From an uncultured Luminiphilus sp. (GTDB lineage: Bacteria; Pseudomonadota; Gammaproteobacteria; Pseudomonadales; Halieaceae): a stretch of 64,000 bases of DNA. A program made the translations under genes and the position numbers. Under the pieces are notes generated by a model. That model saw nothing but the letters and a program-made list of their open reading frames with translations, was not told the origin of the DNA and did not search any database. The DNA is taken from the NCBI GenBank assembly GCA_943787485.1, contig CALSMP010000003.1:62001-126000 (forward strand). Direction: 5' to 3'. How positions within the stretch are numbered: the stretch's first letter is position 1; every line of letters starts with the position of its first letter. Of this stretch, positions 1 through 64,000 are shown piece by piece.

Positions 1-16
1 CCGGGTCATCAAATAG

Positions 17-30
17 GATACATCCGTATC
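17..30. promoter_or_regulatory. Candidate palindromic operator, copy 1
   Basis: The bases GATACATCCGTATC form an inverted repeat (GATAC, four bases, GTATC). The same half-sites recur with the same spacing at 71-84. The pair brackets a TTGACA box, which fits a repressor site for the following operon. No regulator gene for it is visible in the window, so the protein that binds is unknown. Confidence 0.5.
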
Positions 31-36
31 GTTTTG

Positions 37-65
37 TTGACACCCCTAGTTTGATGGCGTAACGT
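37..65 (+). promoter_or_regulatory. Candidate sigma70 promoter of the cupin/CoA ligase operon
   Basis: A perfect -35 box TTGACA lies at 37-42 and is followed after 17 bases by TAACGT at 60-65, a weak -10 box. It lies between two copies of the palindrome GATACAT-N2-GTATC, so regulation by repression is likely. The leader to the cupin start is about 155 bases. Confidence 0.4.
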
Positions 66-69
66 AAAT

Positions 70-85
70 TGATACATATGTATCA
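70..85. promoter_or_regulatory. Candidate palindromic operator, copy 2
   Basis: TGATACATATGTATCA is a perfect 16-base palindrome just downstream of the proposed -10 box. It shares the GATACAT/GTATC core with the copy at 17-30; the two centres are 54 bases apart. A repressor bound here would block transcription of the operon starting at 230. Confidence 0.55.
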
Positions 86-122
86 TAATTGATAAAGCCA
101 CTGTCATTAGAGATTAACCAGC

Positions 123-233
123 ATGTTGAAAGTGACTAGGCGTCACGCGTCGGATACGGCAGCAGCATTTCCAGAGCTTAAAGGCCCTCAGGAACTGGCC
201 TCAAAATACCTATACCCAGGAGATAACACATGA
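123..233 (+). CDS. Possible 36-residue leader ORF
   Basis: A short open frame starts with ATG at 123 and ends with TGA at 231-233. It overlaps the ATG of the cupin gene by an ATGA junction, the usual geometry of translational coupling. No good Shine-Dalgarno sequence precedes it, and the peptide (basic N-terminus, no hydrophobic stretch) resembles nothing I recognise. It may be chance, or a leader peptide. Confidence 0.25.
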   Translation: MLKVTRRHASDTAAAFPELKGPQELASKYLYPGDNT

Positions 234-754
234 AACGAGTAGTAACTGGTTTTAACGGTGACGGCGCTTCGATTTTCGTAAGTCAGGATGAACCTGCTAC
301 CACATACGAAAACACGGGCATCAAGTGGACGGAAATATGGAGTAGCTACCCCGATGACCTCCTGCCTATTGATCCAAATTCTGGCCCAAAGCGAGAGGCG
401 GTTAATGATTCGGTCTTTCCAAGCAAAGGTAAGACCATTTTTCGCGTTTTGGAATTCGCCCCAAACCTGATTGATCCCGCGACTCTGAATGAGACAGAAC
501 TTGCTGAAATGAACAAGGCGCTCCCCGGCTTAGCTAGCCACATGGAGCCAGGTAATCCGGGTATGCACACCACCGATTCAATCGACTACGGCGTCATTCT
601 CTCCGGGAAAATAAAGATGGAATTGGATGATGGGCAAACTGCCGAGCTCTGCCCAGGCGATGTATGGATACAGAACGGCACCCGCCACGCCTGGCGCGTC
701 GAAGAAAAATGCCTAATGGCGGTAGTACTCGTCGGAGTAGATCGCCGTACTTAA
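230..754 (+). CDS. Cupin-domain protein
   Basis: 174 residues, with AGGAG at 218-222 placed well for the ATG at 230. A single cupin_2 barrel occupies roughly residues 95-170: a first motif with PGMHTTDS followed by GVILSGKI, and a second motif PGDVWIQNGTRHAW. Such proteins bind a metal and act as small dioxygenases, isomerases or sensors; the substrate cannot be read from the sequence. Only one His is clear in the first motif, so metal binding is not certain. It heads an operon with an acyl-CoA synthetase 23 bases downstream, a PhyH-type oxygenase and a Rieske oxygenase, which suggests a role in catabolism of an organic acid or aromatic compound. Confidence 0.8.
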   Translation: MKRVVTGFNGDGASIFVSQDEPATTYENTGIKWTEIWSSYPDDLLPIDPNSGPKREAVNDSVFPSKGKTIFRVLEFAPNLIDPATLNETELAEMNKALPGLASHMEPGNPGMHTTDSIDYGVILSGKIKMELDDGQTAELCPGDVWIQNGTRHAWRVEEKCLMAVVLVGVDRRT

Positions 755-777
755 AACAGCATTACAGAGTGACAAGA

Positions 778-2361
778 ATGACGCATCAAGCCATATATAA
801 AGAAAGGCTTATTCCTCACATGGTCGTTGATGCCCTCAATCGCTACGATGATCACCCCTGCCTGCACTTAGGAGGAGAGACCGCCACTTACTTGGAGGTA
901 AGAAAACAGGTAAGCCGCTTTGCCCAAGCGCTGCAGGCAATGCAGATTCAGACAGGTAGTCGAGTTGCTCTCCTCTCAGAAAATTGTCCCGAGGTCGTCT
1001 TTTTCAACCTAGCAGCCCATGTGGTCGGTTGCACGGTTACGCCATTACACCCCAAAGGGTCATTCGACGATCACGCGTATGTGCTTCTTGACGCAGAGAT
1101 TGAAGCCCTTGTCTTTCAGCCGTCCAATTACGAAGAAAGGGTGGAGAAGCTATCGAACACCATTGCAGGGGTAGAACATTTTCTGGCGTTTGGACCAAGC
1201 CAAGCAGGCGAGGATTATTCGGCACTGGCTGCGACTTTTGAACCAAAGCCACTTGTGGCACCAGACGTCAAACCTGACGGTATTAATAATATTGTTTATA
1301 CCGGGGGGACAACCGGTACACCCAAAGGCGTCGTTCACACCTACGCATCAATAACTTACATGACAATGATGCAAATGGCAGAGTGGGATATTCCTTCTCG
1401 CGTAAGATTTATGGTGGTGACACCACTGTCTCATGCAGGCTTTACCTGTCTAGTGCCGACTCTTCTACGGGGCGGCTGCCTCTTTGTGCCGCCGGCGTTT
1501 AGTCCTGACATTTTCTTTGAAATGGTGGCCGAGCAAAAAATCACCGCCACCATGTTAGTGCCCCCTATGATCTACTCGCTACTTGACGCAAAAAAGGCAG
1601 AAACCGCCGACATGTCAAGCATGGTCACAATTTTTTACGGCGCGTCTCCAATCAGCTCTGTCAGATTAAAAGAAGCGATAAAACGATGGGGGAAAATCTT
1701 TGCGCAATTTTATGGTCAAGTAGAGGCTCCCACATGCTTCGCTAACCTGCGCAAGGAAGATCACGACATCGATAACCCCGATCGACTGGCGTGTTGCGGC
1801 CGACCCTCTCCCTGGATTGACCTGACCCTACTTGATGATTTCGGATCAAAGGTCGATACCGGCACGATAGGCGAGATTTGTGTTCGTGGACCATTACTGA
1901 TGCAGCGATATTTGAACAAGCCAGACCAAACCCAAGAGGCCTTTCATGGCAATTGGTTGCATACCGGCGATCTTGGACGAATGGACAGAGACGGTTTCTT
2001 ATCTATCGTCGGCCGCAAAAAAGACATGATTATCACCGGCGGTTTCAACGTATACCCCCGAGAAGTGGAGGACGTGCTTACAAGTCATCCTGGAGTGCAA
2101 CAAGCAGTAGTTTTTGGACTTCCACACGAGCATTGGGGCGAGGCCGTCACGGCGGCGGTTACTCTCAGGCCCGGCACCCACACGTCGAATGATCTACTGA
2201 ATATGCTAATCGCAGCTGTGAAGATGGCCAAAGGGTCGATTCAGGCACCCAAAACGATTCATGTTGTAGATGCAATTCCACTGACGCCGGTTGGAAAGCC
2301 AGACAAAAAGGCACTCGCCAGTCTAGTGGGGTTGGTATCGGATACGAGTGGTAAAAGCTAA
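778..2361 (+). CDS. AMP-binding acyl-CoA synthetase
   Basis: 527 residues from the ATG at 778; the open frame extends upstream to 664 but that part overlaps the cupin gene. This is an ANL-superfamily enzyme that should activate a carboxylic acid via an acyl-adenylate and transfer it to CoA. The ATP-binding loop TGGTTGTPKG lies near residue 175, the TGD motif (HTGDLGRMDRDG) and the hinge GRKKDMIITGGFNVYP follow near 405-430, and the C-terminal catalytic Lys is in TPVGKPDKKAL. Family members with this profile act on short, branched or aromatic acids. It sits between a cupin and a PhyH oxygenase in one operon, so it probably primes the acid that those oxygenases act on. Confidence 0.9.
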   Translation: MTHQAIYKERLIPHMVVDALNRYDDHPCLHLGGETATYLEVRKQVSRFAQALQAMQIQTGSRVALLSENCPEVVFFNLAAHVVGCTVTPLHPKGSFDDHAYVLLDAEIEALVFQPSNYEERVEKLSNTIAGVEHFLAFGPSQAGEDYSALAATFEPKPLVAPDVKPDGINNIVYTGGTTGTPKGVVHTYASITYMTMMQMAEWDIPSRVRFMVVTPLSHAGFTCLVPTLLRGGCLFVPPAFSPDIFFEMVAEQKITATMLVPPMIYSLLDAKKAETADMSSMVTIFYGASPISSVRLKEAIKRWGKIFAQFYGQVEAPTCFANLRKEDHDIDNPDRLACCGRPSPWIDLTLLDDFGSKVDTGTIGEICVRGPLLMQRYLNKPDQTQEAFHGNWLHTGDLGRMDRDGFLSIVGRKKDMIITGGFNVYPREVEDVLTSHPGVQQAVVFGLPHEHWGEAVTAAVTLRPGTHTSNDLLNMLIAAVKMAKGSIQAPKTIHVVDAIPLTPVGKPDKKALASLVGLVSDTSGKS

Positions 2362-2383
2362 CGAGAAACTGGAGTAGCACACA

Positions 2384-3289
2384 GTGCAGGGACTTAACAG
2401 AGATATCTCAGACGAAGAAGTAGATGAATACCGCGAGACCGGGGTGGTCAAGCTTCGCGGGGTTTTGTCGCAAACTTGGGTCGACCTACTGGCAGAAGGA
2501 TTAGACGAGGCGTTTTATCAGCAACGCGAGTTAGTGCCTGTGTTTTATGATTCCAGTGAAACTGCCGACCAACTCGGGGGGGCTGGTATCGCTGTCCTTG
2601 GCGATAGTCGCGGAGATGCGATGACTACTCGTGGACGATTTCTCACTATTATCGGTGGTTGGACGGTCAATGAAAAAATCCGAACTCTCGCACTCGAGTC
2701 ACCATTGGCATACATCGCTCACCGTCTCTTTGGCGCTTCGAAGGTTAACTATTACGATGACCAACTACTCACAAAGGAACCCTGTTCGCGAGAGTATACC
2801 GCCTTCCATACTGACGAGCCCTACTATCATCTTCGCGGACAGCAGGTGTGTGGAATGTGGATGTCTCCCGATGTAGTCACCGAGGAATCCGGAGCCATGC
2901 AGTATGTACGGGGCTCGCATCGCTGGGGCACATTTTTTAAACCAAATGCGTTTGTCGCTCAGAACCCGCTGGACGAACTGGGGCTAGCAGAACAAGACGA
3001 TACTCAGCAGCCTCTTCCCGATATTGAGGGCAACAGGGGGGATTACGACATCGTCACGCACACGTCGGACCCGGGGGACGTTATCGTGCATCACTCCAAT
3101 CTGATTCACGGTGCGGGTCCCAACTACACGTCCGACCGGGCAAGGCGTGCCGCTTCGTTCCGCTATGCGGGAGATGATGTTACCTACTGGTACCATCGCT
3201 CGGCTCCACCACAACCGCATCATCAACATAAGCTGAAGGACGGCGACCCCATAGACTGCGACCAATTTCCTGTAGTTTGGCGAAAGTAG
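2384..3289 (+). CDS. Phytanoyl-CoA dioxygenase (PhyH) family protein
   Basis: 301 residues with a GTG start at 2384 and GGAG at 2371-2374. This is an Fe(II)/2-oxoglutarate oxygenase of the PhyH family. The metal triad is visible as HTD near residues 141-143 (FHTDEPYYH) and a distal His near 241 in NLIHGAG, with Arg residues about a dozen positions further that would bind 2-oxoglutarate. PhyH enzymes hydroxylate acyl-CoA or other small substrates. It lies 22 bases after the CoA synthetase, so a CoA ester made by that enzyme is a plausible substrate. A second PhyH-family gene lies at 36308-37171 on the other strand; the two are clearly different proteins. Confidence 0.88.
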   Translation: MQGLNRDISDEEVDEYRETGVVKLRGVLSQTWVDLLAEGLDEAFYQQRELVPVFYDSSETADQLGGAGIAVLGDSRGDAMTTRGRFLTIIGGWTVNEKIRTLALESPLAYIAHRLFGASKVNYYDDQLLTKEPCSREYTAFHTDEPYYHLRGQQVCGMWMSPDVVTEESGAMQYVRGSHRWGTFFKPNAFVAQNPLDELGLAEQDDTQQPLPDIEGNRGDYDIVTHTSDPGDVIVHHSNLIHGAGPNYTSDRARRAASFRYAGDDVTYWYHRSAPPQPHHQHKLKDGDPIDCDQFPVVWRK

Positions 3290-3528
3290 GACGCTACTGA
3301 CATGAATAGCTTTTTGAGAACCTTGTTCACCCGATAAGCGTCAGGTTTACGTTCTGGTCAGCAAGAAAGACCTGGCAAGCCAAAGACTGTAGCCGCTGGC
3401 GCCATGGTGGCGACAGACTACCCACCACGACCTCGGTTTACGGCTGGCAAGGGGCCTGTCGTCACTTTACTATTCAGGTCTCCATAGATGAGCACGATAA
3501 CGTGCCATCAACCTCAGGAACTACAGGC

Positions 3529-4670
3529 ATGCTCAACCCCGCAACCGCTGGCTTGCTATCGGATCAGGACGTCATAGATCGCCTCTTTCAAGCACATCGA
3601 CGAGGGCACCACTGATCTGGGGTCAGAGCAATGGAAAGAGCCGGTATCCAATTACACCAGCAAGGCACGGTTCGATCAGGAAATTGCCCTGCTCCGGCGG
3701 CGTCCTATTGTGTTCTGCCCCTCTGCAGCACTTCCCGATATCGGTAGCTACATCACCCGTACTGCCGCCGGCACGCCGCTTTTGGTGGCACGCGGCCGTG
3801 ACAATCAAAGTGCGTGCGTTCATCAATGCCTGCCGGCACCGCGGCATGCAGGTGGCGAACGGCGAAGGATGCGCCCGGTCTTTCTCCTGCCCTTATCACG
3901 CATGGACCTATGATCTCGATGGAAGCCTGAAAGGCGTGCCGGGCGCGGATGGCTTCCCGGGTCTCGATCTCGCGGCTAACGGTCTGGCAGAGGTCGCCGC
4001 TTGGGAATCTGGCGGGTTGGTTTATGTGATGCAGGAGGCTCAACCGGGATCCCCACTGCCCATAACCGTCTACGATTTCTTTACCCCCGACCAGGTCCTC
4101 TTCCATCAAAGCAAAACCGAGGATTCTGCAAACTGGAAACTCCTCACCGAAACCCTTCTTGAGGGCTATCACATTAAATCCCTGCACCGGGAAAGCTTTT
4201 TTCCCTATGGCTTTGATAACACCAATATTGTCGAAAACTTTGGTGAAAACTCGCGGGTTATCTACCCCTTTAAACGGATTGAAAAACTGCGCTCGGTGGA
4301 GCGGGACCAGCGAGACATTAGCGGTATGGCTACGCTGGTCTATCTGCTGTTTCCCAACGTCAGTATCGCCGTGCTCTCAAAGCACACCAGCGTGACGATC
4401 ATCGAGCCGATCAGTCCAACCAAGACTCACATGGTGTCTTACCACATCAAACACCGGGATACGGAAGACACAGTCATTACCTTGGACGATGCTCGGCGAG
4501 ACCTGGACTTTGTGAATCAATCGGGACAAGCCGAAGACCGGGAGGCCGCCCGGGCAATTCAGGAGACGGTCACCACGCGAGCCAACTCACACCTGACCTT
4601 TGGTTACTACGAAAAAGCCATCGTTGCCTTTCACCAGCAGCTACACCATCTATTGGGCGAGCAGGAATGA
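3529..4670 (+). pseudogene. Rieske oxygenase alpha subunit, broken by two +1 frameshifts
   Basis: The protein is continuous only if the frame changes twice. Frame 1 from ATG 3529 runs through LLSDQDVIDRLFQ; an extra base near 3591 moves to HIDEGTTDLGSEQW; a second near 3814 moves to KVRAFINACRHRGMQV. The restored protein is about 380 residues and is an aromatic-ring-hydroxylating (Rieske) oxygenase alpha subunit. The Rieske ligands are visible as C-R-H near 3832 and C-P-Y-H near 3888. The catalytic region has EGYHIKSLHRE with two His for the mononuclear iron. It would oxygenate an aromatic or quaternary-amine substrate and needs a reductase, which is not in this window. Both lesions are single extra bases outside homopolymers, so this is either a young pseudogene or a sequence error. 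Confidence 0.8.
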
Positions 4671-4770
4671 ACACCTTAGACTTTTTTGTCCTTAGCGCGC
4701 GGTGGCGCACATTTAAAATAGGTGTTTAGACCAACTTGGTAAGACTGCCCGTCACAGACTACCCGTTGGC

Positions 4771-6463
4771 TTGTTCGCACTAACAATTCTTACCACTGCT
4801 TGCTCAAAAACTCCGAACTCGGAAGTGAACGGCTGTCAGCCCGCGGACACCTTCTTAGAAAACGCGACCATTTACACTGCCGACGAGGGACTATGGACCG
4901 CAGAGGTGTTAGCGATTCAAGACGGCCGTTTTGTCTTTGTTGGCTCTGCCAAGGAGGGCGCCCCCTGGCGCTGTGGCGCAGAAAAAATTCTCGATGTAGA
5001 CGGGGGATTCGTTTTCCCAGGCTTTACCGACAGTCACCAGCATCTTGAAGGTATAGGACGGCGCACCCGAACCCTGAGTCTTTTTAACAGCAAGAGTCTC
5101 GCGGAGACCGTGTCCAAAATAGAAGACTGGGCCGACGGTATTCCAGAGGGCGACTGGGTATTGGGGCGAGGCTGGATTGAGCGTGAATGGGAAGGTGAGC
5201 AGCGATTCCTGACCCGTGAGGATGTCGACCCCTTCACGCGCAATAAGCCGCTGTACCTGCCAAGGGCAGATGGTGTTTCTGCGCTGGTTAACAGCAAGGC
5301 ACTGGCGCTGGCCGGTGTAAACCGAGGGACGCCCGATCCTGAGGGGGGACAGTTTCAGCGTGACGAAAACGGAGAGCTCACCGGCTATATCCTCGGCACT
5401 GCAATGGATGCTGTTCGCGCCATCCTGCCTTCAGAGACCGATGAGTATCTTCAAGAGAATCTACTGCGAGGCATGCAAGTCAACGTGTCGCGAGGCTGGA
5501 CCCAAACCCATGACGCCGGCATGTCATGGCGACAGGTATCCCTCCTCAGAGATCTGCATCGACAAAATAAAATGCTCCATCGGATATATATCGCGGTACC
5601 CGTTGAGGAGGCCCCGCTGCTTTTCGAGCACGGGCCGGAAAAATCCGAAGATGGTTTCTTTGACTTGGCAGCGATCAAGGTCTTTATCGATGGCACGCTG
5701 GGCTCTCGCGGCGCTGCCCTTATCGAACCCTATGCGGATGCCGACACCCGGGGCTTTATGGACCGAACGACCCGGGAAGAGTTGATGCCCGTGTTAGCGC
5801 ACAGGCACTAGAACGATCGCGTTCAGATCATGACCCACGTCATTGGAGACCGCGCCGTTCACAAGCGTTCTCGACTGGTATGCCGCGGCCATCGCTGCCA
5901 GCTCCTCCAGAGCCGTTGGGCGAAGGACCGACTTGCGATGGCGCTTGGAACACGCCCAGATCATTCAGCCCGAGGATCAAGTGCGCATGGCTGAAATGGG
6001 CGTTATTCCCTCTATGCAGCCCAGCCACGCCATTGGAGATCTTAATTTCGCACCCGATCGACTCGGACTCGAGCGGCTGCAGTACGCCTATCCATGGAGA
6101 TCTCTGGTGGATCTAGGATTACCCATTCTCGCGGGATCCGACGCTCCCGTCGAAATTGGGGATCCGAGGATCGAATTTTACGCCGCCATTACCCGATCAC
6201 GCCTCGATGGCAGCCAGGACGAGGGCTGGCATCCGGAGTTTGCCGTGTCTCGGGCGGAGGCGCTGAAGATGTTTACCCTCTGGCCTGCCTATGGCGCTTT
6301 TCAGGAATCGGAGCGCGGATCGATCACCGTGGGTAAGCGTGCCGACCTTAGTATCTTTGATACGGATTTTATGACTGCAAACCCTCAGGCGATCCTGAAG
6401 GCCGAAACACGCCTGACCATCGTGAGCGGCAACATCGCCTATGACGGACGCAAACAGAACTGA
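4771..6463 (+). pseudogene. YtcJ-type metal-dependent amidohydrolase lipoprotein, frameshifted
   Basis: Two open frames, 4771-5811 and 5843-6463, together encode an Amidohydro_3 (YtcJ-like) hydrolase of about 560 residues. Visible family marks are SHQHLEGIG (HxH metal ligands), DGTLGSRGAAL, the HAQIIQPEDQ segment and GSDAPVEIGDPR. Between 5798 and 5870 the expected VLA-QALER-VQIMTHVIGDRAVH-NVLDWY reading needs three repairs (two extra bases after GCG near 5800, one near 5818, one near 5863). An in-frame TAG stop results at 5809. The N-terminus also looks damaged: a lipoprotein-like LTILTTAC lies at the start, but only a TTG is available and the basic region before it (RHRLPVG) has no start codon. 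This makes a genuine decaying gene more likely here than at the other broken loci. Confidence 0.75.
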
Positions 6464-6529
6464 ACACCCTCCGGCAGTGGCTGTGCTTCTCGTCCCTAGA
6501 CACTGTTCCGAGGCCCTGCCCCCAGAATC

Positions 6530-8362
6530 CTATTGCTGCTGATCAACCCACGCGGTGACTTGATCTTTCAGCAACGCCAAGGGCATAGCACCGTTCATAA
6601 GCAACAACTCGTGGAACTGCCGGATATCAAAGCTCTCCCCAAGGGCCTCCTCAGCAGTCTCACGCAGCTCAAGGATCGCGAGCTGGCCGGTCTTATAACT
6701 CGTCGCCTGTCCGGGCCAGACCGAATAACGCTCGATCTCTCGGGTGACCTCATCTTCCGTCATGCCCGTCTTAGCGAGCATGTACTCGATTGCCTCTTCC
6801 CGACTCCAGCGCTTGGCATGAATACCGGTATCTACCACAAGGCGAACCGCACGGAACATCTCCGCCTGTAATCTGCCAAGATCACCAAGAGGATCGTCGT
6901 CGTAGAGACCCATATCAGTTTTCGCGATGCGCTCGGAGTAGAGTGCCCAACCTTCGGTAAAGGCATTAAACGGGGAAAGCTTGCGCAGCAACGGCACGTC
7001 TTCGATCAGCTGCGACGCTGACAATTGAAAGTGGTGGCCGGGCGAACCCTCATGAATCATCAGCGTGGGCAGTGTCCAGCGCGGATTATCGGCGGTACTT
7101 TTCTGATTAATGTAGAAACGGCCCGGACGAGAACCATCAAGAGCAGGTGAGCTGTAGTAGCCCCCTGCGGATGAATCCTGGGCGTGCACTGGCACCCGTA
7201 CGATCTCGAGTGGCTGCGGCGGTATGGTAATGAAGAATTCTGCGACCCGCGCCATAACTTTCTCGTCGAAGGATTCGAGATAGGCAATCATCTCTTCACG
7301 CCCTTCATCGGTATTCGAAAACTGTTGAGTGGGATCTTCCATCACCACGCGGACGCGAGTGGCGATATCTCCATCGGGTATTTGTTGCGCATCCAGAATG
7401 GCATGCATCTCTCCTTCGATTCGCACTACCTCGGAAAGACCGATCTCATGCACCTGCTCAGGTGTGTAATCAGTCGTCGTGCTGGATCGAAGACGGTGTC
7501 GGTAGATCGCGTCCCCATTGGGAATGCGCCAAATTCCGGCGTCGTGGTTGGTTTGGGTGGCGAGCTCCTCAAAGAGCGCAATCATGCCCGCATAGCCGGG
7601 GATCACCTGACCTTCCACGCGCGCCCGAGCATCAGCGACCAACAGGGCTTGCTCCTCGACATCTATCTCACCCACTGCTGACAACCGACTGGCGAAATCT
7701 GTCACCAGTACGTTGTCTGCGGCCCCCTCGGCAATAAATTGGTGCATTCCAGCCAGGGATTTCTCGATTACAAAATCAGGGGGGATCGCGCCATGCTCCC
7801 GATCGTCGACAACCCGGTCTTTAACCTCCCGAAGTACCCGACCGAATTCGCTCAAGCGCGACAAATAGCGATCCGCACTGCGCCGATCAACAATGGCATG
7901 GGCATCGGTCAAAAATTCGGGGAGGCTTACGGTGATGCCGGAAATTTGATTGACCCGGTAACCGCTGTATTCCATTTCGGCGTCCATTAGCCAATCGTCA
8001 AATAGCCAAGCCGCAATTTTCCAACTCAAGAGGTCTTGCCCATCGAGGCCCTCGGGGCCGTAACGATCGAGTCCGGCGCGTGCCCTTCTGAGTTTTTCCA
8101 GCGACCGCTCATCGCCCTCTTTGGTGTAGTCCGCTAACCTGCCACTGTGAAAATCGAGCAGAGTGTTGTCAATCAGCCCCAACCGGGTCAGCAATTCGGG
8201 TGAGTCGGTGGCGATCTGAATCGACACCTTATTGATATAGTTGTTCACCCCTACCGGGGTGATCCAGAACCAAAAAGAGGCCGCAATCACAGCCGCTGTG
8301 GCTACAGCTACAACACCGAGTAATCCTTTTTTTATGCCACTCACCGTCTTTACGATCTCCAT
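6530..8362 (-). CDS. DUF885 family protein (putative membrane-anchored metallohydrolase)
   Basis: 610 residues, the usual length for DUF885. An N-terminal hydrophobic segment (about residues 14-34, LLGVVAVATAAVIAASFWFW) anchors or exports the protein, so the body should be periplasmic. The family's conserved metal-site-like motif MIHEGSPGHHF lies near residue 425, followed by EGWALYSER near 465. DUF885 proteins are distantly related to M32/thermolysin-like peptidases; an actual peptidase activity is inferred. It converges on the broken amidohydrolase with 66 bases between them. Its upstream region (8363-8606) has no other recognised gene. Confidence 0.85.
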   Translation of the reverse strand: MEIVKTVSGIKKGLLGVVAVATAAVIAASFWFWITPVGVNNYINKVSIQIATDSPELLTRLGLIDNTLLDFHSGRLADYTKEGDERSLEKLRRARAGLDRYGPEGLDGQDLLSWKIAAWLFDDWLMDAEMEYSGYRVNQISGITVSLPEFLTDAHAIVDRRSADRYLSRLSEFGRVLREVKDRVVDDREHGAIPPDFVIEKSLAGMHQFIAEGAADNVLVTDFASRLSAVGEIDVEEQALLVADARARVEGQVIPGYAGMIALFEELATQTNHDAGIWRIPNGDAIYRHRLRSSTTTDYTPEQVHEIGLSEVVRIEGEMHAILDAQQIPDGDIATRVRVVMEDPTQQFSNTDEGREEMIAYLESFDEKVMARVAEFFITIPPQPLEIVRVPVHAQDSSAGGYYSSPALDGSRPGRFYINQKSTADNPRWTLPTLMIHEGSPGHHFQLSASQLIEDVPLLRKLSPFNAFTEGWALYSERIAKTDMGLYDDDPLGDLGRLQAEMFRAVRLVVDTGIHAKRWSREEAIEYMLAKTGMTEDEVTREIERYSVWPGQATSYKTGQLAILELRETAEEALGESFDIRQFHELLLMNGAMPLALLKDQVTAWVDQQQ

Positions 8363-8464
8363 CTATTAGGTGTTCACACACCGATAAACCACAGGCGGCG
8401 CCATAGGGCTTAGCGCGTTTCTAGCGGCGTCACTATCACCGCAACGCCACCAGCACCTCGCCAG

Positions 8465-8501
8465 AAGCCGCCTCACCAAAGCCGCCTCACCAAAGCCGCC
8501 T
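8465..8501. repeat. Short 14-base tandem repeat
   Basis: The unit AAGCCGCCTCACCA occurs 2.6 times head to tail between 8465 and 8501. It lies in the 240-base stretch between the DUF885 gene and the phosphatase gene, where I recognise no coding sequence. It is probably a replication-slippage product without function. Confidence 0.6.
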
Positions 8502-8606
8502 GCAAACGAGGTAACTAGGGCATTGAAAGGGCCGGCAGGGTAGCAACTTCCCGCAAGCGAAGACAATCCTCCCCAAGCCGGTTAGGTCACTGCAGTAACA
8601 GATGAT

Positions 8607-9086
8607 TTACAGCGGACGATCTGCCGTTCTCAAGTGGTTCAGTAAACCTCTGGATGCCTCAGTAATTAAGTCGAGCACCTGCTCAAAACCCTCATCTCCC
8701 CCGTAATAGGGATCCGGCACATCCCGCGGTGCATCCGAACCTGCGAATGCCAAAAAGCGGTGCAGCTCGGCCGATGCATCCACTGGCCTGAGTATCTCGA
8801 GGTCCTCAACGTTGCTGTCATCCATGGCTATGACAAAATCAAAATCGTAAAAATCTGCCGCGGTGGCCTGACGTGCCCGCAAGCCCGAAATGTCAACGCC
8901 GCGACCTTTTGCCGTCATTACTGCACGGGCATCAGGCGGCTTTCCGGCATGCCAATTAGCGGTGCCAGCCGAGTCGATGCGGATTTGATCAGCAACACCT
9001 TGCTCCTGACAAACCCTTCGAAAAACGCCCTCCGCCGTGGGTGAGCGACAAATATTCCCGAGGCAAACAAACAGTACAGAAACCAT
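8607..9086 (-). CDS. Low molecular weight protein-tyrosine phosphatase
   Basis: 159 residues, full length for the family. The P-loop CX5R(S/T) is at residues 8-15 (CLGNICRS) directly after the first strand, and the general-acid loop DPYYGG is near residue 124. Cytoplasmic; it should dephosphorylate phosphotyrosine on proteins by a cysteinyl-phosphate intermediate. Bacterial members often act with a tyrosine kinase in polysaccharide export (Wzb, Etp), but no kinase or polysaccharide gene lies nearby, so the partner is unknown. The gene is divergent from the M28 peptidase gene across about 135 bases that must hold both promoters. Confidence 0.93.
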   Translation of the reverse strand: MVSVLFVCLGNICRSPTAEGVFRRVCQEQGVADQIRIDSAGTANWHAGKPPDARAVMTAKGRGVDISGLRARQATAADFYDFDFVIAMDDSNVEDLEILRPVDASAELHRFLAFAGSDAPRDVPDPYYGGDEGFEQVLDLITEASRGLLNHLRTADRPL

Positions 9087-9221
9087 AGCAATTCATCGTT
9101 TATCGACAACAGAAGAGGTGGTGACATTCTTCGCGAGGGCGGAATAATCTCACGTCGGGAGCTCGCGACCTACTGACAGTTTTTGGTTAAGCTGGGCAAC
9201 CCCACCGTCAGGATACACGTC

Positions 9222-10919
9222 ATGCGCCGAGTGATCGCCCCCATTGTGCTTGTTTTTCTAGCTGGAATCGCCACAGCAAGCCTCGCCAAAGCCAGCACGC
9301 CAAGTGATGATGCTCTTGAAGCAGACAGCGCTATTAGCGCAGATAGGCTGGAGCACATTGTTCGAACTCTCGCTTCTGATGCCTTTGAAGGCAGGGCACC
9401 GGGCACCGCTGGCGAAGACAAAACCGTGGCTTTTCTCATTGAGCAGATGAAAGCCATTGGCTTGGAACCCGGTGGGGGGGCTGGTCTCTGGACACAAGCG
9501 GTCCCAATGATGCGAACTGTTGTGCAATCGCCGATGACCATGTCCTTTTCAGGACCCGAGGGCTCCTTGTCCCTCGAGCAGGGAGTCACGGCATCGATCG
9601 ATACCGCGACAGGTTTAGATCAGGTGCTCGTGAAAAAGGCTCCCGTCGTGTTTGTGGGCTTCGGTGCGCATGCGCCAGAGCAGGACTGGGACGACTACGG
9701 TGATATCGATCTTACTGGGAAAGTCGCGCTGTTCTTGGTGAATGATCCGGATTTTGCGGCAGCTCCTGACGAACCCGTGGCAGGAAGATTCGGCAATCGG
9801 CGCATGACCTATTACGGTCGCTGGGCCTACAAATACGAAGAGGCCGCCCGACGCGGCGCCGTTGGCGCACTAGTGATTCACGAAACCCAAGCGGCGGGCT
9901 ATGGCTGGAGCGTCGCAGCTGCCGGCGCCGGCGAGAATGTGTCCCTCGCCAACAAAAATCCTGCACTTCCCCCCGTCTCCTTTCAAGGCTGGCTCCATAA
10001 CGATGCGGCAACGACCTTGCTCGCCCAGGCAGGCCGCAACCTTGATGACCTGCGAATTGCCGCAAGAAGCGACAACTTTTCAGCCTTCGAGCTTGAGGGA
10101 ATCACGCTGTCCACCGACCTTTCTGTCGACGTTTCCCGTTTTAACAGCCGCAACGTGCTCGGGCGGCTCCCCGGGAAGGTCAGACCCGACGAAACCATCA
10201 TGGTGTCGGCGCACTGGGATGCCTATGGTGTTGGCGCTCCCGACCAAGACGGACGAACGGTGCGCGCTGGGGCCAATGACGATGCCCTGGGTAGCGCCGG
10301 CGTACTTGAAATCGCTCGAGTGCTGAAAGCCGCCGGAGGCCTTGAGCGAACCGTTGTCTTTGCTTTTTGGACGGCTGAAGAAGCCGGTCTGGTGGGCTCA
10401 ATGGCCTACGCAGCCGATCCGGTATTTCCGCTGGAAACGACCGTCGCTAATTTTACCCTGGACATTTTACAGACTGCGGGGGCCGCCAACGATGTCATCC
10501 TAGTAGGCAAAGGCCAAAGCGAACTAGAGGACGACCTCGCTCGACTTGCCAACACCCAAGGGCGATATGTGACTGAAGAAAATCTTCCGGAGAATGGCTT
10601 GTTCTATCGGGCTGATCATTTTTCGATGGCGCGGGCCGGTGTGCCCGTGCTCCTGATCATGGGAATTGCCGGTGGCGCCGACCTTGTTGAAGGCGGTCGC
10701 GAAGCAGGCGATCAGTGGATCGCTGATTATGTCGGCAACTGTTACCACAAACCTTGTGATTCCTGGTCGCCCGATTGGGATCTAACTGGCGCGATACAAG
10801 ATATCGAATTGTTTCGAACCATGATTACCGAGCTTGGAAATTCACCTCGCTGGCCCCAATGGAAACCGGGCTCAGAGTTCAAAGCAATCAGGGATAGCTC
10901 AACAACCCTGCGCCAATAA
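9222..10919 (+). CDS. M28 family metallopeptidase, exported
   Basis: 565 residues from the ATG at 9222; this start gives a clean signal peptide (MRRVIAPIVLVFLAGIATAS), whereas the TTG at 9183 would add 13 polar residues before it. A PA-like insert occupies roughly residues 130-270. The two-zinc catalytic domain shows SAHWD near 328, NDDALGSAG near 350, TAEEAGLVGS near 385 and CYHKPCD near 507, the expected ligands of M28 aminopeptidases. It should cleave N-terminal residues from peptides in the periplasm or outside the cell. It ends only 7 bases before the convergent alpha/beta hydrolase gene. Confidence 0.92.
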   Translation: MRRVIAPIVLVFLAGIATASLAKASTPSDDALEADSAISADRLEHIVRTLASDAFEGRAPGTAGEDKTVAFLIEQMKAIGLEPGGGAGLWTQAVPMMRTVVQSPMTMSFSGPEGSLSLEQGVTASIDTATGLDQVLVKKAPVVFVGFGAHAPEQDWDDYGDIDLTGKVALFLVNDPDFAAAPDEPVAGRFGNRRMTYYGRWAYKYEEAARRGAVGALVIHETQAAGYGWSVAAAGAGENVSLANKNPALPPVSFQGWLHNDAATTLLAQAGRNLDDLRIAARSDNFSAFELEGITLSTDLSVDVSRFNSRNVLGRLPGKVRPDETIMVSAHWDAYGVGAPDQDGRTVRAGANDDALGSAGVLEIARVLKAAGGLERTVVFAFWTAEEAGLVGSMAYAADPVFPLETTVANFTLDILQTAGAANDVILVGKGQSELEDDLARLANTQGRYVTEENLPENGLFYRADHFSMARAGVPVLLIMGIAGGADLVEGGREAGDQWIADYVGNCYHKPCDSWSPDWDLTGAIQDIELFRTMITELGNSPRWPQWKPGSEFKAIRDSSTTLRQ

Positions 10920-10926
10920 TCCCATG

Positions 10927-11889
10927 CTAAGGACGCGCGCCCTCGAACAACGTACCCTCCAGAAGCCGGTGGAAATATTCCGGATTCTCCATGTGAGGCA
11001 GGTGACCTGACTCAGGCACCGTATACTCGCTACGCCTCGGGAGAAGCCGATCCAGCTTTTCAGCAAAATCTTGGTAGACCACCACCGTGTCACTGTCACC
11101 CCAGATCGTTGTCACTGGAATGGTCGATTCCTGCAGGTCCGCGTGAATGCGATCAAGCTCGGTGGAATCATGATTTTTACGGGTCGATATAAGCGCTCTC
11201 GCAAACCCTTTGTGAATCAGAAGGTCTGCGTATTTATTGGCCCAGTCGGGAAACCGGTCTGGATATTTAAAATCCGCCAGCTGTCCCTCCGGTAACTGTG
11301 GGTATGTTGCAATCAGTGCATCAATCTCCGCCTGGGTGACCCTCGTATCGGGTGAGCGCACGACATCCCGAAAACCGGACGATGCGACGTAGATCAGACC
11401 CTCAACCCTATCGGGTTCGAGGCCCGCAAGCTGACTGATGACCCGGCCACCATTGGACAGCCCGATGAACGTCCCTCGTTCTAGAGCAAAATAATCCATG
11501 AGTTCGAGCACCTGAGTAGCAAACAGCGTGTCGGTATAGTCGACATCAGGATTGTCTGAGAATCCACGTCCATAGAGATCCAGCGTCAAAACACAGCGCT
11601 GCTTCCGTGTCAGAAAGTCAAAGGTGGGATCCCAGATATAAGAGGGCACAGAGAATCCATGGACCAAGACGATAGGGTTTTTACAGTCCGACATATTGGA
11701 TGTTCTGTAGTAGGTATGCCCTGCGGAGAGTTCGACAAAGCCGACCCCTTCTGCCAACCTTAGGCTGTTTCTAAAGTCGGCGTCTTTAGCGATGGATTCG
11801 TAGTCGTGCGCGCTGAGAGGAAATGCCAAAAGTGCGGTGAACAATATTGACAATATACGCGAAGCAAAAAGAAACGGCTGCGTTTTCAT
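10927..11889 (-). CDS. Alpha/beta hydrolase, exported
   Basis: 320 residues with an N-terminal signal peptide (about residues 1-27, ending in AFPLSAHD). The fold is shown by VLVHGFSVPS near residue 75 (oxyanion loop), the nucleophile elbow GLSNGG with Ser near 142, an acid in TIWGDSDTV near 265 and the catalytic His in SGHLPHMENP near 300. It belongs with epoxide-hydrolase/lipase-like hydrolases; the substrate is unknown. The position next to a secreted peptidase is not informative. It is divergent from the broken flavin monooxygenase at 11986 with about 95 bases between. Confidence 0.87.
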   Translation of the reverse strand: MKTQPFLFASRILSILFTALLAFPLSAHDYESIAKDADFRNSLRLAEGVGFVELSAGHTYYRTSNMSDCKNPIVLVHGFSVPSYIWDPTFDFLTRKQRCVLTLDLYGRGFSDNPDVDYTDTLFATQVLELMDYFALERGTFIGLSNGGRVISQLAGLEPDRVEGLIYVASSGFRDVVRSPDTRVTQAEIDALIATYPQLPEGQLADFKYPDRFPDWANKYADLLIHKGFARALISTRKNHDSTELDRIHADLQESTIPVTTIWGDSDTVVVYQDFAEKLDRLLPRRSEYTVPESGHLPHMENPEYFHRLLEGTLFEGARP

Positions 11890-11985
11890 TAAAGACTCTC
11901 TGTCACAAACGGCTCACACCGTGATAATAAGAAGGCTCCTTATCTCGGTGCAAATAAAATCAACAACATCACAGAAAATGTAACC

Positions 11986-13448
11986 ATGGCAGAAGTAACA
12001 CCACGAATCATCATTATCGGCGCCGGCATGGCGGGTATTCTCGCCGGCATAAAGCTGAAATCAGCGGGTATTAAAGATTTTACACTCTACGAAAAAGCGA
12101 GTCAGATCGGCGGCACTTGGCGTGAAAACACCTACCCAGGTCTCACCTGCGATGTACCCTCTCACCACTACACCTATACTTTCGAACGAAACCCTACCTG
12201 GACCCGTCACCTACCACCGGGCCGTGAAGTACAAGCCTACTTTGTCAGAGTTTTCGAAAAATATGGGCTTGCTGCTTACACTCAATTTGAGGAAGAGCTA
12301 ATAGCAGCATCTTATGAGGGCGGCCAATGGAATCTACAGTTTGCCTCTGGCCACACCGACACTGCGTCAATCGTCATCATGGCAACCGGGGTATTTGCAC
12401 CACCCTAAGATGCCAGAGATCGCCGGCATCGACCGGTTTGATGGCGATATTTTTCATACGGCTCGATGGGATCATTCGGTGCAACTCGAGGGGCGTCGCG
12501 TTGGTGTCGTTGGCAACGGATCTACCGGCGTGCAGATTGTTTCGGCCCTGGCCGGGATCGCGAGCAACGCTGTGCCACTTTCAGCGGACGGCGCAATGGA
12601 TAATGCCGGTGGAGAACGGCTATTTTTCCGAAGAGCAGCAAGGCGCATTTGAAGACCCTGAAGTACTTCGGGAAGCCATGAATATGCCCGAGTATCTTGC
12701 CTCCGTAGAAGCCTACACCCAGGCACTCACTGATGAGAACTCCGAGGGCGCCAAGGCGCTGGGGGACGCCTGTCGGCTCAACTTAGAGCAAAGCATTGTG
12801 AACCCTGCGCTCAGGGAGCAATTAACGCCCGATCATCAGCCCCTGTGCAAGCGACTTATCTTTTCGCCAGACTACTATCGCGCAATTCAAGACCCCGACG
12901 CTTCACTGGTCACTGCGCCCATCGAGGCGATAGAACCGGAAGGCATCCGCACGGCAGATGGCCACCTTCATGAGCTGGACGTCATTGCGCTCGCGACAGG
13001 GTTTGATGCCAGGGCCTTCATGCGTCCCATGCGAATCTGTGGGCGCAACGGCGTTAGCCTTGAGGATCTTTGGAGCGACTACCCCAAGGCCTACCTGGCC
13101 ATTTCAATGCCCGACATGCCCAACCTGTTTATGCTGAACGGCCCCAACGGCCCGGTCGGAAATTTTTCCTTGATCGATATCGCCGAGCACCAATGGGACT
13201 ACATTTGGCAGCTAGTGGAACCGGTATTAACGGGTCAGGCAAAAGAAGTGAGCTGCTCCTATGACGCCCTGGCGGCCTACGAGGAAACCCGAAGCGATGC
13301 CGCAAAACGGACCGTGTGGTTCAGAGGCGGATGCCAAAGTTGGTATTTGGATAGCCGAGGCGTGCCCGCAAGCTGGCCCTGGACCTACGGCGATTTTGTG
13401 ACCGCGATGGAATCGCCCGACTTATCTGACTTCGACCTCGTCAGTTAA
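11986..13448 (+). pseudogene. Flavin-containing Baeyer-Villiger-type monooxygenase, broken by two +1 frameshifts
   Basis: The N-terminal part (11986-12408) has the FAD motif GAGMAGILAG and YEKASQIGGTW; it stops at TAA 12406. Removing one T there restores APP-KMPEIAGIDRFDGDIFHTARWD, which is the BVMO fingerprint FxGxxxHxxxW, and then the NADPH motif GVVGNGSTGVQ. A second extra C near 12562 must be removed to enter the frame with CHFQRTAQWIMP, which runs cleanly to 13448 and includes the ATGFDA motif near 13000. The restored protein is about 486 residues. It would insert oxygen next to a ketone using FAD and NADPH. A complete relative is at 55575. Either a young pseudogene or a sequence error. 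Confidence 0.8.
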
Positions 13449-13533
13449 CCAGCGTCTGAACGCTAACAAACTCTTCCTACTGATGATGAATTGGAGTAAA
13501 CGACTCCTAGCGAGCAAGGAAAACAAGATCCTG

Positions 13534-15210
13534 TTAGGGATTTAACTCCTTCACCATCTCGTCGCGCATCACAAATTTCTGAATTTTACCCGTAACGGTC
13601 ATGGGGTACTCAGTCACAAAGCGCACGTATCGAGGAATCTTGAAGTGCGTGATCTGATCTTTACAAAAGGCTTTTAGATCCTCCTCCGTCATCGTTTGTC
13701 CGTCGTTAAGCTGAACCCAGGCACAAACCTCCTCGCCCATCTTTTCATCGGGGATGCCGAAGACTTGCACCTCTGAGATAGCGGGATGCTGATACAGAAA
13801 TTCTTCAATCTCGCGCGGATAAATATTCTCGCCGCCGCGGATAATCATGTCTTTGATGCGACCAACAATGCGAACGTAGCCCTCGCCATCCATGGTGGCG
13901 AGATCCCCCGAATGCAGCCAGCCCGCTTCATCGATGGTTTCGGCGGTGCGCTCAGGGTCGTTCCAATATTCACGCATCACTGAATACCCGCGCGTGCAAA
14001 TCTCTCCTTTTTCACCAATCGCGACTACTCGATTCGATTCATCAACGATCTTGATTTCCACCCAGGGCATGGCTCGCCCAACGGTCTCGGTCCTGCGTTC
14101 AAGCGAATCATCAGGAAGCGTCATGTTGTTAATGGGACTGAGTTCCGTCTGGCCATAACCAATCAAGATGTCTTCCATATGCATCTGAGAGATTACGCGC
14201 TTCATGATCTCGACCGGGCACGGCGCGCCCGCCATGATGCCAGTGCGAAGAGACGATAGATCAAACTCAGCAAACTGCGGGTGATCGAGCTCGGTAATAA
14301 ACATGGTAGGCACACCGTGCAACGCCGTGCATTTTTCAGCCTCAACGGCCCGCAGTGTTTCAAGGGGGTCAAAGGCCTCCCCGGGAAAGACCATCGCGGA
14401 GCCATGGGATACGCACGCCAACACCGAGAGCACCATGCCGAAACAATGATAAAGCGGCACCGGGATGCACAGCCTATCGGTTTCGGTGAGCTTCATGGCC
14501 TCGCCCGTTAAGTATCCATTATTCAAGATGTTGCAGTGAGTGAGGGTGGCGCCCTTCGGATTGCCCGTGGTACCACTCGTAAACTGGATGTTGATCGCGT
14601 CATCCGGCTTTAAAAGTTCCTGTAGCTCTTCAAGTCGGTCGGCTTCAACCCCGCCACCAAGCAGGCACACATCTTCGAAATTGAGCATGCCTTCGGTCTT
14701 CACGGGGCCCATACGAATGACCGTTCTGAGGTGCGGCAGCTTCTCGGCCTGCAGCTTACCCGGCTCTGAGGCCGCAAGCTCGGGCGCCAAGGTATTCAAC
14801 ATGCCTAGGTAGTCACTGGTCTTGAACGACTCCGCGGCGATCACCACCTTGCACTCCACTTTGTTGAGGGCAAATTCAAGCTCGTAGAGCCGATACGCCG
14901 GATTTATGCAGACCATGATCGCGCCGATCTTCGCTGTCGCCAGCTGCACCATGACCCACTCGTGACTGTTAGGCCCCCAGATGCCGACGCGATCACCTGG
15001 GGCTATCCCAAGTGCGAGTAACCCTGTTGCAAGTTCGTTGACCTTTTTCTGAAGTTCGCGGTATGTCCAGCGCACGTCCTGATGACGAACGATCAATGCA
15101 TCCTGATCGGGGTGCTGCTCGCAAATACGATCAAAATAAACCCCGATCGTCTCGTAAATTATTTGTGTAGTAGACGCACCGCAGTAGTAGCTGTGGGTAA
15201 GGTTTTGCAT
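13534..15210 (-). CDS. AMP-binding acyl-CoA synthetase (ACSF2-like)
   Basis: 558 residues. Adenylate-forming domain with the ATP loop TSGTTGNPKGATLTH near residue 208, the YGQTE motif near 350, GDLATMDGEGYVRIVGR near 420 and the catalytic Lys in TVTGKIQKFVMRDE at the C-terminus. The long N-terminal part (GVYFDRICEQHPDQ, INPAYRLYELEFALNKV) is typical of the ACSF2/medium-chain acyl-CoA synthetase group. It should make acyl-CoA from a medium-chain, branched or aryl-alkyl acid. It is the last gene of a minus-strand series that includes the LLM oxygenase, P450, TonB receptor and another CoA ligase; a 148-base gap separates it, so it may also have its own promoter. Confidence 0.9.
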   Translation of the reverse strand: MQNLTHSYYCGASTTQIIYETIGVYFDRICEQHPDQDALIVRHQDVRWTYRELQKKVNELATGLLALGIAPGDRVGIWGPNSHEWVMVQLATAKIGAIMVCINPAYRLYELEFALNKVECKVVIAAESFKTSDYLGMLNTLAPELAASEPGKLQAEKLPHLRTVIRMGPVKTEGMLNFEDVCLLGGGVEADRLEELQELLKPDDAINIQFTSGTTGNPKGATLTHCNILNNGYLTGEAMKLTETDRLCIPVPLYHCFGMVLSVLACVSHGSAMVFPGEAFDPLETLRAVEAEKCTALHGVPTMFITELDHPQFAEFDLSSLRTGIMAGAPCPVEIMKRVISQMHMEDILIGYGQTELSPINNMTLPDDSLERRTETVGRAMPWVEIKIVDESNRVVAIGEKGEICTRGYSVMREYWNDPERTAETIDEAGWLHSGDLATMDGEGYVRIVGRIKDMIIRGGENIYPREIEEFLYQHPAISEVQVFGIPDEKMGEEVCAWVQLNDGQTMTEEDLKAFCKDQITHFKIPRYVRFVTEYPMTVTGKIQKFVMRDEMVKELNP

Positions 15211-15358
15211 AGTCCAATTCTCGTCGTCACTTTTTACATCGTAATGGGTATAGTTCGCCGTCCTTGTTAAATCAAATGGTAGGTATTTTTTATAACACGA
15301 GAATCAACAGGAGCTAACACACCGCCACGCCGATCATAAGCATTTTCGATTCGCGGCG

Positions 15359-16399
15359 CTACAGCAGGGGCTGGATGTGCTCGGCAAATCGATGAAGGTC
15401 CTTAAGATAGTGCGGGAAGGTCAACATAACCAGATCGACACCAAGTTGGTGAGCCTCGCGTAGCTGTTCGGCAACGTCCTCGGCGGTTCCATGCACATGG
15501 ACGCCGCCACCGGAGGCAGCGAGCATATCGGAGGTAAAGGAATCAAACGAACCACTACCTGCAGTCAAGTCATGCAGCCAGTTTTCCGTGGCAACCGGGT
15601 CTTTTGCTTCGATGATGGCCTGCAACTGATCCTCTGCCTGATCTCGGGACTCGCCCCAAATCACAAACGGAAATATCGCGGTTCTGACGGTACGGCCGTG
15701 ACTGGTTGCCCGGGTGTTTATATCCGACACTATCGCACCCACTTCAGGAATTGAGGGAGTAGAAATAAAGGCCCAATCGCAAAGCCTTGCTGTCATTTCC
15801 TTAGCGTCGTGGGAAGCCCCCGCGTTTGCAATCTTCGGAGGTACTCGCGGCACCGGAGAAGCCTCGCCTGCTGTTATCTGATACCAATCACTACTGAAGT
15901 CAAACGGTTGGGCTTCTTGAGACCAGAGATTGCGCAAAATTTCCACGAACGCGGCTGTCCGCTCGTAGCGACGCGCATGATCTTCCAGTGTGATACCCAT
16001 CATACCGAATTCTCGTTCACTCCAACCGCTGACGACGTTTAGGCCCCAGCGGTCGTTACTGATATGGGCGAGCGTTGCACCCATCTTTGCAATCACAAAA
16101 GGGTGAAACAAGGGGACGTGCACCGTTGAAAAAATATTAATGCGGCTCGTTGCACGAAGTAAAGCTGACGCCCATGTCGTCGTCTCCAGCGATGTGCCCA
16201 AAAAATTGGTGTCGCCACCGAATCCCCGCCAACGGGATACGGGGAACAAATACTCAAACCCATAGCTCTCTGCTGCAAGAGCAATGGCTTCGTTGGAGGC
16301 GTAGGTCCATTGATTCTCATCCACTTCATGGGTGGAGATTGAGGGCATGTTTGAGCAATTGGGCATAAACAAGCCGAGGGACAGCCGCCTCTGAGCCAT
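15359..16399 (-). CDS. LLM class flavin-dependent monooxygenase
   Basis: 346 residues, typical for bacterial luciferase-like (LLM) monooxygenases. The sequence around NVVSGWSEREFGMMGI near residue 120 and the PPKIANAGAS segment near 190 are characteristic of the SfnG/SsuD/RutA branch, which uses reduced FMN supplied by a separate reductase. These enzymes desulfonate or open rings or oxidise ketones; the exact substrate cannot be read. No flavin reductase is in the window. It starts 16 bases before the P450 stop, so the two are almost certainly co-transcribed. Confidence 0.87.
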   Translation of the reverse strand: MAQRRLSLGLFMPNCSNMPSISTHEVDENQWTYASNEAIALAAESYGFEYLFPVSRWRGFGGDTNFLGTSLETTTWASALLRATSRINIFSTVHVPLFHPFVIAKMGATLAHISNDRWGLNVVSGWSEREFGMMGITLEDHARRYERTAAFVEILRNLWSQEAQPFDFSSDWYQITAGEASPVPRVPPKIANAGASHDAKEMTARLCDWAFISTPSIPEVGAIVSDINTRATSHGRTVRTAIFPFVIWGESRDQAEDQLQAIIEAKDPVATENWLHDLTAGSGSFDSFTSDMLAASGGGVHVHGTAEDVAEQLREAHQLGVDLVMLTFPHYLKDLHRFAEHIQPLL

Positions 16400-16415
16400 T
16401 TAAAAGTACCCCTAA

Positions 16416-17654
16416 CTAACCAGAATGTAATGACACTGGGAGTGAGGAAAATCCCCGAAATAAAAAGGCTTGTCGCTGCTCCGCACCGTCGATATCCACT
16501 ATGAAGTCGGGAAAGTGCGTAAAAAGCTCCTCCAAAAAAACTTTACCTTCAAGGCGGGCAAGCGCAGCACCAACGCAGTAATGAATGCCACCCCCAAAAG
16601 TGAGTGGCTTTTGCTCTCGCGGTGAAATATCGAACACCTCGGGCTGGTCAAAAACCAACGCATCCCGATTCGCAGCCGCAACAATAGTCAGCACCCGATC
16701 CCCTTCAGGGATCTCAACACCGGCAATAGCCTGTGGGCTCAACGCGGTACGGTAAGTCGCCTGAAGCGATGACTCGTATCGAAGAATTTCCTCGGTCGCA
16801 GCTTCTGCAAGCGAGTGGTCTGCCACCAGCTTTTTCCTCTGGTCTCCATGACTCCCAAACAAATACATGCCATTACCAATCATGTGTGCGGTGGTCTCGA
16901 AGCCGGCACCGAATAGCCCTATCACCGAAGTAGTCAATTCTTCCTGCGTTAGGGCGTCTGCGCCCTCACCTGCCTGCACCATGGCTGTCGTGAGATCGTC
17001 TTTCGGCGATTTTCGACGACGCTCAAAGAGTTCATCAAAAAAATCAGTGAGAAAATCCATCTGGCGGTTTGCCAGGGCGAGCTCTTCTTGCGCAAGCGCG
17101 CGAGTCTCAAAAACAGGGAAGGTATCGGCGACCGCCTGATTAAGCTGCAGCAGAAGCTCTTCAGAAAACTCATCTTCTTCCAAGCCCAGCATGTCGCACA
17201 TCACAAGGGTGGGAAACAAATAAGCAAAGCGGGTAATAAAGTTGCTGTCTGAGTCCTCTGAAAACCTCATCAGCTGAGCCTTCGCCAGCTCACGGATGCG
17301 GGGCTCCATTTCCCGTATTCGCTTGAGCGACAGCGCACTGGCCACCAGGTTTCTGACGCGGGTATGTTGCGGCGGATCTTGCATCACGAAAACCCGAGAG
17401 AGCCAGGCATAAGAGGACTGCGCCAGCACATCAAAATCATCGTCGTAGAACAAACGAATATTGCGAACGAAGTCGCCCTGCCCAAAGTTTTTATCTGTCA
17501 AAACGGTGCGGTTATCGGCGTACCGAGTCACCACCCAAAAACCAAGGTCCGACCGGTGAATCGGATCATGCTCTCTCAGGTAAGAGAAATAAGGATAAGG
17601 ATCCCGGAGTAACCCGGGATCCATGGGGTTAAAGCTATAGCCGGGGCCCAACAA
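16416..17654 (-). CDS. Cytochrome P450
   Basis: 412 residues with a TTG start at 17654; an in-frame TGA lies a few codons upstream, and the internal ATG at 17624 would cut off the conserved N-terminal segment GYSFNPMDP. Class I bacterial P450: I-helix AGFETTAHM near residue 240, ExxR as EILR near 287, and heme loop FGGGIHYCVGAALARLEG with the axial Cys near 358. It needs a ferredoxin and reductase, neither of which is nearby. It follows the TonB receptor gene by 39 bases and precedes the LLM gene, which suggests that a compound taken up by the receptor is hydroxylated here. Confidence 0.93.
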   Translation of the reverse strand: MLGPGYSFNPMDPGLLRDPYPYFSYLREHDPIHRSDLGFWVVTRYADNRTVLTDKNFGQGDFVRNIRLFYDDDFDVLAQSSYAWLSRVFVMQDPPQHTRVRNLVASALSLKRIREMEPRIRELAKAQLMRFSEDSDSNFITRFAYLFPTLVMCDMLGLEEDEFSEELLLQLNQAVADTFPVFETRALAQEELALANRQMDFLTDFFDELFERRRKSPKDDLTTAMVQAGEGADALTQEELTTSVIGLFGAGFETTAHMIGNGMYLFGSHGDQRKKLVADHSLAEAATEEILRYESSLQATYRTALSPQAIAGVEIPEGDRVLTIVAAANRDALVFDQPEVFDISPREQKPLTFGGGIHYCVGAALARLEGKVFLEELFTHFPDFIVDIDGAEQRQAFLFRGFSSLPVSLHSG

Positions 17655-17693
17655 ACGTAACGCTCAGTCCCGATTTTTCTGCAGCCGCGGCGC

Positions 17694-19892
17694 CTAAAAC
17701 TGAACGCCCAGCGTGGCGCCATAGGTTCTTGGCGGCAACACGGATCCCACTCGCAGCGAATCATAGAGCGGCGCTGTGATGATGTTATTTGATATCACCT
17801 CTTCATCACTCAGGTTTCTACCCCACACACTAAAGAACCACCGATCGTTGAAGGTATAATCAATGCTCGCATTAAATTGCTCATAGGCATCCTGATAGGC
17901 ATCGGTACGATTCCATTCAGTAAAGTAGACATCGTCTTGATAATAGGCCTCGCCACGAAGTCGCAATACGCCGTTACCCATTTCTGTCTCCCAGTTAACG
18001 CCGATTTTAGCGGTGCTCTCGGGGGCATTCGGTAAGGTGTTTCCACTGAGGTCAGCTATGGCAAAGCCATTGGCGTAATCACCGTTGAAGAATTCCTGGT
18101 ACTCCGCACTCAGGTAAGTCAGATAAAAGTCGATGGAAAACCCGTTGCCCAGATTTCCATCTATTTCCAGCTCTACGCCGTAGTTTTCTGCTTCAGCCGC
18201 ATTAATGGTGGACACCGTACTGGTCTCATCAACAAAGGAAATCTGCAGATCGGCGTAGTCGTAGAAAAAGGCCGCCACTGAATAGTTCAAGGTACCAGCG
18301 GCATTGCTGCCCTTGATGCCAAACTCAAACGCATCAACGGTTTCCGGATCGAGCGCCGGGCTCAAGCTCCCCGTGTTGATTACCCCGGACTTGAATGCTT
18401 CGGTGTAAGTACCATAGAGCATCAAAGTGTCACTTGGAGTCCATTGGACCGTGACCCGCGGCGTAACATCATTCCAGCTCGCACGCTGGTCGGTCGGCAC
18501 ATTCAGCTGGATCGCATCAAAGATAAAGGATCCTGTACCAGCTCGCTCCTCATAGTTGTAACGTAATCCACCGATGATCGCGAGCTGATCGCTCAACCGG
18601 AAAGTGGCCTCTGCATAGGCTCCCCATGCCTCGATATCAACATCCCCGTCCTGCAGGTAGTTACCACCATTAATGGCATCGCCAATCGGCGTGCCGCAAA
18701 GCTCGGGCGCTAGAAGTGAGCAAATGTTCGTGAGCGGTACCTTAACCTCGCCGTATAACTCCTCGTCGAAATACATCACCCCGGCAATAATATCGAGCCG
18801 ATCGGCGCTGTAATTAAGAATGAATTCCTGACCGAAGGAATCACTCTCTTCGGTATAGTTATTTTGCCCAAACAGATTAGCGTCAGTTGAGTCAAGGTCG
18901 TCGCGCAAAAATCGATCCATGCTCTGAACCGACGTGATCGAACGCAGGCTCAGGTTGTCGGATAGCTCCCAGTTCAACGTCAGGTTGGCCAGCTGGCCGT
19001 CTCGATCGTTCAATGCTTCTTGATCAGAGTTGATGTCGTGGAAGCCACCGCCCACCATATCGACAGTTTGGCCGCCCATAAAAATAACGGCCAAAGGAAC
19101 GGGAGCGGCTGAGCCGGCAGATTGACCGAAATAGTTGAAGGCGTAGTTGTTATCGTCTTCCTCGTAATACTGGAGTGAGAGCATGCCGGTGAATGGACCA
19201 CCGTTGTCATACGCAAACGTCGCTCGAACTGCCTGTGCATCGCGGTTATTCACATCGTCGCCGCTGTAGATATTGGTACCGTACCCATCCCTTTTCTCTA
19301 AGCTTGTCGCCACGCGCATGGAGAATGCGTCGCCCATGGGTACATCAACGGCACCCTGGAATTTGGCCAAGCCATAGTTGCCTACGGAAAAATTGAGATA
19401 ACCACCAAACTCGTCACCGGGCTTACTGGTGACCATATTAATGGCACCCGCCGTTGCGCCGCGCCCGTAGAGGGTGCCCTGGGGTCCTCGCAGAACTTCA
19501 ACCTGATCAAGATCGAACATGCCCATCAACTGCGCCGCCGGCCGCGGCACGATGGCACCGTCTTGCAAGAAGGCAACGGCACCCTCACCCCCGATATCAA
19601 TACTGGTCATACCGATGCCACGCATGAACACGCGCGCAAAACCAAACTGATCACCGAGAGAAAGATTGGGAATCGCTACCTGCATATCGCGGATTTCCTG
19701 AATACCTCCCGGCTGAATAGCATCAGAACCTAAGACGTTTGCGGCTCCCGCTAAATCTTGAAGCGCCACTGATCTTTTGGTTGCCGTAACGACGACCTCT
19801 TCCAGCGCATTCTCCTGTGCAATAGCGCTTACGCTGGAAGCCAGCACACAGAGACCAAAACCCATTGCTTTTTTTGTGTTGAATGTACTCAT
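17694..19892 (-). CDS. TonB-dependent outer-membrane receptor
   Basis: 732 residues from the ATG at 19892, which has GAGGG upstream; a TTG two codons earlier is less likely. Signal peptide with AIAQEN cleavage region near residue 26, TonB-box-like ALEEVVVTATKR, plug domain with VEVLRGPQGTLYGRGATAGAIN near 130, and a 22-strand-type barrel ending in Phe (YGATLGVQF). It imports a ligand across the outer membrane with TonB energy. Because it is embedded in an operon with a P450, an LLM oxygenase and CoA ligases, the ligand is more likely a hydrophobic carbon source than iron. This substrate call is inference. Confidence 0.93.
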   Translation of the reverse strand: MSTFNTKKAMGFGLCVLASSVSAIAQENALEEVVVTATKRSVALQDLAGAANVLGSDAIQPGGIQEIRDMQVAIPNLSLGDQFGFARVFMRGIGMTSIDIGGEGAVAFLQDGAIVPRPAAQLMGMFDLDQVEVLRGPQGTLYGRGATAGAINMVTSKPGDEFGGYLNFSVGNYGLAKFQGAVDVPMGDAFSMRVATSLEKRDGYGTNIYSGDDVNNRDAQAVRATFAYDNGGPFTGMLSLQYYEEDDNNYAFNYFGQSAGSAAPVPLAVIFMGGQTVDMVGGGFHDINSDQEALNDRDGQLANLTLNWELSDNLSLRSITSVQSMDRFLRDDLDSTDANLFGQNNYTEESDSFGQEFILNYSADRLDIIAGVMYFDEELYGEVKVPLTNICSLLAPELCGTPIGDAINGGNYLQDGDVDIEAWGAYAEATFRLSDQLAIIGGLRYNYEERAGTGSFIFDAIQLNVPTDQRASWNDVTPRVTVQWTPSDTLMLYGTYTEAFKSGVINTGSLSPALDPETVDAFEFGIKGSNAAGTLNYSVAAFFYDYADLQISFVDETSTVSTINAAEAENYGVELEIDGNLGNGFSIDFYLTYLSAEYQEFFNGDYANGFAIADLSGNTLPNAPESTAKIGVNWETEMGNGVLRLRGEAYYQDDVYFTEWNRTDAYQDAYEQFNASIDYTFNDRWFFSVWGRNLSDEEVISNNIITAPLYDSLRVGSVLPPRTYGATLGVQF

Positions 19893-19938
19893 GATCAATC
19901 CCTCAGAGGTTTTGCTTAGTTATTGTAAATTAAGGTGG

Positions 19939-21558
19939 TTATCGTTTTTTTTCCCGCTTGAATTTTATGTCATACATTTCCCGATCCCAGCTATCAGACG
20001 TTACCCCTTCGCTTCTGAGCACATGCTTCATAACTTTGGATGAGGGCGTCTTGGGCAGCTCGTCTAATACTCTTATATAGCGAGGCACCATAAAATAAGG
20101 CATCCGTTCGCCGAGAAATTCAACAAGATCTTTTGGATCAATATCTTTGCCGGCAACGGGCGCCACAGAAATCATGACGTCATCCTCGCCGAGGTCACTG
20201 GGAACGGCATACGCTGCGGCCTCGCGAACGGAAGGATAGGCAACAACCTCGGCCTCCACCTCAAAGGATGAAATATTCTCACCCCGTCGTCGCATTGCAT
20301 CCTTCATGCGGTCCACAAAATAGAAGTACCCCTCGTCATCCTGACGGAAGCAGTCGCCCGTATGGAACCAGCCATTTCGCCACGCCTCTGCAGTGGCCTC
20401 AGGATTTTTGTAATAGCCGCTGTTCATTCCCCATGGTCGGTCGGTTCGCACGATCATCTCGCCGATTTCCCCCGGCGCGACCTCGCAATCATTTTCATCC
20501 ACGAGCCGAACGTCAACGCCCTCCCGCTTTTTGCCGCAGGTGCCGCGCTTAGTGGGGTTTGGCTCTGAGACAATCGGAGAAGAAATTTCCGTCATATTGA
20601 AAATGGTGTAGACGTCAATTCCAAACCGCTCATAGAACTCGGTACAGGTCTCGGTTAGTGGCACCATGAATGCCAGCCGCACATCGTGGTTTTTATCGTC
20701 GTCACTCGGCTCCTGCTTAAGCAAGAAAGTGGTCATCACGCCCAACAGAAAAAATGCCGTGGTTTTACTTTCCCTGACAAAAGGCCAGAATTTCTCGGTG
20801 TCAAAGCCATCCATCACCGCGATCGATCCACCTCGGCAAAGCATGACAAAGATAACGCCCATACCGCCGATGTGGAAAATGGGCATGTTGATCAGGAAGC
20901 GATCTTCACCCGTTACGAAGTGCCAGGTCTCGGGACCTGCGTTCGTGAAAATGTGCAGATAGGAAGAAAGAACCCCTTTTGAAGGCCCGGTAGTGCCAGA
21001 CGTAAAAATAATTGACTGCACATCCCAAGGCTCAATAGGCCGATCTAATTCAGGCGGCTCACTCGCGGTTGATTCTACGCCGTAGAAATCCACTCCATTA
21101 ATGGCTTCAGGTAAAACGTACTCGCCAACAGCGATGGCTTTTTCGATCTGAGCAACGTCTACCTCTCCAAGCCGCTCGAGGAGCTGGCCATGAGCAACGA
21201 TCACCTTGGCATCGGAAACATTGAGGACATGGCTGAGCACCTGCCCCTTATAGGCAGTGTTCAGCGGCACAAATACCGCACCGAGATAGTTAATAGCAAA
21301 AAAGGTCAGGATGGCTTCTTTACTGTCAAACATCCATACCGCGACGTGATCGCCGCGGCCGACGCCCTGATCATGAAAACCCCCGGCGAGTTTTCGCACC
21401 TTTTGACGCAGCTGCGCGTAAGACCAGGTCTCGCCGTCCTGAAAAACGGCGAAATCCTCAGATCCTTTCTCGTCAGCCAAGTTGTCGATTAAGTAGCGGG
21501 TTACACAACGCTCTCTTGGCGGTATTCGGGGATCGAATAACACTGATGGATCAGTCAT
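19939..21558 (-). CDS. AMP-binding CoA ligase (CaiC-like)
   Basis: 539 residues from the ATG at 21558, which overlaps the end of the TetR gene by 8 bases (ATGACTGA); a longer frame to 21585 is open but less well placed. ATP loop TSGTTGPSKGVLSSY near residue 184, acyl site motif FNMTEISSP near 325, TGDCFRQDDEGYFYFVDR near 400 with RRRGENISSFEVE, and catalytic Lys in TPSSKVMKH near 518. Resembles crotonobetaine/carnitine-CoA ligase and 2-hydroxyisobutyrate-CoA ligase-like enzymes. It should activate a small or polar carboxylic acid. Co-translation with the TetR gene and proximity to the B12 mutase make it the likely supplier of the mutase pathway's CoA ester. Confidence 0.88.
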   Translation of the reverse strand: MTDPSVLFDPRIPPRERCVTRYLIDNLADEKGSEDFAVFQDGETWSYAQLRQKVRKLAGGFHDQGVGRGDHVAVWMFDSKEAILTFFAINYLGAVFVPLNTAYKGQVLSHVLNVSDAKVIVAHGQLLERLGEVDVAQIEKAIAVGEYVLPEAINGVDFYGVESTASEPPELDRPIEPWDVQSIIFTSGTTGPSKGVLSSYLHIFTNAGPETWHFVTGEDRFLINMPIFHIGGMGVIFVMLCRGGSIAVMDGFDTEKFWPFVRESKTTAFFLLGVMTTFLLKQEPSDDDKNHDVRLAFMVPLTETCTEFYERFGIDVYTIFNMTEISSPIVSEPNPTKRGTCGKKREGVDVRLVDENDCEVAPGEIGEMIVRTDRPWGMNSGYYKNPEATAEAWRNGWFHTGDCFRQDDEGYFYFVDRMKDAMRRRGENISSFEVEAEVVAYPSVREAAAYAVPSDLGEDDVMISVAPVAGKDIDPKDLVEFLGERMPYFMVPRYIRVLDELPKTPSSKVMKHVLRSEGVTSDSWDREMYDIKFKREKKR

Positions 21559-22252
21559 GGCTCTCACTTTCAAGGGCTTGTTCATTCAAAGGCACAATCG
21601 GTTGTACCCGGGAGACAGTAGGCTCAGGCAACTCCACCGAAACCTGCACCAATCGCATAATCATTTCTTTAACGTGGGCAGTAATCTCTATCCGTGTACG
21701 CTTTCCAGAGGGCGAATACCAGAGGGATACCCAGGTCATGATGCCGCCAATGGTCGTGGCAGTCAGGACCGGGTCTTCTACAGACAAATCGCTTTCAGCG
21801 CTTCCTTGGGCTAATAAGGTGCCAAGCTTGTGGTCAAAGGCGCTGCGCAGTTCTCTGATAGTTCTCGCCTGGATTCGATCAAGGTGCTTTTCTTCGCGGG
21901 TATAGACCACAATGAAGTCTTGGTAATCGAAGATAATGTCCAGCACCGACTCAATTAAAATCGACAGCCGCTGCCGGGGCGCTGTTCGTAATGCCACCGC
22001 CCGCTCTACCGCATCCAGCGACAGTGAAATTCCGGTCTTACAGATATCGAAGAGGAGTTCGCCTTTGTTGGCATAGTGTAGATAAATTGATGGTTTGGTG
22101 ATGTGAAGCGTCTTGGCGACCGCCTCTAGCGTCGTGTTCTCATAACCCTCTTGATAAAACAGGCGGCACGCTTCCTCCCGAATCCGCCGGCGCTTAAAGT
22201 CCGCCACTTCATCCTTAAGCGTCAGTGATTTAGCCAAGCCGCCAGCAGCCAT
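21551..22252 (-). CDS. TetR family transcriptional regulator
   Basis: 233 residues. The N-terminal helix-turn-helix domain is clear around residues 18-65 (CRLFYQEGYENTTLEAVAK, then ITKPSIYLHYANKGELL). The C-terminal ligand domain has a hydrophobic dimerisation helix (TATTIGGIMTWVSLWY), as in FadR/KstR-like acyl-CoA-sensing members. It starts one base after the stop of the iron alcohol dehydrogenase and overlaps the CoA ligase by 8 bases. Local repression of both divergent operons is the most likely role; a candidate operator lies at 23468-23486. A CoA ester as effector is inference from context. Confidence 0.9.
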   Translation of the reverse strand: MAAGGLAKSLTLKDEVADFKRRRIREEACRLFYQEGYENTTLEAVAKTLHITKPSIYLHYANKGELLFDICKTGISLSLDAVERAVALRTAPRQRLSILIESVLDIIFDYQDFIVVYTREEKHLDRIQARTIRELRSAFDHKLGTLLAQGSAESDLSVEDPVLTATTIGGIMTWVSLWYSPSGKRTRIEITAHVKEMIMRLVQVSVELPEPTVSRVQPIVPLNEQALESESHD

Positions 22253-22253
22253 A

Positions 22254-23432
22254 TCAACGAGCCATTTCTAGTATCGTTTTTACATCGTGGGGGCCATCTA
22301 TCGGCCGAGGATTTGTGCGCGACCAAAAATCAAGCATGGTGTATTCAGCAATGATATCGAGTTTATCCTCACCAACCCCCACTGCCTCGAGAGAACGAGG
22401 CATCCCCAGACCCGAAATAAATTCATCCAGTATGTCGCTGGCATCGCGCTCCGGCTGATTAAAGCAGGCGCTTATCTGCTGTTGTTTATCACCGTTTACG
22501 GGCTTGTTGTAAGCAAGCACTGCCGGTGCCATAACACAGGAGCAGTAGCCGTGGGGTACGTCAGCTGTTCCCCCAAGGACATGACCAATGGCATGGCTGG
22601 CTCCCATGGGTACGCCACCAATGATGGGAATCATCGACTGCCAGGCGCCAACCTGACAGCGCAGGCGCGCGTCGAGGTTAGAAGGATCGGCTTTCACCGC
22701 GGGTAAGGCCTCCGCCAGAATCCGCAAAGCGCTACCGGCGACACCATCACAAAAATAATTAGAATGTTTCGAGCCAAAGGCCTCCAACGCATGATCGACC
22801 GCTCGCACCCCGGTAGAAAACCAGAGCCATTCAGGGGTATGCACAGTGAGAGCGGGATCAAGAACAATCGCAATGGGTGCCATCATCCGATGGGTGTAGC
22901 CCTGCTTTTTATTCTCCCGATCATCTGTCACACCGCCCATGGTGTTGAATTCACCTCCGGAAAGCGTCGTCGGGCAGCAGATGACCCTTATATCGGGGGC
23001 TTCGAAGTCGGGCACGACGGTGTCGCCGTTGTCATCTACGTAAACATAGAACCCTTCGAAGTCCTCATGCTTTTTAATTCCGTGTTTCAGCCCAAGCGCA
23101 ATCACCTTGCCCGCATCTGTCACCGACCCACCACCCACCGTGATGATCAAATCGGCGTTACAAGCTCTTGCTGCCTCCATGGCTTTTAGCACGTCGGTGC
23201 GCGGCCCATGAGGTCCGATGCCATCAAACACAGCGGCTACGGAATCACCCAAGGCAGACTCTATGAGTGAAATTTCATCGGTTTGCGCTCGCAGCGTGGA
23301 ACTGACGAGGAGGAAGACCCGCTTGGCGTTAAGCGTTTTCACTTCTTCCGCGAGCGCGTCCGCGGCGCGTCGCCCTATGTGCACCCGCTCAGTGGCCGTA
23401 AGGCCAAGTGTGGCACTGTCTGCAGAGAACAT
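22254..23432 (-). CDS. Iron-containing alcohol dehydrogenase
   Basis: 392 residues, full length for the group III (iron-dependent) alcohol dehydrogenase family. NAD-binding GGGSVTDAGKVIAL lies near residue 100, PTTLSGGEF near 153, and the metal ligands are visible as DHALEAFGS (near 212), ASHAIGHVLGGTADVPHG (near 280) and a further His. The closest functional groups I recognise are maleylacetate reductase-like and 4-hydroxybutyrate or lactaldehyde dehydrogenase-like enzymes; the substrate is not certain. It is the first gene of the minus-strand operon and diverges from the mutase operon across 113 bases. Confidence 0.88.
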   Translation of the reverse strand: MFSADSATLGLTATERVHIGRRAADALAEEVKTLNAKRVFLLVSSTLRAQTDEISLIESALGDSVAAVFDGIGPHGPRTDVLKAMEAARACNADLIITVGGGSVTDAGKVIALGLKHGIKKHEDFEGFYVYVDDNGDTVVPDFEAPDIRVICCPTTLSGGEFNTMGGVTDDRENKKQGYTHRMMAPIAIVLDPALTVHTPEWLWFSTGVRAVDHALEAFGSKHSNYFCDGVAGSALRILAEALPAVKADPSNLDARLRCQVGAWQSMIPIIGGVPMGASHAIGHVLGGTADVPHGYCSCVMAPAVLAYNKPVNGDKQQQISACFNQPERDASDILDEFISGLGMPRSLEAVGVGEDKLDIIAEYTMLDFWSRTNPRPIDGPHDVKTILEMAR

Positions 23433-23467
23433 GACGAACCCCCGTTGTTATAGTTTTGACCGGAGGG

Positions 23468-23486
23468 TATCAATCCTATACTGATA
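23468..23486. promoter_or_regulatory. Candidate operator/promoter between divergent operons
   Basis: TATCAATCCTATACTGATA is a 19-base inverted repeat with five-base arms (TATCA/TGATA) and one further inner pair. It covers a TATACT -10-like box (23477-23482) that lies 15 bases after TTGACC (23456-23461) on the + strand. It sits in the 113-base gap between the iron alcohol dehydrogenase (with the TetR gene behind it) and the mutase operon, where a local TetR repressor would be expected to act. Confidence 0.4.
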
Positions 23487-23545
23487 AGTAAATTGCTGTA
23501 TGCTAGCTCCATAAGCCCCTAAAAAAATAGCGACCACGGTAAGCC

Positions 23546-25177
23546 ATGGCAGAAAAATCCCCCCCAAAAGCGGCTTTTGCCGCATCCGGCATCGAGCTCA
23601 AAACTTTTTACACCGAGTCGGATATTCCCAAGGCGCATCGCGCCCGCATGAACCTGGCGCCAGGCGATGCGCCGTATCAGCGTGGATTCCACCCTGCGGG
23701 CTACCGCAGCAAGCCCTGGCGAATTTTCCAGCTTAGCGGCTTTGGCAAACCCGAGGATGAAAACGAGCGAATCAAGTTTTTGCTCAAAAATGGCGAAACC
23801 GGCTTCATCATGGAGCACGACCGCAACACCGCAGACCACTGCTACAACGTCGATCACCCAGACGTAGTCGCGCGGCGCGAGGACGTCGGCCTGACGGGCG
23901 CAGTCATGCAAAGCGTTAGAGACACAGCGATATGCATGGATGGCCTCCCCATCGATACCAGTTTCGGACACGCGGGCGGCGCGGTGGTGCAACACGCGCC
24001 ATTTGCTCTGGCAGCCTATTGGACGGTCGCAAAACAGCGGGGATTTGATCTGGCCAAGATAGCGGGCACAGGCCAGAGTGATTTTAATCTCACCTACCTC
24101 GGCTGTGTGACGAAAGAGCAAATCCCCACCCAGGCCGGGTTACGCTTCAACGCCGATATCATCGAATTCTGTGATCAATACCTGCCGCGGTGGGTACCTG
24201 TCTCTATCGCTGGCTACAACGCCGCTGACACTGGTCTTACACCCGACCAAGAGCTAGGCGTTCTGTTTGCCAATGCCGTCGAGTATCTGGATGAAATAAA
24301 ACGTCGGGGCAATATCGATGTACGAAGCGCAGCCAAGGCCTGTGGAGGCGTCAGTTTCCGCGCGTCAATCCAGATTATTGAAGAGGCTTGTAAAATGCGA
24401 GCCGCCCGGCTGATGTGGTCTGACCTACTCCGGCAACGCTACGACATCACTGACCCCAAGATAGCGAATCTGCGAATTCACTGCGTCACCGCTGGCTCGA
24501 AGATGACCTATCAGCAGCCGCTGAACAACATTGTCCGGGGCACGCTGATGGCATTGGGCGCCGTATTTGGCGGCGTCCAATCGCTGGGTGTTTCAGGCTA
24601 CGACGAGGCGCTTTCCATACCCTCTGAACACGCGCACCAGATGTCAGTCAGAATCCAGCAGATTATTCAGGAAGAGACGGGCATCGCCCATGTGACCGAC
24701 CCACTCGGTGGTTCCTACTACATCGAAACGCTGACCGCCCAACTCGCGGAGAAAGCCTGGCAGTTCTTTGAGGAAATCCAAGGGCAGGGGGGCTATCTGG
24801 CAGCACTCGACTCCGGCTGGCTCCACAGTAAGGCCTCGGATAACCAGTACAAAGAGTTCATGGACACCGAATCAGGCGAGCAAAAGATCATTGGCGTTAA
24901 TTGTTTTCGGGATGATGAGTCCCCGTTTCATGTAGACGGTTTTATGGGAACGGACGATGCGTTTGACGTGGCCACCTCAAGGTTGCAAGACGTCTTGAGA
25001 ACACGGCATGAAACGGCGGCGGCATCTGCGCTAAAACAGCTGGAGGCAGACTGTAAAGGCGAGGTCAACATCATGCCCGCCATGATGCAAGCCATGGATG
25101 CTGAGGTCACGCTTGGTGAGATAGGCAACGTATTCCGGCAGGTGTATGGCAACTGGAATACTCCAATACAGACCTGA
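23546..25177 (+). CDS. B12-dependent acyl-CoA mutase, large subunit, divergent active site
   Basis: 543 residues; a catalytic TIM-barrel subunit of the methylmalonyl-CoA mutase superfamily without the B12 domain, as in the split enzymes IcmA, HcmA and archaeal MCM. Recognisable segments: PWRIFQLSGFG (MCM PWTIRQYAGF), LAKIAGTGQSDF, VSIAGYNAADTG, AARLMWSDLL, HVTDPLGGSYYIE and IGVNCFRDDE. By-eye alignment to MCM gives Leu63 at the Tyr89 position, Glu90 at Ala116, Cys187 at Arg207 and Asn225 at the catalytic His244. MCM has Tyr/Ala/Arg/His; ICM has Phe at 89 and Gln at 207; HCM has Ile and Asp at the first two. So this is none of the known enzymes by signature. It presumably uses adenosylcobalamin to rearrange an unknown acyl-CoA; loss of the His could alter the mechanism. 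The small subunit follows 10 bases later. Confidence 0.88.
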   Translation: MAEKSPPKAAFAASGIELKTFYTESDIPKAHRARMNLAPGDAPYQRGFHPAGYRSKPWRIFQLSGFGKPEDENERIKFLLKNGETGFIMEHDRNTADHCYNVDHPDVVARREDVGLTGAVMQSVRDTAICMDGLPIDTSFGHAGGAVVQHAPFALAAYWTVAKQRGFDLAKIAGTGQSDFNLTYLGCVTKEQIPTQAGLRFNADIIEFCDQYLPRWVPVSIAGYNAADTGLTPDQELGVLFANAVEYLDEIKRRGNIDVRSAAKACGGVSFRASIQIIEEACKMRAARLMWSDLLRQRYDITDPKIANLRIHCVTAGSKMTYQQPLNNIVRGTLMALGAVFGGVQSLGVSGYDEALSIPSEHAHQMSVRIQQIIQEETGIAHVTDPLGGSYYIETLTAQLAEKAWQFFEEIQGQGGYLAALDSGWLHSKASDNQYKEFMDTESGEQKIIGVNCFRDDESPFHVDGFMGTDDAFDVATSRLQDVLRTRHETAAASALKQLEADCKGEVNIMPAMMQAMDAEVTLGEIGNVFRQVYGNWNTPIQT

Positions 25178-25187
25178 GGCAACCCCG

Positions 25188-25574
25188 ATGTCACAAGCAC
25201 AAAAACGTATTCTTATGGCGAAGACTGGACTGGACGGTCACTGGCGGGGCCCCACAATAGTAGCTCGCGCGCTTCGAGACGCAGGCTTCGAAGTCATCAT
25301 GATTGGCATGGCCAATACCGACGACATCGTGTCCGCTGCGGTAGATGAGGACGTTGATTTGGTGGGTCTGAATATTGGCGGCCACATTGATGTGGCGAAA
25401 CGCGCCATTGCCCAAGTTCAGGCTACCCGTCCCGAATTACCGATCTTTGCCGGTGGGACTATTCCACCCCATGCAGCGAAAGACCTTGAAGCCCTTGGGG
25501 TTGAGGTATATCCCCCGGGCTCACAGCTGTCAGACATTGTTGATGCCGCAGAGCGATTGACAGGCAGAAAGTGA
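25188..25574 (+). CDS. B12-binding small subunit of acyl-CoA mutase
   Basis: 128 residues from the ATG at 25188 (GAGG just upstream); the longer frame from 25146 overlaps the large subunit. A stand-alone cobalamin-binding domain: ILMAKTGLDGHWRG carries the base-off motif DxHxxG with the lower-axial His at residue 18 and the conserved Lys at 12. Near residue 95, AGGTIPP is the GG motif. The SxL motif seen in MCM (SSLAAGH) is replaced by LNIGGH. It pairs with the 543-residue subunit to form the holoenzyme. Its stop overlaps the GTG of the GTPase gene (GTGA), so three genes are translationally linked. Confidence 0.9.
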   Translation: MSQAQKRILMAKTGLDGHWRGPTIVARALRDAGFEVIMIGMANTDDIVSAAVDEDVDLVGLNIGGHIDVAKRAIAQVQATRPELPIFAGGTIPPHAAKDLEALGVEVYPPGSQLSDIVDAAERLTGRK

Positions 25575-26524
25575 CCGAGGATTTACCCGCTCAAATTTCG
25601 GCGCTACTGGCGCGTTGCGGTGAAGGAGACCGACTCGCTCTCGCCCGTCTGTTGTCATTGCTCGAACGTGAGCCTGCCGCCGAGGGCTTTATTCGCACCC
25701 AACTCGACAGTACCCCCGCCAAGAGCGCCTTTGTCATTGGATTTACCGGCGCCCCAGGCGCTGGCAAGTCATCGCTGATCAACGCCCTGCTACCCGAGGC
25801 CTGCCAATCGGGTGCCAAGGTCGCGGTGCTGGCAGTTGACCCCAGCTCCCCGGTCTCCGGCGGGGCCTTGCTTGGCGATCGCGTCAGGATGCAGGGCCAT
25901 AGCCAAGGGGCAAATGTCTTCATCCGGTCTATGGCATCGAGGGGTGAAAATGGCGGCCTTACCCGAACAACCGAAACCGCCATTCGGCTCCTGGCGCTCG
26001 GTGGTTGGAACCAAATTTTGGTTGAGACACTCGGTATCGGCCAGGTTGAACTTGATATCGTTAATCTTGCGACCACCGTGGTTGTCGTTTTGACCCCGGG
26101 CTGGGGAGATTCTTTTCAGGCAAACAAGGCAGGACTCACCGAAGTTGGCGATGTCTTTGTTATCAACAAAGCGGATAAGGAAGGACTGAATCAAACCCGC
26201 GTTGATCTTCAGGATTCATTATCGCTTCTCTCCTCCACAATAGCGCCGGTGATCGCTGAAACTGTAGCAACCACTGGACAAGGTATTGCTGAACTTTGGC
26301 AGACAATACGCTCACAGACCACGGCCATGACTGATGCCGGCCTCATAGACCAAAGAAGATCTCTGAGGCAAAGCAAGCTGGTGGAGAAGGCACTGCTTCG
26401 GCACCTTGAGTCTCAGCTGAAGGAGCTCCTCGCCAGTGAAACCGGAAAGTCTGTTCTGAGTGACATTGCGCGGGGGAAGCTAACCCTTGAGGAAGCCTAC
26501 AGAAAACTAGTGACCAAGCTGTAG
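25571..26524 (+). CDS. meaB: MeaB/ArgK-type G3E GTPase chaperone of B12 mutase
   Basis: 317 residues with a GTG start at 25571. Walker A GAPGAGKSS near residue 61, LAVDPSSPVSGGALLGDR (switch region typical of MeaB/MMAA) near 95, ETLGIGQVE near 155, and the specificity motif NKAD near 200. MeaB proteins gate the loading and editing of adenosylcobalamin in their partner mutase and protect it from inactivation. Placement directly after the mutase subunits, with a 4-base overlap, supports a dedicated partner rather than a general MCM chaperone. The usual ETVGVGQSE is ETLGIGQVE here, a small change that parallels the divergence of the mutase. Confidence 0.93.
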   Translation: MTEDLPAQISALLARCGEGDRLALARLLSLLEREPAAEGFIRTQLDSTPAKSAFVIGFTGAPGAGKSSLINALLPEACQSGAKVAVLAVDPSSPVSGGALLGDRVRMQGHSQGANVFIRSMASRGENGGLTRTTETAIRLLALGGWNQILVETLGIGQVELDIVNLATTVVVVLTPGWGDSFQANKAGLTEVGDVFVINKADKEGLNQTRVDLQDSLSLLSSTIAPVIAETVATTGQGIAELWQTIRSQTTAMTDAGLIDQRRSLRQSKLVEKALLRHLESQLKELLASETGKSVLSDIARGKLTLEEAYRKLVTKL

Positions 26525-26550
26525 CAACGTAGATACCGGTGAGGTAGCCC

Positions 26551-27348
26551 ATGACGGAACAAAAGGTGCTGTTAAAGGAGCAACAAAACGGGGTGCTCTG
26601 GCTGACGCTTAACCGACCAGAAGCCCTCAACACCCTAAATCCAAGCCTCACGGCCGCGTTAAGGACAACCTTCGAGGATCTTCGACATCAGCCAGAAATC
26701 AGGATTGTCGTCCTGAAGGCAAATGGGCGAGCATTTTGCGCTGGATTAGACCTGTCGGGTGGGGAATGGTCTACCGAGTCGACGCCCAATTCGCTGCTGG
26801 GGTTACAACAAAGTATTTCCGATATTTTCCGCGCGATGCGGCGCTGTCCCCAACCCATCATAAGCTGTGTTCAAGGAGCTGCCTGCGGCGGTGGGTTTAG
26901 TTTGGCACTGGCCTCGGACATCCGTATTGCTGCCAACACCGCTAAAATGAATGCTGCCTATATAAAGGCGGGCCTCACCGCCTGTGATATGGCTTGCAGC
27001 TATTTGCTACCCCGCCTCATAGGGCTCTCTGTTGCGAGTGAACTCATGATGACTGGCCGCTTTATCGGCGCCGAGAGAGCGCTCGCCGTGAACCTGGTCT
27101 CTCAGGTAGTTCCGGAGGAAGAGCTCGATGCAGCAGCCCAAAGCTTTATTGATGACATGCTAGCCACTTCCCCCATGGGGCTTCGACTGACAAAGGACGG
27201 TCTCAATATGAGTATCGACGCGGGATCTCTCGACGCAGCGATGGCATTGGAGGATCGGCAGCAATCATTGGTCGCCATGACAGAAGATGCTCATGAGGCC
27301 GTTGCAGCATTCATTAATAAGCGCGCACCGAACTGGCAGGATCGCTGA
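26551..27348 (+). CDS. Enoyl-CoA hydratase/isomerase family protein
   Basis: 265 residues, a complete crotonase fold. Oxyanion-hole segments are GRAFCAGLDLSGG near residue 66 and CVQGAACGGGFSLAL near 108. The region that carries the catalytic acids in hydratases reads YIKAGLTACDMACSYLLPRLIG (positions about 132-153), with Asp kept but without the usual Glu pair, so the chemistry may be isomerase, hydrolase or hydratase. It is 26 bases after the MeaB gene with a fair ribosome site, so it is the fourth gene of the mutase operon and likely acts on the mutase substrate or product. Confidence 0.88.
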   Translation: MTEQKVLLKEQQNGVLWLTLNRPEALNTLNPSLTAALRTTFEDLRHQPEIRIVVLKANGRAFCAGLDLSGGEWSTESTPNSLLGLQQSISDIFRAMRRCPQPIISCVQGAACGGGFSLALASDIRIAANTAKMNAAYIKAGLTACDMACSYLLPRLIGLSVASELMMTGRFIGAERALAVNLVSQVVPEEELDAAAQSFIDDMLATSPMGLRLTKDGLNMSIDAGSLDAAMALEDRQQSLVAMTEDAHEAVAAFINKRAPNWQDR

Positions 27349-27484
27349 GCAGAGCCACTTTTTTCCGTCTATCTATCGCCGATGTGCAAAAGTCCTCTAG
27401 GGCTGGCTGCCTCGCCGCGCTATTCTTGCGCCCCAAAATCTGTCGGCATTTGCCAACAGCATTGTTTATCGAGAGGACACACCC

Positions 27485-29233
27485 GTGAGTGCCAAAATAG
27501 CCGTCAAAAATCCCTTGGTTATTCTCCATGGAGATGAAATGGCGCAAGTGGCTTTTGATGAGATTCTAAAGCGCTTCGTGCACTCGAAACTTGATATTGA
27601 GCTAGTGGAAATTGACCTTTCGGCGCAGCAGCGACTCGTGAGTAATGGGCAGGTCGTACGCGAAGCGATTGCGGCGCTCAAGAAGCATGGCGTGGGCATC
27701 AAAAATGCCGGGATGACCGTCAATCGCCAGCAGCTTGATGAGTTGCTGGCGCGTCACCCAGAGATCGATGAAAAATCCCTCGACGGTCTGGCGACCAAAT
27801 CTCCGAACGGTGCAATCCGTAAAGGCATTAGTGGCAATATCACCCGGGAAGACATCGAATTTCGTAATTTAAAGAGTGTGCGACCCGACTGGGTAAACCG
27901 CGATATTGAGGTCGACACCATGGAAAGCGGTGGCTTGGATTTCAGCTACAGCGAACTTTCTAATGCGACCGGGGTTGCCAAGGTCATTTTTGTTGGCAGC
28001 AGCGGCGACCCCATCGAGCTGCACCGCCGATCGCTAAACAAAGGCGATCCGTGGATGCTCGCGACCAATGAGTTGGAAGCGGTAAAAGCCTGGGCTCACC
28101 GATTTTTCCAGCGCGCACTGGATGAAAAGCGGGATATTTACCTCGGGCTCAAAGACACCGTGGTCCCCGGCTATGATGGCGTGATGCGCGAGGCAATCGA
28201 AACGATTTATCGCAACGATTATCAGGCGCAGGCAGAAGCCGCAGGCCTGGGTTATCACTATGAATTGATCGACGCACAGGCCGCCCGGATCGTGTCCAAT
28301 CCACCGGAGCGAGCGCTCTGGGGAGTGCCCGATAACGTCAGTGGCATGAAGCTCTTCAAGCTGGTGCAGCAGCTCAAACGCTACGGTCTCCCTGAGCGCA
28401 AGGCGCATGTCTCCATTTCGCGCATGAGTGCCGGCGGTGGTGACCAGTACGGCAGTTACAACACCCCGGCACCCGAGGATGGTGTCATTAAGGTCATTGT
28501 CGATGGCGAGGAAAAGCACGCCCGCCATGTCAAAACCAACGACCCCATACTTTTTATGTCCAATGACCGAGAGGCTATTAAAGATTGGGTAAGCCAGGTC
28601 TTTCAGGACGCAGCGATCAACAAGAAGGAGGTGTATTTCGGTCTGAAGCGCGAGTTCGTCAATTACGACGAGGTATACAGCTCCATCATTTTAGAGATCC
28701 GACAGGAACTCGCGGCGCTCGATACACCACCCCCTTCTTTTATGATCATGCGACCTTCGCGCCAGCTTAGTAAGATGATTTGTGATCCGCCGCGCTGGGG
28801 GCTTTATCCCGCCCAGAATCTGGACGGCGATATTTTTTCCGACATTTCCGCCGCTCTTGGTGGGAGTCTCGCAACAGCCAGCTCTGTGATTATCAGCAAA
28901 GACGGCACCAAGCTTTTCGAGGCCCCTCACGGTACCGCTCACGATCTCTACATGCGTTACCTGGAAACCGATGGTAAGGAGGCGCACTTCAACTCTTCTG
29001 CGCTTATCTTCGCGCTAGCCAATGCGCTGGATGACCTGGCGGGGCGAGAAGACAACGCAGCGCTCGCAACCTACGCAAGCAAGCTTAAAGCGGCATTGAT
29101 CGATACCGTTGATCAGGGCACGGTCACAGGCGACTTGAAAGGTAAGACACTCAACCCTGAGACTGAAACGATTGTTGATATGGCGGGGTTTTTGTCCGCG
29201 GTGGAAGCTAACTTTTTCCCTCAAGTTGCTTAA
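27485..29233 (+). CDS. icd: NADP-dependent isocitrate dehydrogenase, long form
   Basis: 582 residues with a GTG start at 27485 and GAGAGGA upstream. The opening VILHGDEMAQVAFDEIL and TKSPNGAIRKGISGNITRED hold the substrate Ser-Asn-Arg region of isocitrate dehydrogenase, and LDGDIFSDISAALGGSLATA plus EAPHGTAHD near the end are the metal and NADP-binding parts. The length exceeds the usual 400-420 residues; the middle part (about 200-390) is an insert-rich region seen in a bacterial long subtype. It oxidises isocitrate to 2-oxoglutarate in the TCA cycle. It follows the mutase operon after 136 bases and tail-overlaps the CoA ligase gene by 4 bases. Confidence 0.85.
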   Translation: MSAKIAVKNPLVILHGDEMAQVAFDEILKRFVHSKLDIELVEIDLSAQQRLVSNGQVVREAIAALKKHGVGIKNAGMTVNRQQLDELLARHPEIDEKSLDGLATKSPNGAIRKGISGNITREDIEFRNLKSVRPDWVNRDIEVDTMESGGLDFSYSELSNATGVAKVIFVGSSGDPIELHRRSLNKGDPWMLATNELEAVKAWAHRFFQRALDEKRDIYLGLKDTVVPGYDGVMREAIETIYRNDYQAQAEAAGLGYHYELIDAQAARIVSNPPERALWGVPDNVSGMKLFKLVQQLKRYGLPERKAHVSISRMSAGGGDQYGSYNTPAPEDGVIKVIVDGEEKHARHVKTNDPILFMSNDREAIKDWVSQVFQDAAINKKEVYFGLKREFVNYDEVYSSIILEIRQELAALDTPPPSFMIMRPSRQLSKMICDPPRWGLYPAQNLDGDIFSDISAALGGSLATASSVIISKDGTKLFEAPHGTAHDLYMRYLETDGKEAHFNSSALIFALANALDDLAGREDNAALATYASKLKAALIDTVDQGTVTGDLKGKTLNPETETIVDMAGFLSAVEANFFPQVA

Positions 29234-30897
29234 TCGAGGCTGTCGCTTAGCTCGTGACGAAGTATTTTACCTAGCGGATTTCTCGGTAGCGCCGTCACAA
29301 TGCGGATTCGCTCGGGCAGTTTAAATGTGGCCACGCCACAGCCAATAAGATACTCGCATAGCTCATCCAAAGTCGGCGGGTTCTCTTCCTGCGAGGGAAC
29401 CACACAAACGCAAACTCGCTCCCCCAAGTCATCATCCGGGTAGGCACAGACAGCCACCTCTGCCAACCCCTGAAAGCCATCGAGGAGCGCATCTAGCTCT
29501 GAGGGCGATATCTTCATACCACCGCGATTGATAATGTCTTTGAGACGACCAGCAATCCTGTAGTACTCACCCTGATCACCAGTGATATCGACAAGATCAC
29601 CCGTGCGAAAAAAACCATCCTGCGTAAAAACACCGTCGTCTTTTGCACCCAGATACCCATCGAACACGGTGGGGCCGGAAAAACATAGCTCACCGCGATC
29701 CCCAGGGGCTGTCAGCTCCCGACCATCGTCAGGATCAATGACCTTTGATTTGACCGACTCGTGAAGCTCGCCGCGCCATTTGTTACCGCCAAAACCGCTT
29801 CTGGGAAATAATTCTGCCCGAGCTCGAGCATCTGGAATAGCGGTGGGCGACGAAATCAGGGCTATACCCTCATTCGATCCATAAATGTTGTAGATGGCCA
29901 CGCCGTAATCATTCTCAAACACATCAATCATGTCGGGAGCGAGCGGCGCAGAGCCCGAGCCAATAGCACGAAGCTGGCTGAAGTCAAAGCGTCGCCACAG
30001 CTCCGGTTCTTTCGCCAACTTATTGAGCAGCGCGGGCGGCGCAATAGTAAATGTAATCTGCTCTTGCTGGATCTGTTGCAAAAAAACAGGCACATCGAGT
30101 GGGTGATGCAACACCACGCCACAGCCCTCCCGAACGGCCGGAAATAAAAATCCACCCAAAGCAGACATATTCACCATGGGAAACGGATTGAGCAGCAAGT
30201 CCCCCTGTTGGTACTCACTTCCCACTGCCGTCATTCGGCCTGACGCGAGCCACATATTGTGAGAACGCGGCACTCCCTTGGGGGTTCCCGTTGTGCCCGA
30301 GGTCCAACAGACAGAAAAAATAGCATTAGCGTCTCGCGGATGATCACTCAAGTACTGATCTATGCGGCTCTGCTCATCATGGGACAACCCATCTCGACCA
30401 CGCAGCGAGAAATCTTCATCCACGGCAAGAACGGCACTCGAAGCGACGGCAGCCGACCCATGATCCGCAAGGCTTTGGCCTCGAAAGCTACGCGTGCCAA
30501 TAAACCACGAAGGCTCAAGCGCTATCGCGAGCGAGCCAATCTCATGACGCCCGTACTGCACCGGCAGGGGCGAAATAACGACGCCCAGTTTGCTGGCGGC
30601 GTAATAGCATGCCATCAGCTCTACCACGTTAGGCAACTGCACCATCATGCGGTCGCCGTGCCGAACACCTAATGCAAGCAAATCAAGCGCCATGGCGCTA
30701 CTCACGTCATCAAGCTGCTTAAAGCTCAGTCGCTGAGGATCGCCGCCCGTCAATTCCTGCTTATTAAATTGATCAACTGCCGCTACTGCATGCGGTCTCT
30801 CAGCGACTTGATGGGCTAATAACGAGCACAGCGTCGCGCTCCCCCAATAACCGGCATCCTCATACCGTTGAATTCTTTCGGGCGTCGACGTTTGCAT
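29230..30897 (-). CDS. AMP-binding CoA ligase / acyl-adenylate synthetase
   Basis: 555 residues. ATP loop TSGTTGTPKGVPRSH near residue 198, NIYGSNEGIALISSP near 340, TGDLVDITGDQGEYYRIAGR near 435 with GGMKISPSELDALL, and catalytic Lys in PRNPLGKILRHEL near the end. Similar in outline to cyclohexanecarboxylate-CoA ligase and aryl-acid adenylating enzymes. The last gene of a minus-strand set with a carotenoid-oxygenase-type enzyme and two thiolases. It could activate the acid formed after C-C cleavage and aldehyde oxidation. It is the fourth CoA ligase in the first 31 kb. Confidence 0.88.
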   Translation of the reverse strand: MQTSTPERIQRYEDAGYWGSATLCSLLAHQVAERPHAVAAVDQFNKQELTGGDPQRLSFKQLDDVSSAMALDLLALGVRHGDRMMVQLPNVVELMACYYAASKLGVVISPLPVQYGRHEIGSLAIALEPSWFIGTRSFRGQSLADHGSAAVASSAVLAVDEDFSLRGRDGLSHDEQSRIDQYLSDHPRDANAIFSVCWTSGTTGTPKGVPRSHNMWLASGRMTAVGSEYQQGDLLLNPFPMVNMSALGGFLFPAVREGCGVVLHHPLDVPVFLQQIQQEQITFTIAPPALLNKLAKEPELWRRFDFSQLRAIGSGSAPLAPDMIDVFENDYGVAIYNIYGSNEGIALISSPTAIPDARARAELFPRSGFGGNKWRGELHESVKSKVIDPDDGRELTAPGDRGELCFSGPTVFDGYLGAKDDGVFTQDGFFRTGDLVDITGDQGEYYRIAGRLKDIINRGGMKISPSELDALLDGFQGLAEVAVCAYPDDDLGERVCVCVVPSQEENPPTLDELCEYLIGCGVATFKLPERIRIVTALPRNPLGKILRHELSDSLD

Positions 30898-30929
30898 TAG
30901 AATTCAGCGCAACCTGATCGCAACAGTTT

Positions 30930-32387
30930 TTAGGGCGCGCTTGAGCCGATCTGATCAGCCGACATCCAACAGGCATGGAACCCCGGCGGAATTCGATGGG
31001 GCATGTGCACTCTTGCGAGAGGGCCTTTATTCAGATCTTTCGCATCAAAGATTTGCAGCTCCTGGGTCTTTGCTCTGTCATTCCAAACAAAGGCGATAAC
31101 GTAACCGCGATCTTCGTCATACTGATCGTCGGCTGGCGCAAACCAGGGTTCACTGTACCAACAATGCGCCGCGTCATCCGTCCAGGCGCTTAACCGCGTA
31201 CCGGTATCCGTGTCGTATTTGCAAACACCCCACCAACGAAGCGTATTGGGATCATGGTCAACCAGATAAGCGAATTGGGTATACCTCCCAGTCTTCCCAG
31301 CATCGTAGCTCGGAAACTCTACATTGTGGTCGGGATCCAGACATTTCTCACGGCACTCACCGGTCGTCAGATTCATTCGGTATTGCCAGAGGCGCGCATC
31401 CATCATGAGTCGGGTAATCATTTTCGCGGTTCTGGCGTCATCGAAACTGCCGTCTGACTGCCGAGCGGGCATGTACCGACACGCCACCATCACGATTTCG
31501 TCATCCTCTTCCCAAGCGTTGACAACGTGATAGATGAAGGCCCCCGTAAACTCAAACCATCGAATCGATGCGGCGTCACCCCTACGAGGAATTACGCCAA
31601 GTCTCGATGGCATCTCGGAGTTGAATACGACTTTATGTCTTCCTGCGGCGCGGGCCCCCTCATCATGAAACACGGGATGATCGTGCAGAATCGAATAATG
31701 CTCGGTAATCGCCATATCATGGGGTAAGCGGTTGCCCGGCAGTTCGATGGGCACCCGGTGAACAAGATTGCCAGCGCTGTCAACGACGCCGTACCACATG
31801 TAGGGGAACTGATCGCCGTAATCAAAGTACATCAACTCTCCGGTAGCCTCATCGACTTTACAGTGAGCGGACATACCCGAGCCCATCGCGTCGAGATAAC
31901 CACGTCGGGGCCCCAAGGTTTCTAAGGAAATTGGATCTAGAGCGTAAGGGACACCGGCCAAATACCAATTGGCGATAGCCACACCGGCATGACCAATGAC
32001 ATCTGTATTCGCAGAATCTTTTAGCGGTTGATCCTCACGCCCCTTCAGAGTTTGGCGGATACCCCAATATTCCGATCGCCCAGCCTCATGCTCGCGCTGC
32101 CACGCTTCGGTTCGAACCCACCGGTTGCGAATGACTAATCGCCCCTGATCAAAATGCGCGCTGTGTAACATCCCATCACCATCAAACGGATGGTAGTCAC
32201 CTTTGGGTTCGTGGCGAGGGTTCGGCCCGTTACGCAAATAGACACCATTGAGATCTTGCGGTATTTCTCCTGTAACCGGGAGATCTGTGTGGGTTTCCTC
32301 GTCGAGAACGGGTGCAAATACGTCGGTTATATAGGGGCCGTACTCATGGCCAAACGGCGCATCAGGGTCTTTTACTTGTTGGTTCAT
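30930..32387 (-). CDS. Carotenoid oxygenase (RPE65/lignostilbene dioxygenase) family
   Basis: 485 residues, full length. The seven-bladed propeller with four iron-binding His is visible: MSAHCKVD (near residue 171), LPHDMAITEH (near 221), FIYHVVNAWE (near 287) and PPGFHACW near the C-terminus. The N-terminal GVYLRNGPNPRHEP with FDGDGMLHS is diagnostic. Such enzymes cleave carbon-carbon double bonds of carotenoids, apocarotenoids or stilbenes, giving aldehydes or ketones. No carotenoid synthesis gene lies nearby and the neighbours are thiolases and a CoA ligase, so a catabolic role on a stilbene-like or apocarotenoid substrate is the better guess. Confidence 0.93.
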   Translation of the reverse strand: MNQQVKDPDAPFGHEYGPYITDVFAPVLDEETHTDLPVTGEIPQDLNGVYLRNGPNPRHEPKGDYHPFDGDGMLHSAHFDQGRLVIRNRWVRTEAWQREHEAGRSEYWGIRQTLKGREDQPLKDSANTDVIGHAGVAIANWYLAGVPYALDPISLETLGPRRGYLDAMGSGMSAHCKVDEATGELMYFDYGDQFPYMWYGVVDSAGNLVHRVPIELPGNRLPHDMAITEHYSILHDHPVFHDEGARAAGRHKVVFNSEMPSRLGVIPRRGDAASIRWFEFTGAFIYHVVNAWEEDDEIVMVACRYMPARQSDGSFDDARTAKMITRLMMDARLWQYRMNLTTGECREKCLDPDHNVEFPSYDAGKTGRYTQFAYLVDHDPNTLRWWGVCKYDTDTGTRLSAWTDDAAHCWYSEPWFAPADDQYDEDRGYVIAFVWNDRAKTQELQIFDAKDLNKGPLARVHMPHRIPPGFHACWMSADQIGSSAP

Positions 32388-32452
32388 CGCAAAACTCCTC
32401 CTGCTACGGCGCGAAGTACACCGCGCTTCAGGATCCTCAGGTAGCTAGGGTA

Positions 32453-33679
32453 TCACTCACGCCCGACAATAAAACTACATACCGTCGCACAAGATCCACC
32501 AATATTCAGGGTCGCTACTCTGCCAGCACCTTCAATTTGCATCTCCCCAGCACTGGCCGTCACCTGGCGTGAGGCGTCTAGCAGCATTCTGGCGCCGGTC
32601 GCACCAACCGGATGGCCGCAGCCAATCAATCCACCGCTGGGGTTTACCGGGAGGCGCCCCCCGGGAGCAATGGTCCCATTTTCCACGGCCCGCCAGGACT
32701 CCCCCGGTGGCGTCATCCCAAGGTGATCAATTGCCATGTACTCAGTCATGGAGAAACAATCGTGGGTCTCAATACCATCAAGCTGATAAACATCCTGAAT
32801 ACCGGCCCGACCAAAGGCATCCGTAATCGCATCACGTACATGGGGAAAAACGTAGGGCTGATTTTTACTTCGCTCCACCTTGTCCCGATACCGGATTCCT
32901 GCATTGCGATGGCCCCACCCCTCGATTCTCGCCAATGCTTTTTTTCCACTTTGCATCCGATGTTTCTTTAGGAAAGAACCAGATGCCAACACAAGGGCAC
33001 AGGCACCGTCGGTAATTTGGCCGCAATGGAGACGACGCACCCCGGGCTCAATAACAGGATTTAAGGCATCGTCCTCACTAAAGCTGCCCTCAGCAAATTG
33101 CCATTGACGAGTTTGCGCCAAGGGATTGCGCTTGGCGTTGGTATAATTGATATCGGAAATCTGGTTTAGTAGCTCTCGATTGAGGCCATAGCGCTCTTCG
33201 TATTCGTCAGCCAATAAGCCGAAGACGGCAGGCCACATAAATCGGCAATCAATATTCTCGCGATTTCGCCAAGCGGCAGAATTCTGATTTTCAGAAGCCT
33301 GGTCACCGGGCAAGTTTTTAAACTCTTCAGCCCCAACAACAAGCACGCAATCGTAACGACCCGCTTCTATCTCGGCCATGGCCGTCAGCGTAGCTAGCGA
33401 TGACGACGCGCAGGCTCCCTCGTGACGCATAGCGGGCTTTCCCCATAACTCGGGTACGACTTGGGACACCATCGCGCCCAGGTGACCTTGCTGCCGCTGG
33501 GCTTCGGCAAAGGCATTACCGACATGGATTGAGTCAATATGCGAGGGCTCGATACCGCTTTCTGCCAAGGCTCCCAGGCTAGCCTCACGAATCATGTCAG
33601 AGATGTCTAGGCCTTCCCGTGACCAGACCCGCGCGAAATCCGTTTGATACCCGCCTAAAATATAAATAGGTTCGCTCAT
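32453..33679 (-). CDS. Thiolase family protein (SCP2-type)
   Basis: 408 residues. The nucleophilic Cys lies in HEGACASSSLATLTA near residue 90, and the C-terminal catalytic region has NPSGGLIGCGHPVGATGARM near 350, giving the His and second Cys. SCP2-type thiolases without the usual VNV(N)GG often cleave 3-ketoacyl-CoAs with bulky or branched chains, as in steroid or isoprenoid side-chain breakdown. It lies 20 bases downstream of a second thiolase on the same strand and just before the carotenoid oxygenase gene, which argues for one operon. Confidence 0.9.
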   Translation of the reverse strand: MSEPIYILGGYQTDFARVWSREGLDISDMIREASLGALAESGIEPSHIDSIHVGNAFAEAQRQQGHLGAMVSQVVPELWGKPAMRHEGACASSSLATLTAMAEIEAGRYDCVLVVGAEEFKNLPGDQASENQNSAAWRNRENIDCRFMWPAVFGLLADEYEERYGLNRELLNQISDINYTNAKRNPLAQTRQWQFAEGSFSEDDALNPVIEPGVRRLHCGQITDGACALVLASGSFLKKHRMQSGKKALARIEGWGHRNAGIRYRDKVERSKNQPYVFPHVRDAITDAFGRAGIQDVYQLDGIETHDCFSMTEYMAIDHLGMTPPGESWRAVENGTIAPGGRLPVNPSGGLIGCGHPVGATGARMLLDASRQVTASAGEMQIEGAGRVATLNIGGSCATVCSFIVGRE

Positions 33680-33698
33680 GCTACAAAGTCTCCACCTT

Positions 33699-34901
33699 TT
33701 ACAGTCGCTCGATCAAGAGCGCGGTTCCCAAACCCGCAGCGCCACTTGTTGCTACCAAGCCCGTACGGAGCTGTCTTCGCTCAAGCTCATCGAGCAGAAC
33801 GCCAAGCATGATGGCCCCGGTAGCACCTAGAGGATGGCCTAGGGCAATAACGCCACCGTTAACGTTAAGCTTTTCCGAGGGAATGCTCAGATCGCGCTGC
33901 AACTTAATCATGGTGGCAGCAAACGCCTCGTGGATCTCGAATAAATCAATATCAGCTACTTTCAGACGCTCTTTGGCCAGGAGTTTTTTCGTGGCGGCGA
34001 CACACCCTGATAAGACCAGCAAAGGCTCATCGGCGACCGTTGCAATGCTTTTAATCACCGCTCGTGGTTTGGCGCCCAGGGTACTAGCAAAGGCTTCACT
34101 GCCAACTACCACCATCGCTGCGGCATCCGCCATCGCGGGAGAATTACCTGCCGTATGGACGTGGTTAATGGCTGCTAACCGCGGATAGGCTGCCAACTGG
34201 ATAGCGTCTGCGCCAGAGCGACCAATACTCTCAAAACTTGCGGGCAATGCTCCAAGTGACGCCATGGTGGTTTCCGGGCGGACACACTCGTCTTGGGTGA
34301 CATTCTCTCCGCTAATCGGATGCTTAATAGGAATAATCGATGAAAAATAACCGCCAGCTATTGCGGCGCTTGCCCGCTGTTGGCTCGCCATGGCTATCGC
34401 GTCTACGTCCGCTCTTGTGCAGCCATAGAGCGAGGCAATAAGGTCTGCGCCGCTGCCCATTAACAAAATTTTTGACGCTTCAGCCAATTTGGGATCCGAG
34501 AAAATCGCCGCCTGATCCGCCATCATCGGCACCCGGGACATCATCTCTATTCCGCCAGCGACGATTGCTTGCTCCTGTCCCGCCGTGATCTTTAGGGCGG
34601 CAAGAGCAACAGCATCAAGCCCCGAGGAGCAAAATCGGGACACAGTGAGGCCCGATACTGTCGAGGGCCAGTTGGCATACAGCGCCGAGCTTTTTGCAAT
34701 ATTGCCAGCCTGCTCACCCACTTGAGTCACACACCCGAGAATAACTTCTGCAATGACCGCGGGGTCTAGTCCAACACGTTCTTCCAACGCGCTATAAAGT
34801 GCATGCAAAAGATCAAAGGGATGAGTGTCATGGAGACCACCGCCAGGCCTTGCACGAGCTCGCGGACTTCTTATTGCGTCATAGATAAACGCCTGCTGCA
34901 T
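33699..34901 (-). CDS. Acetyl-CoA acyltransferase (thiolase II type)
   Basis: 400 residues, classical thiolase. Active Cys in SRFCSSGLDAVAL near residue 90, the NEAFA-equivalent loop EIHEAFAATM near 316, and NVNGGVIALGHPLGATG near 350 with the His. The final catalytic Cys motif reads TSGAAGLGTALLIE: the usual Cys-x-Gly is replaced (GAAGLG), so the second Cys of the normal CxGGG is not present. That loss could turn condensation or thiolysis inefficient, or be a subfamily feature. First gene of the minus-strand set; divergent from proline iminopeptidase. Confidence 0.88.
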   Translation of the reverse strand: MQQAFIYDAIRSPRARARPGGGLHDTHPFDLLHALYSALEERVGLDPAVIAEVILGCVTQVGEQAGNIAKSSALYANWPSTVSGLTVSRFCSSGLDAVALAALKITAGQEQAIVAGGIEMMSRVPMMADQAAIFSDPKLAEASKILLMGSGADLIASLYGCTRADVDAIAMASQQRASAAIAGGYFSSIIPIKHPISGENVTQDECVRPETTMASLGALPASFESIGRSGADAIQLAAYPRLAAINHVHTAGNSPAMADAAAMVVVGSEAFASTLGAKPRAVIKSIATVADEPLLVLSGCVAATKKLLAKERLKVADIDLFEIHEAFAATMIKLQRDLSIPSEKLNVNGGVIALGHPLGATGAIMLGVLLDELERRQLRTGLVATSGAAGLGTALLIERL

Positions 34902-35011
34902 CTAAAGCGACCCCTACTTGACCACGAACAGTAGCCTAACCCAGTATGATTGCCAGCGCATTCCAGCGCACCGACATCGAGAACATCCCACCTACTGGGG
35001 AGACAAACCGC

Positions 35012-35959
35012 ATGGACCACCTCTACCCTCCCATCGAACCCTACCGCAGTGGATCGCTGTCAGTAGATGAAGGTCACACGCTGTACTTTGAGGAATCGGG
35101 CAATCCCCAGGGCAAGCCCTGCGTCTTTGTTCACGGCGGGCCCGGAGGTGGTACCTCACCCGACGCCCGCCGATTTTTTGATCCAGCGCGTTACCGGATC
35201 GTGCTGTTTGATCAGCGTGGCTGTGGCCGCTCAACCCCGCACGCCAGTCTACTCGCCAATACGACCTGGGACTTGGTAGCCGATATGGAACGGCTGCGCA
35301 GCGAACTACACATTGAACGCTGGCTGGTCTTTGGAGGATCCTGGGGCAGCACATTAAGCTTGGCCTACGCGCAAACTCATCCCGACGTCGTGACGGAACT
35401 GGTATTGCGGGGAATCTTTTTGCTTCGGGATCAGGAAATCCGTTGGTTCTATCAGCACGGCGCCAGCGAGATCTATCCCGACAGTTGGCAGCACTACCTT
35501 GCGCCTATCCCGGCGTCGGAGCAGGATGATCTGCTCAATGCCTTTCACCGACGACTGACCAGTAACAACGAAGAGGAACGGCTCGCTGCTGCTCGCGCCT
35601 GGTCGGTCTGGGAGGCATCCGCCAGCTATCTGTTACAGAACAAGGACTTTATGGAAAAGCTCGACGAGCCCGAGGCCGCGTTGGCAATGGCCCGCATTGA
35701 GTGTCATTACTTTGTAAACAAGGGTTTCTTTAGCCACGAGAATCAATTGCTCGATAACATCGATCTCATCCGCCATATTCCCGCCGTGATCGTCCAAGGA
35801 CGCTACGACGTAGTGTGCCCGGCGACCACCGCCTGGGATCTGCATCGCGCCTGGCCGGAGGCTGACTTTCAGCTCATTCCCGATGCCGGCCATTCAGCCT
35901 TTGATCCCCCCAATGCCAAAGCGCTGATCGCGGCAACCAACCGGTTTGCACAACAGTAG
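35012..35959 (+). CDS. pip: Proline iminopeptidase
   Basis: 315 residues from the ATG at 35012; the frame extends to 34946, but family members start with the YPPIEPY segment and the upstream 22 residues are not conserved in type. Peptidase S33 family: VHGGPGGG near residue 39, nucleophile GGSWGSTLSLAY with Ser near 110, acid in VIVQGRYDVVCP near 263, and His in DAGHSAFDPPN near 290. It is a cytoplasmic enzyme that removes N-terminal proline from peptides. It stands alone between the divergent thiolase gene and a remnant on the other strand. Confidence 0.95.
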   Translation: MDHLYPPIEPYRSGSLSVDEGHTLYFEESGNPQGKPCVFVHGGPGGGTSPDARRFFDPARYRIVLFDQRGCGRSTPHASLLANTTWDLVADMERLRSELHIERWLVFGGSWGSTLSLAYAQTHPDVVTELVLRGIFLLRDQEIRWFYQHGASEIYPDSWQHYLAPIPASEQDDLLNAFHRRLTSNNEEERLAAARAWSVWEASASYLLQNKDFMEKLDEPEAALAMARIECHYFVNKGFFSHENQLLDNIDLIRHIPAVIVQGRYDVVCPATTAWDLHRAWPEADFQLIPDAGHSAFDPPNAKALIAATNRFAQQ

Positions 35960-35965
35960 GTGCGC

Positions 35966-36269
35966 TCAAATCGCGACACCGGCTTGATTCAGGCACCAAT
36001 GCCCCCGGAGGTGCATCACAACCACCCCAAGCGTGTTTCTGCACCCCTCGGCGGGCTCTTCGAACGCGCTATTAAGTAGGGTTTGGATAATGGGCGCATT
36101 GGCAACTAGTCGGTGGCGCTCCCCCTCTAATGAAACTTTCCCCGCGGGGTCTAACGCAGAGACGGCTGACATAAACACCCGAACACAGCTGCTTTGCCGC
36201 ATACCCCGCGCCTATTTTAGCCGTCTCATGGACTAGCCATCCCAGAGCGGCGAACAGTCCTGCCAGCAA
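35966..36269 (-). pseudogene. Possible remnant of a serine hydrolase (NylB/beta-lactamase type) N-terminus
   Basis: On the minus strand a hydrophobic start (MLAGLFAALGWL) leads into GAGYAAKQLCSGVYVS. This resembles the GYAAKxLCSGVFVSGR opening of exported 6-aminohexanoate-dimer-hydrolase-like serine hydrolases. The frame must then shift near 36175 to continue as LDPAGKVSLEGERH and stops at 35966, well before the SxxK catalytic domain. So at most about 100 codons survive. The match is by memory and short. The rest of the 348 bases between 35960 and 36307 shows nothing else. Confidence 0.35.
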
Positions 36270-36307
36270 TATCCACGCGGTAAATCGAACGGTCTCTCTG
36301 AACCCTG

Positions 36308-37171
36308 TTATCGCGCCGTCGCCGGAGCACGATAAATTTCGGGGAAAAATGAATTATCCCGCGGTGGCATCCCTGGATCGACCAGGACTTGAGCGGGGTC
36401 CACCGTGGGGTCGACGCCCTCCCGGGGATCCCAAAGCACATCATCCCCCAGCCATCGGGTGGACAGAGCAACGCGATCCTGTGTAGCGGAGTGATTTCCC
36501 CGGGCCCCATGAAGGATCCACGCCGAGAAAATGAGTCCGTCACCCGGCTCCATGTCAAAACTAACTATGTCGTAAGCGCTACGGTCGGCATCAATATCCG
36601 GCACCGGCACACCCCGCTGCTCGGTGGCCCATTGACCTGACTTATTGTCGGCACCGTTAAAAACCTGAGGAAGGTAATAGACGTCATCTAGATGGGAGCC
36701 GCGGATAAACTCCATGCCGCTGCCCTCCACGGTGACCGGGGTGAGAGCCAACCAAATTGAGGCAATCTGTTTTCCCCGAAACGGCCAGTATGGCGCATCC
36801 TGATGCCACGGCGTCACCGTGGGGGTGTTCACTTTTTTAATGAGCAGGTGATCAAAATAAAAACGGGCGGAGTCGCTTCCCATGGCCTGCGCTGCCAAAC
36901 GCGCGCACCCCGACTCGTGAACAAACCGGTGAATCACGTCGTTATGACGCCACAGATACCGGTCCGTAAACAAACGGTTTTCGTAGGCGCCCGCGTTGAC
37001 ATCGTTAACCCACGGGCTAGGGTTTGCAAGCTGCACCTCGGCAACTGACAAGAGTGCTTCGATCCAGCAGGGATCGACGCACCCCGCTATCTTCGCAACA
37101 CCGTCTTTGCGGAATGCGGCAACTTGCCCCGCATCAAGTGTTCGTTGCAACACGACCAGCACCTCACCCAC
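36308..37171 (-). CDS. Phytanoyl-CoA dioxygenase (PhyH) family protein
   Basis: 287 residues with a GTG start at 37171. The Fe(II) ligands are HQD near residues 122-124 (TPWHQDAPYWPF) and a distal His near 220 in WILHGARGNHS, followed by VALSTRW with the Arg that would bind 2-oxoglutarate. The C-terminal DPREGVDPTVDP region is found in a large bacterial PhyH group of unknown substrate. It lies on the same strand as the porin gene upstream, with 67 bases between, so it could be co-transcribed with it; a phosphate-related job would then be possible, but nothing in the sequence shows it. Confidence 0.85.
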   Translation of the reverse strand: MGEVLVVLQRTLDAGQVAAFRKDGVAKIAGCVDPCWIEALLSVAEVQLANPSPWVNDVNAGAYENRLFTDRYLWRHNDVIHRFVHESGCARLAAQAMGSDSARFYFDHLLIKKVNTPTVTPWHQDAPYWPFRGKQIASIWLALTPVTVEGSGMEFIRGSHLDDVYYLPQVFNGADNKSGQWATEQRGVPVPDIDADRSAYDIVSFDMEPGDGLIFSAWILHGARGNHSATQDRVALSTRWLGDDVLWDPREGVDPTVDPAQVLVDPGMPPRDNSFFPEIYRAPATAR

Positions 37172-37238
37172 GTGTACCTGTGTCGTGAGTGTGCCCGCAA
37201 ACCGTGCCTAGGTCGAGGGAAACGCCGAGACGCCGTCG

Positions 37239-38717
37239 TTAAAAGGACACATCCCATTGCAGTCGGACGCGATTCTCAGAGTCTCTTTCCTGAAGCAACC
37301 CGTCATCCAACGTTAGATGAGAGAAATCCAACGTAATTTTGTTGCTGTGTCCCTTAAAGAACCAGTTCGCGCCCAACGTAAATTCCTCACGCTCGTTATA
37401 GAAGTTGCGATCGAATTTATTGGGCTCCTCTACGTAGGCATACCGCGCAGCCAGCTCAAGTGGCGCCGGAAAAGCGTCGAGCCAGTTGTTGAAGAAATAG
37501 CCGGCCTGAACATAAGCACCAGTGAGGTCACTCTTGGTTCCTTCAACGCGATCAGTAACAAACTTGCGGTGCCATTCCTGTTGGAATGAGAAGCCCTGAT
37601 ACTTGAAGGCGAATTCTTGCACGCCCTGTTCAATTTTAAACTGGTCGGACTCAGCCACCGCAGGCTTCGCAAAACCATCTAAATTGCCGCAGCCAGAGGA
37701 GGACCAACGGGTACATGGCCCCGTATTGGTGAAACCTGCAATGGCAAAAGAGCCCGTAGGTTTTTCGGTGAACTCAACATCGGTTTGCTTCCAAGCAAGT
37801 TCTCTGCCCAGAAAGTTCCACTGCAGACGACCCATGTACAAATGATCTTCCGAGCTGTTTCGAACACTACGGCCTTCGCCATTAAATACGCCTGCGTAGT
37901 AATTGAGGTCAGCTAGGGTTCCGTCAAATAATCTCCCTCGCAACTGAATCCCCACTTGTCGATCAACCGTGAAGATTCTGTTAACGATGGAACGCTCGAC
38001 AAACTGCTGCCGACCGGAGGAATCTACCCGCTCCCGGTTAAGATCGACTTTCCACTGGCCCATACGAATGCCGCCCCAGTCCCACTTAGCCAGATCGACT
38101 CGCCAATCGATAACGCGAGCGCCGGAGGACACAGCATCGGCATCCACGTCCCGAGCCGGCTGGAGGTCGACCTCAAAATAGTACTTAATCCACGGCTGAA
38201 AACCGTGGCCGCCAATCTTCATACGCAGACGTCGTTGCTCAAAGCTAGAGACCGAGTCGTCATTGAAAGCAGATAACTGGCGAGGGTCAGAACCGAAGGG
38301 ATTGCTATACCTAAATTGCGCGCGCCACTGTAGGTTGGTCGCAAACTTGCCATCGCGAGTTGCAAATCCAAAGCCTTTTGAACCATAGCTCGCCTTGATG
38401 GGAGAGGCTTCAGAGATGGCTTTATCTACTGCGTCGTTTATCGCCATTTGCATGCTCTCATCCAAAGACACCTCGGTGACGATTTCCTCCTCATTCACCG
38501 CCACCACCAAGGGCGCCTCAGTTAAACTCGAAGGGAGAATATCAACAGTCGAAATCTCATCCTTTTTTATGAGTCGCGCGTGCTGCTCCGCTGTAATCAC
38601 ACCGTTTCCCAGCAGGATATCCAGCAATTCCTTGTCCGCCGCCACAGTAGCCGGAGCACTCAACGAGGCCACAAGTGCCGCAGTTTTAATAGCGTGTTGA
38701 ACTCTGACGATAGACAT
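37239..38717 (-). CDS. Phosphate-selective porin O/P family protein
   Basis: 492 residues from the ATG at 38717 (GAGGTGAG upstream). Signal peptide ending at about residue 27 (SAPATVAADKE), then a periplasmic coiled-coil-like segment (KELLDILLGNGVITAEQHARLIKK) seen in Porin_O_P proteins, and a barrel starting near residue 120 with FGFATRDGKFATNLQWRAQ. The C-terminus VRLQWDVSF ends in Phe as needed for outer-membrane insertion. OprO/OprP porins carry phosphate or polyphosphate. The candidate Pho box upstream and the DUF47 and Pit genes next door strengthen a phosphate role. Confidence 0.85.
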   Translation of the reverse strand: MSIVRVQHAIKTAALVASLSAPATVAADKELLDILLGNGVITAEQHARLIKKDEISTVDILPSSLTEAPLVVAVNEEEIVTEVSLDESMQMAINDAVDKAISEASPIKASYGSKGFGFATRDGKFATNLQWRAQFRYSNPFGSDPRQLSAFNDDSVSSFEQRRLRMKIGGHGFQPWIKYYFEVDLQPARDVDADAVSSGARVIDWRVDLAKWDWGGIRMGQWKVDLNRERVDSSGRQQFVERSIVNRIFTVDRQVGIQLRGRLFDGTLADLNYYAGVFNGEGRSVRNSSEDHLYMGRLQWNFLGRELAWKQTDVEFTEKPTGSFAIAGFTNTGPCTRWSSSGCGNLDGFAKPAVAESDQFKIEQGVQEFAFKYQGFSFQQEWHRKFVTDRVEGTKSDLTGAYVQAGYFFNNWLDAFPAPLELAARYAYVEEPNKFDRNFYNEREEFTLGANWFFKGHSNKITLDFSHLTLDDGLLQERDSENRVRLQWDVSF

Positions 38718-38750
38718 AAGCACTCACCTCACAATGGTTGATGGCACCAT

Positions 38751-38779
38751 ATGTCAAAAATGTTGCATTAATATGACAT
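38751..38779 (-). promoter_or_regulatory. Candidate Pho box upstream of the porin gene
   Basis: Read on the minus strand, three 7-base blocks spaced by 4 bases occur: ATGTCAT, ATGCAAC and TTGACAT. The PhoB consensus is repeated CTGTCAT with the same 11-base period; the blocks match in 6, 3 and 5 of 7 positions. The site lies 34 bases before the porin start. Regulation by PhoB under phosphate limitation is a reasonable inference. Confidence 0.5.
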
Positions 38780-38966
38780 TGAGGTGTTTCAGGCCGCTTT
38801 CGGCAAAAATACCCGTGCCACCTACTGCCGCTGGGGCTTTTGGATTTGGCCGGGGCTGAGAAGCGGCCTTCATTGAGCATAAAGAAGGGGTGCGGCGCAG
38901 CGTAAAGGACTACAGACTTGCCGGAGTCCTTAAACGCTGAGTAACCGTGGGTGTCTAGGGCTTGTG

Positions 38967-39647
38967 CTAGCTGCTAGCAATAATTTGCGCGCGATGCGCT
39001 ACTTTTTCCGCGCTATTCGCAATTTCCCCGATCTGTGACAGCAGCTGGTACAGAAAAATCGCATCGATCGGGGATAGCTTGTCTTCATGAACTTTCAGCT
39101 TGGCACGAAGGCGGGTTTGTAGCTCATCTGATTTTCGCTCGAGCTTCTCAACAGCCAGAGCTTTGCTCATGATGGCCTGCGCCTGACGAGCACCAAATGC
39201 GGATTTGGATAGTTCTCGCGTCGCCGCGACAACCTCCACCGTAGTCGTGACGGTATCTACTACCACCGCAATGAACTTGAACAACGACTTCTCTAAGGCC
39301 GGCGGAAACGCGAGTTCTCGCCCCAAGGATAAGCCCGCGACATCTTTGGTGTCGTTAGCCATCTTGTCCTGCATCCGCACTAGTTCCAGCAGGTCTGCTC
39401 GCGAGACCGACATCCAAATTCCTCTGGGCAGGTTGCGGCGCACGTCACGCTTTAGCTCATCTGCCGCGCCTTCGAGTTCCGCAATTGACTCCTGCGCCTT
39501 GGCCGCTCGGCTCCATTTGCCCGCCTGAGCTGCCTCAAAATAAACGGGCAGCTTGCTCACACAATCTGCACATGCCTTGACATGCAGTTCTAGCATAGCG
39601 AGCGGTGAAGAGCTGAATACGTCCGATATTGGTGTCTTAATTTGCAC
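38967..39647 (-). CDS. DUF47 (PhoU-like) protein, Pit accessory
   Basis: 226 residues, mostly long amphipathic helices, with the TIGR00153-type segments SPLAMLELHVKACADC near the start and ELAFPPALEKSLFKFIAVV, then LSPIDAIFLYQLLSQIGEIANSAEKVAHRAQ at the end. These helical-bundle proteins resemble PhoU and act with low-affinity phosphate transporters; in several bacteria pit and DUF47 genes are paired. Here it lies 62 bases downstream of the Pit gene on the same strand, which matches that pairing. Cytoplasmic. Confidence 0.9.
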   Translation of the reverse strand: MQIKTPISDVFSSSPLAMLELHVKACADCVSKLPVYFEAAQAGKWSRAAKAQESIAELEGAADELKRDVRRNLPRGIWMSVSRADLLELVRMQDKMANDTKDVAGLSLGRELAFPPALEKSLFKFIAVVVDTVTTTVEVVAATRELSKSAFGARQAQAIMSKALAVEKLERKSDELQTRLRAKLKVHEDKLSPIDAIFLYQLLSQIGEIANSAEKVAHRAQIIASS

Positions 39648-39709
39648 GGATTAACCCCCAAAAACTACAGCAAGTGTATGTACTCGTTGATTTCCCATTC
39701 GTCTTGGAA

Positions 39710-40996
39710 TCAACCAAAAGCGGCTTGCAGCAAGTAAAAGAATATCACGGAAAGGCCAGCGCCCGCGGGCAACGTCACCACCCACGAAGTCACAATAGCT
39801 CCCACCGTCGGCAAGTGAAGCGCCTCTACACCCCGCGCTAAGCCCACCCCGAGGACCGCGCCCACCAAAGTGTGGGTAGTCGAAATAGGAAGGCCTGTGC
39901 CCGAAGCCAATACCACCGTCGTAGCAGCGGCAAGCTCGGCAGCAAATCCTCGGCTCGGCGTAAGCTCTGTAATCTTGCGCCCGATTGTCTGCATGACTCG
40001 CCAACCGTATGTTGCGAGGCCAAAAACAATTCCAACTGCTCCAATACCCAGAACCCACCAAGGAAGACCAGACTTAGCGACAATCTGGCCACCGGATTGC
40101 ACTGTGCTGACCACCGCAGCAAGAGGCCCTACCGCATTGGCCACGTCGTTTGAACCATGGGCAAAGGCCATCGCACAGGCGGTAAAAATCATCAAAACAC
40201 CGAAAACGCGCTCTACATTCATCGAGCTATTTTCATCGCTGCCAGCAGCCTTAATACGGCCCAATAGGATGGCTCCTAACAAACTAATGAAGACACCAAT
40301 CATGGCGGATAGGACCATCGCATTGGCGAACTTGGACCCCATACCCAGGTCAATCTCCACCCCGATGTGCTTCAGACCTTTTAATAGGGTAACCATGCTG
40401 ATCATGAAACCCACCAGCCACATGTAATAAGGCACGTACTTCTTTGCTCTCGCAAAGGTATCTTCGTGGTCAAGAATAAGCCTCTTCACGGAAACAAAGA
40501 GGAGAAAAGCGATGGTGCCAGACATCAAAGGTGACACAACCCAGCTTGCCGCGATGGTGCCAACTTTGCTCCACGCTACTGCATCGACAGAGATGCCCAC
40601 GGCTGAAAACCCGACGATCGCACCGACAATGGAGTGCGTCGTAGATACCGGCCAACCGCGAGAACTGGCAATCGCTAACCAGGTTGCGGCAGCCAACAGC
40701 GAGGCCAACATGCCATACACCAAGAGCTGCGGCGAATCGCCCAATAGAGAGGGATCAACAATACCCTTTCGAATGGTGGAGGTAACTTCACCTCCTGCAA
40801 GGTACGCACCGAGAAATTCAAAAATAGCGGCAACTAAAATGGCCTGCTTAAGCGTCAGCGCTCTGGCACCCACCGAGGTACCCATGGCGTTCGCCACATC
40901 GTTTGCACCAATTCCCCATGCCATAAACAAACCAAAGACACAGGCTAGTGAGAGCAGCATAACGCCGTGAGTAGTAATGATATCCACTGGGTACAA
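39710..40996 (-). CDS. pitA: Inorganic phosphate transporter, Pit family
   Basis: 428 residues with about ten hydrophobic segments. The two inverted-repeat signatures of the PiT family are clear: GIGANDVANAMGTSVGARAL near residue 30 and AHGSNDVANAVGPLAAV near 265. It should import phosphate (as metal phosphate) with protons or sodium. It forms an operon with the downstream DUF47 gene and lies in a phosphate block with the O/P porin. The upstream 144 bases to the divergent oxygenase gene hold both promoters; I see no convincing Pho box there. Confidence 0.93.
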   Translation of the reverse strand: MYPVDIITTHGVMLLSLACVFGLFMAWGIGANDVANAMGTSVGARALTLKQAILVAAIFEFLGAYLAGGEVTSTIRKGIVDPSLLGDSPQLLVYGMLASLLAAATWLAIASSRGWPVSTTHSIVGAIVGFSAVGISVDAVAWSKVGTIAASWVVSPLMSGTIAFLLFVSVKRLILDHEDTFARAKKYVPYYMWLVGFMISMVTLLKGLKHIGVEIDLGMGSKFANAMVLSAMIGVFISLLGAILLGRIKAAGSDENSSMNVERVFGVLMIFTACAMAFAHGSNDVANAVGPLAAVVSTVQSGGQIVAKSGLPWWVLGIGAVGIVFGLATYGWRVMQTIGRKITELTPSRGFAAELAAATTVVLASGTGLPISTTHTLVGAVLGVGLARGVEALHLPTVGAIVTSWVVTLPAGAGLSVIFFYLLQAAFG

Positions 40997-41239
40997 CTCC
41001 CTTTCGCTGTCTTGTCTGTCTGGCGGGCAGTATAGACGAGGAAATGTTACAGAACCGTTACGATTGGGCCAGTAAAAACGAATTTTCTATCTCATTGAAT
41101 TTGATGCTATTTTTGAATTTATTCTGAGACCATCGCCAGTTTGCCAAGCAGAGGGGGCTCTTCAACCGCAAAAAAAACTTGGGCTCAGCAAGAATCCGTG
41201 ATTACTCTTGATGAATCATCAGCATTCGAGGTCAATTTG

Positions 41240-42241
41240 ATGCGTCCGACCGCGGAACCCCTGCCCCTCCCGGCCGGGAGACCCTCACCCTACTTGCCCC
41301 TTGTCGATGAACCCGTCTTTGAGCCTGGCCGCCACTTGGCGCTCGAGGCGCCGACACACATCACTTCGCTTGAAGAATTGGGGTACCGACAGGAGCAGAT
41401 GGCCGATTGCAGTTCTGCCTTCGCCTACAGCAACGCCTTCCGCATCCTGTCTGAGGAGGGGGTCGAAGCGATGCGCTGGGTGTGCGATCAAATTTATGGC
41501 AACCGCAATGAAGATACGGGTACTGGCGCTAACCGGCTCGGGAGTTACGCCCGAGGGGCTGGCTATCGCTCCCACTTTATTCGCGACTTTTGCGATTCCC
41601 CCGAACTAGCAGAGCACTTATCGGGTATCGCGAAGGTTACCCTTAAACGCCACTCTGTCCCCGCCGTGGCCTGCGGTATCAACTACGCACCCGATGACAT
41701 AACTCGCGCGGTCGACAGCTGGCACGTCGACTCGGTTGCCTTTGACGTCGTCATGATGGTGACCGACCCGAAGCCATTGAAAGGCGGCGAATTCGAAATT
41801 TTTAAAGGCACCAAATTTGAAGGGCGCGAACTTTTGGGCATTTCCGGCGAGGAGGGAGGCAACGTTGAATTGCCCCGAGATCGCGTCGAGGCGATTCCCT
41901 TTCCCGACGCCGGCTATGGCTTCTTACAGCAGGGCACCATGATTTTTCACCGCGCCTGCCGGCTGCTGGAAAAAGCAGCCCGCATCACGATGATTCCCTC
42001 CTTTGAGGTCATGCCCGGCAACCTTGACGACGCGACCAATTCGATCAACATGATGGACTGGGCCGACCCCGGAATTCATGCGGAGCTGACGCGCTTTGAA
42101 ATCCATCGCACGATTGCGCGGCTGGAGGCCTTACTGAGTGATATCTCTTTGGAAGACGATCGAGTCAAGCTGGCGGCCAGCGTTAGAGGTGCCACGGAGC
42201 GCTTGACGACCTTTCTACAGAAGCTGGAGGATCAGGAATAA
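41240..42241 (+). CDS. Putative Fe(II)/2-oxoglutarate-type oxygenase
   Basis: 333 residues from the ATG at 41240, chosen because GAGG (41228-41231) is well spaced; the frame is open back to a TTG at 41141. The likely double-stranded beta-helix holds SWHVDSVAFDVVMMV near residue 158, an HxD metal pair, then KGGEFEIFKGT, and QQGTMIFHRACRLLEKAARI near 235 with the distal His and a following Arg. This pattern fits non-heme Fe(II)/2OG oxygenases, but I do not recognise the subfamily, and halogenase or epimerase chemistry is possible. It overlaps the epimerase gene by one base (TAATG) and leads an operon with a hydrolase and SDRs. Confidence 0.6.
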   Translation: MRPTAEPLPLPAGRPSPYLPLVDEPVFEPGRHLALEAPTHITSLEELGYRQEQMADCSSAFAYSNAFRILSEEGVEAMRWVCDQIYGNRNEDTGTGANRLGSYARGAGYRSHFIRDFCDSPELAEHLSGIAKVTLKRHSVPAVACGINYAPDDITRAVDSWHVDSVAFDVVMMVTDPKPLKGGEFEIFKGTKFEGRELLGISGEEGGNVELPRDRVEAIPFPDAGYGFLQQGTMIFHRACRLLEKAARITMIPSFEVMPGNLDDATNSINMMDWADPGIHAELTRFEIHRTIARLEALLSDISLEDDRVKLAASVRGATERLTTFLQKLEDQE

Positions 42242-43197
42242 TGGATGCCTCCTATTTTAAAGACCGAACAGTGCTGGTCACCGGCGCTGCCGGCTGTATC
42301 GGTGCCTGGGCGGTCAAACTCTTACGAGAGGCAGGTGCATGCCCCGTTGTTTATGACTTATCAGCGCAGCGCGACCGACTGGCGCTGATCATGCCGGACG
42401 CCGAACAGGTTGTCTGGGAACTTGGCGACATCACCGACTTTAAACAGCTCATGGCGGTTGCAACGCAATACAAAGTCTCTGCCATCATCCATCTCGCCGC
42501 CTTGCAGGTCCCCTTTTGCAAAGCCGATCCAATCAACAGCACCCGCATCAACGTTATGGGCAGCATTAATATCCTTGAGCTAGCCCGACAGTTAGGGATT
42601 GCCCATCTCAGTTACGCCAGCTCCATCGCAGCGCCGGCCATGGGCGATAATGCATGGCTGGCAACCCTTTATGGTGCCCACAAAATATGCGGCGAGCAGA
42701 TGGCAGCGGTTTATTGGCAGGACTGGTCGCAACCCAGTGTCGGGATCAGACCGGGCATTATTTATGGGCCGGGTCGAGATCAGGGGATGAGTGCCGCGCC
42801 GACCATTGCCATGCTGGCTGCTGCGACCGGAGAGCAATACACCATTCCTTTCTCCGGCGATGTCGCCTTCGTTCATGTTGAAGATGCAGCAATGCGCTTT
42901 ATCGCAGCAGCGGCACAATGTACCGAAGGTGCCAGGGTTTTCGACATGAATGGAACGCCAGCCAACGTTACCCGCATTCTCTCGCTACTTGAAAACCACC
43001 GCCCAGAGGTCAATCTGGACAGCACCGGTGATCCCATGCCATTCCCCGCGGACCCCGATGATGGCAGCCTCGATGCCTGGCTGAAGATGCCCCCTTATCG
43101 ATCGATTGAGTCAGGCGTGACTGACACGCTTCAAGTATTTCATGACGCAGAGGCGCGGGGGTTCAATCTCCGTTCACTGCTGGCGAAGGTGCGGTAA
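42241..43197 (+). CDS. NAD-dependent epimerase/dehydratase family protein
   Basis: 318 residues. Extended SDR: cofactor loop TGAAGCIGAWAVKLL at residues 14-28, the DLSAQRDR segment that follows strand 2 (acidic residue favours NAD), and the catalytic YGAHK near residue 145 with SSIAAP before it. These enzymes act on nucleotide sugars, sugar acids (uronate dehydrogenase) or other polyols. In this operon with an FAH-type hydrolase and two SDRs, oxidation of a sugar or sugar acid is more likely than nucleotide-sugar work. It starts at the stop codon of the oxygenase gene. Confidence 0.85.
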   Translation: MDASYFKDRTVLVTGAAGCIGAWAVKLLREAGACPVVYDLSAQRDRLALIMPDAEQVVWELGDITDFKQLMAVATQYKVSAIIHLAALQVPFCKADPINSTRINVMGSINILELARQLGIAHLSYASSIAAPAMGDNAWLATLYGAHKICGEQMAAVYWQDWSQPSVGIRPGIIYGPGRDQGMSAAPTIAMLAAATGEQYTIPFSGDVAFVHVEDAAMRFIAAAAQCTEGARVFDMNGTPANVTRILSLLENHRPEVNLDSTGDPMPFPADPDDGSLDAWLKMPPYRSIESGVTDTLQVFHDAEARGFNLRSLLAKVR

Positions 43198-43201
43198 CAC
43201 T

Positions 43202-44062
43202 ATGAAACTTATTCGGTTTGGTGCATGCGGCGACGAGCGGCCGGGATTGATCGACGACACCGGCACCCTCCGTGACTTAGGGTCGGTTATTAAAGACTGG
43301 GACTATCAAACCCTTGTGCCGGAAACCCTCGCCACCGTGGCGGAACTTGACCCGCAAACGCTGCCCGCCGTGTCAGCGAAAACCCGGCTTGCGGCCCCCG
43401 TTCATCGCGCGGGCAAAATCGTGGGCTGCGCGCTGACCTATGGCAAGCATGCTGCAGAGGCAGGCATGGAACCCCCCGCGGAGCCCATGTTTATGCTAAC
43501 CGCGGCCAGTGCCATCAACGGCCCTCATGATGAGGTGATGATGCCCAAAGGCGGCACCCAACTCGACTGGGAGGCAGAGCTCGCCGTGGTGTTCTGCAGG
43601 GCCGGGAGCAATATCCCCGTCGCCAGCGCCATGGATCACGTTGCCGGCTTCTGTGTGGGCAATGATGTTTCTGAACGAGTATTTCAGCTGGAGCGTGGTA
43701 CCCAGTGGACCAAAGGTAAAAGCGCTGACACGCTGAAGCCTCTCGGACCCTGGCTGGTCACTCCGGATGAAGTTGGCGATCCGAATAATCTCGATATCTC
43801 GCTCACGGTCAATGGTGAGGTGATGCAATCGAGCAATACCTCGGACATGATGTACAGCATCGCCGAGTTGATCTCGATCATTTCCAATTACCTGAGCTGG
43901 CAACCTGGCGATGTCATGATGACCGGCACGCCACCTGGAGTCGCTTATGGCATGAAGCCCCCTAAGTATTTAAAACCAGGTGACATCATGGAAGCGCGCA
44001 TTGAAAAGCTGGGAGTCCAGCGCAGCACGGTCGTGCCCTATCGACCTCGCTATGAGCGCTAG
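43202..44062 (+). CDS. Fumarylacetoacetate hydrolase family protein
   Basis: 286 residues from the ATG at 43202, 4 bases after the epimerase stop; a longer frame overlaps that gene. N-terminal part MKLIRFGACGDERPGLID is typical of the branch with 2,4-diketo-3-deoxy-L-fuconate hydrolase and ureidoglycolate-lyase-like proteins. The C-terminal FAH domain carries the metal Glu/Asp residues in QLDWEAELAVVF near 125 and VGNDVSER near 155, and TGTPPGVAYGM near 245. It should hydrolyse or decarboxylate a diketo or acylpyruvate compound, the last step of several sugar-acid and aromatic pathways. Confidence 0.9.
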   Translation: MKLIRFGACGDERPGLIDDTGTLRDLGSVIKDWDYQTLVPETLATVAELDPQTLPAVSAKTRLAAPVHRAGKIVGCALTYGKHAAEAGMEPPAEPMFMLTAASAINGPHDEVMMPKGGTQLDWEAELAVVFCRAGSNIPVASAMDHVAGFCVGNDVSERVFQLERGTQWTKGKSADTLKPLGPWLVTPDEVGDPNNLDISLTVNGEVMQSSNTSDMMYSIAELISIISNYLSWQPGDVMMTGTPPGVAYGMKPPKYLKPGDIMEARIEKLGVQRSTVVPYRPRYER

Positions 44063-44071
44063 TCCGGCATC

Positions 44072-44839
44072 ATGACCTCTGAACGCGTGGTAATAGTGAC
44101 TGGGGCTGCGCAAAATATTGGCGCCGCTATCGCCGCACGCTTTCAACAGGCCGGCGACAAGGTCATCTGCGCCGATCTACAAGCACCAGCAGCCTCTCCT
44201 TTAGATACTGGCATGAGCCCGCATTTCATCGAAACGAACGTCGCCGAGGAGACCAGTGTGGCGGCGCTGATGACTGCTGTAGAGCATGACTATGGCAGAC
44301 TGGACGTGCTGGTAAACAACGCCGGCATCTGTATTGAAACACCGCTTGAGCACACCACTGTCGAAGACTGGGATCGCGTCATGGCGATCAACGTGCGGGG
44401 CACCTTTTTGATGTGCAAGCATGCCCTACCCCTGATGACATTACCCACCGTTTCTTCACCCGCAATCGTCAATATCAGCTCGATAGAGGGTCTTGGCGCA
44501 AACCCCCAGCATGGGGTTTACGCCGCGTCAAAAGCGGCGGTCGCCGCCCTGACTCACAACCTCGCCCTCGAGTATGGACGCCACGGCATCCGCTGCAACG
44601 CCATCTCACCCGGCTGGATCAATACTCCCTTTAACGAGCAGCTACTCGCTCAATACCCGGATCGAGGGCTTGTCGAACAGGAGATCAAAGCGCTGCATCC
44701 GGTGGGTCGACTGGGAACACCAGAGGACGTCGCTAATACGGTGTATTGGCTGGCCAGCGTAGAATCCAGTTTTATTAGCGGCCAAAATTTGATTGTGGAT
44801 GGCGGCCGACTCGCCAAACTCCCGCTGCCTAACCTGTGA
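44072..44839 (+). CDS. Short-chain dehydrogenase/reductase
   Basis: 255 residues, classical SDR. TGAAQNIG near residue 10 binds the cofactor, DLQAP after strand 2 suggests NAD, NNAGI near 86, and the active site is SSIEG with YAASK near 152-156. VDGG at the end is the usual final motif. It oxidises or reduces a hydroxyl or keto group. It lies 9 bases after the FAH gene and 6 bases before a second SDR, so the pair probably performs successive oxidations in one pathway. Confidence 0.92.
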   Translation: MTSERVVIVTGAAQNIGAAIAARFQQAGDKVICADLQAPAASPLDTGMSPHFIETNVAEETSVAALMTAVEHDYGRLDVLVNNAGICIETPLEHTTVEDWDRVMAINVRGTFLMCKHALPLMTLPTVSSPAIVNISSIEGLGANPQHGVYAASKAAVAALTHNLALEYGRHGIRCNAISPGWINTPFNEQLLAQYPDRGLVEQEIKALHPVGRLGTPEDVANTVYWLASVESSFISGQNLIVDGGRLAKLPLPNL

Positions 44840-44845
44840 ACGCCT

Positions 44846-45634
44846 ATGCCTGCCAACAGCAACCCTAGCCGAGGCGCTCGCCAGTTCTCAGGAAAGCCTG
44901 TGCTGATTACCGGCGGCGCAGGAGGCGTCGGTTTTGCCTGCGCACAAGCCTTTGCCGCCCTCGGCGCCAACCTGCTACTCATAGGAAGAACCGAGTCGTC
45001 GCTGCAAAGCGCCTGCAAGCGTCTCGAAAAAAACTACCCCATAGAGGCCCACAGTGCCTGCGGTGACGTAACGGATTCCCATTTTGCCGAGCACTGCGTG
45101 CAGTTGAGTCATTCGCTGTTCAAGAAGCCTGCCTATGCCCTGATTAATAATGCGGGGATCATTGTGCGAGAACCCGCCACCAACACCACCGACGACGCTT
45201 GGCAGCGTGTGATGGACACCAACGTTACCGGGCTCTTTTACTTTAGCCGCGCTTTCGCCCGCGATGGAGAAGATGGCGGCACGATTGTCAATATCTCCTC
45301 CACCTGTGGCCAGGTAGGGAGCGCCGGTCTTGCGGCTTACTGTGCGAGCAAAGGGGCTGTGAACCAACTCACACGAACCATGGCTTTGGAGCTGACTGCG
45401 CGCCACATCACCGTGAACGCGGTAGCGCCCGGCGCCATTGACGCGCCGATGCTATTTTCCAATCACGCCTCTCCGGGTTTGGCGGATACGGTTGTCGATC
45501 GAAACAAAGCCAGCATTCCCGTGGGCGAGGTGGCAAGCCCTGAAGAAGTCGCTAGGGCCGTGGTTTATGTGGCCACTGAGACGCACATGACGGGCTCAAT
45601 TTTGTCGATAGATGGAGGCTACACCGCGGCATGA
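44846..45634 (+). CDS. Short-chain dehydrogenase/reductase
   Basis: 262 residues, classical SDR with about 14 extra N-terminal residues. ITGGAGGVGFA near residue 20, the Arg in IGRTESS after strand 2 (which favours NADP), NNAGIIV near 100, SSTCGQ and the catalytic YCASK near 165. It resembles gluconate 5-dehydrogenase/2-deoxygluconate dehydrogenase-type SDRs. Last gene of the tight 41240-45634 operon; a 257-base gap with an inverted repeat separates it from the enolase-superfamily gene. Confidence 0.9.
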   Translation: MPANSNPSRGARQFSGKPVLITGGAGGVGFACAQAFAALGANLLLIGRTESSLQSACKRLEKNYPIEAHSACGDVTDSHFAEHCVQLSHSLFKKPAYALINNAGIIVREPATNTTDDAWQRVMDTNVTGLFYFSRAFARDGEDGGTIVNISSTCGQVGSAGLAAYCASKGAVNQLTRTMALELTARHITVNAVAPGAIDAPMLFSNHASPGLADTVVDRNKASIPVGEVASPEEVARAVVYVATETHMTGSILSIDGGYTAA

Positions 45635-45643
45635 ACCAGGCCG

Positions 45644-45710
45644 GCCTTGCAGCTGGGGTAGCTTCTGACGTGGAGAGGCCCGACATTAGAGAGGGCAAGC
45701 TGCAAGGCCC
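45644..45710. repeat. Inverted repeat, 12-base arms
   Basis: GGCCTTGCAGCT (45644-45655) and AGCTGCAAGGCC (45699-45710) are exact reverse complements separated by 43 bases. There is no T-run directly after the second arm, so this is not a clear intrinsic terminator, though it could be a large hairpin at the 3' end of the SDR transcript. Further short TTAAAAGGCC-like repeats follow at about 45765-45800. I see no gene in the 257 bases. Confidence 0.6.
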
Positions 45711-45891
45711 CGCCCAAATTTGAATGGCGCAGCTCCTATTGAAACGACACCTTTTAAAACGGCGCCTTGTTAAAAGGCCCCCCTGCTAAAAGGGCCAGTC
45801 CGAACCGTGTATGTCAGCTTCTACAGCAAAACGTAAAGATTCAATCTTCAAGTAACCACCCAATCTGCCCTTAACAAAAGTATTCCGCATT

Positions 45892-46995
45892 ATGAAAATA
45901 AAAAAGATAACGATCTTCCAGCATGATCTACCGGTAAAGGGTGGGTCATACCGCATGGCTAACGCGCTGGTGACATCGCTGGACACAACGCTCGTGCGTG
46001 TTGAAAGCGAGTGTGGTCAGGTCGGCTGGGGCGAGACCTGCCCTGTCGGTCCAACGTACGCGCCGAGTCATGGGGGTGGGGCACGGGCGGCATTAATCGA
46101 AATGGCTCCCGGTCTTATCGGGGCGCCACTGGATCAACCTCTGCTTCTCCACCGAACAATGGACTCATTGCTCAATGGCCACCGCTATGCCAAAGCAGCT
46201 ATTGATATCGCTATGTATGACGCACTGGGTAAAAAGCTTGGGCGATCCGTCGCCGATCTCCTCGGTGGTGCAGCAACAGATAGCGTTCCCTCTTACTACG
46301 CGAGCGCGGTAGGAGAACCCGACGACATCGCCAATGTCGCCGCTGAAAAACTTGCAGAAGGTTATCAGCGCATGCAGATAAAAATTAGTGGTAGGCCAGT
46401 AGAGATAGATATCGAGGTGGTGCACAAAGTATGGGAGCGAGTGGGAAACAAACTCAGGCTTGCCATTGACGGCAATCGTGGCCTGAACACCCGTGACGCC
46501 TTGCTGTTGAGCCGGGCCTGTTCACATATACCCTTTGTGTTCGAACAGCCCTGTGACACCTTGCAAGAGATCCGTGCGATACGATCCCAACTCAATCACC
46601 CGGTGTATATCGATGAGAGTTCGATGGACCTGCCGACTTGCATAGAGGCTGCAGGAACCGGCTGGGTAGACGGCTTCGGAATGAAGGTCACACGCATTGG
46701 CGGTCTCTTTCCAATGAGTTGCTTCAGGGACCTGTGCGAAGCGCGACACTTGCCCCACACAGCCGACGACGCCTGGGGCGGCGACATTCTCGCCGCCGCT
46801 TGTACGCACATGGGAGCGACGGTCAATCCAAAGACCTTCGAAGGAACCTGGCTCGCCCAGCCCTACATAGAAGGCCACTACGATTCCGCCCACGGCGTCA
46901 AAATTGAGCAGGGCGCCATTGCACTGCCGAAAGGTTCAGGATTGGGCGTCGTACCGGATGAGGGGATTTTTCATCAGGAGGTGGCCAGCTTTTAA
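45892..46995 (+). CDS. Mandelate racemase/muconate lactonizing enzyme family
   Basis: 367 residues; enolase superfamily with the two-Lys active site. The first Lys is in MQIKISG near residue 163, metal ligands follow in DGNRG (near 193), FEQPC (near 218) and DESS (near 243), and the second Lys in GMKVTRIGG near 266. This layout matches 4-hydroxyproline (betaine) epimerase and cis-3-hydroxy-L-proline dehydratase, and also some sugar-acid dehydratases. It abstracts a proton next to a carboxylate for epimerisation or dehydration. Placed after the FAH/SDR operon, it would suit the dehydratase step of a sugar-acid route, but the 257-base gap leaves this open. Confidence 0.88.
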
Positions 46996-47032
46996 ACGCT
47001 TTTTCTCAACGGCGTGGGCTTGTTAATCCAGC

Positions 47033-47572
47033 CTAAAGTAGCGCCAGTAACGCAAACAGTAGTAAGCCGCTTCCCGCCGCTACCGCGGTAGGATTGCGGA
47101 GCCGCGGAGATGACAGGCCAAGCCACAAGCCACTGACTATGATAAAGAGCATGCCGCCGGCAAAGAGCTGCTGATAGAGACGATACTTGCTGGGGCCGTG
47201 ACCCATGTGAAGCTCCATCATCCTTTTTTGCAGCGAGGGAACCACATAGTCGACTTCTACGGCCTCGCCAAGAACTGTTAGTTGGTAGTAGGGCCTACTG
47301 GTGGGGCGTGTTTGCAGGATGGTCCCGCGATCCTTGACGTAATCGAAATCAAAGTCCGATACACCCGCCTGCGCCAGCACCGTTAGGACGTTAGCCTTGG
47401 TGGGCTCTGCTACTAATGTGGCCGCCGAGGGCAGTACAGCCACGCGAGTTGTCTCCAGTGAGCCTTTCTGACCCAACAAATACAACCCACCCGAGGTGGC
47501 AACCAGAATCACCGCCACGCTGAAAAAGGCCGATAAATAGAGGTGGATCTGGATAAAAAGTGTCCGACTCAT
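47033..47572 (-). CDS. PepSY-associated type membrane protein
   Basis: 179 residues. An N-terminal membrane segment (LYLSAFFSVAVILVATSGGLYLL), a periplasmic domain of about 100 residues, then two membrane segments at the C-terminus (LFAGGMLFIIVSGLWLGL and VAAGSGLLLFALLAL). The opening with IHLYLSAFF and the late HMGHGP segment resemble small PepSY_TM proteins, which in other bacteria are linked to iron or heme reduction. No iron gene is next to it, so the role is open. It faces the PLP decarboxylase gene divergently. Confidence 0.55.
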   Translation of the reverse strand: MSRTLFIQIHLYLSAFFSVAVILVATSGGLYLLGQKGSLETTRVAVLPSAATLVAEPTKANVLTVLAQAGVSDFDFDYVKDRGTILQTRPTSRPYYQLTVLGEAVEVDYVVPSLQKRMMELHMGHGPSKYRLYQQLFAGGMLFIIVSGLWLGLSSPRLRNPTAVAAGSGLLLFALLALL

Positions 47573-47648
47573 GTGAACTCCCCGAAGCGGTTAGAGACAA
47601 CGCCTTGATTGGCGCTATTCTATACAGGTTAGGGGTTTTAGGACGAGC

Positions 47649-49394
47649 ATGAACGAGCCATCAAAGCACAGACACTCCCCGCTTTTCGTCGGACCAAAAG
47701 GGGAGTACGCGGAAGACTTCACCAGTCTTTGGGATCATCTGCTGACGACTACCATGGCCCGGCGGGCGGGACGGTTTCGTCACGACCCCGATTGGCGCCC
47801 CGCTCAACAGCGGCAGGGACCGCACAGCGCCGCAACCATTGAGGCGGCACTTGAGGAGCTGTTGGCTCTGCTGAAGGAGGAAATTCCGACTTTCAGCCCC
47901 CGCTACCTCGGCCACATGGTGTCCGACATTTCCATACCGGGACTACTCGGACACGTCGCCATGGTCTTTGAAAACCCCAATCTTGCTTCCCGCGAGGCGG
48001 CCATGGTGGCATCAAAGCTGGAGACTGACGCCATTAATTTACTGGCCGAGATGGTCGGTCTGGATCCCACTCCCACCCGCGGTCACTTTACCTCGGGGGG
48101 CACCATGGCAAATTTCGAAGCGGTCTGGCGGGCCCGCTATCGCTTAGATCATTGGCTGGCCATGGCGAGCTTCCTGCGAATCGAGGGGCACGCTAACGAT
48201 AGCCTGACTCAACTCGCACACTGTGGCTGGTCGCGATTCGAGGAACTGAGAGCGGAAACCGGTTTCACAGATCAGGACCTCATGCCCTACAGCGCGGTGC
48301 TGCAGGGCCCGCTGGCAGCAGATCGACGTCTTCGAGAAAAGCTAGGCGAGCCCTGGCCGGAGCCTGTCATGCTTGTTCCCGGTAACAAGCATTACTCCTG
48401 GCCTAAGGCCGCCAATGTGTTCGGCATGGGCGCGGATGCCGTGTGGCCCTGCGCGCTCGATGCCCATGGACGGCTGAACCCCGAGTCAGTCGGCGAACAG
48501 ATTGATCGGGCGATAGCATCCGACCGCCCCGTCATGATGGTAGTCTCGGTAGCCGGCACCACCGAACTCGGTATGGTTGACCCCGTTGACGAGGTCAACG
48601 TCATTCTCCAGCGCTATCGCGAGGACAAGGGGCTGCATATTTGGCACCACGTTGACGCCGCCTACGGCGGCTATCTGTGTAGCACGCTGCGGGATGATGC
48701 CGGGTCATGTCAGCTGTCTCAGCCCGTGCAACGAGCACTCAACGCGCTACCCGGTGCCAACTCGATAACACTTGATCCCCACAAGCTCGGCTTCATCCCC
48801 TACGCCTGCGGTGCTTTTTTGGTACCCGATACAGCCTCATACAGCGTGTCCAGCATTCATGCCCCCTACCTTGAAAAAGCGCAGGACGTAAAATTTCCGG
48901 GCTGGTCGACAACGCTGGAGGGGTCGCGCGCCGCCACAGGACCAAGTGCGGTATGGCTCAGCGCCAAAGTCATGCCGCTCAATGCGCACGGCCATGGTGG
49001 CTTGCTCAATCAAAGCCTTAAAGCCGCAGCAGACGTCCATAGGTGCCTTGAAGAAGCCTCGGGGCCTATCAGACTACTGCCTGCAGGAGACACCAATGTC
49101 GTTTGTTTTGCACTCGCGAAGGATCACGACTCCCTGGCCGAGGCCAATCAACGTACCGAATCATTGCTGTCACAATTTAAAGCAAGTCCGGAACTCTCGG
49201 TCACTCGCACACACCTAGGCCTCGGCAACTACGGTGACCTAGTGAACACCGCTGTCGCCCAGTGGAACGGCACTATCGACGACGATCACTTGACGGTGGT
49301 GCGGATGGTTGTCATGAATCCTTATCTCGACGACGACATCATCGTCGACGGTATCAAAGCCACTTTGCTGGACTGTCTCAATCGACTGGTTTAA
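47649..49394 (+). CDS. PLP-dependent group II decarboxylase family protein
   Basis: 581 residues, longer than the usual 470-520. Fold-type I enzyme: TSGGTMANFEAVW near residue 152 (phosphate-binding), HHVDAAYGGY near 335 with the PLP-nitrogen Asp, and DPHKLGFIPYACGAFLV near 378 with the Schiff-base Lys. These enzymes decarboxylate amino acids such as tyrosine, tryptophan, glutamate or aspartate; some tyrosine decarboxylase relatives act as aldehyde synthases. The neighbour kynureninase gene suggests an aromatic amino acid, but this is inference and the substrate is not set by what I can see. Confidence 0.88.
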   Translation: MNEPSKHRHSPLFVGPKGEYAEDFTSLWDHLLTTTMARRAGRFRHDPDWRPAQQRQGPHSAATIEAALEELLALLKEEIPTFSPRYLGHMVSDISIPGLLGHVAMVFENPNLASREAAMVASKLETDAINLLAEMVGLDPTPTRGHFTSGGTMANFEAVWRARYRLDHWLAMASFLRIEGHANDSLTQLAHCGWSRFEELRAETGFTDQDLMPYSAVLQGPLAADRRLREKLGEPWPEPVMLVPGNKHYSWPKAANVFGMGADAVWPCALDAHGRLNPESVGEQIDRAIASDRPVMMVVSVAGTTELGMVDPVDEVNVILQRYREDKGLHIWHHVDAAYGGYLCSTLRDDAGSCQLSQPVQRALNALPGANSITLDPHKLGFIPYACGAFLVPDTASYSVSSIHAPYLEKAQDVKFPGWSTTLEGSRAATGPSAVWLSAKVMPLNAHGHGGLLNQSLKAAADVHRCLEEASGPIRLLPAGDTNVVCFALAKDHDSLAEANQRTESLLSQFKASPELSVTRTHLGLGNYGDLVNTAVAQWNGTIDDDHLTVVRMVVMNPYLDDDIIVDGIKATLLDCLNRLV

Positions 49395-49496
49395 CGCCAT
49401 CGGCTTGCTGTGTTACCAAACGGGTCAATTGGCCTCGGCTGCGACCCTCTCGATAACCCTGGACCCCTGACAGCGATGGCGAATGCTAGACCGCGG

Positions 49497-50723
49497 TTAG
49501 GTCACCGTGAGTCGATGTTGATACCTCGCCTCACGGTAACACTCGGTCCGTAAGATGTCCGCCAGCTCGGCCACTGCGGCCCGCACTTCAGCGAAGGTGT
49601 TGTAAAGCGGCGAAAAGCCAAAGCGCACAATATCGGGCTCACGAAAGTCGACAATGATCCCTCGGGCAATCAGGGCCTGACTGATAGGATAGCCCATGGG
49701 CATGCGCAGACTGATTTGCGAGCCGCGCTTTGAATGCTCCCGAGGCGTTAGGCAGAGCAATTCCTGTGTGTCAGGTTGCTCGTGAAGCAGCGTCAAAAAA
49801 TAATCACTGAGTGCCAGGCTCTTCGCGCGCAACGCCTCAATCGAGACATCCTCAAAAACGGTAAGCGCCGCCTCAACTGCCGCCATGCTGATGACACTTT
49901 GGGTCCCGGTCAAAAAGCGCCTAATACCCGGTGCCGGTCGATAGCTCGATTCAAAAGCAAAAAGATCGGCATGCCCCATCCAGCCGGGAAGCGGATTGGC
50001 CGCCGTGTGAAGCCGCTCTGCCACATAGAGAAACCCCGGGGCACCCGGACCTCCATTAAGGAATTTGTAAGTACAGCCAACCGCCATATCAACGTCATTG
50101 TCTTTTAGCGCGGGATTAATCACCCCAGCACTGTGCGCCAAGTCCCACAGAACCAGGGCACCTGCGTCGTGCGCCCGGGCGGTAATGCCGGCTATATCCC
50201 GACACGCACCCGTCCTAAAATCCACATGGGCCAGGGAGACCACGGCAACTTCACGCAAATCGGTAGTCCCGAGATCTTCCTGCGGTACCGCTACCACCTC
50301 GCAGCGCTCGGGACCCAACAATTGAGCCATCCCCTGGGCGATGTAGTTATCGGTCGGAAAATGCGATGCCTCCGTGACAATTTTTGTTCGCGGAGCCTGC
50401 AATTCCAGCGCGGCGGCCAGTCCTTTAAACAAGTTGATGGATAAATTATCGCAGCACAGGGTTTCTCCTGGAGAGGCGCCCAGCAAAGCACCCAGTTTGT
50501 CCCCTACCCGCATCGGCAGCTCGAGCCACCCGTGACTGTTCCAGCCGCCAATCAGCGTCTCGCCCCACTCACGATGGACAACTTCCTGTATCGACGCTTT
50601 GACGGCGTGACTCAAAGCCCCCAAGGAATTGCCATCCAGATAACATTGGTCATCGGGTAGATCATAAGACTTGCGTAACGGCGCAAGCGCATCCTCCAGA
50701 TCCAGCTGCTCAGCACTTTTCAC
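49497..50723 (-). CDS. kynU: Kynureninase
   Basis: 408 residues, full length. Family marks: YLDGNSLGALSH near residue 23, DNLSINLFKG near 95, WDLAHSAGV near 193, and the PLP Lys in CTYKFLNGGPGAPGFLYV near 218. It cleaves kynurenine or 3-hydroxykynurenine to anthranilate or 3-hydroxyanthranilate and alanine. The formamidase-like gene starts upstream and overlaps by 4 bases, giving two steps of tryptophan breakdown. No tryptophan 2,3-dioxygenase or downstream anthranilate gene is seen in the window. Confidence 0.95.
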   Translation of the reverse strand: MKSAEQLDLEDALAPLRKSYDLPDDQCYLDGNSLGALSHAVKASIQEVVHREWGETLIGGWNSHGWLELPMRVGDKLGALLGASPGETLCCDNLSINLFKGLAAALELQAPRTKIVTEASHFPTDNYIAQGMAQLLGPERCEVVAVPQEDLGTTDLREVAVVSLAHVDFRTGACRDIAGITARAHDAGALVLWDLAHSAGVINPALKDNDVDMAVGCTYKFLNGGPGAPGFLYVAERLHTAANPLPGWMGHADLFAFESSYRPAPGIRRFLTGTQSVISMAAVEAALTVFEDVSIEALRAKSLALSDYFLTLLHEQPDTQELLCLTPREHSKRGSQISLRMPMGYPISQALIARGIIVDFREPDIVRFGFSPLYNTFAEVRAAVAELADILRTECYREARYQHRLTVT

Positions 50724-51622
50724 ATGGGGTCTCCGGCACGGGTAAATGTTTCGAGCACCTCAAGCACAATGGCAAACGCTGCCGTGTCGGGGTGAATCAA
50801 GTCAAAGTGACCTGCACCGCTCACTAAGCGCACTTGCTCTGGCGGAAAACCAGCGAGCTGGTCGAGGCCGATAATAGGATCCTCGGTCCCCAGCAGAAGC
50901 ACCGCCGGTGCCGATACCCGGCTAGGCATCACCGAAGCCGTTTGGTAAATGTTTGGGAGCTGCTCCACGCTCTCCCCAAGGAACTCGCCGACCATGGCTT
51001 GGCAGGAACCCTCCTGAGCACCGTAAACACCAAGGTTCGTAATAGGCGCAAGTGCGAGCACACCGTCGAGGTGCGGAGTGGTTTCCTGTGAGGCTAAAAG
51101 CGCCAAGTGGCCGCCGGCCGAGTGCCCCATGATGATTAGCGGCCCCTCGGTCTCGATAGCCACAAAGGCAAGCGCGGCCTTCACGTCGGCAAATGATCCG
51201 GGCCAACCCCCGCCGACATCCCCTACCCGGCGGTACTCAGGCAGCCACACGGAATACCCTGCACTGACAAGCGCCGAGGCGAGGGGCAACAGGTGATCAC
51301 GACTATAGGCATTTGACCAACACCCACCGTGGATCAGCAGAATCTCAGCCTTGCTATCCCCTGCGGGTGCATCATGGACAAACGTCTGCAGCGCTTTGTT
51401 GCCGTAGGAAACTAACCGACCGGCCTGGGTACCAGGCAGTGACAGCACATCATTAAAGGACACGCCATAGTCGATAGCCTCTGAGGTTTTGGGGAGCGCC
51501 GTCGCCGCTGCACCAGCGAGGTCCGACAACGTCGCCGAGCAATAAAGAAGGCATACAAACGCCAGCCTTTTGGTCCTGAGGCGGTCGAAATGGCAGGCTA
51601 AAAACCAGGCGGTCATCATCAT
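50720..51622 (-). CDS. Alpha/beta hydrolase, kynurenine formamidase-like, with signal peptide
   Basis: 300 residues. HGGCWSNAYSRDHL near residue 98 is the oxyanion-loop HGG motif, MGHSAGGHLALLA near 167 holds the Ser nucleophile, and LLGTEDPIIGLDQ near 245 and GAGHFDLIHPDTA near 272 give the acid and His. This order fits the arylformamidase (KFase) branch. The start overlaps kynureninase, so N-formylkynurenine is a natural substrate. The odd point is a hydrophobic N-terminus (LAFVCLLYCSATLSDLAGAAA) that looks like a signal peptide, which would put it outside the cytoplasm, away from kynureninase. The true start may be internal, but no good internal ATG precedes residue 90. Confidence 0.78.
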   Translation of the reverse strand: MMMTAWFLACHFDRLRTKRLAFVCLLYCSATLSDLAGAAATALPKTSEAIDYGVSFNDVLSLPGTQAGRLVSYGNKALQTFVHDAPAGDSKAEILLIHGGCWSNAYSRDHLLPLASALVSAGYSVWLPEYRRVGDVGGGWPGSFADVKAALAFVAIETEGPLIIMGHSAGGHLALLASQETTPHLDGVLALAPITNLGVYGAQEGSCQAMVGEFLGESVEQLPNIYQTASVMPSRVSAPAVLLLGTEDPIIGLDQLAGFPPEQVRLVSGAGHFDLIHPDTAAFAIVLEVLETFTRAGDPM

Positions 51623-51733
51623 TTAAGTGTGACAGATTCCCCAGGCAGGGTCAGCCAAGCTGGGCCTTGGACAACAGGCCGAAAAAACTTCCCAAAACCG
51701 GAATAAGCGTGATACAAAAACCCAGCCCACTCG

Positions 51734-52813
51734 ATGGTATTAGCCATGCCTAATATGATTGATATTCAATGGCCTGACGGTCAAAGCGCAGCCCTCTCCA
51801 CCCTCTGGCTACGCGATAACTGTCCCTGCAGCGATTGCCGGGTTACTCAAACCCAGGAAAAACGATTTCATATCGCGTCGGTACCGCTCGATTACAGCCC
51901 CGATCTTACCGAGGTCGATGCAGAACAATTGGTCATTCGTTGGCCGGAGGGGCATGAGAGTCGTTACCCGCGAGAATTCCTGATGGGCTGCGCCCAACCC
52001 ATCAAGCAAGATTGGCAACCCTGGCGCGAGGATTTTCTGCCCCAGTACGTCGATTACTCAGGCTTTTTATCGGATGACCGCACGGCCATGAAGGCCATTC
52101 AAGCCTTTCTCAAGGATGGCGTCATCGTGATCAAAAACGCCCCTCAGGTTGTTAACACCCTCGAAGGGCTGGCCTCGCGCCTCGGCCCAGTTCGCGAGCT
52201 GTTGTTCGAACGGATCCACAACGTCCAGGTCGATCCCAAAGGCTACAACGTGGCTCACACCAATTTGCCCTTGCCACCCCACAACGATTTCGCCAGCTAC
52301 TCCTGGCCACCGAGTGTGCAGGCACTACATATGCTGGTAAACGAGGCCGAAGGGGGACGTTCAACGCTCCTGGATGGCTGGGCTGCGCTCGATGCCTTTC
52401 GCAGCCAGTTTCCCGAGGAATTTGCTACGCTTTGCCGTGTCACCGTGCCTTTCCGAGAGTTTGACGACAACAACGAAACTTTCACAACCGCACCCATGAT
52501 TCAGCTAGACCCCTCGGGGAACGTGGCGCTGTTTCGCTACTCAAATCAGCTCATGCAGCCTCTTAACCCGCTGAGCGCCGACACGGCTGACTTCTACCAT
52601 GCTTACCATGTGTTAAGTCAGCAGCTTTTCGACACGCCGTTTCAGTGTCGCTTTCGGCTTGACGGCGGGCAGATTATTGTCGCCGCCAGCCATCGCGTTC
52701 TCCACGGTCGTGAGGCGATTGAAACCGCTGGCAAACGGCATTTGCAGGATGCCTATTTCGAACATGACAATGTACGCAATCTCCTGACGGTGCTGAAGAG
52801 AAAAAATGGCTGA
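51734..52813 (+). CDS. Gamma-butyrobetaine hydroxylase-like 2OG dioxygenase (TmpA-like)
   Basis: 359 residues; ATGs at 51734, 51746 and 51755 are all possible starts. The N-terminal zinc domain (DUF971/GBBH-N) has RDNCPCSDC near residue 28. The C-terminal TauD domain has the iron pair HND near 182 (PPHNDFASYSWPP), and the distal His in HRVLHGREAI near 325. These enzymes hydroxylate gamma-butyrobetaine or, in TmpA, 2-trimethylaminoethylphosphonate. The 8-base overlap with an HD-domain oxygenase gene is the arrangement of the TmpA/TmpB pathway, so a phosphonate substrate is the favoured inference; carnitine synthesis is the alternative. Confidence 0.82.
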   Translation: MVLAMPNMIDIQWPDGQSAALSTLWLRDNCPCSDCRVTQTQEKRFHIASVPLDYSPDLTEVDAEQLVIRWPEGHESRYPREFLMGCAQPIKQDWQPWREDFLPQYVDYSGFLSDDRTAMKAIQAFLKDGVIVIKNAPQVVNTLEGLASRLGPVRELLFERIHNVQVDPKGYNVAHTNLPLPPHNDFASYSWPPSVQALHMLVNEAEGGRSTLLDGWAALDAFRSQFPEEFATLCRVTVPFREFDDNNETFTTAPMIQLDPSGNVALFRYSNQLMQPLNPLSADTADFYHAYHVLSQQLFDTPFQCRFRLDGGQIIVAASHRVLHGREAIETAGKRHLQDAYFEHDNVRNLLTVLKRKNG

Positions 52814-53357
52814 AGTCGCCTTTACCGAAATGAAAGCTGGCACGTCGGCGGACTACCAGCTACTCGCTGAGCTTGAGCAGCAGCACATTGCAGCGCTACC
52901 CGATCGAATACTCGACTCGCTGGGCGCACTGGCTCATGGTTTGGCCGGCTATCAAATTGATCGACTCCAACACTCACTACAATCCGCCACCCGGGCTGAA
53001 AATGACGGCGCTGATATCGAATGGATTGTGGCCGCCCTGGTACATGATATTGGTGACGAGTTAGCGCCAACCAATCACTCGGAATTTGCAGCCGCTTTAC
53101 TGCGGCCCTATGTGCGCGAAGAAGTGCGTTGGGTGGTCGAAAAACACGGCGTCTTTCAAACCTACTATTGGGCACACCACATGGGCATGGATCGCAACGG
53201 ACGTGACAAATACAAAGATCACCCGTTCTACGACAGCTGCGTCAATTTCTGCGAGCGGTGGGACCAGGCCTCTTTTGATCCCGCCTACCCAACCAAACCC
53301 TTAAGCCACTTCGCACCGATGGTGCAGGAGGTTTTTTCCCGACCCGTCCAGTTTTAA
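52806..53357 (+). CDS. HD-domain oxygenase (TmpB/PhnZ-like)
   Basis: 183 residues, the usual length of the PhnZ/TmpB class of mixed-valent di-iron oxygenases. Iron ligands are visible as LQHSLQSA near residue 58, VHDIGDE with the HD pair near 81, EKHGVFQ near 117 and HHMGMD near 127, with an Asp near the C-terminal WDQASFDP. The Tyr in GYQIDRLQ before the first His matches the position of the gating Tyr in PhnZ. TmpB cleaves the C-P bond of a 1-hydroxyphosphonate to give glycine betaine and phosphate. Overlap with the TmpA-like gene supports this role. Confidence 0.8.
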   Translation: MAEVAFTEMKAGTSADYQLLAELEQQHIAALPDRILDSLGALAHGLAGYQIDRLQHSLQSATRAENDGADIEWIVAALVHDIGDELAPTNHSEFAAALLRPYVREEVRWVVEKHGVFQTYYWAHHMGMDRNGRDKYKDHPFYDSCVNFCERWDQASFDPAYPTKPLSHFAPMVQEVFSRPVQF

Positions 53358-53372
53358 TTGGTTCTATCCCCT

Positions 53373-53723
53373 ATGAGTAATTACGTCATTTGGCACAACC
53401 CCCGCTGCTCCAAATCTCGACAAACCCTGGCGCTGCTGCAAGACCACAGCATTGAACCCACTGACGTCCGCTATCTCGAGACGCCGCCGAACACACAGCA
53501 GATCAGGGATGTGCTTAAAAAACTCAATCTACCGGCCATCGATCTTGTGCGCCGCGGTGAAGCGGCGTTTAAAGCGCTAGGACTGAGCAAAGACTCATCA
53601 GAGGCCGATCTGATTGAAGCCATGAGCAAAGAACCGGTGTTGATAGAGCGGCCTGTCGTCATTCACGGGAATCGCGCTGTACTGGGTCGTCCGCCAGAAA
53701 ACGTACTGGACCTGATCGACTAG
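53373..53723 (+). CDS. arsC: ArsC family arsenate reductase (glutaredoxin-type)
   Basis: 116 residues from the ATG at 53373; a longer frame from 53358 starts right after the HD gene stop. Thioredoxin-like fold with the ArsC active Cys in HNPRCSKSRQTLALL at residue 11 of this start, and the Arg residues in ERPVVIHGNRAVLGRPPENVL near 90-105. Reduces arsenate to arsenite with glutathione and glutaredoxin, although housekeeping relatives (YfgD/YffB) also occur. It follows the phosphonate-like pair by 15 bases. No arsB or arsR is nearby, so resistance is not proven. Confidence 0.85.
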   Translation: MSNYVIWHNPRCSKSRQTLALLQDHSIEPTDVRYLETPPNTQQIRDVLKKLNLPAIDLVRRGEAAFKALGLSKDSSEADLIEAMSKEPVLIERPVVIHGNRAVLGRPPENVLDLID

Positions 53724-53762
53724 ATTGCCAGCGTTCAGTCCGATTCGTCGCTGCCGCGACGC

Positions 53763-54827
53763 CTACTCGAAATTGACATAAAACGTCAGCCGAAGATGAA
53801 GGTCGTCGTCGGGTTTTACGCCTGATTCATTAATACCGTAGTGTGTCCACACAATATTGGGGCTGAGGGTGACATGATCGTTAACACGATATTCAAGACC
53901 TCCAACAAAGTTGGTTGCCTTGGCGGTGGGATCAAAGGGAATGTAAGCAATGTCATTGCCTTTTACGCTCGGTTTAAACAAACGATGCAGCTGTCCCATC
54001 AGGCTCCATCGCCCACCCAACTTCATAACGCCCAGTAGTGTGGCCAGCTCCAGATCGGGATCCTCGCCGCGATCCTGATTGAGATATTCCAAACCAAGCG
54101 TGACCCGATCAGTTTTTTTGCCCACCAAAAATTGCCACGTAGTGCGATCGTAGGGTCCGGGCCGCGACTCCCAATCCGCATAGGCGTCAACCAAAAAGCC
54201 GCTGCTCCCTCGCCAGGTAGCCCCAGCCATGATTTTGTCGAAGGCATTTTTATCCGCCTCCCAGGTTTCCTTGGAACCATACATGACGCGATAACTAAGC
54301 CCGTGCGCTGAGGATAACGGCCCCATCAACTTCACACCCAGATCCCGCGCCGCAATACCCTGAATATCGGGCGCAGTACGCACTAAGTATCGCTTGCCCC
54401 AGAATGCCTCCATGACGTCATAGGTGATGGTGGGTATCAGACCCGCTGACACCCGATGTTCACCAAACTTTCTAGTCACACCAAGATCGAGAACGCGATG
54501 GGTTAACGCGTAATTTTCAAACGCACCCTCGTGAAAAGCCTCAATCCTAGCCCGCCCAGACCACTGGTCAGAAAATGTGCCATCGGCGCTGACAAGAACT
54601 CGGCGCAATACCGAGCCAGAGGCGCCATCGCCCTCGGGGGTATGGTGACTGGGCACCGAGTAAAGATCGCCGAAAAAAAAGCCGCCAAGGTCGAAACGGG
54701 GTCTCTCGCTGGCATTGAGGGCGGGCACCGCAAAAAGCCAGCAGCAGCTTATCAAGGCGGCACACACCGCCCAGCTATTCCGCCGCCTTGTCGCTGGGAT
54801 CTTGCGATTTAGACGCGTTTTCATCAC
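53763..54827 (-). CDS. Outer-membrane beta-barrel protein of unknown function
   Basis: 354 residues; M at 54827, with a second Met one codon later. A signal peptide ends near residue 40 (LFAVPALNASERP) and the mature part alternates polar and hydrophobic residues with many Gly/Trp/Tyr strands (e.g. GRARIEAFHEG, WSLMGQLHRLF), ending in FYVNFE. This fits a porin-like barrel of about 14-16 strands. The last residue is Glu, after Phe, which is slightly unusual. I do not recognise the substrate. It diverges from the thymidine kinase gene. Confidence 0.6.
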   Translation of the reverse strand: MMKTRLNRKIPATRRRNSWAVCAALISCCWLFAVPALNASERPRFDLGGFFFGDLYSVPSHHTPEGDGASGSVLRRVLVSADGTFSDQWSGRARIEAFHEGAFENYALTHRVLDLGVTRKFGEHRVSAGLIPTITYDVMEAFWGKRYLVRTAPDIQGIAARDLGVKLMGPLSSAHGLSYRVMYGSKETWEADKNAFDKIMAGATWRGSSGFLVDAYADWESRPGPYDRTTWQFLVGKKTDRVTLGLEYLNQDRGEDPDLELATLLGVMKLGGRWSLMGQLHRLFKPSVKGNDIAYIPFDPTAKATNFVGGLEYRVNDHVTLSPNIVWTHYGINESGVKPDDDLHLRLTFYVNFE

Positions 54828-54928
54828 GGCATTTTCTCACACCGAGTTTATTTGCCTAGCGCACTTGGCCAGAACGTCACGATATGCAAACCTTGCACGC
54901 TAACTTGGTAATAGATGTAAGTTCCATG

Positions 54929-55510
54929 GCAAAGCTTTGTTTTCGATACGGCGCGATGAACAGCGGCAAAACAACCGCCCTGTTACAGGTGGCCCACAAC
55001 TATGAGGAGCGGGGTCAGCGCGTAGTCATTATCAAATCGGCGATCGATACCAAAGGCAACGATCACGTTGTCTCTCGCCTCGGTGTTAAGCGTACAGCGG
55101 ACATTGTCTTAACCCCGGAGCAAGACCTTCGGGAGGCACTGACTGACCACTTTGCGGCTAAGGCTGCGCCGGACAATCGCATTGATTGTGTCCTCATCGA
55201 CGAAGCCCAGTTTCTGAGCCCTGCGCAGGTAGATCAAGCATTGGCTACCGCCGTGCTGGATGATATCCCGGTGCTGGCCTATGGCATTCGAACCGATTTT
55301 CAAACGCGCTCCTTTCCCGGCAGCCAACGACTGATGGAAATCGCGCATGCCCTCGAGGAGATGAAAACGATTTGTCGCTGTGGCAAAAAAGCCATTTTCA
55401 ACGCGCGGCTGAAAGACGGCGCAGTGGTAAGAGAAGGCTCTCAGGTCATGATTGATGGTGACGATGCCGAGTACGAAGCTCGCTGCGCGCGCTGCTATCT
55501 TGAGGGATGA
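54929..55510 (+). CDS. tdk: Thymidine kinase
   Basis: 193 residues from the ATG at 54929; an earlier ATG at 54884 adds 15 residues not typical of the family. Type II thymidine kinase: P-loop GAMNSGKTTALLQ at residues 9-21, IDEAQFL near 90 with the catalytic Glu and Gln, and two zinc pairs CRCG near 150 and CARC near 188. It phosphorylates thymidine for nucleotide salvage in the cytoplasm. It stands alone between a barrel protein gene and a flavin monooxygenase gene. Confidence 0.96.
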   Translation, partial: AKLCFRYGAMNSGKTTALLQVAHNYEERGQRVVIIKSAIDTKGNDHVVSRLGVKRTADIVLTPEQDLREALTDHFAAKAAPDNRIDCVLIDEAQFLSPAQVDQALATAVLDDIPVLAYGIRTDFQTRSFPGSQRLMEIAHALEEMKTICRCGKKAIFNARLKDGAVVREGSQVMIDGDDAEYEARCARCYLEG

Positions 55511-55574
55511 CAAGAGCAGCTTCTCAAAGGTAACGCGCGTTTCGTACACATAATGATAAATAAGAGATGAATAG

Positions 55575-57179
55575 ATGAGTGTAACGAAAACCGATGCGCT
55601 GGTGATTGGCGCCGGCGTGGCAGGGCTCTACCAACTGCACCGGTTGAGACAGGCAGGCTACGCTGTCACCTGTATCGATGCTGCGCCAGATATCGGCGGA
55701 ACTTGGCACTGGAACTGCTATCCCGGCGCCAGGCTGGACTCTCCTTCTTACACCTACCAGTACTGGTTCTCGGAAGATATTTACAACGAATGGGAATGGT
55801 CAGAGCGATTCGCTACGCAGCCGGAAATCAAACGCTATTTTAAATTCGTAGCCGACAAACTCGACCTGTGGCCAAACATAGCGCTAAACACCAGAATCAA
55901 AAGCGCCATATGGGATGCGACAGCGGGTGAATGGCGTGTAGCCAGTGAGTGTGGGAGAGAATGGCGGGCACGTTATCTCATCAGCTGTGTGGGCATGCTG
56001 TCAGCGCCCAAGACGCCACTATTTCCAGAACAGGATAGGTTCGCGGGCACGGTCCTGCACACCGCGCGGTGGCCCCAAGAAGGTATTGACCTCCGGGGCA
56101 AGCGAGTGGGTGTTGTGGGCGTAGGAGCGACCGGCATTCAGGTGATTCAGACCCTCGCGTCTGAGGTGGAGGATCTCTATGTGTTTCAGCGCACACCCCA
56201 GTATGCGGTCAACATGAATAACTACCCCCTTACGCAAAAAGACCACGACTTTTGGCGGTCTCAATACCCCACCATGCGCCACTCACTGCATACAACTTTT
56301 GGTGGCTTTGAATGGAACATCCCAGAGGTCGGAGTTGCCGCCGAAATGACTCCTGAGGAACGTCTCAGGATTCTTGAGGACTGCTGGCAGGACGGCAGTT
56401 TAAAAATGTGGGTTGGCACCTACCCAGAAGTATTAGCCGATGAAGCAATCAACGACGAGGCGTCTGAATTTGTGCGCGCAAAAATTCGCGCGCGAATCGA
56501 TGACCCCGCCATAGCGGACAAGCTGATTCCAAAACACTATGGGTTTGGCACCTACAGAGTGCCGCTAGAAACAAATTATTACGACGCCTTCAATCGGAAC
56601 AACGTCCACCTTGTGGATGTTAAGGCCCACCCCATTGAGGGATTTACCGCTGATGGCCTAATGGTTGACGGGCAGGAATATGCGCTCGATGTGCTTATCT
56701 TTGCAACCGGTTTTGATGCCGGTACTGGGGCGCTGTCGCGCGTGGATGTCCGCGGTATCGCGGGGCAATCACTGAGCGAGCTGTGGCGGAGGGATATTCG
56801 CTCAACGCTGGGGTTGCAAGTGCATGGCTTCCCCAATTTATTCACTGTCGCCGGACCTCTCGCTCCTTCCACAGCGTTTTGCAACATGACCACTTGCTTG
56901 CAGCAACAAGTGGATTGGATTACCGACGCGATTTTATATATGCGAGAGCAGGGCAAGTCTCAAATGGAGGCGTCGGCTGAAAAAGAGGAGGAGTGGATCC
57001 AGCATCATGATGAAATAGCCGAAAGCACACTGCTCATGAAAACCAACAGTTGGTATACGGGCGCAAACATTGAGGGCAAACCGCGACGACTGCTTTCTTA
57101 CGTTGGCGGCGTCGGTGTGTATAAAGAGATTTGCGAAGAGATTCGTGCCAACCACTTTGCCGGGTTTAACATCACATAA
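55575..57179 (+). CDS. Baeyer-Villiger monooxygenase (flavin-containing)
   Basis: 534 residues, typical of cyclohexanone monooxygenase-type BVMOs. FAD motif GAGVAGLYQLHRL at residues 12-24 and DIGGTWHWNCYPGARLDSP near 42-60, the BVMO fingerprint FAGTVLHTARWP near 157-168 (FxGxxxHxxxWP), NADPH motif GVVGVGATGIQV near 178, and the conserved ATGFDAGTG near 375. It oxidises a ketone to an ester or lactone with NADPH and oxygen. The SDR gene 32 bases downstream probably makes the ketone from an alcohol, or reduces a product. A related but frameshifted gene is at 11986. Confidence 0.94.
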   Translation: MSVTKTDALVIGAGVAGLYQLHRLRQAGYAVTCIDAAPDIGGTWHWNCYPGARLDSPSYTYQYWFSEDIYNEWEWSERFATQPEIKRYFKFVADKLDLWPNIALNTRIKSAIWDATAGEWRVASECGREWRARYLISCVGMLSAPKTPLFPEQDRFAGTVLHTARWPQEGIDLRGKRVGVVGVGATGIQVIQTLASEVEDLYVFQRTPQYAVNMNNYPLTQKDHDFWRSQYPTMRHSLHTTFGGFEWNIPEVGVAAEMTPEERLRILEDCWQDGSLKMWVGTYPEVLADEAINDEASEFVRAKIRARIDDPAIADKLIPKHYGFGTYRVPLETNYYDAFNRNNVHLVDVKAHPIEGFTADGLMVDGQEYALDVLIFATGFDAGTGALSRVDVRGIAGQSLSELWRRDIRSTLGLQVHGFPNLFTVAGPLAPSTAFCNMTTCLQQQVDWITDAILYMREQGKSQMEASAEKEEEWIQHHDEIAESTLLMKTNSWYTGANIEGKPRRLLSYVGGVGVYKEICEEIRANHFAGFNIT

Positions 57180-57211
57180 GACCGGATAACTCAAACAAGA
57201 GGAAGCCAGAC

Positions 57212-57982
57212 ATGCGGATCAAGGGGAAAGTAGCGCTTGTGACAGGGGGCGGATCAGGTATTGGTGCTGCATCAAGCCATCGACTCGCCGAAGAAGGCGC
57301 GCTGGTCGTGGTATCAGATATTGATGCCGATGCGGCGAAGCGCGTTGCCGATGACATCATGGCCTGCGGGTTTCGTGCCGAAGCGAGATATCAGGACGTC
57401 ACCGACCAAGAGCAGTGGCAGAACATTGTGAGCGGAATCATCGAAAGCCATGGCCATCTTGATATCTTGGTCAATAATGCCGGGATTGCATTGACTGGCT
57501 CAATCGAAGACACCACGCTTGAAGACTGGCGTTTGGTCAATGCCGTAAACAGTGAAGCAGTTTTTATGGGTACTCAGGCTGCGGTGGCTGTCATGAAGGG
57601 GACCGGCGGCTCTATCATCAATATCTCTTCCATCGAAGGCCTTGTTGGTGACCCGCTTATTGCTGCTTACAACGCGAGTAAGGCGTCGGTCAGGATGATG
57701 ACAAAGTCTGCTGCGCTTCACTGCGCGGAGAGTGGCTATGGCATCAGGATTAATTCCGTCCACCCTGGGTTTATTGAAACCCCCATGGTGGCAAATGGCG
57801 TCGCAGCGCTGGGAGAGGAAAACGCTCAGGCATTTCAGGAACGGATTCTTAACAGCATCCCCATGGGCGTGATGGGCCAACCCAAAGATATTGCCAACGG
57901 AATCCTATTTCTTGCTTCCGATGAGTCAGCTTATATGACAGGTTCGGAGCTCGTAATTGATGGCGGTTTCACCGCGCATTAA
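57212..57982 (+). CDS. Short-chain dehydrogenase/reductase
   Basis: 256 residues, classical SDR: TGGGSGIGAAS near residue 12, SDIDAD after strand 2 (Asp, so NAD-dependent), NNAGIAL near 88, SSIEG near 140 and the catalytic YNASK near 155. Related to cyclohexanol and hydroxysteroid/2,5-dichloro-2,5-cyclohexadiene-diol dehydrogenases. Tightly downstream of the Baeyer-Villiger enzyme, which fits an alcohol-to-ketone-to-lactone route. A strong hairpin follows at 58003-58027. Confidence 0.92.
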   Translation: MRIKGKVALVTGGGSGIGAASSHRLAEEGALVVVSDIDADAAKRVADDIMACGFRAEARYQDVTDQEQWQNIVSGIIESHGHLDILVNNAGIALTGSIEDTTLEDWRLVNAVNSEAVFMGTQAAVAVMKGTGGSIINISSIEGLVGDPLIAAYNASKASVRMMTKSAALHCAESGYGIRINSVHPGFIETPMVANGVAALGEENAQAFQERILNSIPMGVMGQPKDIANGILFLASDESAYMTGSELVIDGGFTAH

Positions 57983-57991
57983 ATCGGATAC

Positions 57992-58027
57992 TTAAAACAA
58001 AAGTCACCGACATTAGCTGTCGGTGAC
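57992..58027 (-). terminator. Intrinsic terminator of the 58057 gene
   Basis: A 10-base perfect stem GTCACCGACA (58003-58012) and TGTCGGTGAC (58018-58027) closes a 5-base loop. On the minus strand it is followed by TTTTGTTTT. It lies 30 bases after the stop of the secreted protein gene, and may also stop the SDR transcript from the other side. Confidence 0.75.
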
Positions 58028-58056
58028 CCTCACCCTTAAAGCGCACATCGCCGATC

Positions 58057-58488
58057 TTACTGGAGCGGCGAAACCTTGAAGGTCATTGTCTTTGCCACGA
58101 AGTCCACTTGGCCCGAGACAATATTGATAAGCCCATTGGTTACCACATCGAGTGAGTACATATCGAAGACCGCGCCGTTCTTACGATAAACGCCCTGCAA
58201 GGTGGCGCGTTCAATCACTTCTCCATTTTGCGTCCAGGCATAACCTGTAAATTCCCCCATGGTGCCCATACCGAGTTTGTCGGTGAACTCATAGGAAAGA
58301 TACACACGACCATAATCTCCCGCCTCACCGGTAGCGGCGACACTGTAGTTGATCCCATCCGTTGTATGAGCTGCGTCAATGGTGAAACTGGCGGTAAATT
58401 CGCCTTCCCCGTAGTTGAGGTCCTGGCCGAGGCTCACTGGTGCAAACAGAAAGACGAACGCTATAACTAAAAATTTGCGAACTATCAT
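58057..58488 (-). CDS. Small secreted protein of unknown function, paralog of 59928 gene
   Basis: 143 residues from the ATG at 58488, chosen because AAGGAG lies 7-8 bases upstream. A signal peptide (MIVRKFLVIAFVFLFAPVSLGQ) is followed by a beta-rich domain of about 120 residues. The segments YGRVYLSYEFTD, YRKNGAVFDMYS and a closing VSPLQ recur in altered form in the protein at 59928-60383 (YGRVYVTYELKA, FHREGSVFTMHN, AYILQ), so the two are paralogs. I do not recognise the family and give no function. Periplasmic or extracellular. Confidence 0.75.
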   Translation of the reverse strand: MIVRKFLVIAFVFLFAPVSLGQDLNYGEGEFTASFTIDAAHTTDGINYSVAATGEAGDYGRVYLSYEFTDKLGMGTMGEFTGYAWTQNGEVIERATLQGVYRKNGAVFDMYSLDVVTNGLINIVSGQVDFVAKTMTFKVSPLQ

Positions 58489-58644
58489 GATGTTCTCCTT
58501 TTTCGTTGATAGAAACGAGGTCTCGGGAAACCCGGGCCACGCATCAACTAACATTACTGGCTTTTAGGATATCCGCCAGCAGGAGTTTAGTGATGCCCAG
58601 TGGATGGCGTCTTTCAACGCATTATTGGCGCGTGGGCATGCTGT

Positions 58645-59220
58645 TTAGGTTGCCCGCGGGACCCCTGTCAGCGCCTCTATCTGAACCCGCTGCATGATGG
58701 CTTCAACGTTGGAAAGGTTTTCGATCAGCTCAGCGAATCGCACCGTGCGGCGTTGATAATCAATAACCGCAGGTAATACCGGAACATTTGAAGCGAGCGC
58801 GATTCGAGCAAAACCTTCCTTTAGCTTTACTACCCCGTGACGGGTCCCCTCCGGGGTGATGCCCAGAACAAGCTTTGATTTAGCCTGGAACGCGATGCGC
58901 ATTTGCTCTACCAAGCCCTGTGCACTGTTCCTGTCTACCGGTATACCTCCAAGCCTGCGAAGTACCGGCGCTAGGGGAAACCAAAAAAGTGTGTGTTTCA
59001 TCATAAACGTCGAACGCAACCCCAGCGCCCACAAGACGGCGATAGTTAGAATAAAGTCAACGTTAGAACTGTGGGGTAATAGAGCAACCACCAGTTTGGG
59101 CCTGTTTGGAAACTGGCCATCAATACGCCAGCCCCACAGCCGTAGAGTGATCCGCCCAATCCAACGGGTGAGACGGTTGCTGGTTTTGGGCAAATTGTCA
59201 CCGAGTACCTGCCAGCCCAT
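58645..59220 (-). CDS. 1-acyl-glycerol-3-phosphate acyltransferase family protein
   Basis: 191 residues, on the short side for PlsC-type enzymes (usually 230-260) and without a clear membrane anchor. Block I HSSNVD near residue 51 (HX4D), block II GGIPVDRN near 92 and block III TPEGTRHG near 121 are present. It resembles the group of stand-alone acyltransferases that modify lipids or glycerophospholipids, or ornithine lipid-type compounds. It lies between two paralogous secreted protein genes, but no link is evident. Confidence 0.87.
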   Translation of the reverse strand: MGWQVLGDNLPKTSNRLTRWIGRITLRLWGWRIDGQFPNRPKLVVALLPHSSNVDFILTIAVLWALGLRSTFMMKHTLFWFPLAPVLRRLGGIPVDRNSAQGLVEQMRIAFQAKSKLVLGITPEGTRHGVVKLKEGFARIALASNVPVLPAVIDYQRRTVRFAELIENLSNVEAIMQRVQIEALTGVPRAT

Positions 59221-59373
59221 GAATAATCCTATTGAATCAATTAGCCGGCCAATATAATGGCATTAAAAAGACCACTTAAGATATCGGCTGTTCGCGCTTG
59301 AGTCGGCGATCAAATAGTGATTAGCTTTCGAGCAAATACCGTCCCGCATTAATGACCCACAAGGAGTTTTTTG

Positions 59374-59865
59374 ATGCCACCGATGACCGTTCTTGGCTGG
59401 TTTCACACAGTGGTAGGTGCAGCCGCAATCCTGATGGCCATCCACTCCCTTTACCATCATAAAGTCCTCAGCGCCGCTACGGCCTCTGGTAGAGCCTACC
59501 TGCTCATGACGCTATTCGTCGCAGGATCGGCGCTTATGATTTATAACCAAGGCGGGTTGGGGCCCGGGCACATACTCGCAGTCCTCACGCTGCTAGCACT
59601 CACCACCGGATATTTTTTTGAACGCAAGCCGGTTATAGGTTGGCTGTCAAAGTATGTGCAGACCGCGGCTTACACCGCCACGCTTCTGTTCCACATGATA
59701 CCGGCAATCACCGATTTTCTTCGCAGGCTACCGGTGGGTGATCCGTTTATTGACTCTTTCGATTCTCCCCTGCTACGAGGTTTTTATGCCGCCTTCCTGC
59801 TGGCTTTTGTTATTGGGCTTGGCGTGCAGTTTCTGTGGCTTCGAAAGCGGACCAATCCTAGTTAA
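59374..59865 (+). CDS. Four-helix integral membrane protein
   Basis: About 163 residues from the ATG at 59374, with AAGGAG at 59361-59366. Four hydrophobic segments (near residues 7-25, 42-57, 67-80 and 137-155) span most of the protein. The first has HTVVGAAAILMAIHSLYHH, with His residues at the membrane edge that could bind a metal or heme, as in DUF2306-type proteins. I do not recognise the function. It ends close to a bidirectional hairpin at 59883-59902 and faces the secreted protein gene. Confidence 0.65.
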   Translation: MPPMTVLGWFHTVVGAAAILMAIHSLYHHKVLSAATASGRAYLLMTLFVAGSALMIYNQGGLGPGHILAVLTLLALTTGYFFERKPVIGWLSKYVQTAAYTATLLFHMIPAITDFLRRLPVGDPFIDSFDSPLLRGFYAAFLLAFVIGLGVQFLWLRKRTNPS

Positions 59866-59871
59866 CCCGCT

Positions 59872-59902
59872 GTAAAAAAATAAAGGCCACTTCAGTGGCC
59901 TT
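59872..59902 (-). terminator. Intrinsic terminator between convergent genes
   Basis: AAGGCCAC (59883-59890) and GTGGCCTT (59895-59902) form an 8-base stem with a 4-base loop. On the minus strand a TATTTTTTTA run follows, so it should end the transcript of the gene at 59928. On the + strand TTCATTTG follows, a weaker signal for the membrane protein gene. Confidence 0.75.
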
Positions 59903-59927
59903 CATTTGACCGATAAACCCACTGCCT

Positions 59928-60383
59928 TCATTGCAGGATATAAGCATCCACAGTAAGAGTCTTCGCGGCCGCATCGAACGATATAACGTCAAAATTTTGC
60001 GTGCCGTCTCCAAGCAGTACGATATTGTGCATGGTGAACACCGACCCCTCTCGATGGAAATACCCCGAGAAGATCCCCGTAGCAAAAGCGCCATCGCTCA
60101 TAAAACCCCGGCCATTGCCATGAACGGACCCATGAGTTTTGGAGTTGTCCGATGCTTTCAGTTCGTAAGTCACGTAAACGCGACCGTACACGCCCATGAT
60201 GCCCTCCGCCGTAATGACAACGCCATCATCGAGCAACCGCGCTGAGGTGACCGTCATCTCGGCCCGCGCCTGACGTCGCTCAAGCTCCAGAGGTGCCCCA
60301 AGGTCCTGAGCTCGGACGACTTCGATACAGAGCAAGCAGGAAACAATCAAGGCCAGTACTGTCTTCAAATTCTTGGATGTCAT
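59928..60383 (-). CDS. Small secreted protein of unknown function, paralog of 58057 gene
   Basis: 151 residues from the ATG at 60383, which follows AGGAGAAAAGAT; the longer frame to 60500 has no ribosome site. A signal peptide (about residues 1-26, ending VVRAQD) leads to a beta-rich domain. The segments YGRVYVTYEL, HREGSVFTMHNIV and the closing AYILQ match those of the protein at 58057-58488. The function is unknown; secretion into the periplasm or outside is expected. It has its own terminator and lies between the terminators at 59883 and 60512. Confidence 0.75.
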   Translation of the reverse strand: MTSKNLKTVLALIVSCLLCIEVVRAQDLGAPLELERRQARAEMTVTSARLLDDGVVITAEGIMGVYGRVYVTYELKASDNSKTHGSVHGNGRGFMSDGAFATGIFSGYFHREGSVFTMHNIVLLGDGTQNFDVISFDAAAKTLTVDAYILQ

Positions 60384-60504
60384 ATCTTTTCTCCTGTTAT
60401 TTATTATCAAGAGCAACAGTTTCATCCTAAGTCTCGGACTGCATAACACGCTGAGGCGCCAGATTTTACAGTGAGGGTGCCAACAGATCGTCTGAAACAT
60501 CGCT

Positions 60505-60532
60505 CACAAAAAACCCCACTCAAAGTGGGGTT
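60505..60532 (-). terminator. Intrinsic terminator of the PDZ lipoprotein gene
   Basis: AACCCCACT (60512-60520) pairs with AGTGGGGTT (60524-60532) around a 3-base loop, followed on the minus strand by a T-run. A further outer pairing CGCTC/GAGCG extends it. It lies 24 bases after the stop of the lipoprotein gene. Confidence 0.85.
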
Positions 60533-60555
60533 CTGCGAGCGTCTTGCAACACCTC

Positions 60556-61299
60556 TTAGCGACTAATGGTCCAGCCGGTCTGCTCTAGAGCAAAGCGATC
60601 TTCGCTCAGATTACCTAGCGCCACTACCTGCCCAGCATCATTAAACTCGAATCGGGTCACGGTGTGAGTGTCAACAGGTAAGCCGCTCTCGTCATCGGTA
60701 TCCCAGCTCTGGGTCCACACATAAACCACATTGCCTTCCCCTATCGCCTCATGAAGCTCCCACTTTTCAGGCCCCCAAGTTTCGGCGTCCCCGGTATCCA
60801 TCCACTGGAGCATTTGCGCCTTGCCAATCGGCGTATCGATGATGCCTCGAGCAACCGAAATATCCATGGTCTCCCCGTCCCGCAGGATTACGGCATCAAC
60901 GACCTCTCCCGGTTTGCCACGAAAATCGAGCTTACCCATATTGGCCTCGTTAACTTCCACGCCTCGTACAGAGAGGAACTGATCACCGGGTTGCAGGAGA
61001 CCGTCCACAGGACTCTCGGGGGTGACCGTACCAACGATCATACGCCCCTCTTCATCTTGAGGATCCCAAGTGAAACCAAAACCCACATAGCGGCTGCGAT
61101 AGAGCATCCCGTCGTCAGCCATATTCTCTTGCACGTTGGCCATGGCCTCCGCTTTACCGGTTGCGCCCGCGGTTACCCATTGCTTGGCTGTTGCAATATT
61201 GGGATTCTCGGCAGGCGTCGGCGCCTGACTGGCACCGCATGCAGTGAGCGCCAAGACAGCTATGACGCCAGCTGTGTTTTTCACCAATGATTGATACAT
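60556..61299 (-). CDS. PDZ-domain lipoprotein
   Basis: 247 residues from the ATG at 61299 with GGGGGAAG upstream; the frame is open to 61368 but then the signal peptide would be internal. The lipobox is LTACGAS (Cys near residue 21 of this start). A PDZ domain spans about residues 75-160 (YVGFGFTW, VTPESPVDGLLQPGDQFLSVRGVEV). The C-terminal part (VVYVWTQSW, HTVTRFEFNDAGQVV) resembles a SnoaL/NTF2-like fold. It probably binds peptide ends or acts as a small lipoprotein scaffold in the periplasm. No protease domain is seen, so it is not a DegS-type enzyme. Confidence 0.82.
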   Translation of the reverse strand: MYQSLVKNTAGVIAVLALTACGASQAPTPAENPNIATAKQWVTAGATGKAEAMANVQENMADDGMLYRSRYVGFGFTWDPQDEEGRMIVGTVTPESPVDGLLQPGDQFLSVRGVEVNEANMGKLDFRGKPGEVVDAVILRDGETMDISVARGIIDTPIGKAQMLQWMDTGDAETWGPEKWELHEAIGEGNVVYVWTQSWDTDDESGLPVDTHTVTRFEFNDAGQVVALGNLSEDRFALEQTGWTISR

Positions 61300-61468
61300 G
61301 TTGCTTCCCCCAGTTTGTGATTGTGCCAGCTCGCCATGAACTAGCCAGAGGGTCTTAGCCTCCGTCATTGAAGGTAGACTAATTTGGCTGTTAACTCAAA
61401 GATTAATTAAACTTGTCATAAAAAGGTAAAAAGCCGGTAACAACGGTTTGCCGATGGGCGGAAATAGG

Positions 61469-63182
61469 ATGATGACGAATAGCCAATCCTCACACTTTAT
61501 ACGTACCGCAGCGCTCATACTGAGCTGTCATTTACTGCTGGGGTGTGCCGGCGATTCCCCAGAGGCCGCGCAAACCTTCGATACCATTATTAGGGGCGGA
61601 ACCCTTTACGATGGATCAGGGGGTCCGGCTTATGCCTCCGATCTAGGAATCAGCGGGGGAAAAATAACCGCGATAGGCGATTTGAGCGATGCTGTTGGCC
61701 GCGTGGAAGTAGACGCGACAGGCAAAGCGGTAAGTCCCGGATTCATCAATGATTGCCTGGGGCGTTACCTCTCTTATTAGAGACGGTCGCGGTATCAGTG
61801 ATATCTCCCAAGGCATTACGCTTGAAGTCTTCGGTGAAGGAAATTCCATGGGGCCCCTGTCCCCCACCATGAAGGCCGAGTTTCCCAAATACTGGGATCA
61901 AGTGACGCCATCCTGGACTACGCTAGGGGAGTACCTCGAATTTCTTGAAGAGAAGGGGGTGTCCTCCAACGTCGCCTCTTTTATCGGGGCAACCACAGCG
62001 AGAATTCACGTTCTGGGTCGCGATGATGTTGAAGCATCGCCAGCTCAGCTTTTAGAGATGCAAAGTCTGGTGCGAAGCGCTATGCAAGAAGGTGCGGTTG
62101 GCGTGGCCTCCTCTCTCATTTACACGCCGGCGAGTTTTGCCAGCACCGAAGAATTAATTGCCCTCGCAAGCGCGGCCTCGGAGTTTGGTGGAATTTATGC
62201 GTCGCATATGCGCAATGAGGGAAAAGGCATTTTTGAGGCTCTTGATGAGCTGATTACCATTGCCCGTGAGGCGGATATCCCCGCAGAAATTTACCACCTC
62301 AAAATTTCCTATCCTCCCTTTTGGGACCGATTCGATGATGTGCTTGAAGTCATCGAAGAGGCGCGACGTTCCGGTCTAAACATCACCGCCGACATGTACC
62401 CCTACCCCGCAGGCTCGACGGGACTGGACGCGATCATGCCGCCTTGGGTTAAGGAGGGTGGCATCGATCAATGGATAGCGCGGATGCAGGACCCTGACAC
62501 ACGAGCAAGGCTGGTAAAGGCGATGCAGGAGAATCCGGACGACTGGGATAACCGGCTCGCCAGCGGCGGTGCAGAGTCGGTACTCTTGGTCGAATTTCGC
62601 AACCCAGATCTGAAGCATCTTGCAGGGATGACCTTGGCTGAAGTCGCGCAGCAACGCGGCATGTCACCCGAGGAAACGGCGATGGATCTGGTCATTGAGG
62701 ACCGAACCCGCGTTGGTGCTATGTATTTTAATCAGTCTGAAGACGTAGTCAGAAAGGCCATTCAACAGCCCTGGGTTAGCTTTTGCACCGACGCAGTCTC
62801 GATCGCAGCAGAGGGAGATCAGCTCCTGAACCACCGTCATCCGAGGACTTATGGCACATTCCCTCGGGTATTGGGTCACTATGTACGGGACCTTCAGCTA
62901 CTCAGCCTCGAACAAGCAGTACACCGCGCCAGTGGGCTACCTGCCACCAACCTGTCGCTGCGGAATCGAGGTTTTTTGCGCGAGGGCTATTTTGCCGACG
63001 TACTGGTCTTTGACCCGGCGACGATTCAGGACCACGCCACTTTCGAGCAACCGCATCAATATTCCACAGGCATGGAAAAGGTTTTCGTCAACGGAGAGCT
63101 GGTCTTTGAAGACGGCGAACATACCGGCGCGCTACCCGGTCAGTTTGTCAGAGGCCCCGGTTGGACCGGCTGGCGTGATTAG
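61469..63182 (+). pseudogene. N-acyl-D-amino-acid deacylase family lipoprotein, frameshifted
   Basis: Two frames join to one protein of about 570 residues. The first (from 61469) has a lipoprotein signal (LILSCHLLLGCAGD) and reads IIRGGTLYDGSGGPAYASDL to SPGFIND. The second, entered near 61750, continues as MIAWGVTSLIRDGRGISDIS-QGITLEVFGEG to the end. A one-base excess (or a two-base loss that removed part of the Asp codon expected after GFI) causes the break. The rest is intact: IGATTARIHVLG, GVASSLIYTPASFAS, ASHMRNEGKG, a MYPYPAGST segment and FCTDAVSIAAEG. It would hydrolyse N-acyl-D-amino acids or a related amide with zinc. Sequence error and young pseudogene are both possible. Confidence 0.8.
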
Positions 63183-63244
63183 GGATACATGAAGCTTGGT
63201 GCCAACTTGGCTACAATAAGCACTGCCCTTTAATGTAGAAATTC

Positions 63245-63823
63245 ATGTCCTCGTCACCGCTTCATCATCCAACGCCAGACAGCTGGCTCGATTGTGTACT
63301 CGCCAACTTTGACGCGTTCCTGTTGGACCACGCCGCGGCAGAAAAAAAAGCCGCTGGCATGGCCATGTCCATGTTGTCCCACTACCCCGATAAAAGCCGG
63401 CTCGTTACGGCAATGTCAGAATTGGCGGTCGAGGAAATGGTGCACTTCAGGGAAGTGGTTAAACTGATTCAAGGTCGGAATCTGCAGCTTACCGCAGACC
63501 AGAAGGATCCCTATGTCAACGAAATTCGCGGCTGGATTCGCCAGGGAACTGACGTTTATTTACTGGATCGACTGCTCACGGGTGCGGTCATAGAAGCGCG
63601 GGGAGCAGAGCGATTCGGTTTGGTGGCGGAAGGCTTGCCCGAAGGAGACCTCAAGACGTTTTATCGTTCGCTAGCCCGCTCAGAAGCAAGGCACTTTGAG
63701 CTGTTTCTCGACTTGGCTGAAGAGTATTTTTCTGCGTGTGAAATTGATCAGCGTTGGCAGCAACTGCTCTCCGCCGAATCCCGCTGCATGCAGAACCTGC
63801 CGATCAGGGCCGCTCTGCACTAA
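63245..63823 (+). CDS. miaE: tRNA-(ms2io6A37)-hydroxylase
   Basis: 192 residues, full length for MiaE. A ferritin-like di-iron fold: the first iron ligands are in DHAAAEKKAAG near residue 30, EEMVHFREV near 61-69 holds the ExxH pair, AVIEARGAERF near 115 a bridging Glu, and ARSEARHFELF near 145 the second ExxH. It hydroxylates the isopentenyl group of ms2i6A37 in tRNA with oxygen. It is preceded by a 60-base gap after the broken deacylase gene and followed after two bases by another + strand gene. Confidence 0.94.
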   Translation: MSSSPLHHPTPDSWLDCVLANFDAFLLDHAAAEKKAAGMAMSMLSHYPDKSRLVTAMSELAVEEMVHFREVVKLIQGRNLQLTADQKDPYVNEIRGWIRQGTDVYLLDRLLTGAVIEARGAERFGLVAEGLPEGDLKTFYRSLARSEARHFELFLDLAEEYFSACEIDQRWQQLLSAESRCMQNLPIRAALH

Positions 63824-63825
63824 CC

Positions 63826-64000
63826 ATGATAGCCAGTCGCGCGATCGATAAATATCTCGCGCAGTACAGCCTGCGACTCGGATCTCTACCAGAAATGCCC
63901 CAGAGCTGGCGACACGTTATGGTCGTCCCTTGCTATGACGAAGCACCGGACTTCATTTCTCGCTGGCAGGCAATCTACAGTGACACGTCTTTGCTCATTG
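63826..64000 (+). CDS. Partial gene, start only; possible glycosyltransferase
   Basis: An open frame starts at ATG 63826, two bases after the miaE stop, and runs off the end of the window after 58 codons. The segment HVMVVPCYDEAP near residue 31-42 resembles the opening strand of family-2-like glycosyltransferases (VxPxYNE). It is too short to be sure; the reading may also belong to another nucleotide-binding fold. The spacing suggests co-transcription with miaE. Confidence 0.5.
   Translation, partial: MIASRAIDKYLAQYSLRLGSLPEMPQSWRHVMVVPCYDEAPDFISRWQAIYSDTSLLI

Follow-up and report, generated by a model that had tools for sequence, protein, structure and literature searches.

The window analysed here, a 64,000-nucleotide stretch of DNA from an uncultured Luminiphilus sp. 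(Halieaceae), carries a conserved gene block that we read, with moderate confidence, as a predicted catabolic pathway in which a branched acid is converted to its CoA ester, rearranged by a mutase and passed on to beta-oxidation. This reading draws on the genes present and their co-conservation, and on the clade, predicted fold and fixed residue changes of the mutase. At its centre stands a predicted split acyl-CoA mutase, MutL/MutS, whose large-subunit family is apparently an unstudied deep branch. Where a carbon branch blocks beta-oxidation, biology has few ways round it, and a CoA-carbonyl 1,2-shift is one of them; to our knowledge few acyl-CoA mutase substrates are known (PMC2847961). Searches of open-licence PMC, several of them broad, listed no paper on this mutase clade, and the terms mutase, cobalamin, P450 and vitamin B12 are all absent from PMC10100682.

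Locus architecture and its conservation in relatives

The layout given in the initial annotation was correct: mutL and mutS (543 + 128 aa) share a plus-strand operon with genes for MeaB and a crotonase, and this operon diverges from minus-strand genes for an iron alcohol dehydrogenase, a TetR regulator and a CoA ligase. The features are as follows, with counts referring to related loci.

15359..16399, minus strand: luciferase-like FMN-dependent monooxygenase, SfnG/RutA group (19 of 57)
16416..17654, minus strand: cytochrome P450, nearest solved structures vitamin D3 25-hydroxylase (23 of 57)
17694..19898, minus strand: TonB-dependent receptor, Pfam plug and barrel over cut-off (40 of 57)
19939..21585, minus strand: AMP-forming acyl-CoA ligase, nearest NCBIfam model PRK06155, below cut-off (50 of 57)
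21551..22252, minus strand: TetR-family regulator (48 of 57)
22254..23432, minus strand: iron-containing alcohol dehydrogenase (50 of 57)
23467..23481, no strand: putative operator between the divergent genes, GTATCAATCCTATAC
23546..25177, plus strand: mutL, mutase large subunit, with Leu63, Glu90, Gln177, Cys187, Tyr224 and Asn225 at MCM active-site columns
25188..25574, plus strand: mutS, cobalamin-binding subunit, DGHWRG kept, SxL stretch replaced by (N/S/H)-(I/V)-GG and two residues shorter
25571..26524, plus strand: MeaB-type G-protein chaperone (ortholog in 46 of 57)
26551..27348, plus strand: crotonase-fold protein (34 of 57)

The counterpart of the candidate operator in three related loci (L033-L035) reads GTATCA-N3-TGATAC. 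With thresholds set by this analysis, MutS, MeaB, ligase, alcohol dehydrogenase and TetR were all present in 42 of the 57 related loci and in 26 of the 30 long ones, and block genes stayed together even where they were rearranged; joint conservation of these neighbours in other genomes, looked for as a check on the initial annotation, was thus found. In the remaining 27 loci, all of which fall short of 19 kb, absences mean little. Family members also occur in records with strain names, namely Haliea alexandrii, Pseudohaliea rubra, Kineobactrum sediminis and NOR5-3. Ligase orthologs (E 1e-120) were found in exactly those 11 of 58 near genomes, the genome of the window included, that carry this mutL; as the genes are neighbours, this co-occurrence is not independent evidence.

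Looser arrangements were also seen. In G805, mutL-mutS lies apart from the other block genes, and another contig places a ligase (63%) beside an iron alcohol dehydrogenase (65%) and a TetR gene (45%). The ligases of G807, G808 and G810 stand at 52-54%, where orthology is less sure, and G269 combines a family member with unrelated neighbours and no close ligase (best 37%). The mutase has its own MeaB within the conserved block, as had been proposed, and a second MeaB-like sequence with broken frames adjoins this genome's housekeeping MCM. A CobA/BtuR-type adenosyltransferase is encoded in the genome, and a search for one of the PF01923 type found none.

Placement of MutL among acyl-CoA mutases

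Profile and motif matches place MutL/MutS in the AdoCbl-dependent acyl-CoA mutase superfamily, with activity predicted: MutL scores 381 bits against the TIGR00641 large-subunit cut-off of 303.8 (HcmA of Methylibium petroleiphilum PM1 scores 686), MutS scores 92.1 bits against the TIGR00640 cobalamin-binding cut-off of 57.45, and the DxHxxG motif is present. The MCM equivalog NF006944 was not reached by MutL alone (340.3 bits against 876). The family alignment comprised 72 rows, or 57 distinct sequences, after rows shorter than 430 residues had been left out. In the trees, one of which held 16 family rows, the MutL family is a clade supported at 100/100, its stem 2.1-2.2 changes per column long, outside the MCM, HCM and ECM groups compared and apart from the one IcmF row. 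Nesting of the large subunit within a characterised clade, which would have spoken against the original proposal, was therefore not seen among these rows. The five HCM rows (100/97) and the four ECM rows (L176-L179, 100/100) form groups of their own, and IcmF, a single row on a very long branch, sits with MCM at 88/86. Long rows L152 and L154 adjoin the MutL family, but support is weak (81/88 and 85/42) and long-branch warnings were raised; for this reason no sister group is claimed.

The family also appears isolated in identity. MCM-like proteins of relatives share 33-38% with MutL, among the matches listed for 369 + 398 genomes (E 1e-60, at most three candidates scored per genome) none fell between 38% and 65%, and the 60 listed of 427 plasmid records held no linking sequence at 40-60%. 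The MutL family would thus be a new subfamily of a known enzyme kind, set apart specifically from the MCM, HCM, ECM and IcmF rows that the trees covered. Other named mutases are PCM, the alkylsuccinyl-CoA mutases, and RcmAB and IaaGH, which appear in PMC7176365 and PMC8360864.

ECM and IcmF differ from MutL in ways that extend beyond the trees. The ECM rows share a TIGR00641 score over cut-off but retain Tyr89, an Arg in the Arg207 loop and SYH; the naming of L178 and L177 as ECM is backed by neighbouring crotonyl-CoA carboxylase/reductase and mesaconyl-CoA hydratase genes. IcmF (4xc6; L160) retains GYH and fuses all domains, including the GTPase, in one chain, unlike the separate genes found here.

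The closest known parallel is HcmAB (4r3u; PM1 plasmid locus L148), which likewise has split subunits, its own MeaB and a nearby CoA ligase, and HCM is the best PDB match of MutL by both sequence and fold, the latter over the whole chain. The parallel with the HCM locus drawn in the initial annotation is nevertheless a loose one: subunits, MeaB and ligase agree, but PM1 HcmA shares only 34% identity with MutL and falls in another clade, gene order differs, the regulator is GntR rather than TetR, and the block ligase gave no blastp match to the PM1 HCM-locus ligase at E 1e-3. MutL/MutS could still be a divergent 2-hydroxyisobutyryl-CoA mutase that performs the HcmAB reaction with Glu in the role of Asp117, as the acidic residue at that position and the aliphatic one at the Ile90 position would suggest. 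This is very unlikely given the separate HCM group, the loss of Gln208 and of the catalytic His, the unmatched ligase and the acyl-CoA dehydrogenase (ACAD) genes in 14 of 58 stretches, superfluous for a 3-hydroxybutyryl-CoA product. On tree and residues, a divergent HCM or MCM was set aside.

Active-site and cobalamin-binding residues

Compared with MCM (1req, 2xij, 6oxc), a one-gene rather than a two-gene enzyme, MutL shares the fold and MutL/MutS the cobalamin DxHxxG motif, and the Gln197- and Tyr243-type residues are kept; Tyr89, Ala116, Arg207 and His244 are all replaced. In all 57 distinct family sequences the Tyr89 position holds Leu and the HCM Asp117 position Glu, and every row covering the His244 column has Asn; near Arg207 the family has Cys, although the alignment of this loop is less sure. 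MutL thus carries Leu63, Cys187 and Asn225 in place of MCM Tyr89, Arg207 and His244. Likewise, Ile90, Asp117, Gln208 and His, which we take to be the residues with assigned roles in HcmA and which PM1 HcmA itself has, give way in the family to Leu, Glu, Cys and Asn. The residue set as a whole is, in the alignments compared, particular to the MutL family; Asn at the His244 column alone is not unique, as GYN is also found in L154, L156, two otherwise different rows of G807.

DGHWRG was found in all 56 small subunits read. The usual SxL motif is absent from MutS, and 53 of the 56 match (N/S/H)-(I/V)-GG, the other three being cut reads that show (S)IGG; the Ser of SxL is kept in about six and the Leu in none.

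Since His244 is kept in all MCM, HCM, ECM and IcmF rows compared and is Asn here, catalysis could differ or be slower. Together with the loss of SxL, this could even indicate that the Asn225 enzyme catalyses a different kind of radical reaction or serves no catalytic function, which is highly improbable: DGHxxG, the Gln197- and Tyr243-type residues, MeaB and the CoA ligase are all retained, and Asn is also able to donate a hydrogen bond. A mutase reaction is suggested instead by the fold and by retention of the cobalamin-, Gln197- and Tyr243-type residues, and the enzyme is probably one that rearranges an acid's carbon skeleton. Whether this subfamily, with Asn for His, Glu for Asp and no SxL, would isomerise an acyl-CoA outside the range of all known mutases is an evenly balanced question. 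As MutL nests in no compared group and its neighbours are conserved together, a substrate different from the known ones, as first proposed, is likely by inference.

Predicted pathway and candidate substrates

In the predicted catabolic pathway, the CoA ligase of the cluster would activate a branched carboxylic acid, AdoCbl-dependent MutL/MutS, kept active by the block's own MeaB, would shift the CoA-carbonyl group to the neighbouring carbon, and the unblocked acyl-CoA would enter beta-oxidation. The earlier proposal that the ligase product is rearranged by the mutase and then processed by the crotonase is partly supported; the crotonase step is unproven because both glutamates of the hydratase domain are missing. 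An Asp of this protein aligns with that of PaaG-like proteins, and the gene is absent from 8 of the 30 long loci.

Genes around related blocks, called with a simple ORF script, fit such a route. One Rhodobacteraceae record has a TRAP transporter (DctP, DctQ, DctM) directly upstream of mutL-mutS-ligase and ACAD, FadB-like and thiolase genes alongside, as expected for organic-acid import and beta-oxidation. In L080 and similar loci the block is surrounded by SDR, thiolase, FadB-like and ACAD genes, although such genes recur in a minority of the 58 stretches (ACAD as above, SDR 10, thiolase 6).

More speculatively, the acid may have an alpha-quaternary or tertiary carbon and perhaps a polar group held by Glu90. 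Leu in place of Tyr89 and the loss of Arg207 make a second carboxylate unexpected. Within the pathway reading, this and the ACAD, FadB-like and thiolase genes of some loci would suit a pivalyl- or isobutyryl-type mutase acting on saturated alpha-quaternary acids that lack a hydroxyl, 2,2-dimethyl acids for example; this special case is rather unlikely, as Glu90, the same in all 43 aligned sequences, is an odd choice for an apolar pocket and the family lies apart from IcmF, albeit from its single long-branched row.

In Halieaceae, again more speculatively, the P450, the luciferase-like monooxygenase and the alcohol dehydrogenase could make the acid from a larger precursor imported by the TonB-dependent receptor. 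An alcohol-to-acid route would need an aldehyde dehydrogenase, and its absence from the identified genes of the block counts against it. A larger ring-derived acid, i.e. a terpenoid, carotenoid or sterol fragment in whose late breakdown the mutase would clear a gem-dimethyl or methyl block, would match the P450, monooxygenase and receptor (23, 19 and 40 of 57 loci), a lactonase-like MBL protein in 12 of 58 stretches and a carotenoid-oxygenase-family gene 3.6 kb beyond the block. This second special case is unlikely: long Steroidobacteraceae-like and alphaproteobacterial loci mostly lack the P450 and all lack the monooxygenase, and the TRAP transporter of one locus suggests a small acid. That carotenoid-oxygenase gene, of the RPE65 family, had also suggested a carotenoid or ionone link, which was rejected because none of the 57 loci shares the gene. 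A steroid C/D-ring link had been considered from a FabK/NPD-type enzyme and a CoA-transferase-like frame picked by eye near mutL in L087; it was dropped because the enzyme matched only FabK, below cut-off, in NCBIfam, and the frame matched no model in NCBIfam (E 1e-30) or Pfam (E 1e-10).

With a deep conserved clade, a fixed and different active site and members in strain-named records, the substrate question is directly testable. The MutL family would further allow a test of how far the radical chemistry needs His244, and the loss of SxL a test of whether cobamide usage changes. If the MutL family does isomerise an acyl-CoA new to the known mutases, marine Halieaceae and their relatives would possess a general route to unblock alpha-quaternary or tertiary-hydroxy acids for beta-oxidation.

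Layout and conservation of the mutase block

All genes named in the initial annotation were found where it had placed them:

19939-21585, minus: AMP-forming acyl-CoA ligase
21551-22252, minus: TetR regulator
22254-23432, minus: iron-containing alcohol dehydrogenase (FeADH)
23546-25177, plus: large mutase subunit (MutL)
25188-25574, plus: small mutase subunit (MutS)
25571-26524, plus: MeaB, a G-protein chaperone
26551-27348, plus: crotonase

On the plus strand, gaps of 10 and 26 bases separate MutL/MutS and MeaB/crotonase, and MutS and MeaB overlap by 4 bases. Beyond the minus-strand genes lie a TonB-dependent receptor, a P450 and a luciferase-like monooxygenase (LLM), in that order. The contig measures 131 kb and the host genome 2.67 Mb (completeness 89.7%). 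A palindrome-like GTATCA-N3-TGATAC between FeADH and mutL was compared across the window (23467-23481) and the intergenic regions of loci L032-L036 and L085: L033-L035 have it intact and the window has an imperfect copy. From its sequence it is a possible TetR operator. Other loci carry inverted repeats of other kinds in their intergenic regions.

The grouping proposed initially holds across relatives, as MutS, MeaB, FeADH, TetR and ligase occur jointly in 42 of 57 related loci and in 26 of the 30 long ones, or in 29/57 and 21/30 with the crotonase included, at presence thresholds of our own choice.

Presence of block genes (57 loci; 30 long loci, 19 kb or more)
MutS: 55; 30
FeADH: 50; 27
ligase: 50; 28
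TetR: 48; 27
MeaB: 46; 26
TonB-dependent receptor: 40; 25
crotonase: 34; 22
P450: 23; 17
LLM: 19; 13

Six of seven genes outside the block were retained in 0 or 1 of the 57 loci, and one thiolase in 7. Steroidobacteraceae-like loci mostly retain the gene set with altered order and strand, and in genome G805 mutL-mutS lie apart from FeADH-TetR-ligase, which sit together on a different contig. Among 58 near genomes including the host, family mutL and the neighbouring ligase (E 1e-120) share an identical set of 11 genomes. The ligase was found at a level of at least 52% in six of seven genomes searched, the exception being G269 (best match 37%). A near relative, G031, carries two copies each of mutL and ligase (contigs C58 and C63), and family loci L052 and L071 come from MAGs titled Klebsiella pneumoniae and Janthinobacterium lividum, titles that may be wrong. 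A separate minus-strand group in the window (29230-34901), comprising a CoA ligase, an RPE65/carotenoid-oxygenase-family protein and two thiolases, is scarcely kept alongside the block in related loci.

Position and active site of the large subunit

The family is monophyletic with support 100/100 in trees of 68 and 49 rows, the stem measuring 2.08 changes per column in the first and 2.22 in the second. In keeping with the initial view that the substrate is apparently none of the known ones, it falls outside the separately supported groups of methylmalonyl- (MCM), 2-hydroxyisobutyryl- (HCM, including the plasmid sequence of Methylibium petroleiphilum PM1) and ethylmalonyl-CoA mutases (ECM); fused isobutyryl-CoA mutase (IcmF) is represented by a single long-branched row. 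Of the four ECM rows, two were named through ethylmalonyl-CoA pathway neighbours, both over the cut-off (crotonyl-CoA carboxylase/reductase for L178, mesaconyl-CoA hydratase for L177), and two by likeness, grouping with them. Among 369 genomes of the class, the family occurs in the host and two others (67% and 65%), with the next matches listed at 33-35% identity; among 398 of the phylum it occurs in the host only, the next among the matches listed having 37%. Two MCM-like partial matches of relatives reach up to 38%, and plasmid rows, among the matches listed, up to 36.5%. By sequence identity, a gap appears to separate the family from the nearest other mutases.

Residues were mapped by aligning MutL with HMMER to 5req, in which the Y89F mutation fixes the column (chain numbering offset by one). 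Window MutL has Leu63 at Tyr89, Glu90 at Ala116, Gln177 at Gln197, Tyr224 at Tyr243 and Asn225 at His244, with Cys187, less surely given a loop insertion, at Arg207. These columns are active-site positions of MCM; Y89F and H244A mutants appear in PDB titles, so both positions have been studied previously. MCM rows covering the three variant columns have Tyr, Ala and His and HCM rows Ile, Asp and His, whereas the family has Leu, Glu and Asn. Among rows at a level of at least 60%, Leu is found in 68/68 and Glu and Asn in 67/67, the remaining row being shortened by its contig end. The active-site string is LSEQYN in 71 family rows and LIEQYN in one (57 distinct sequences), and Leu63, Glu90, Gln177, Gly186, Cys187, Tyr224 and Asn225 are invariant in 43/43 distinct sequences. 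All 56 of 56 small subunits carry DGHWRG; SxL, a motif of cobalamin-binding domains, is replaced by (N/S/H)-(I/V)-GG, shorter by two residues. This naturally fixed residue set is notable because, according to an excerpt of PMC11599936, first-shell changes in one mutase gave inactive protein.

Other branches were also seen. The alphaproteobacterial genome G807 (source of L073 and L149-L158) yielded 19 mutase-like matches with highly diverse active sites (GYN, YD or GQH where GYH is usual) and, judging from these, appears to hold several further uncharacterised branches. Rows with GQH (L102, L112, L158) and GAH (L093, L118, L129, L151, L181) form two supported groups with unusual residues beside the catalytic His; in L181, on a Marinobacter plasmid, the mutase is accompanied by a CoA transferase and by a gene of the enoyl-CoA hydratase family.

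Putative pathway and cofactor supply

For cofactor supply, the host has a CobA/BtuR-type adenosyltransferase; a search of its genome (89.7% complete) for a PF01923 adenosyltransferase found none. A second, housekeeping MCM with MeaB lies on host contig C22 (about 7694-10662), its frames broken by decay or by an error in the assembly.

In the crotonase, Ser and Tyr stand at the positions of the FadB hydratase-domain glutamates, which are catalytic, and an Asp aligns with the Asp of a PaaG-type, enoyl-CoA hydratase-like protein from Thermus, so it is not a standard hydratase. FeADH is nearest to ErcA-, 4-hydroxybutyrate- and maleylacetate-reductase-type enzymes, none over the cut-off. Among 58 stretches (the window plus 57 loci), Pfam labels show extra genes in a minority: an acyl-CoA dehydrogenase (14), an MBL-fold protein (12; nearest relatives organophosphorus hydrolases, lactonases and methyl parathion hydrolase), a thiolase (6) or one of two SDR types (10 and 6). 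A TRAP transporter lies upstream of mutL in L066/L175. These genes fit, as consistency and not as proof, a route in which an organic acid would be taken up, activated to its CoA ester, rearranged by the mutase and passed to beta-oxidation.

The two HCM-type plasmid loci compared (PM1, Agrobacterium) hold small subunit, ligase, MeaB and large subunit, in that order, with a GntR regulator, an arrangement with which an excerpt of PMC7176365 agrees; the window ligase gave no match at E 1e-3 to that of PM1. As excerpted, PMC13188929 describes isobutylene and MTBE degradation through alcohol dehydrogenase, aldehyde dehydrogenase, ligase and mutase in series, a logic the window block resembles but without an aldehyde dehydrogenase. 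The excerpt of PMC2847961 describes mutase conversions for the substituents H, CH3, OH and COOH, and analogous rearrangements proposed for hydrocarbons and pivalic acid. A pivalyl-/isobutyryl-type acid, or a larger ring-derived one (terpenoid, carotenoid or sterol fragment), would each be a special case of the general route from acid to CoA ester, rearrangement and beta-oxidation. We consider that general route reasonably probable, and any one specific substrate class well below it.

The enzyme is of an already known kind and, relative to the MCM, HCM and ECM rows and the single IcmF row compared, its sequence points to a new subfamily, marked by a fixed divergent active site and a conserved putative pathway block.
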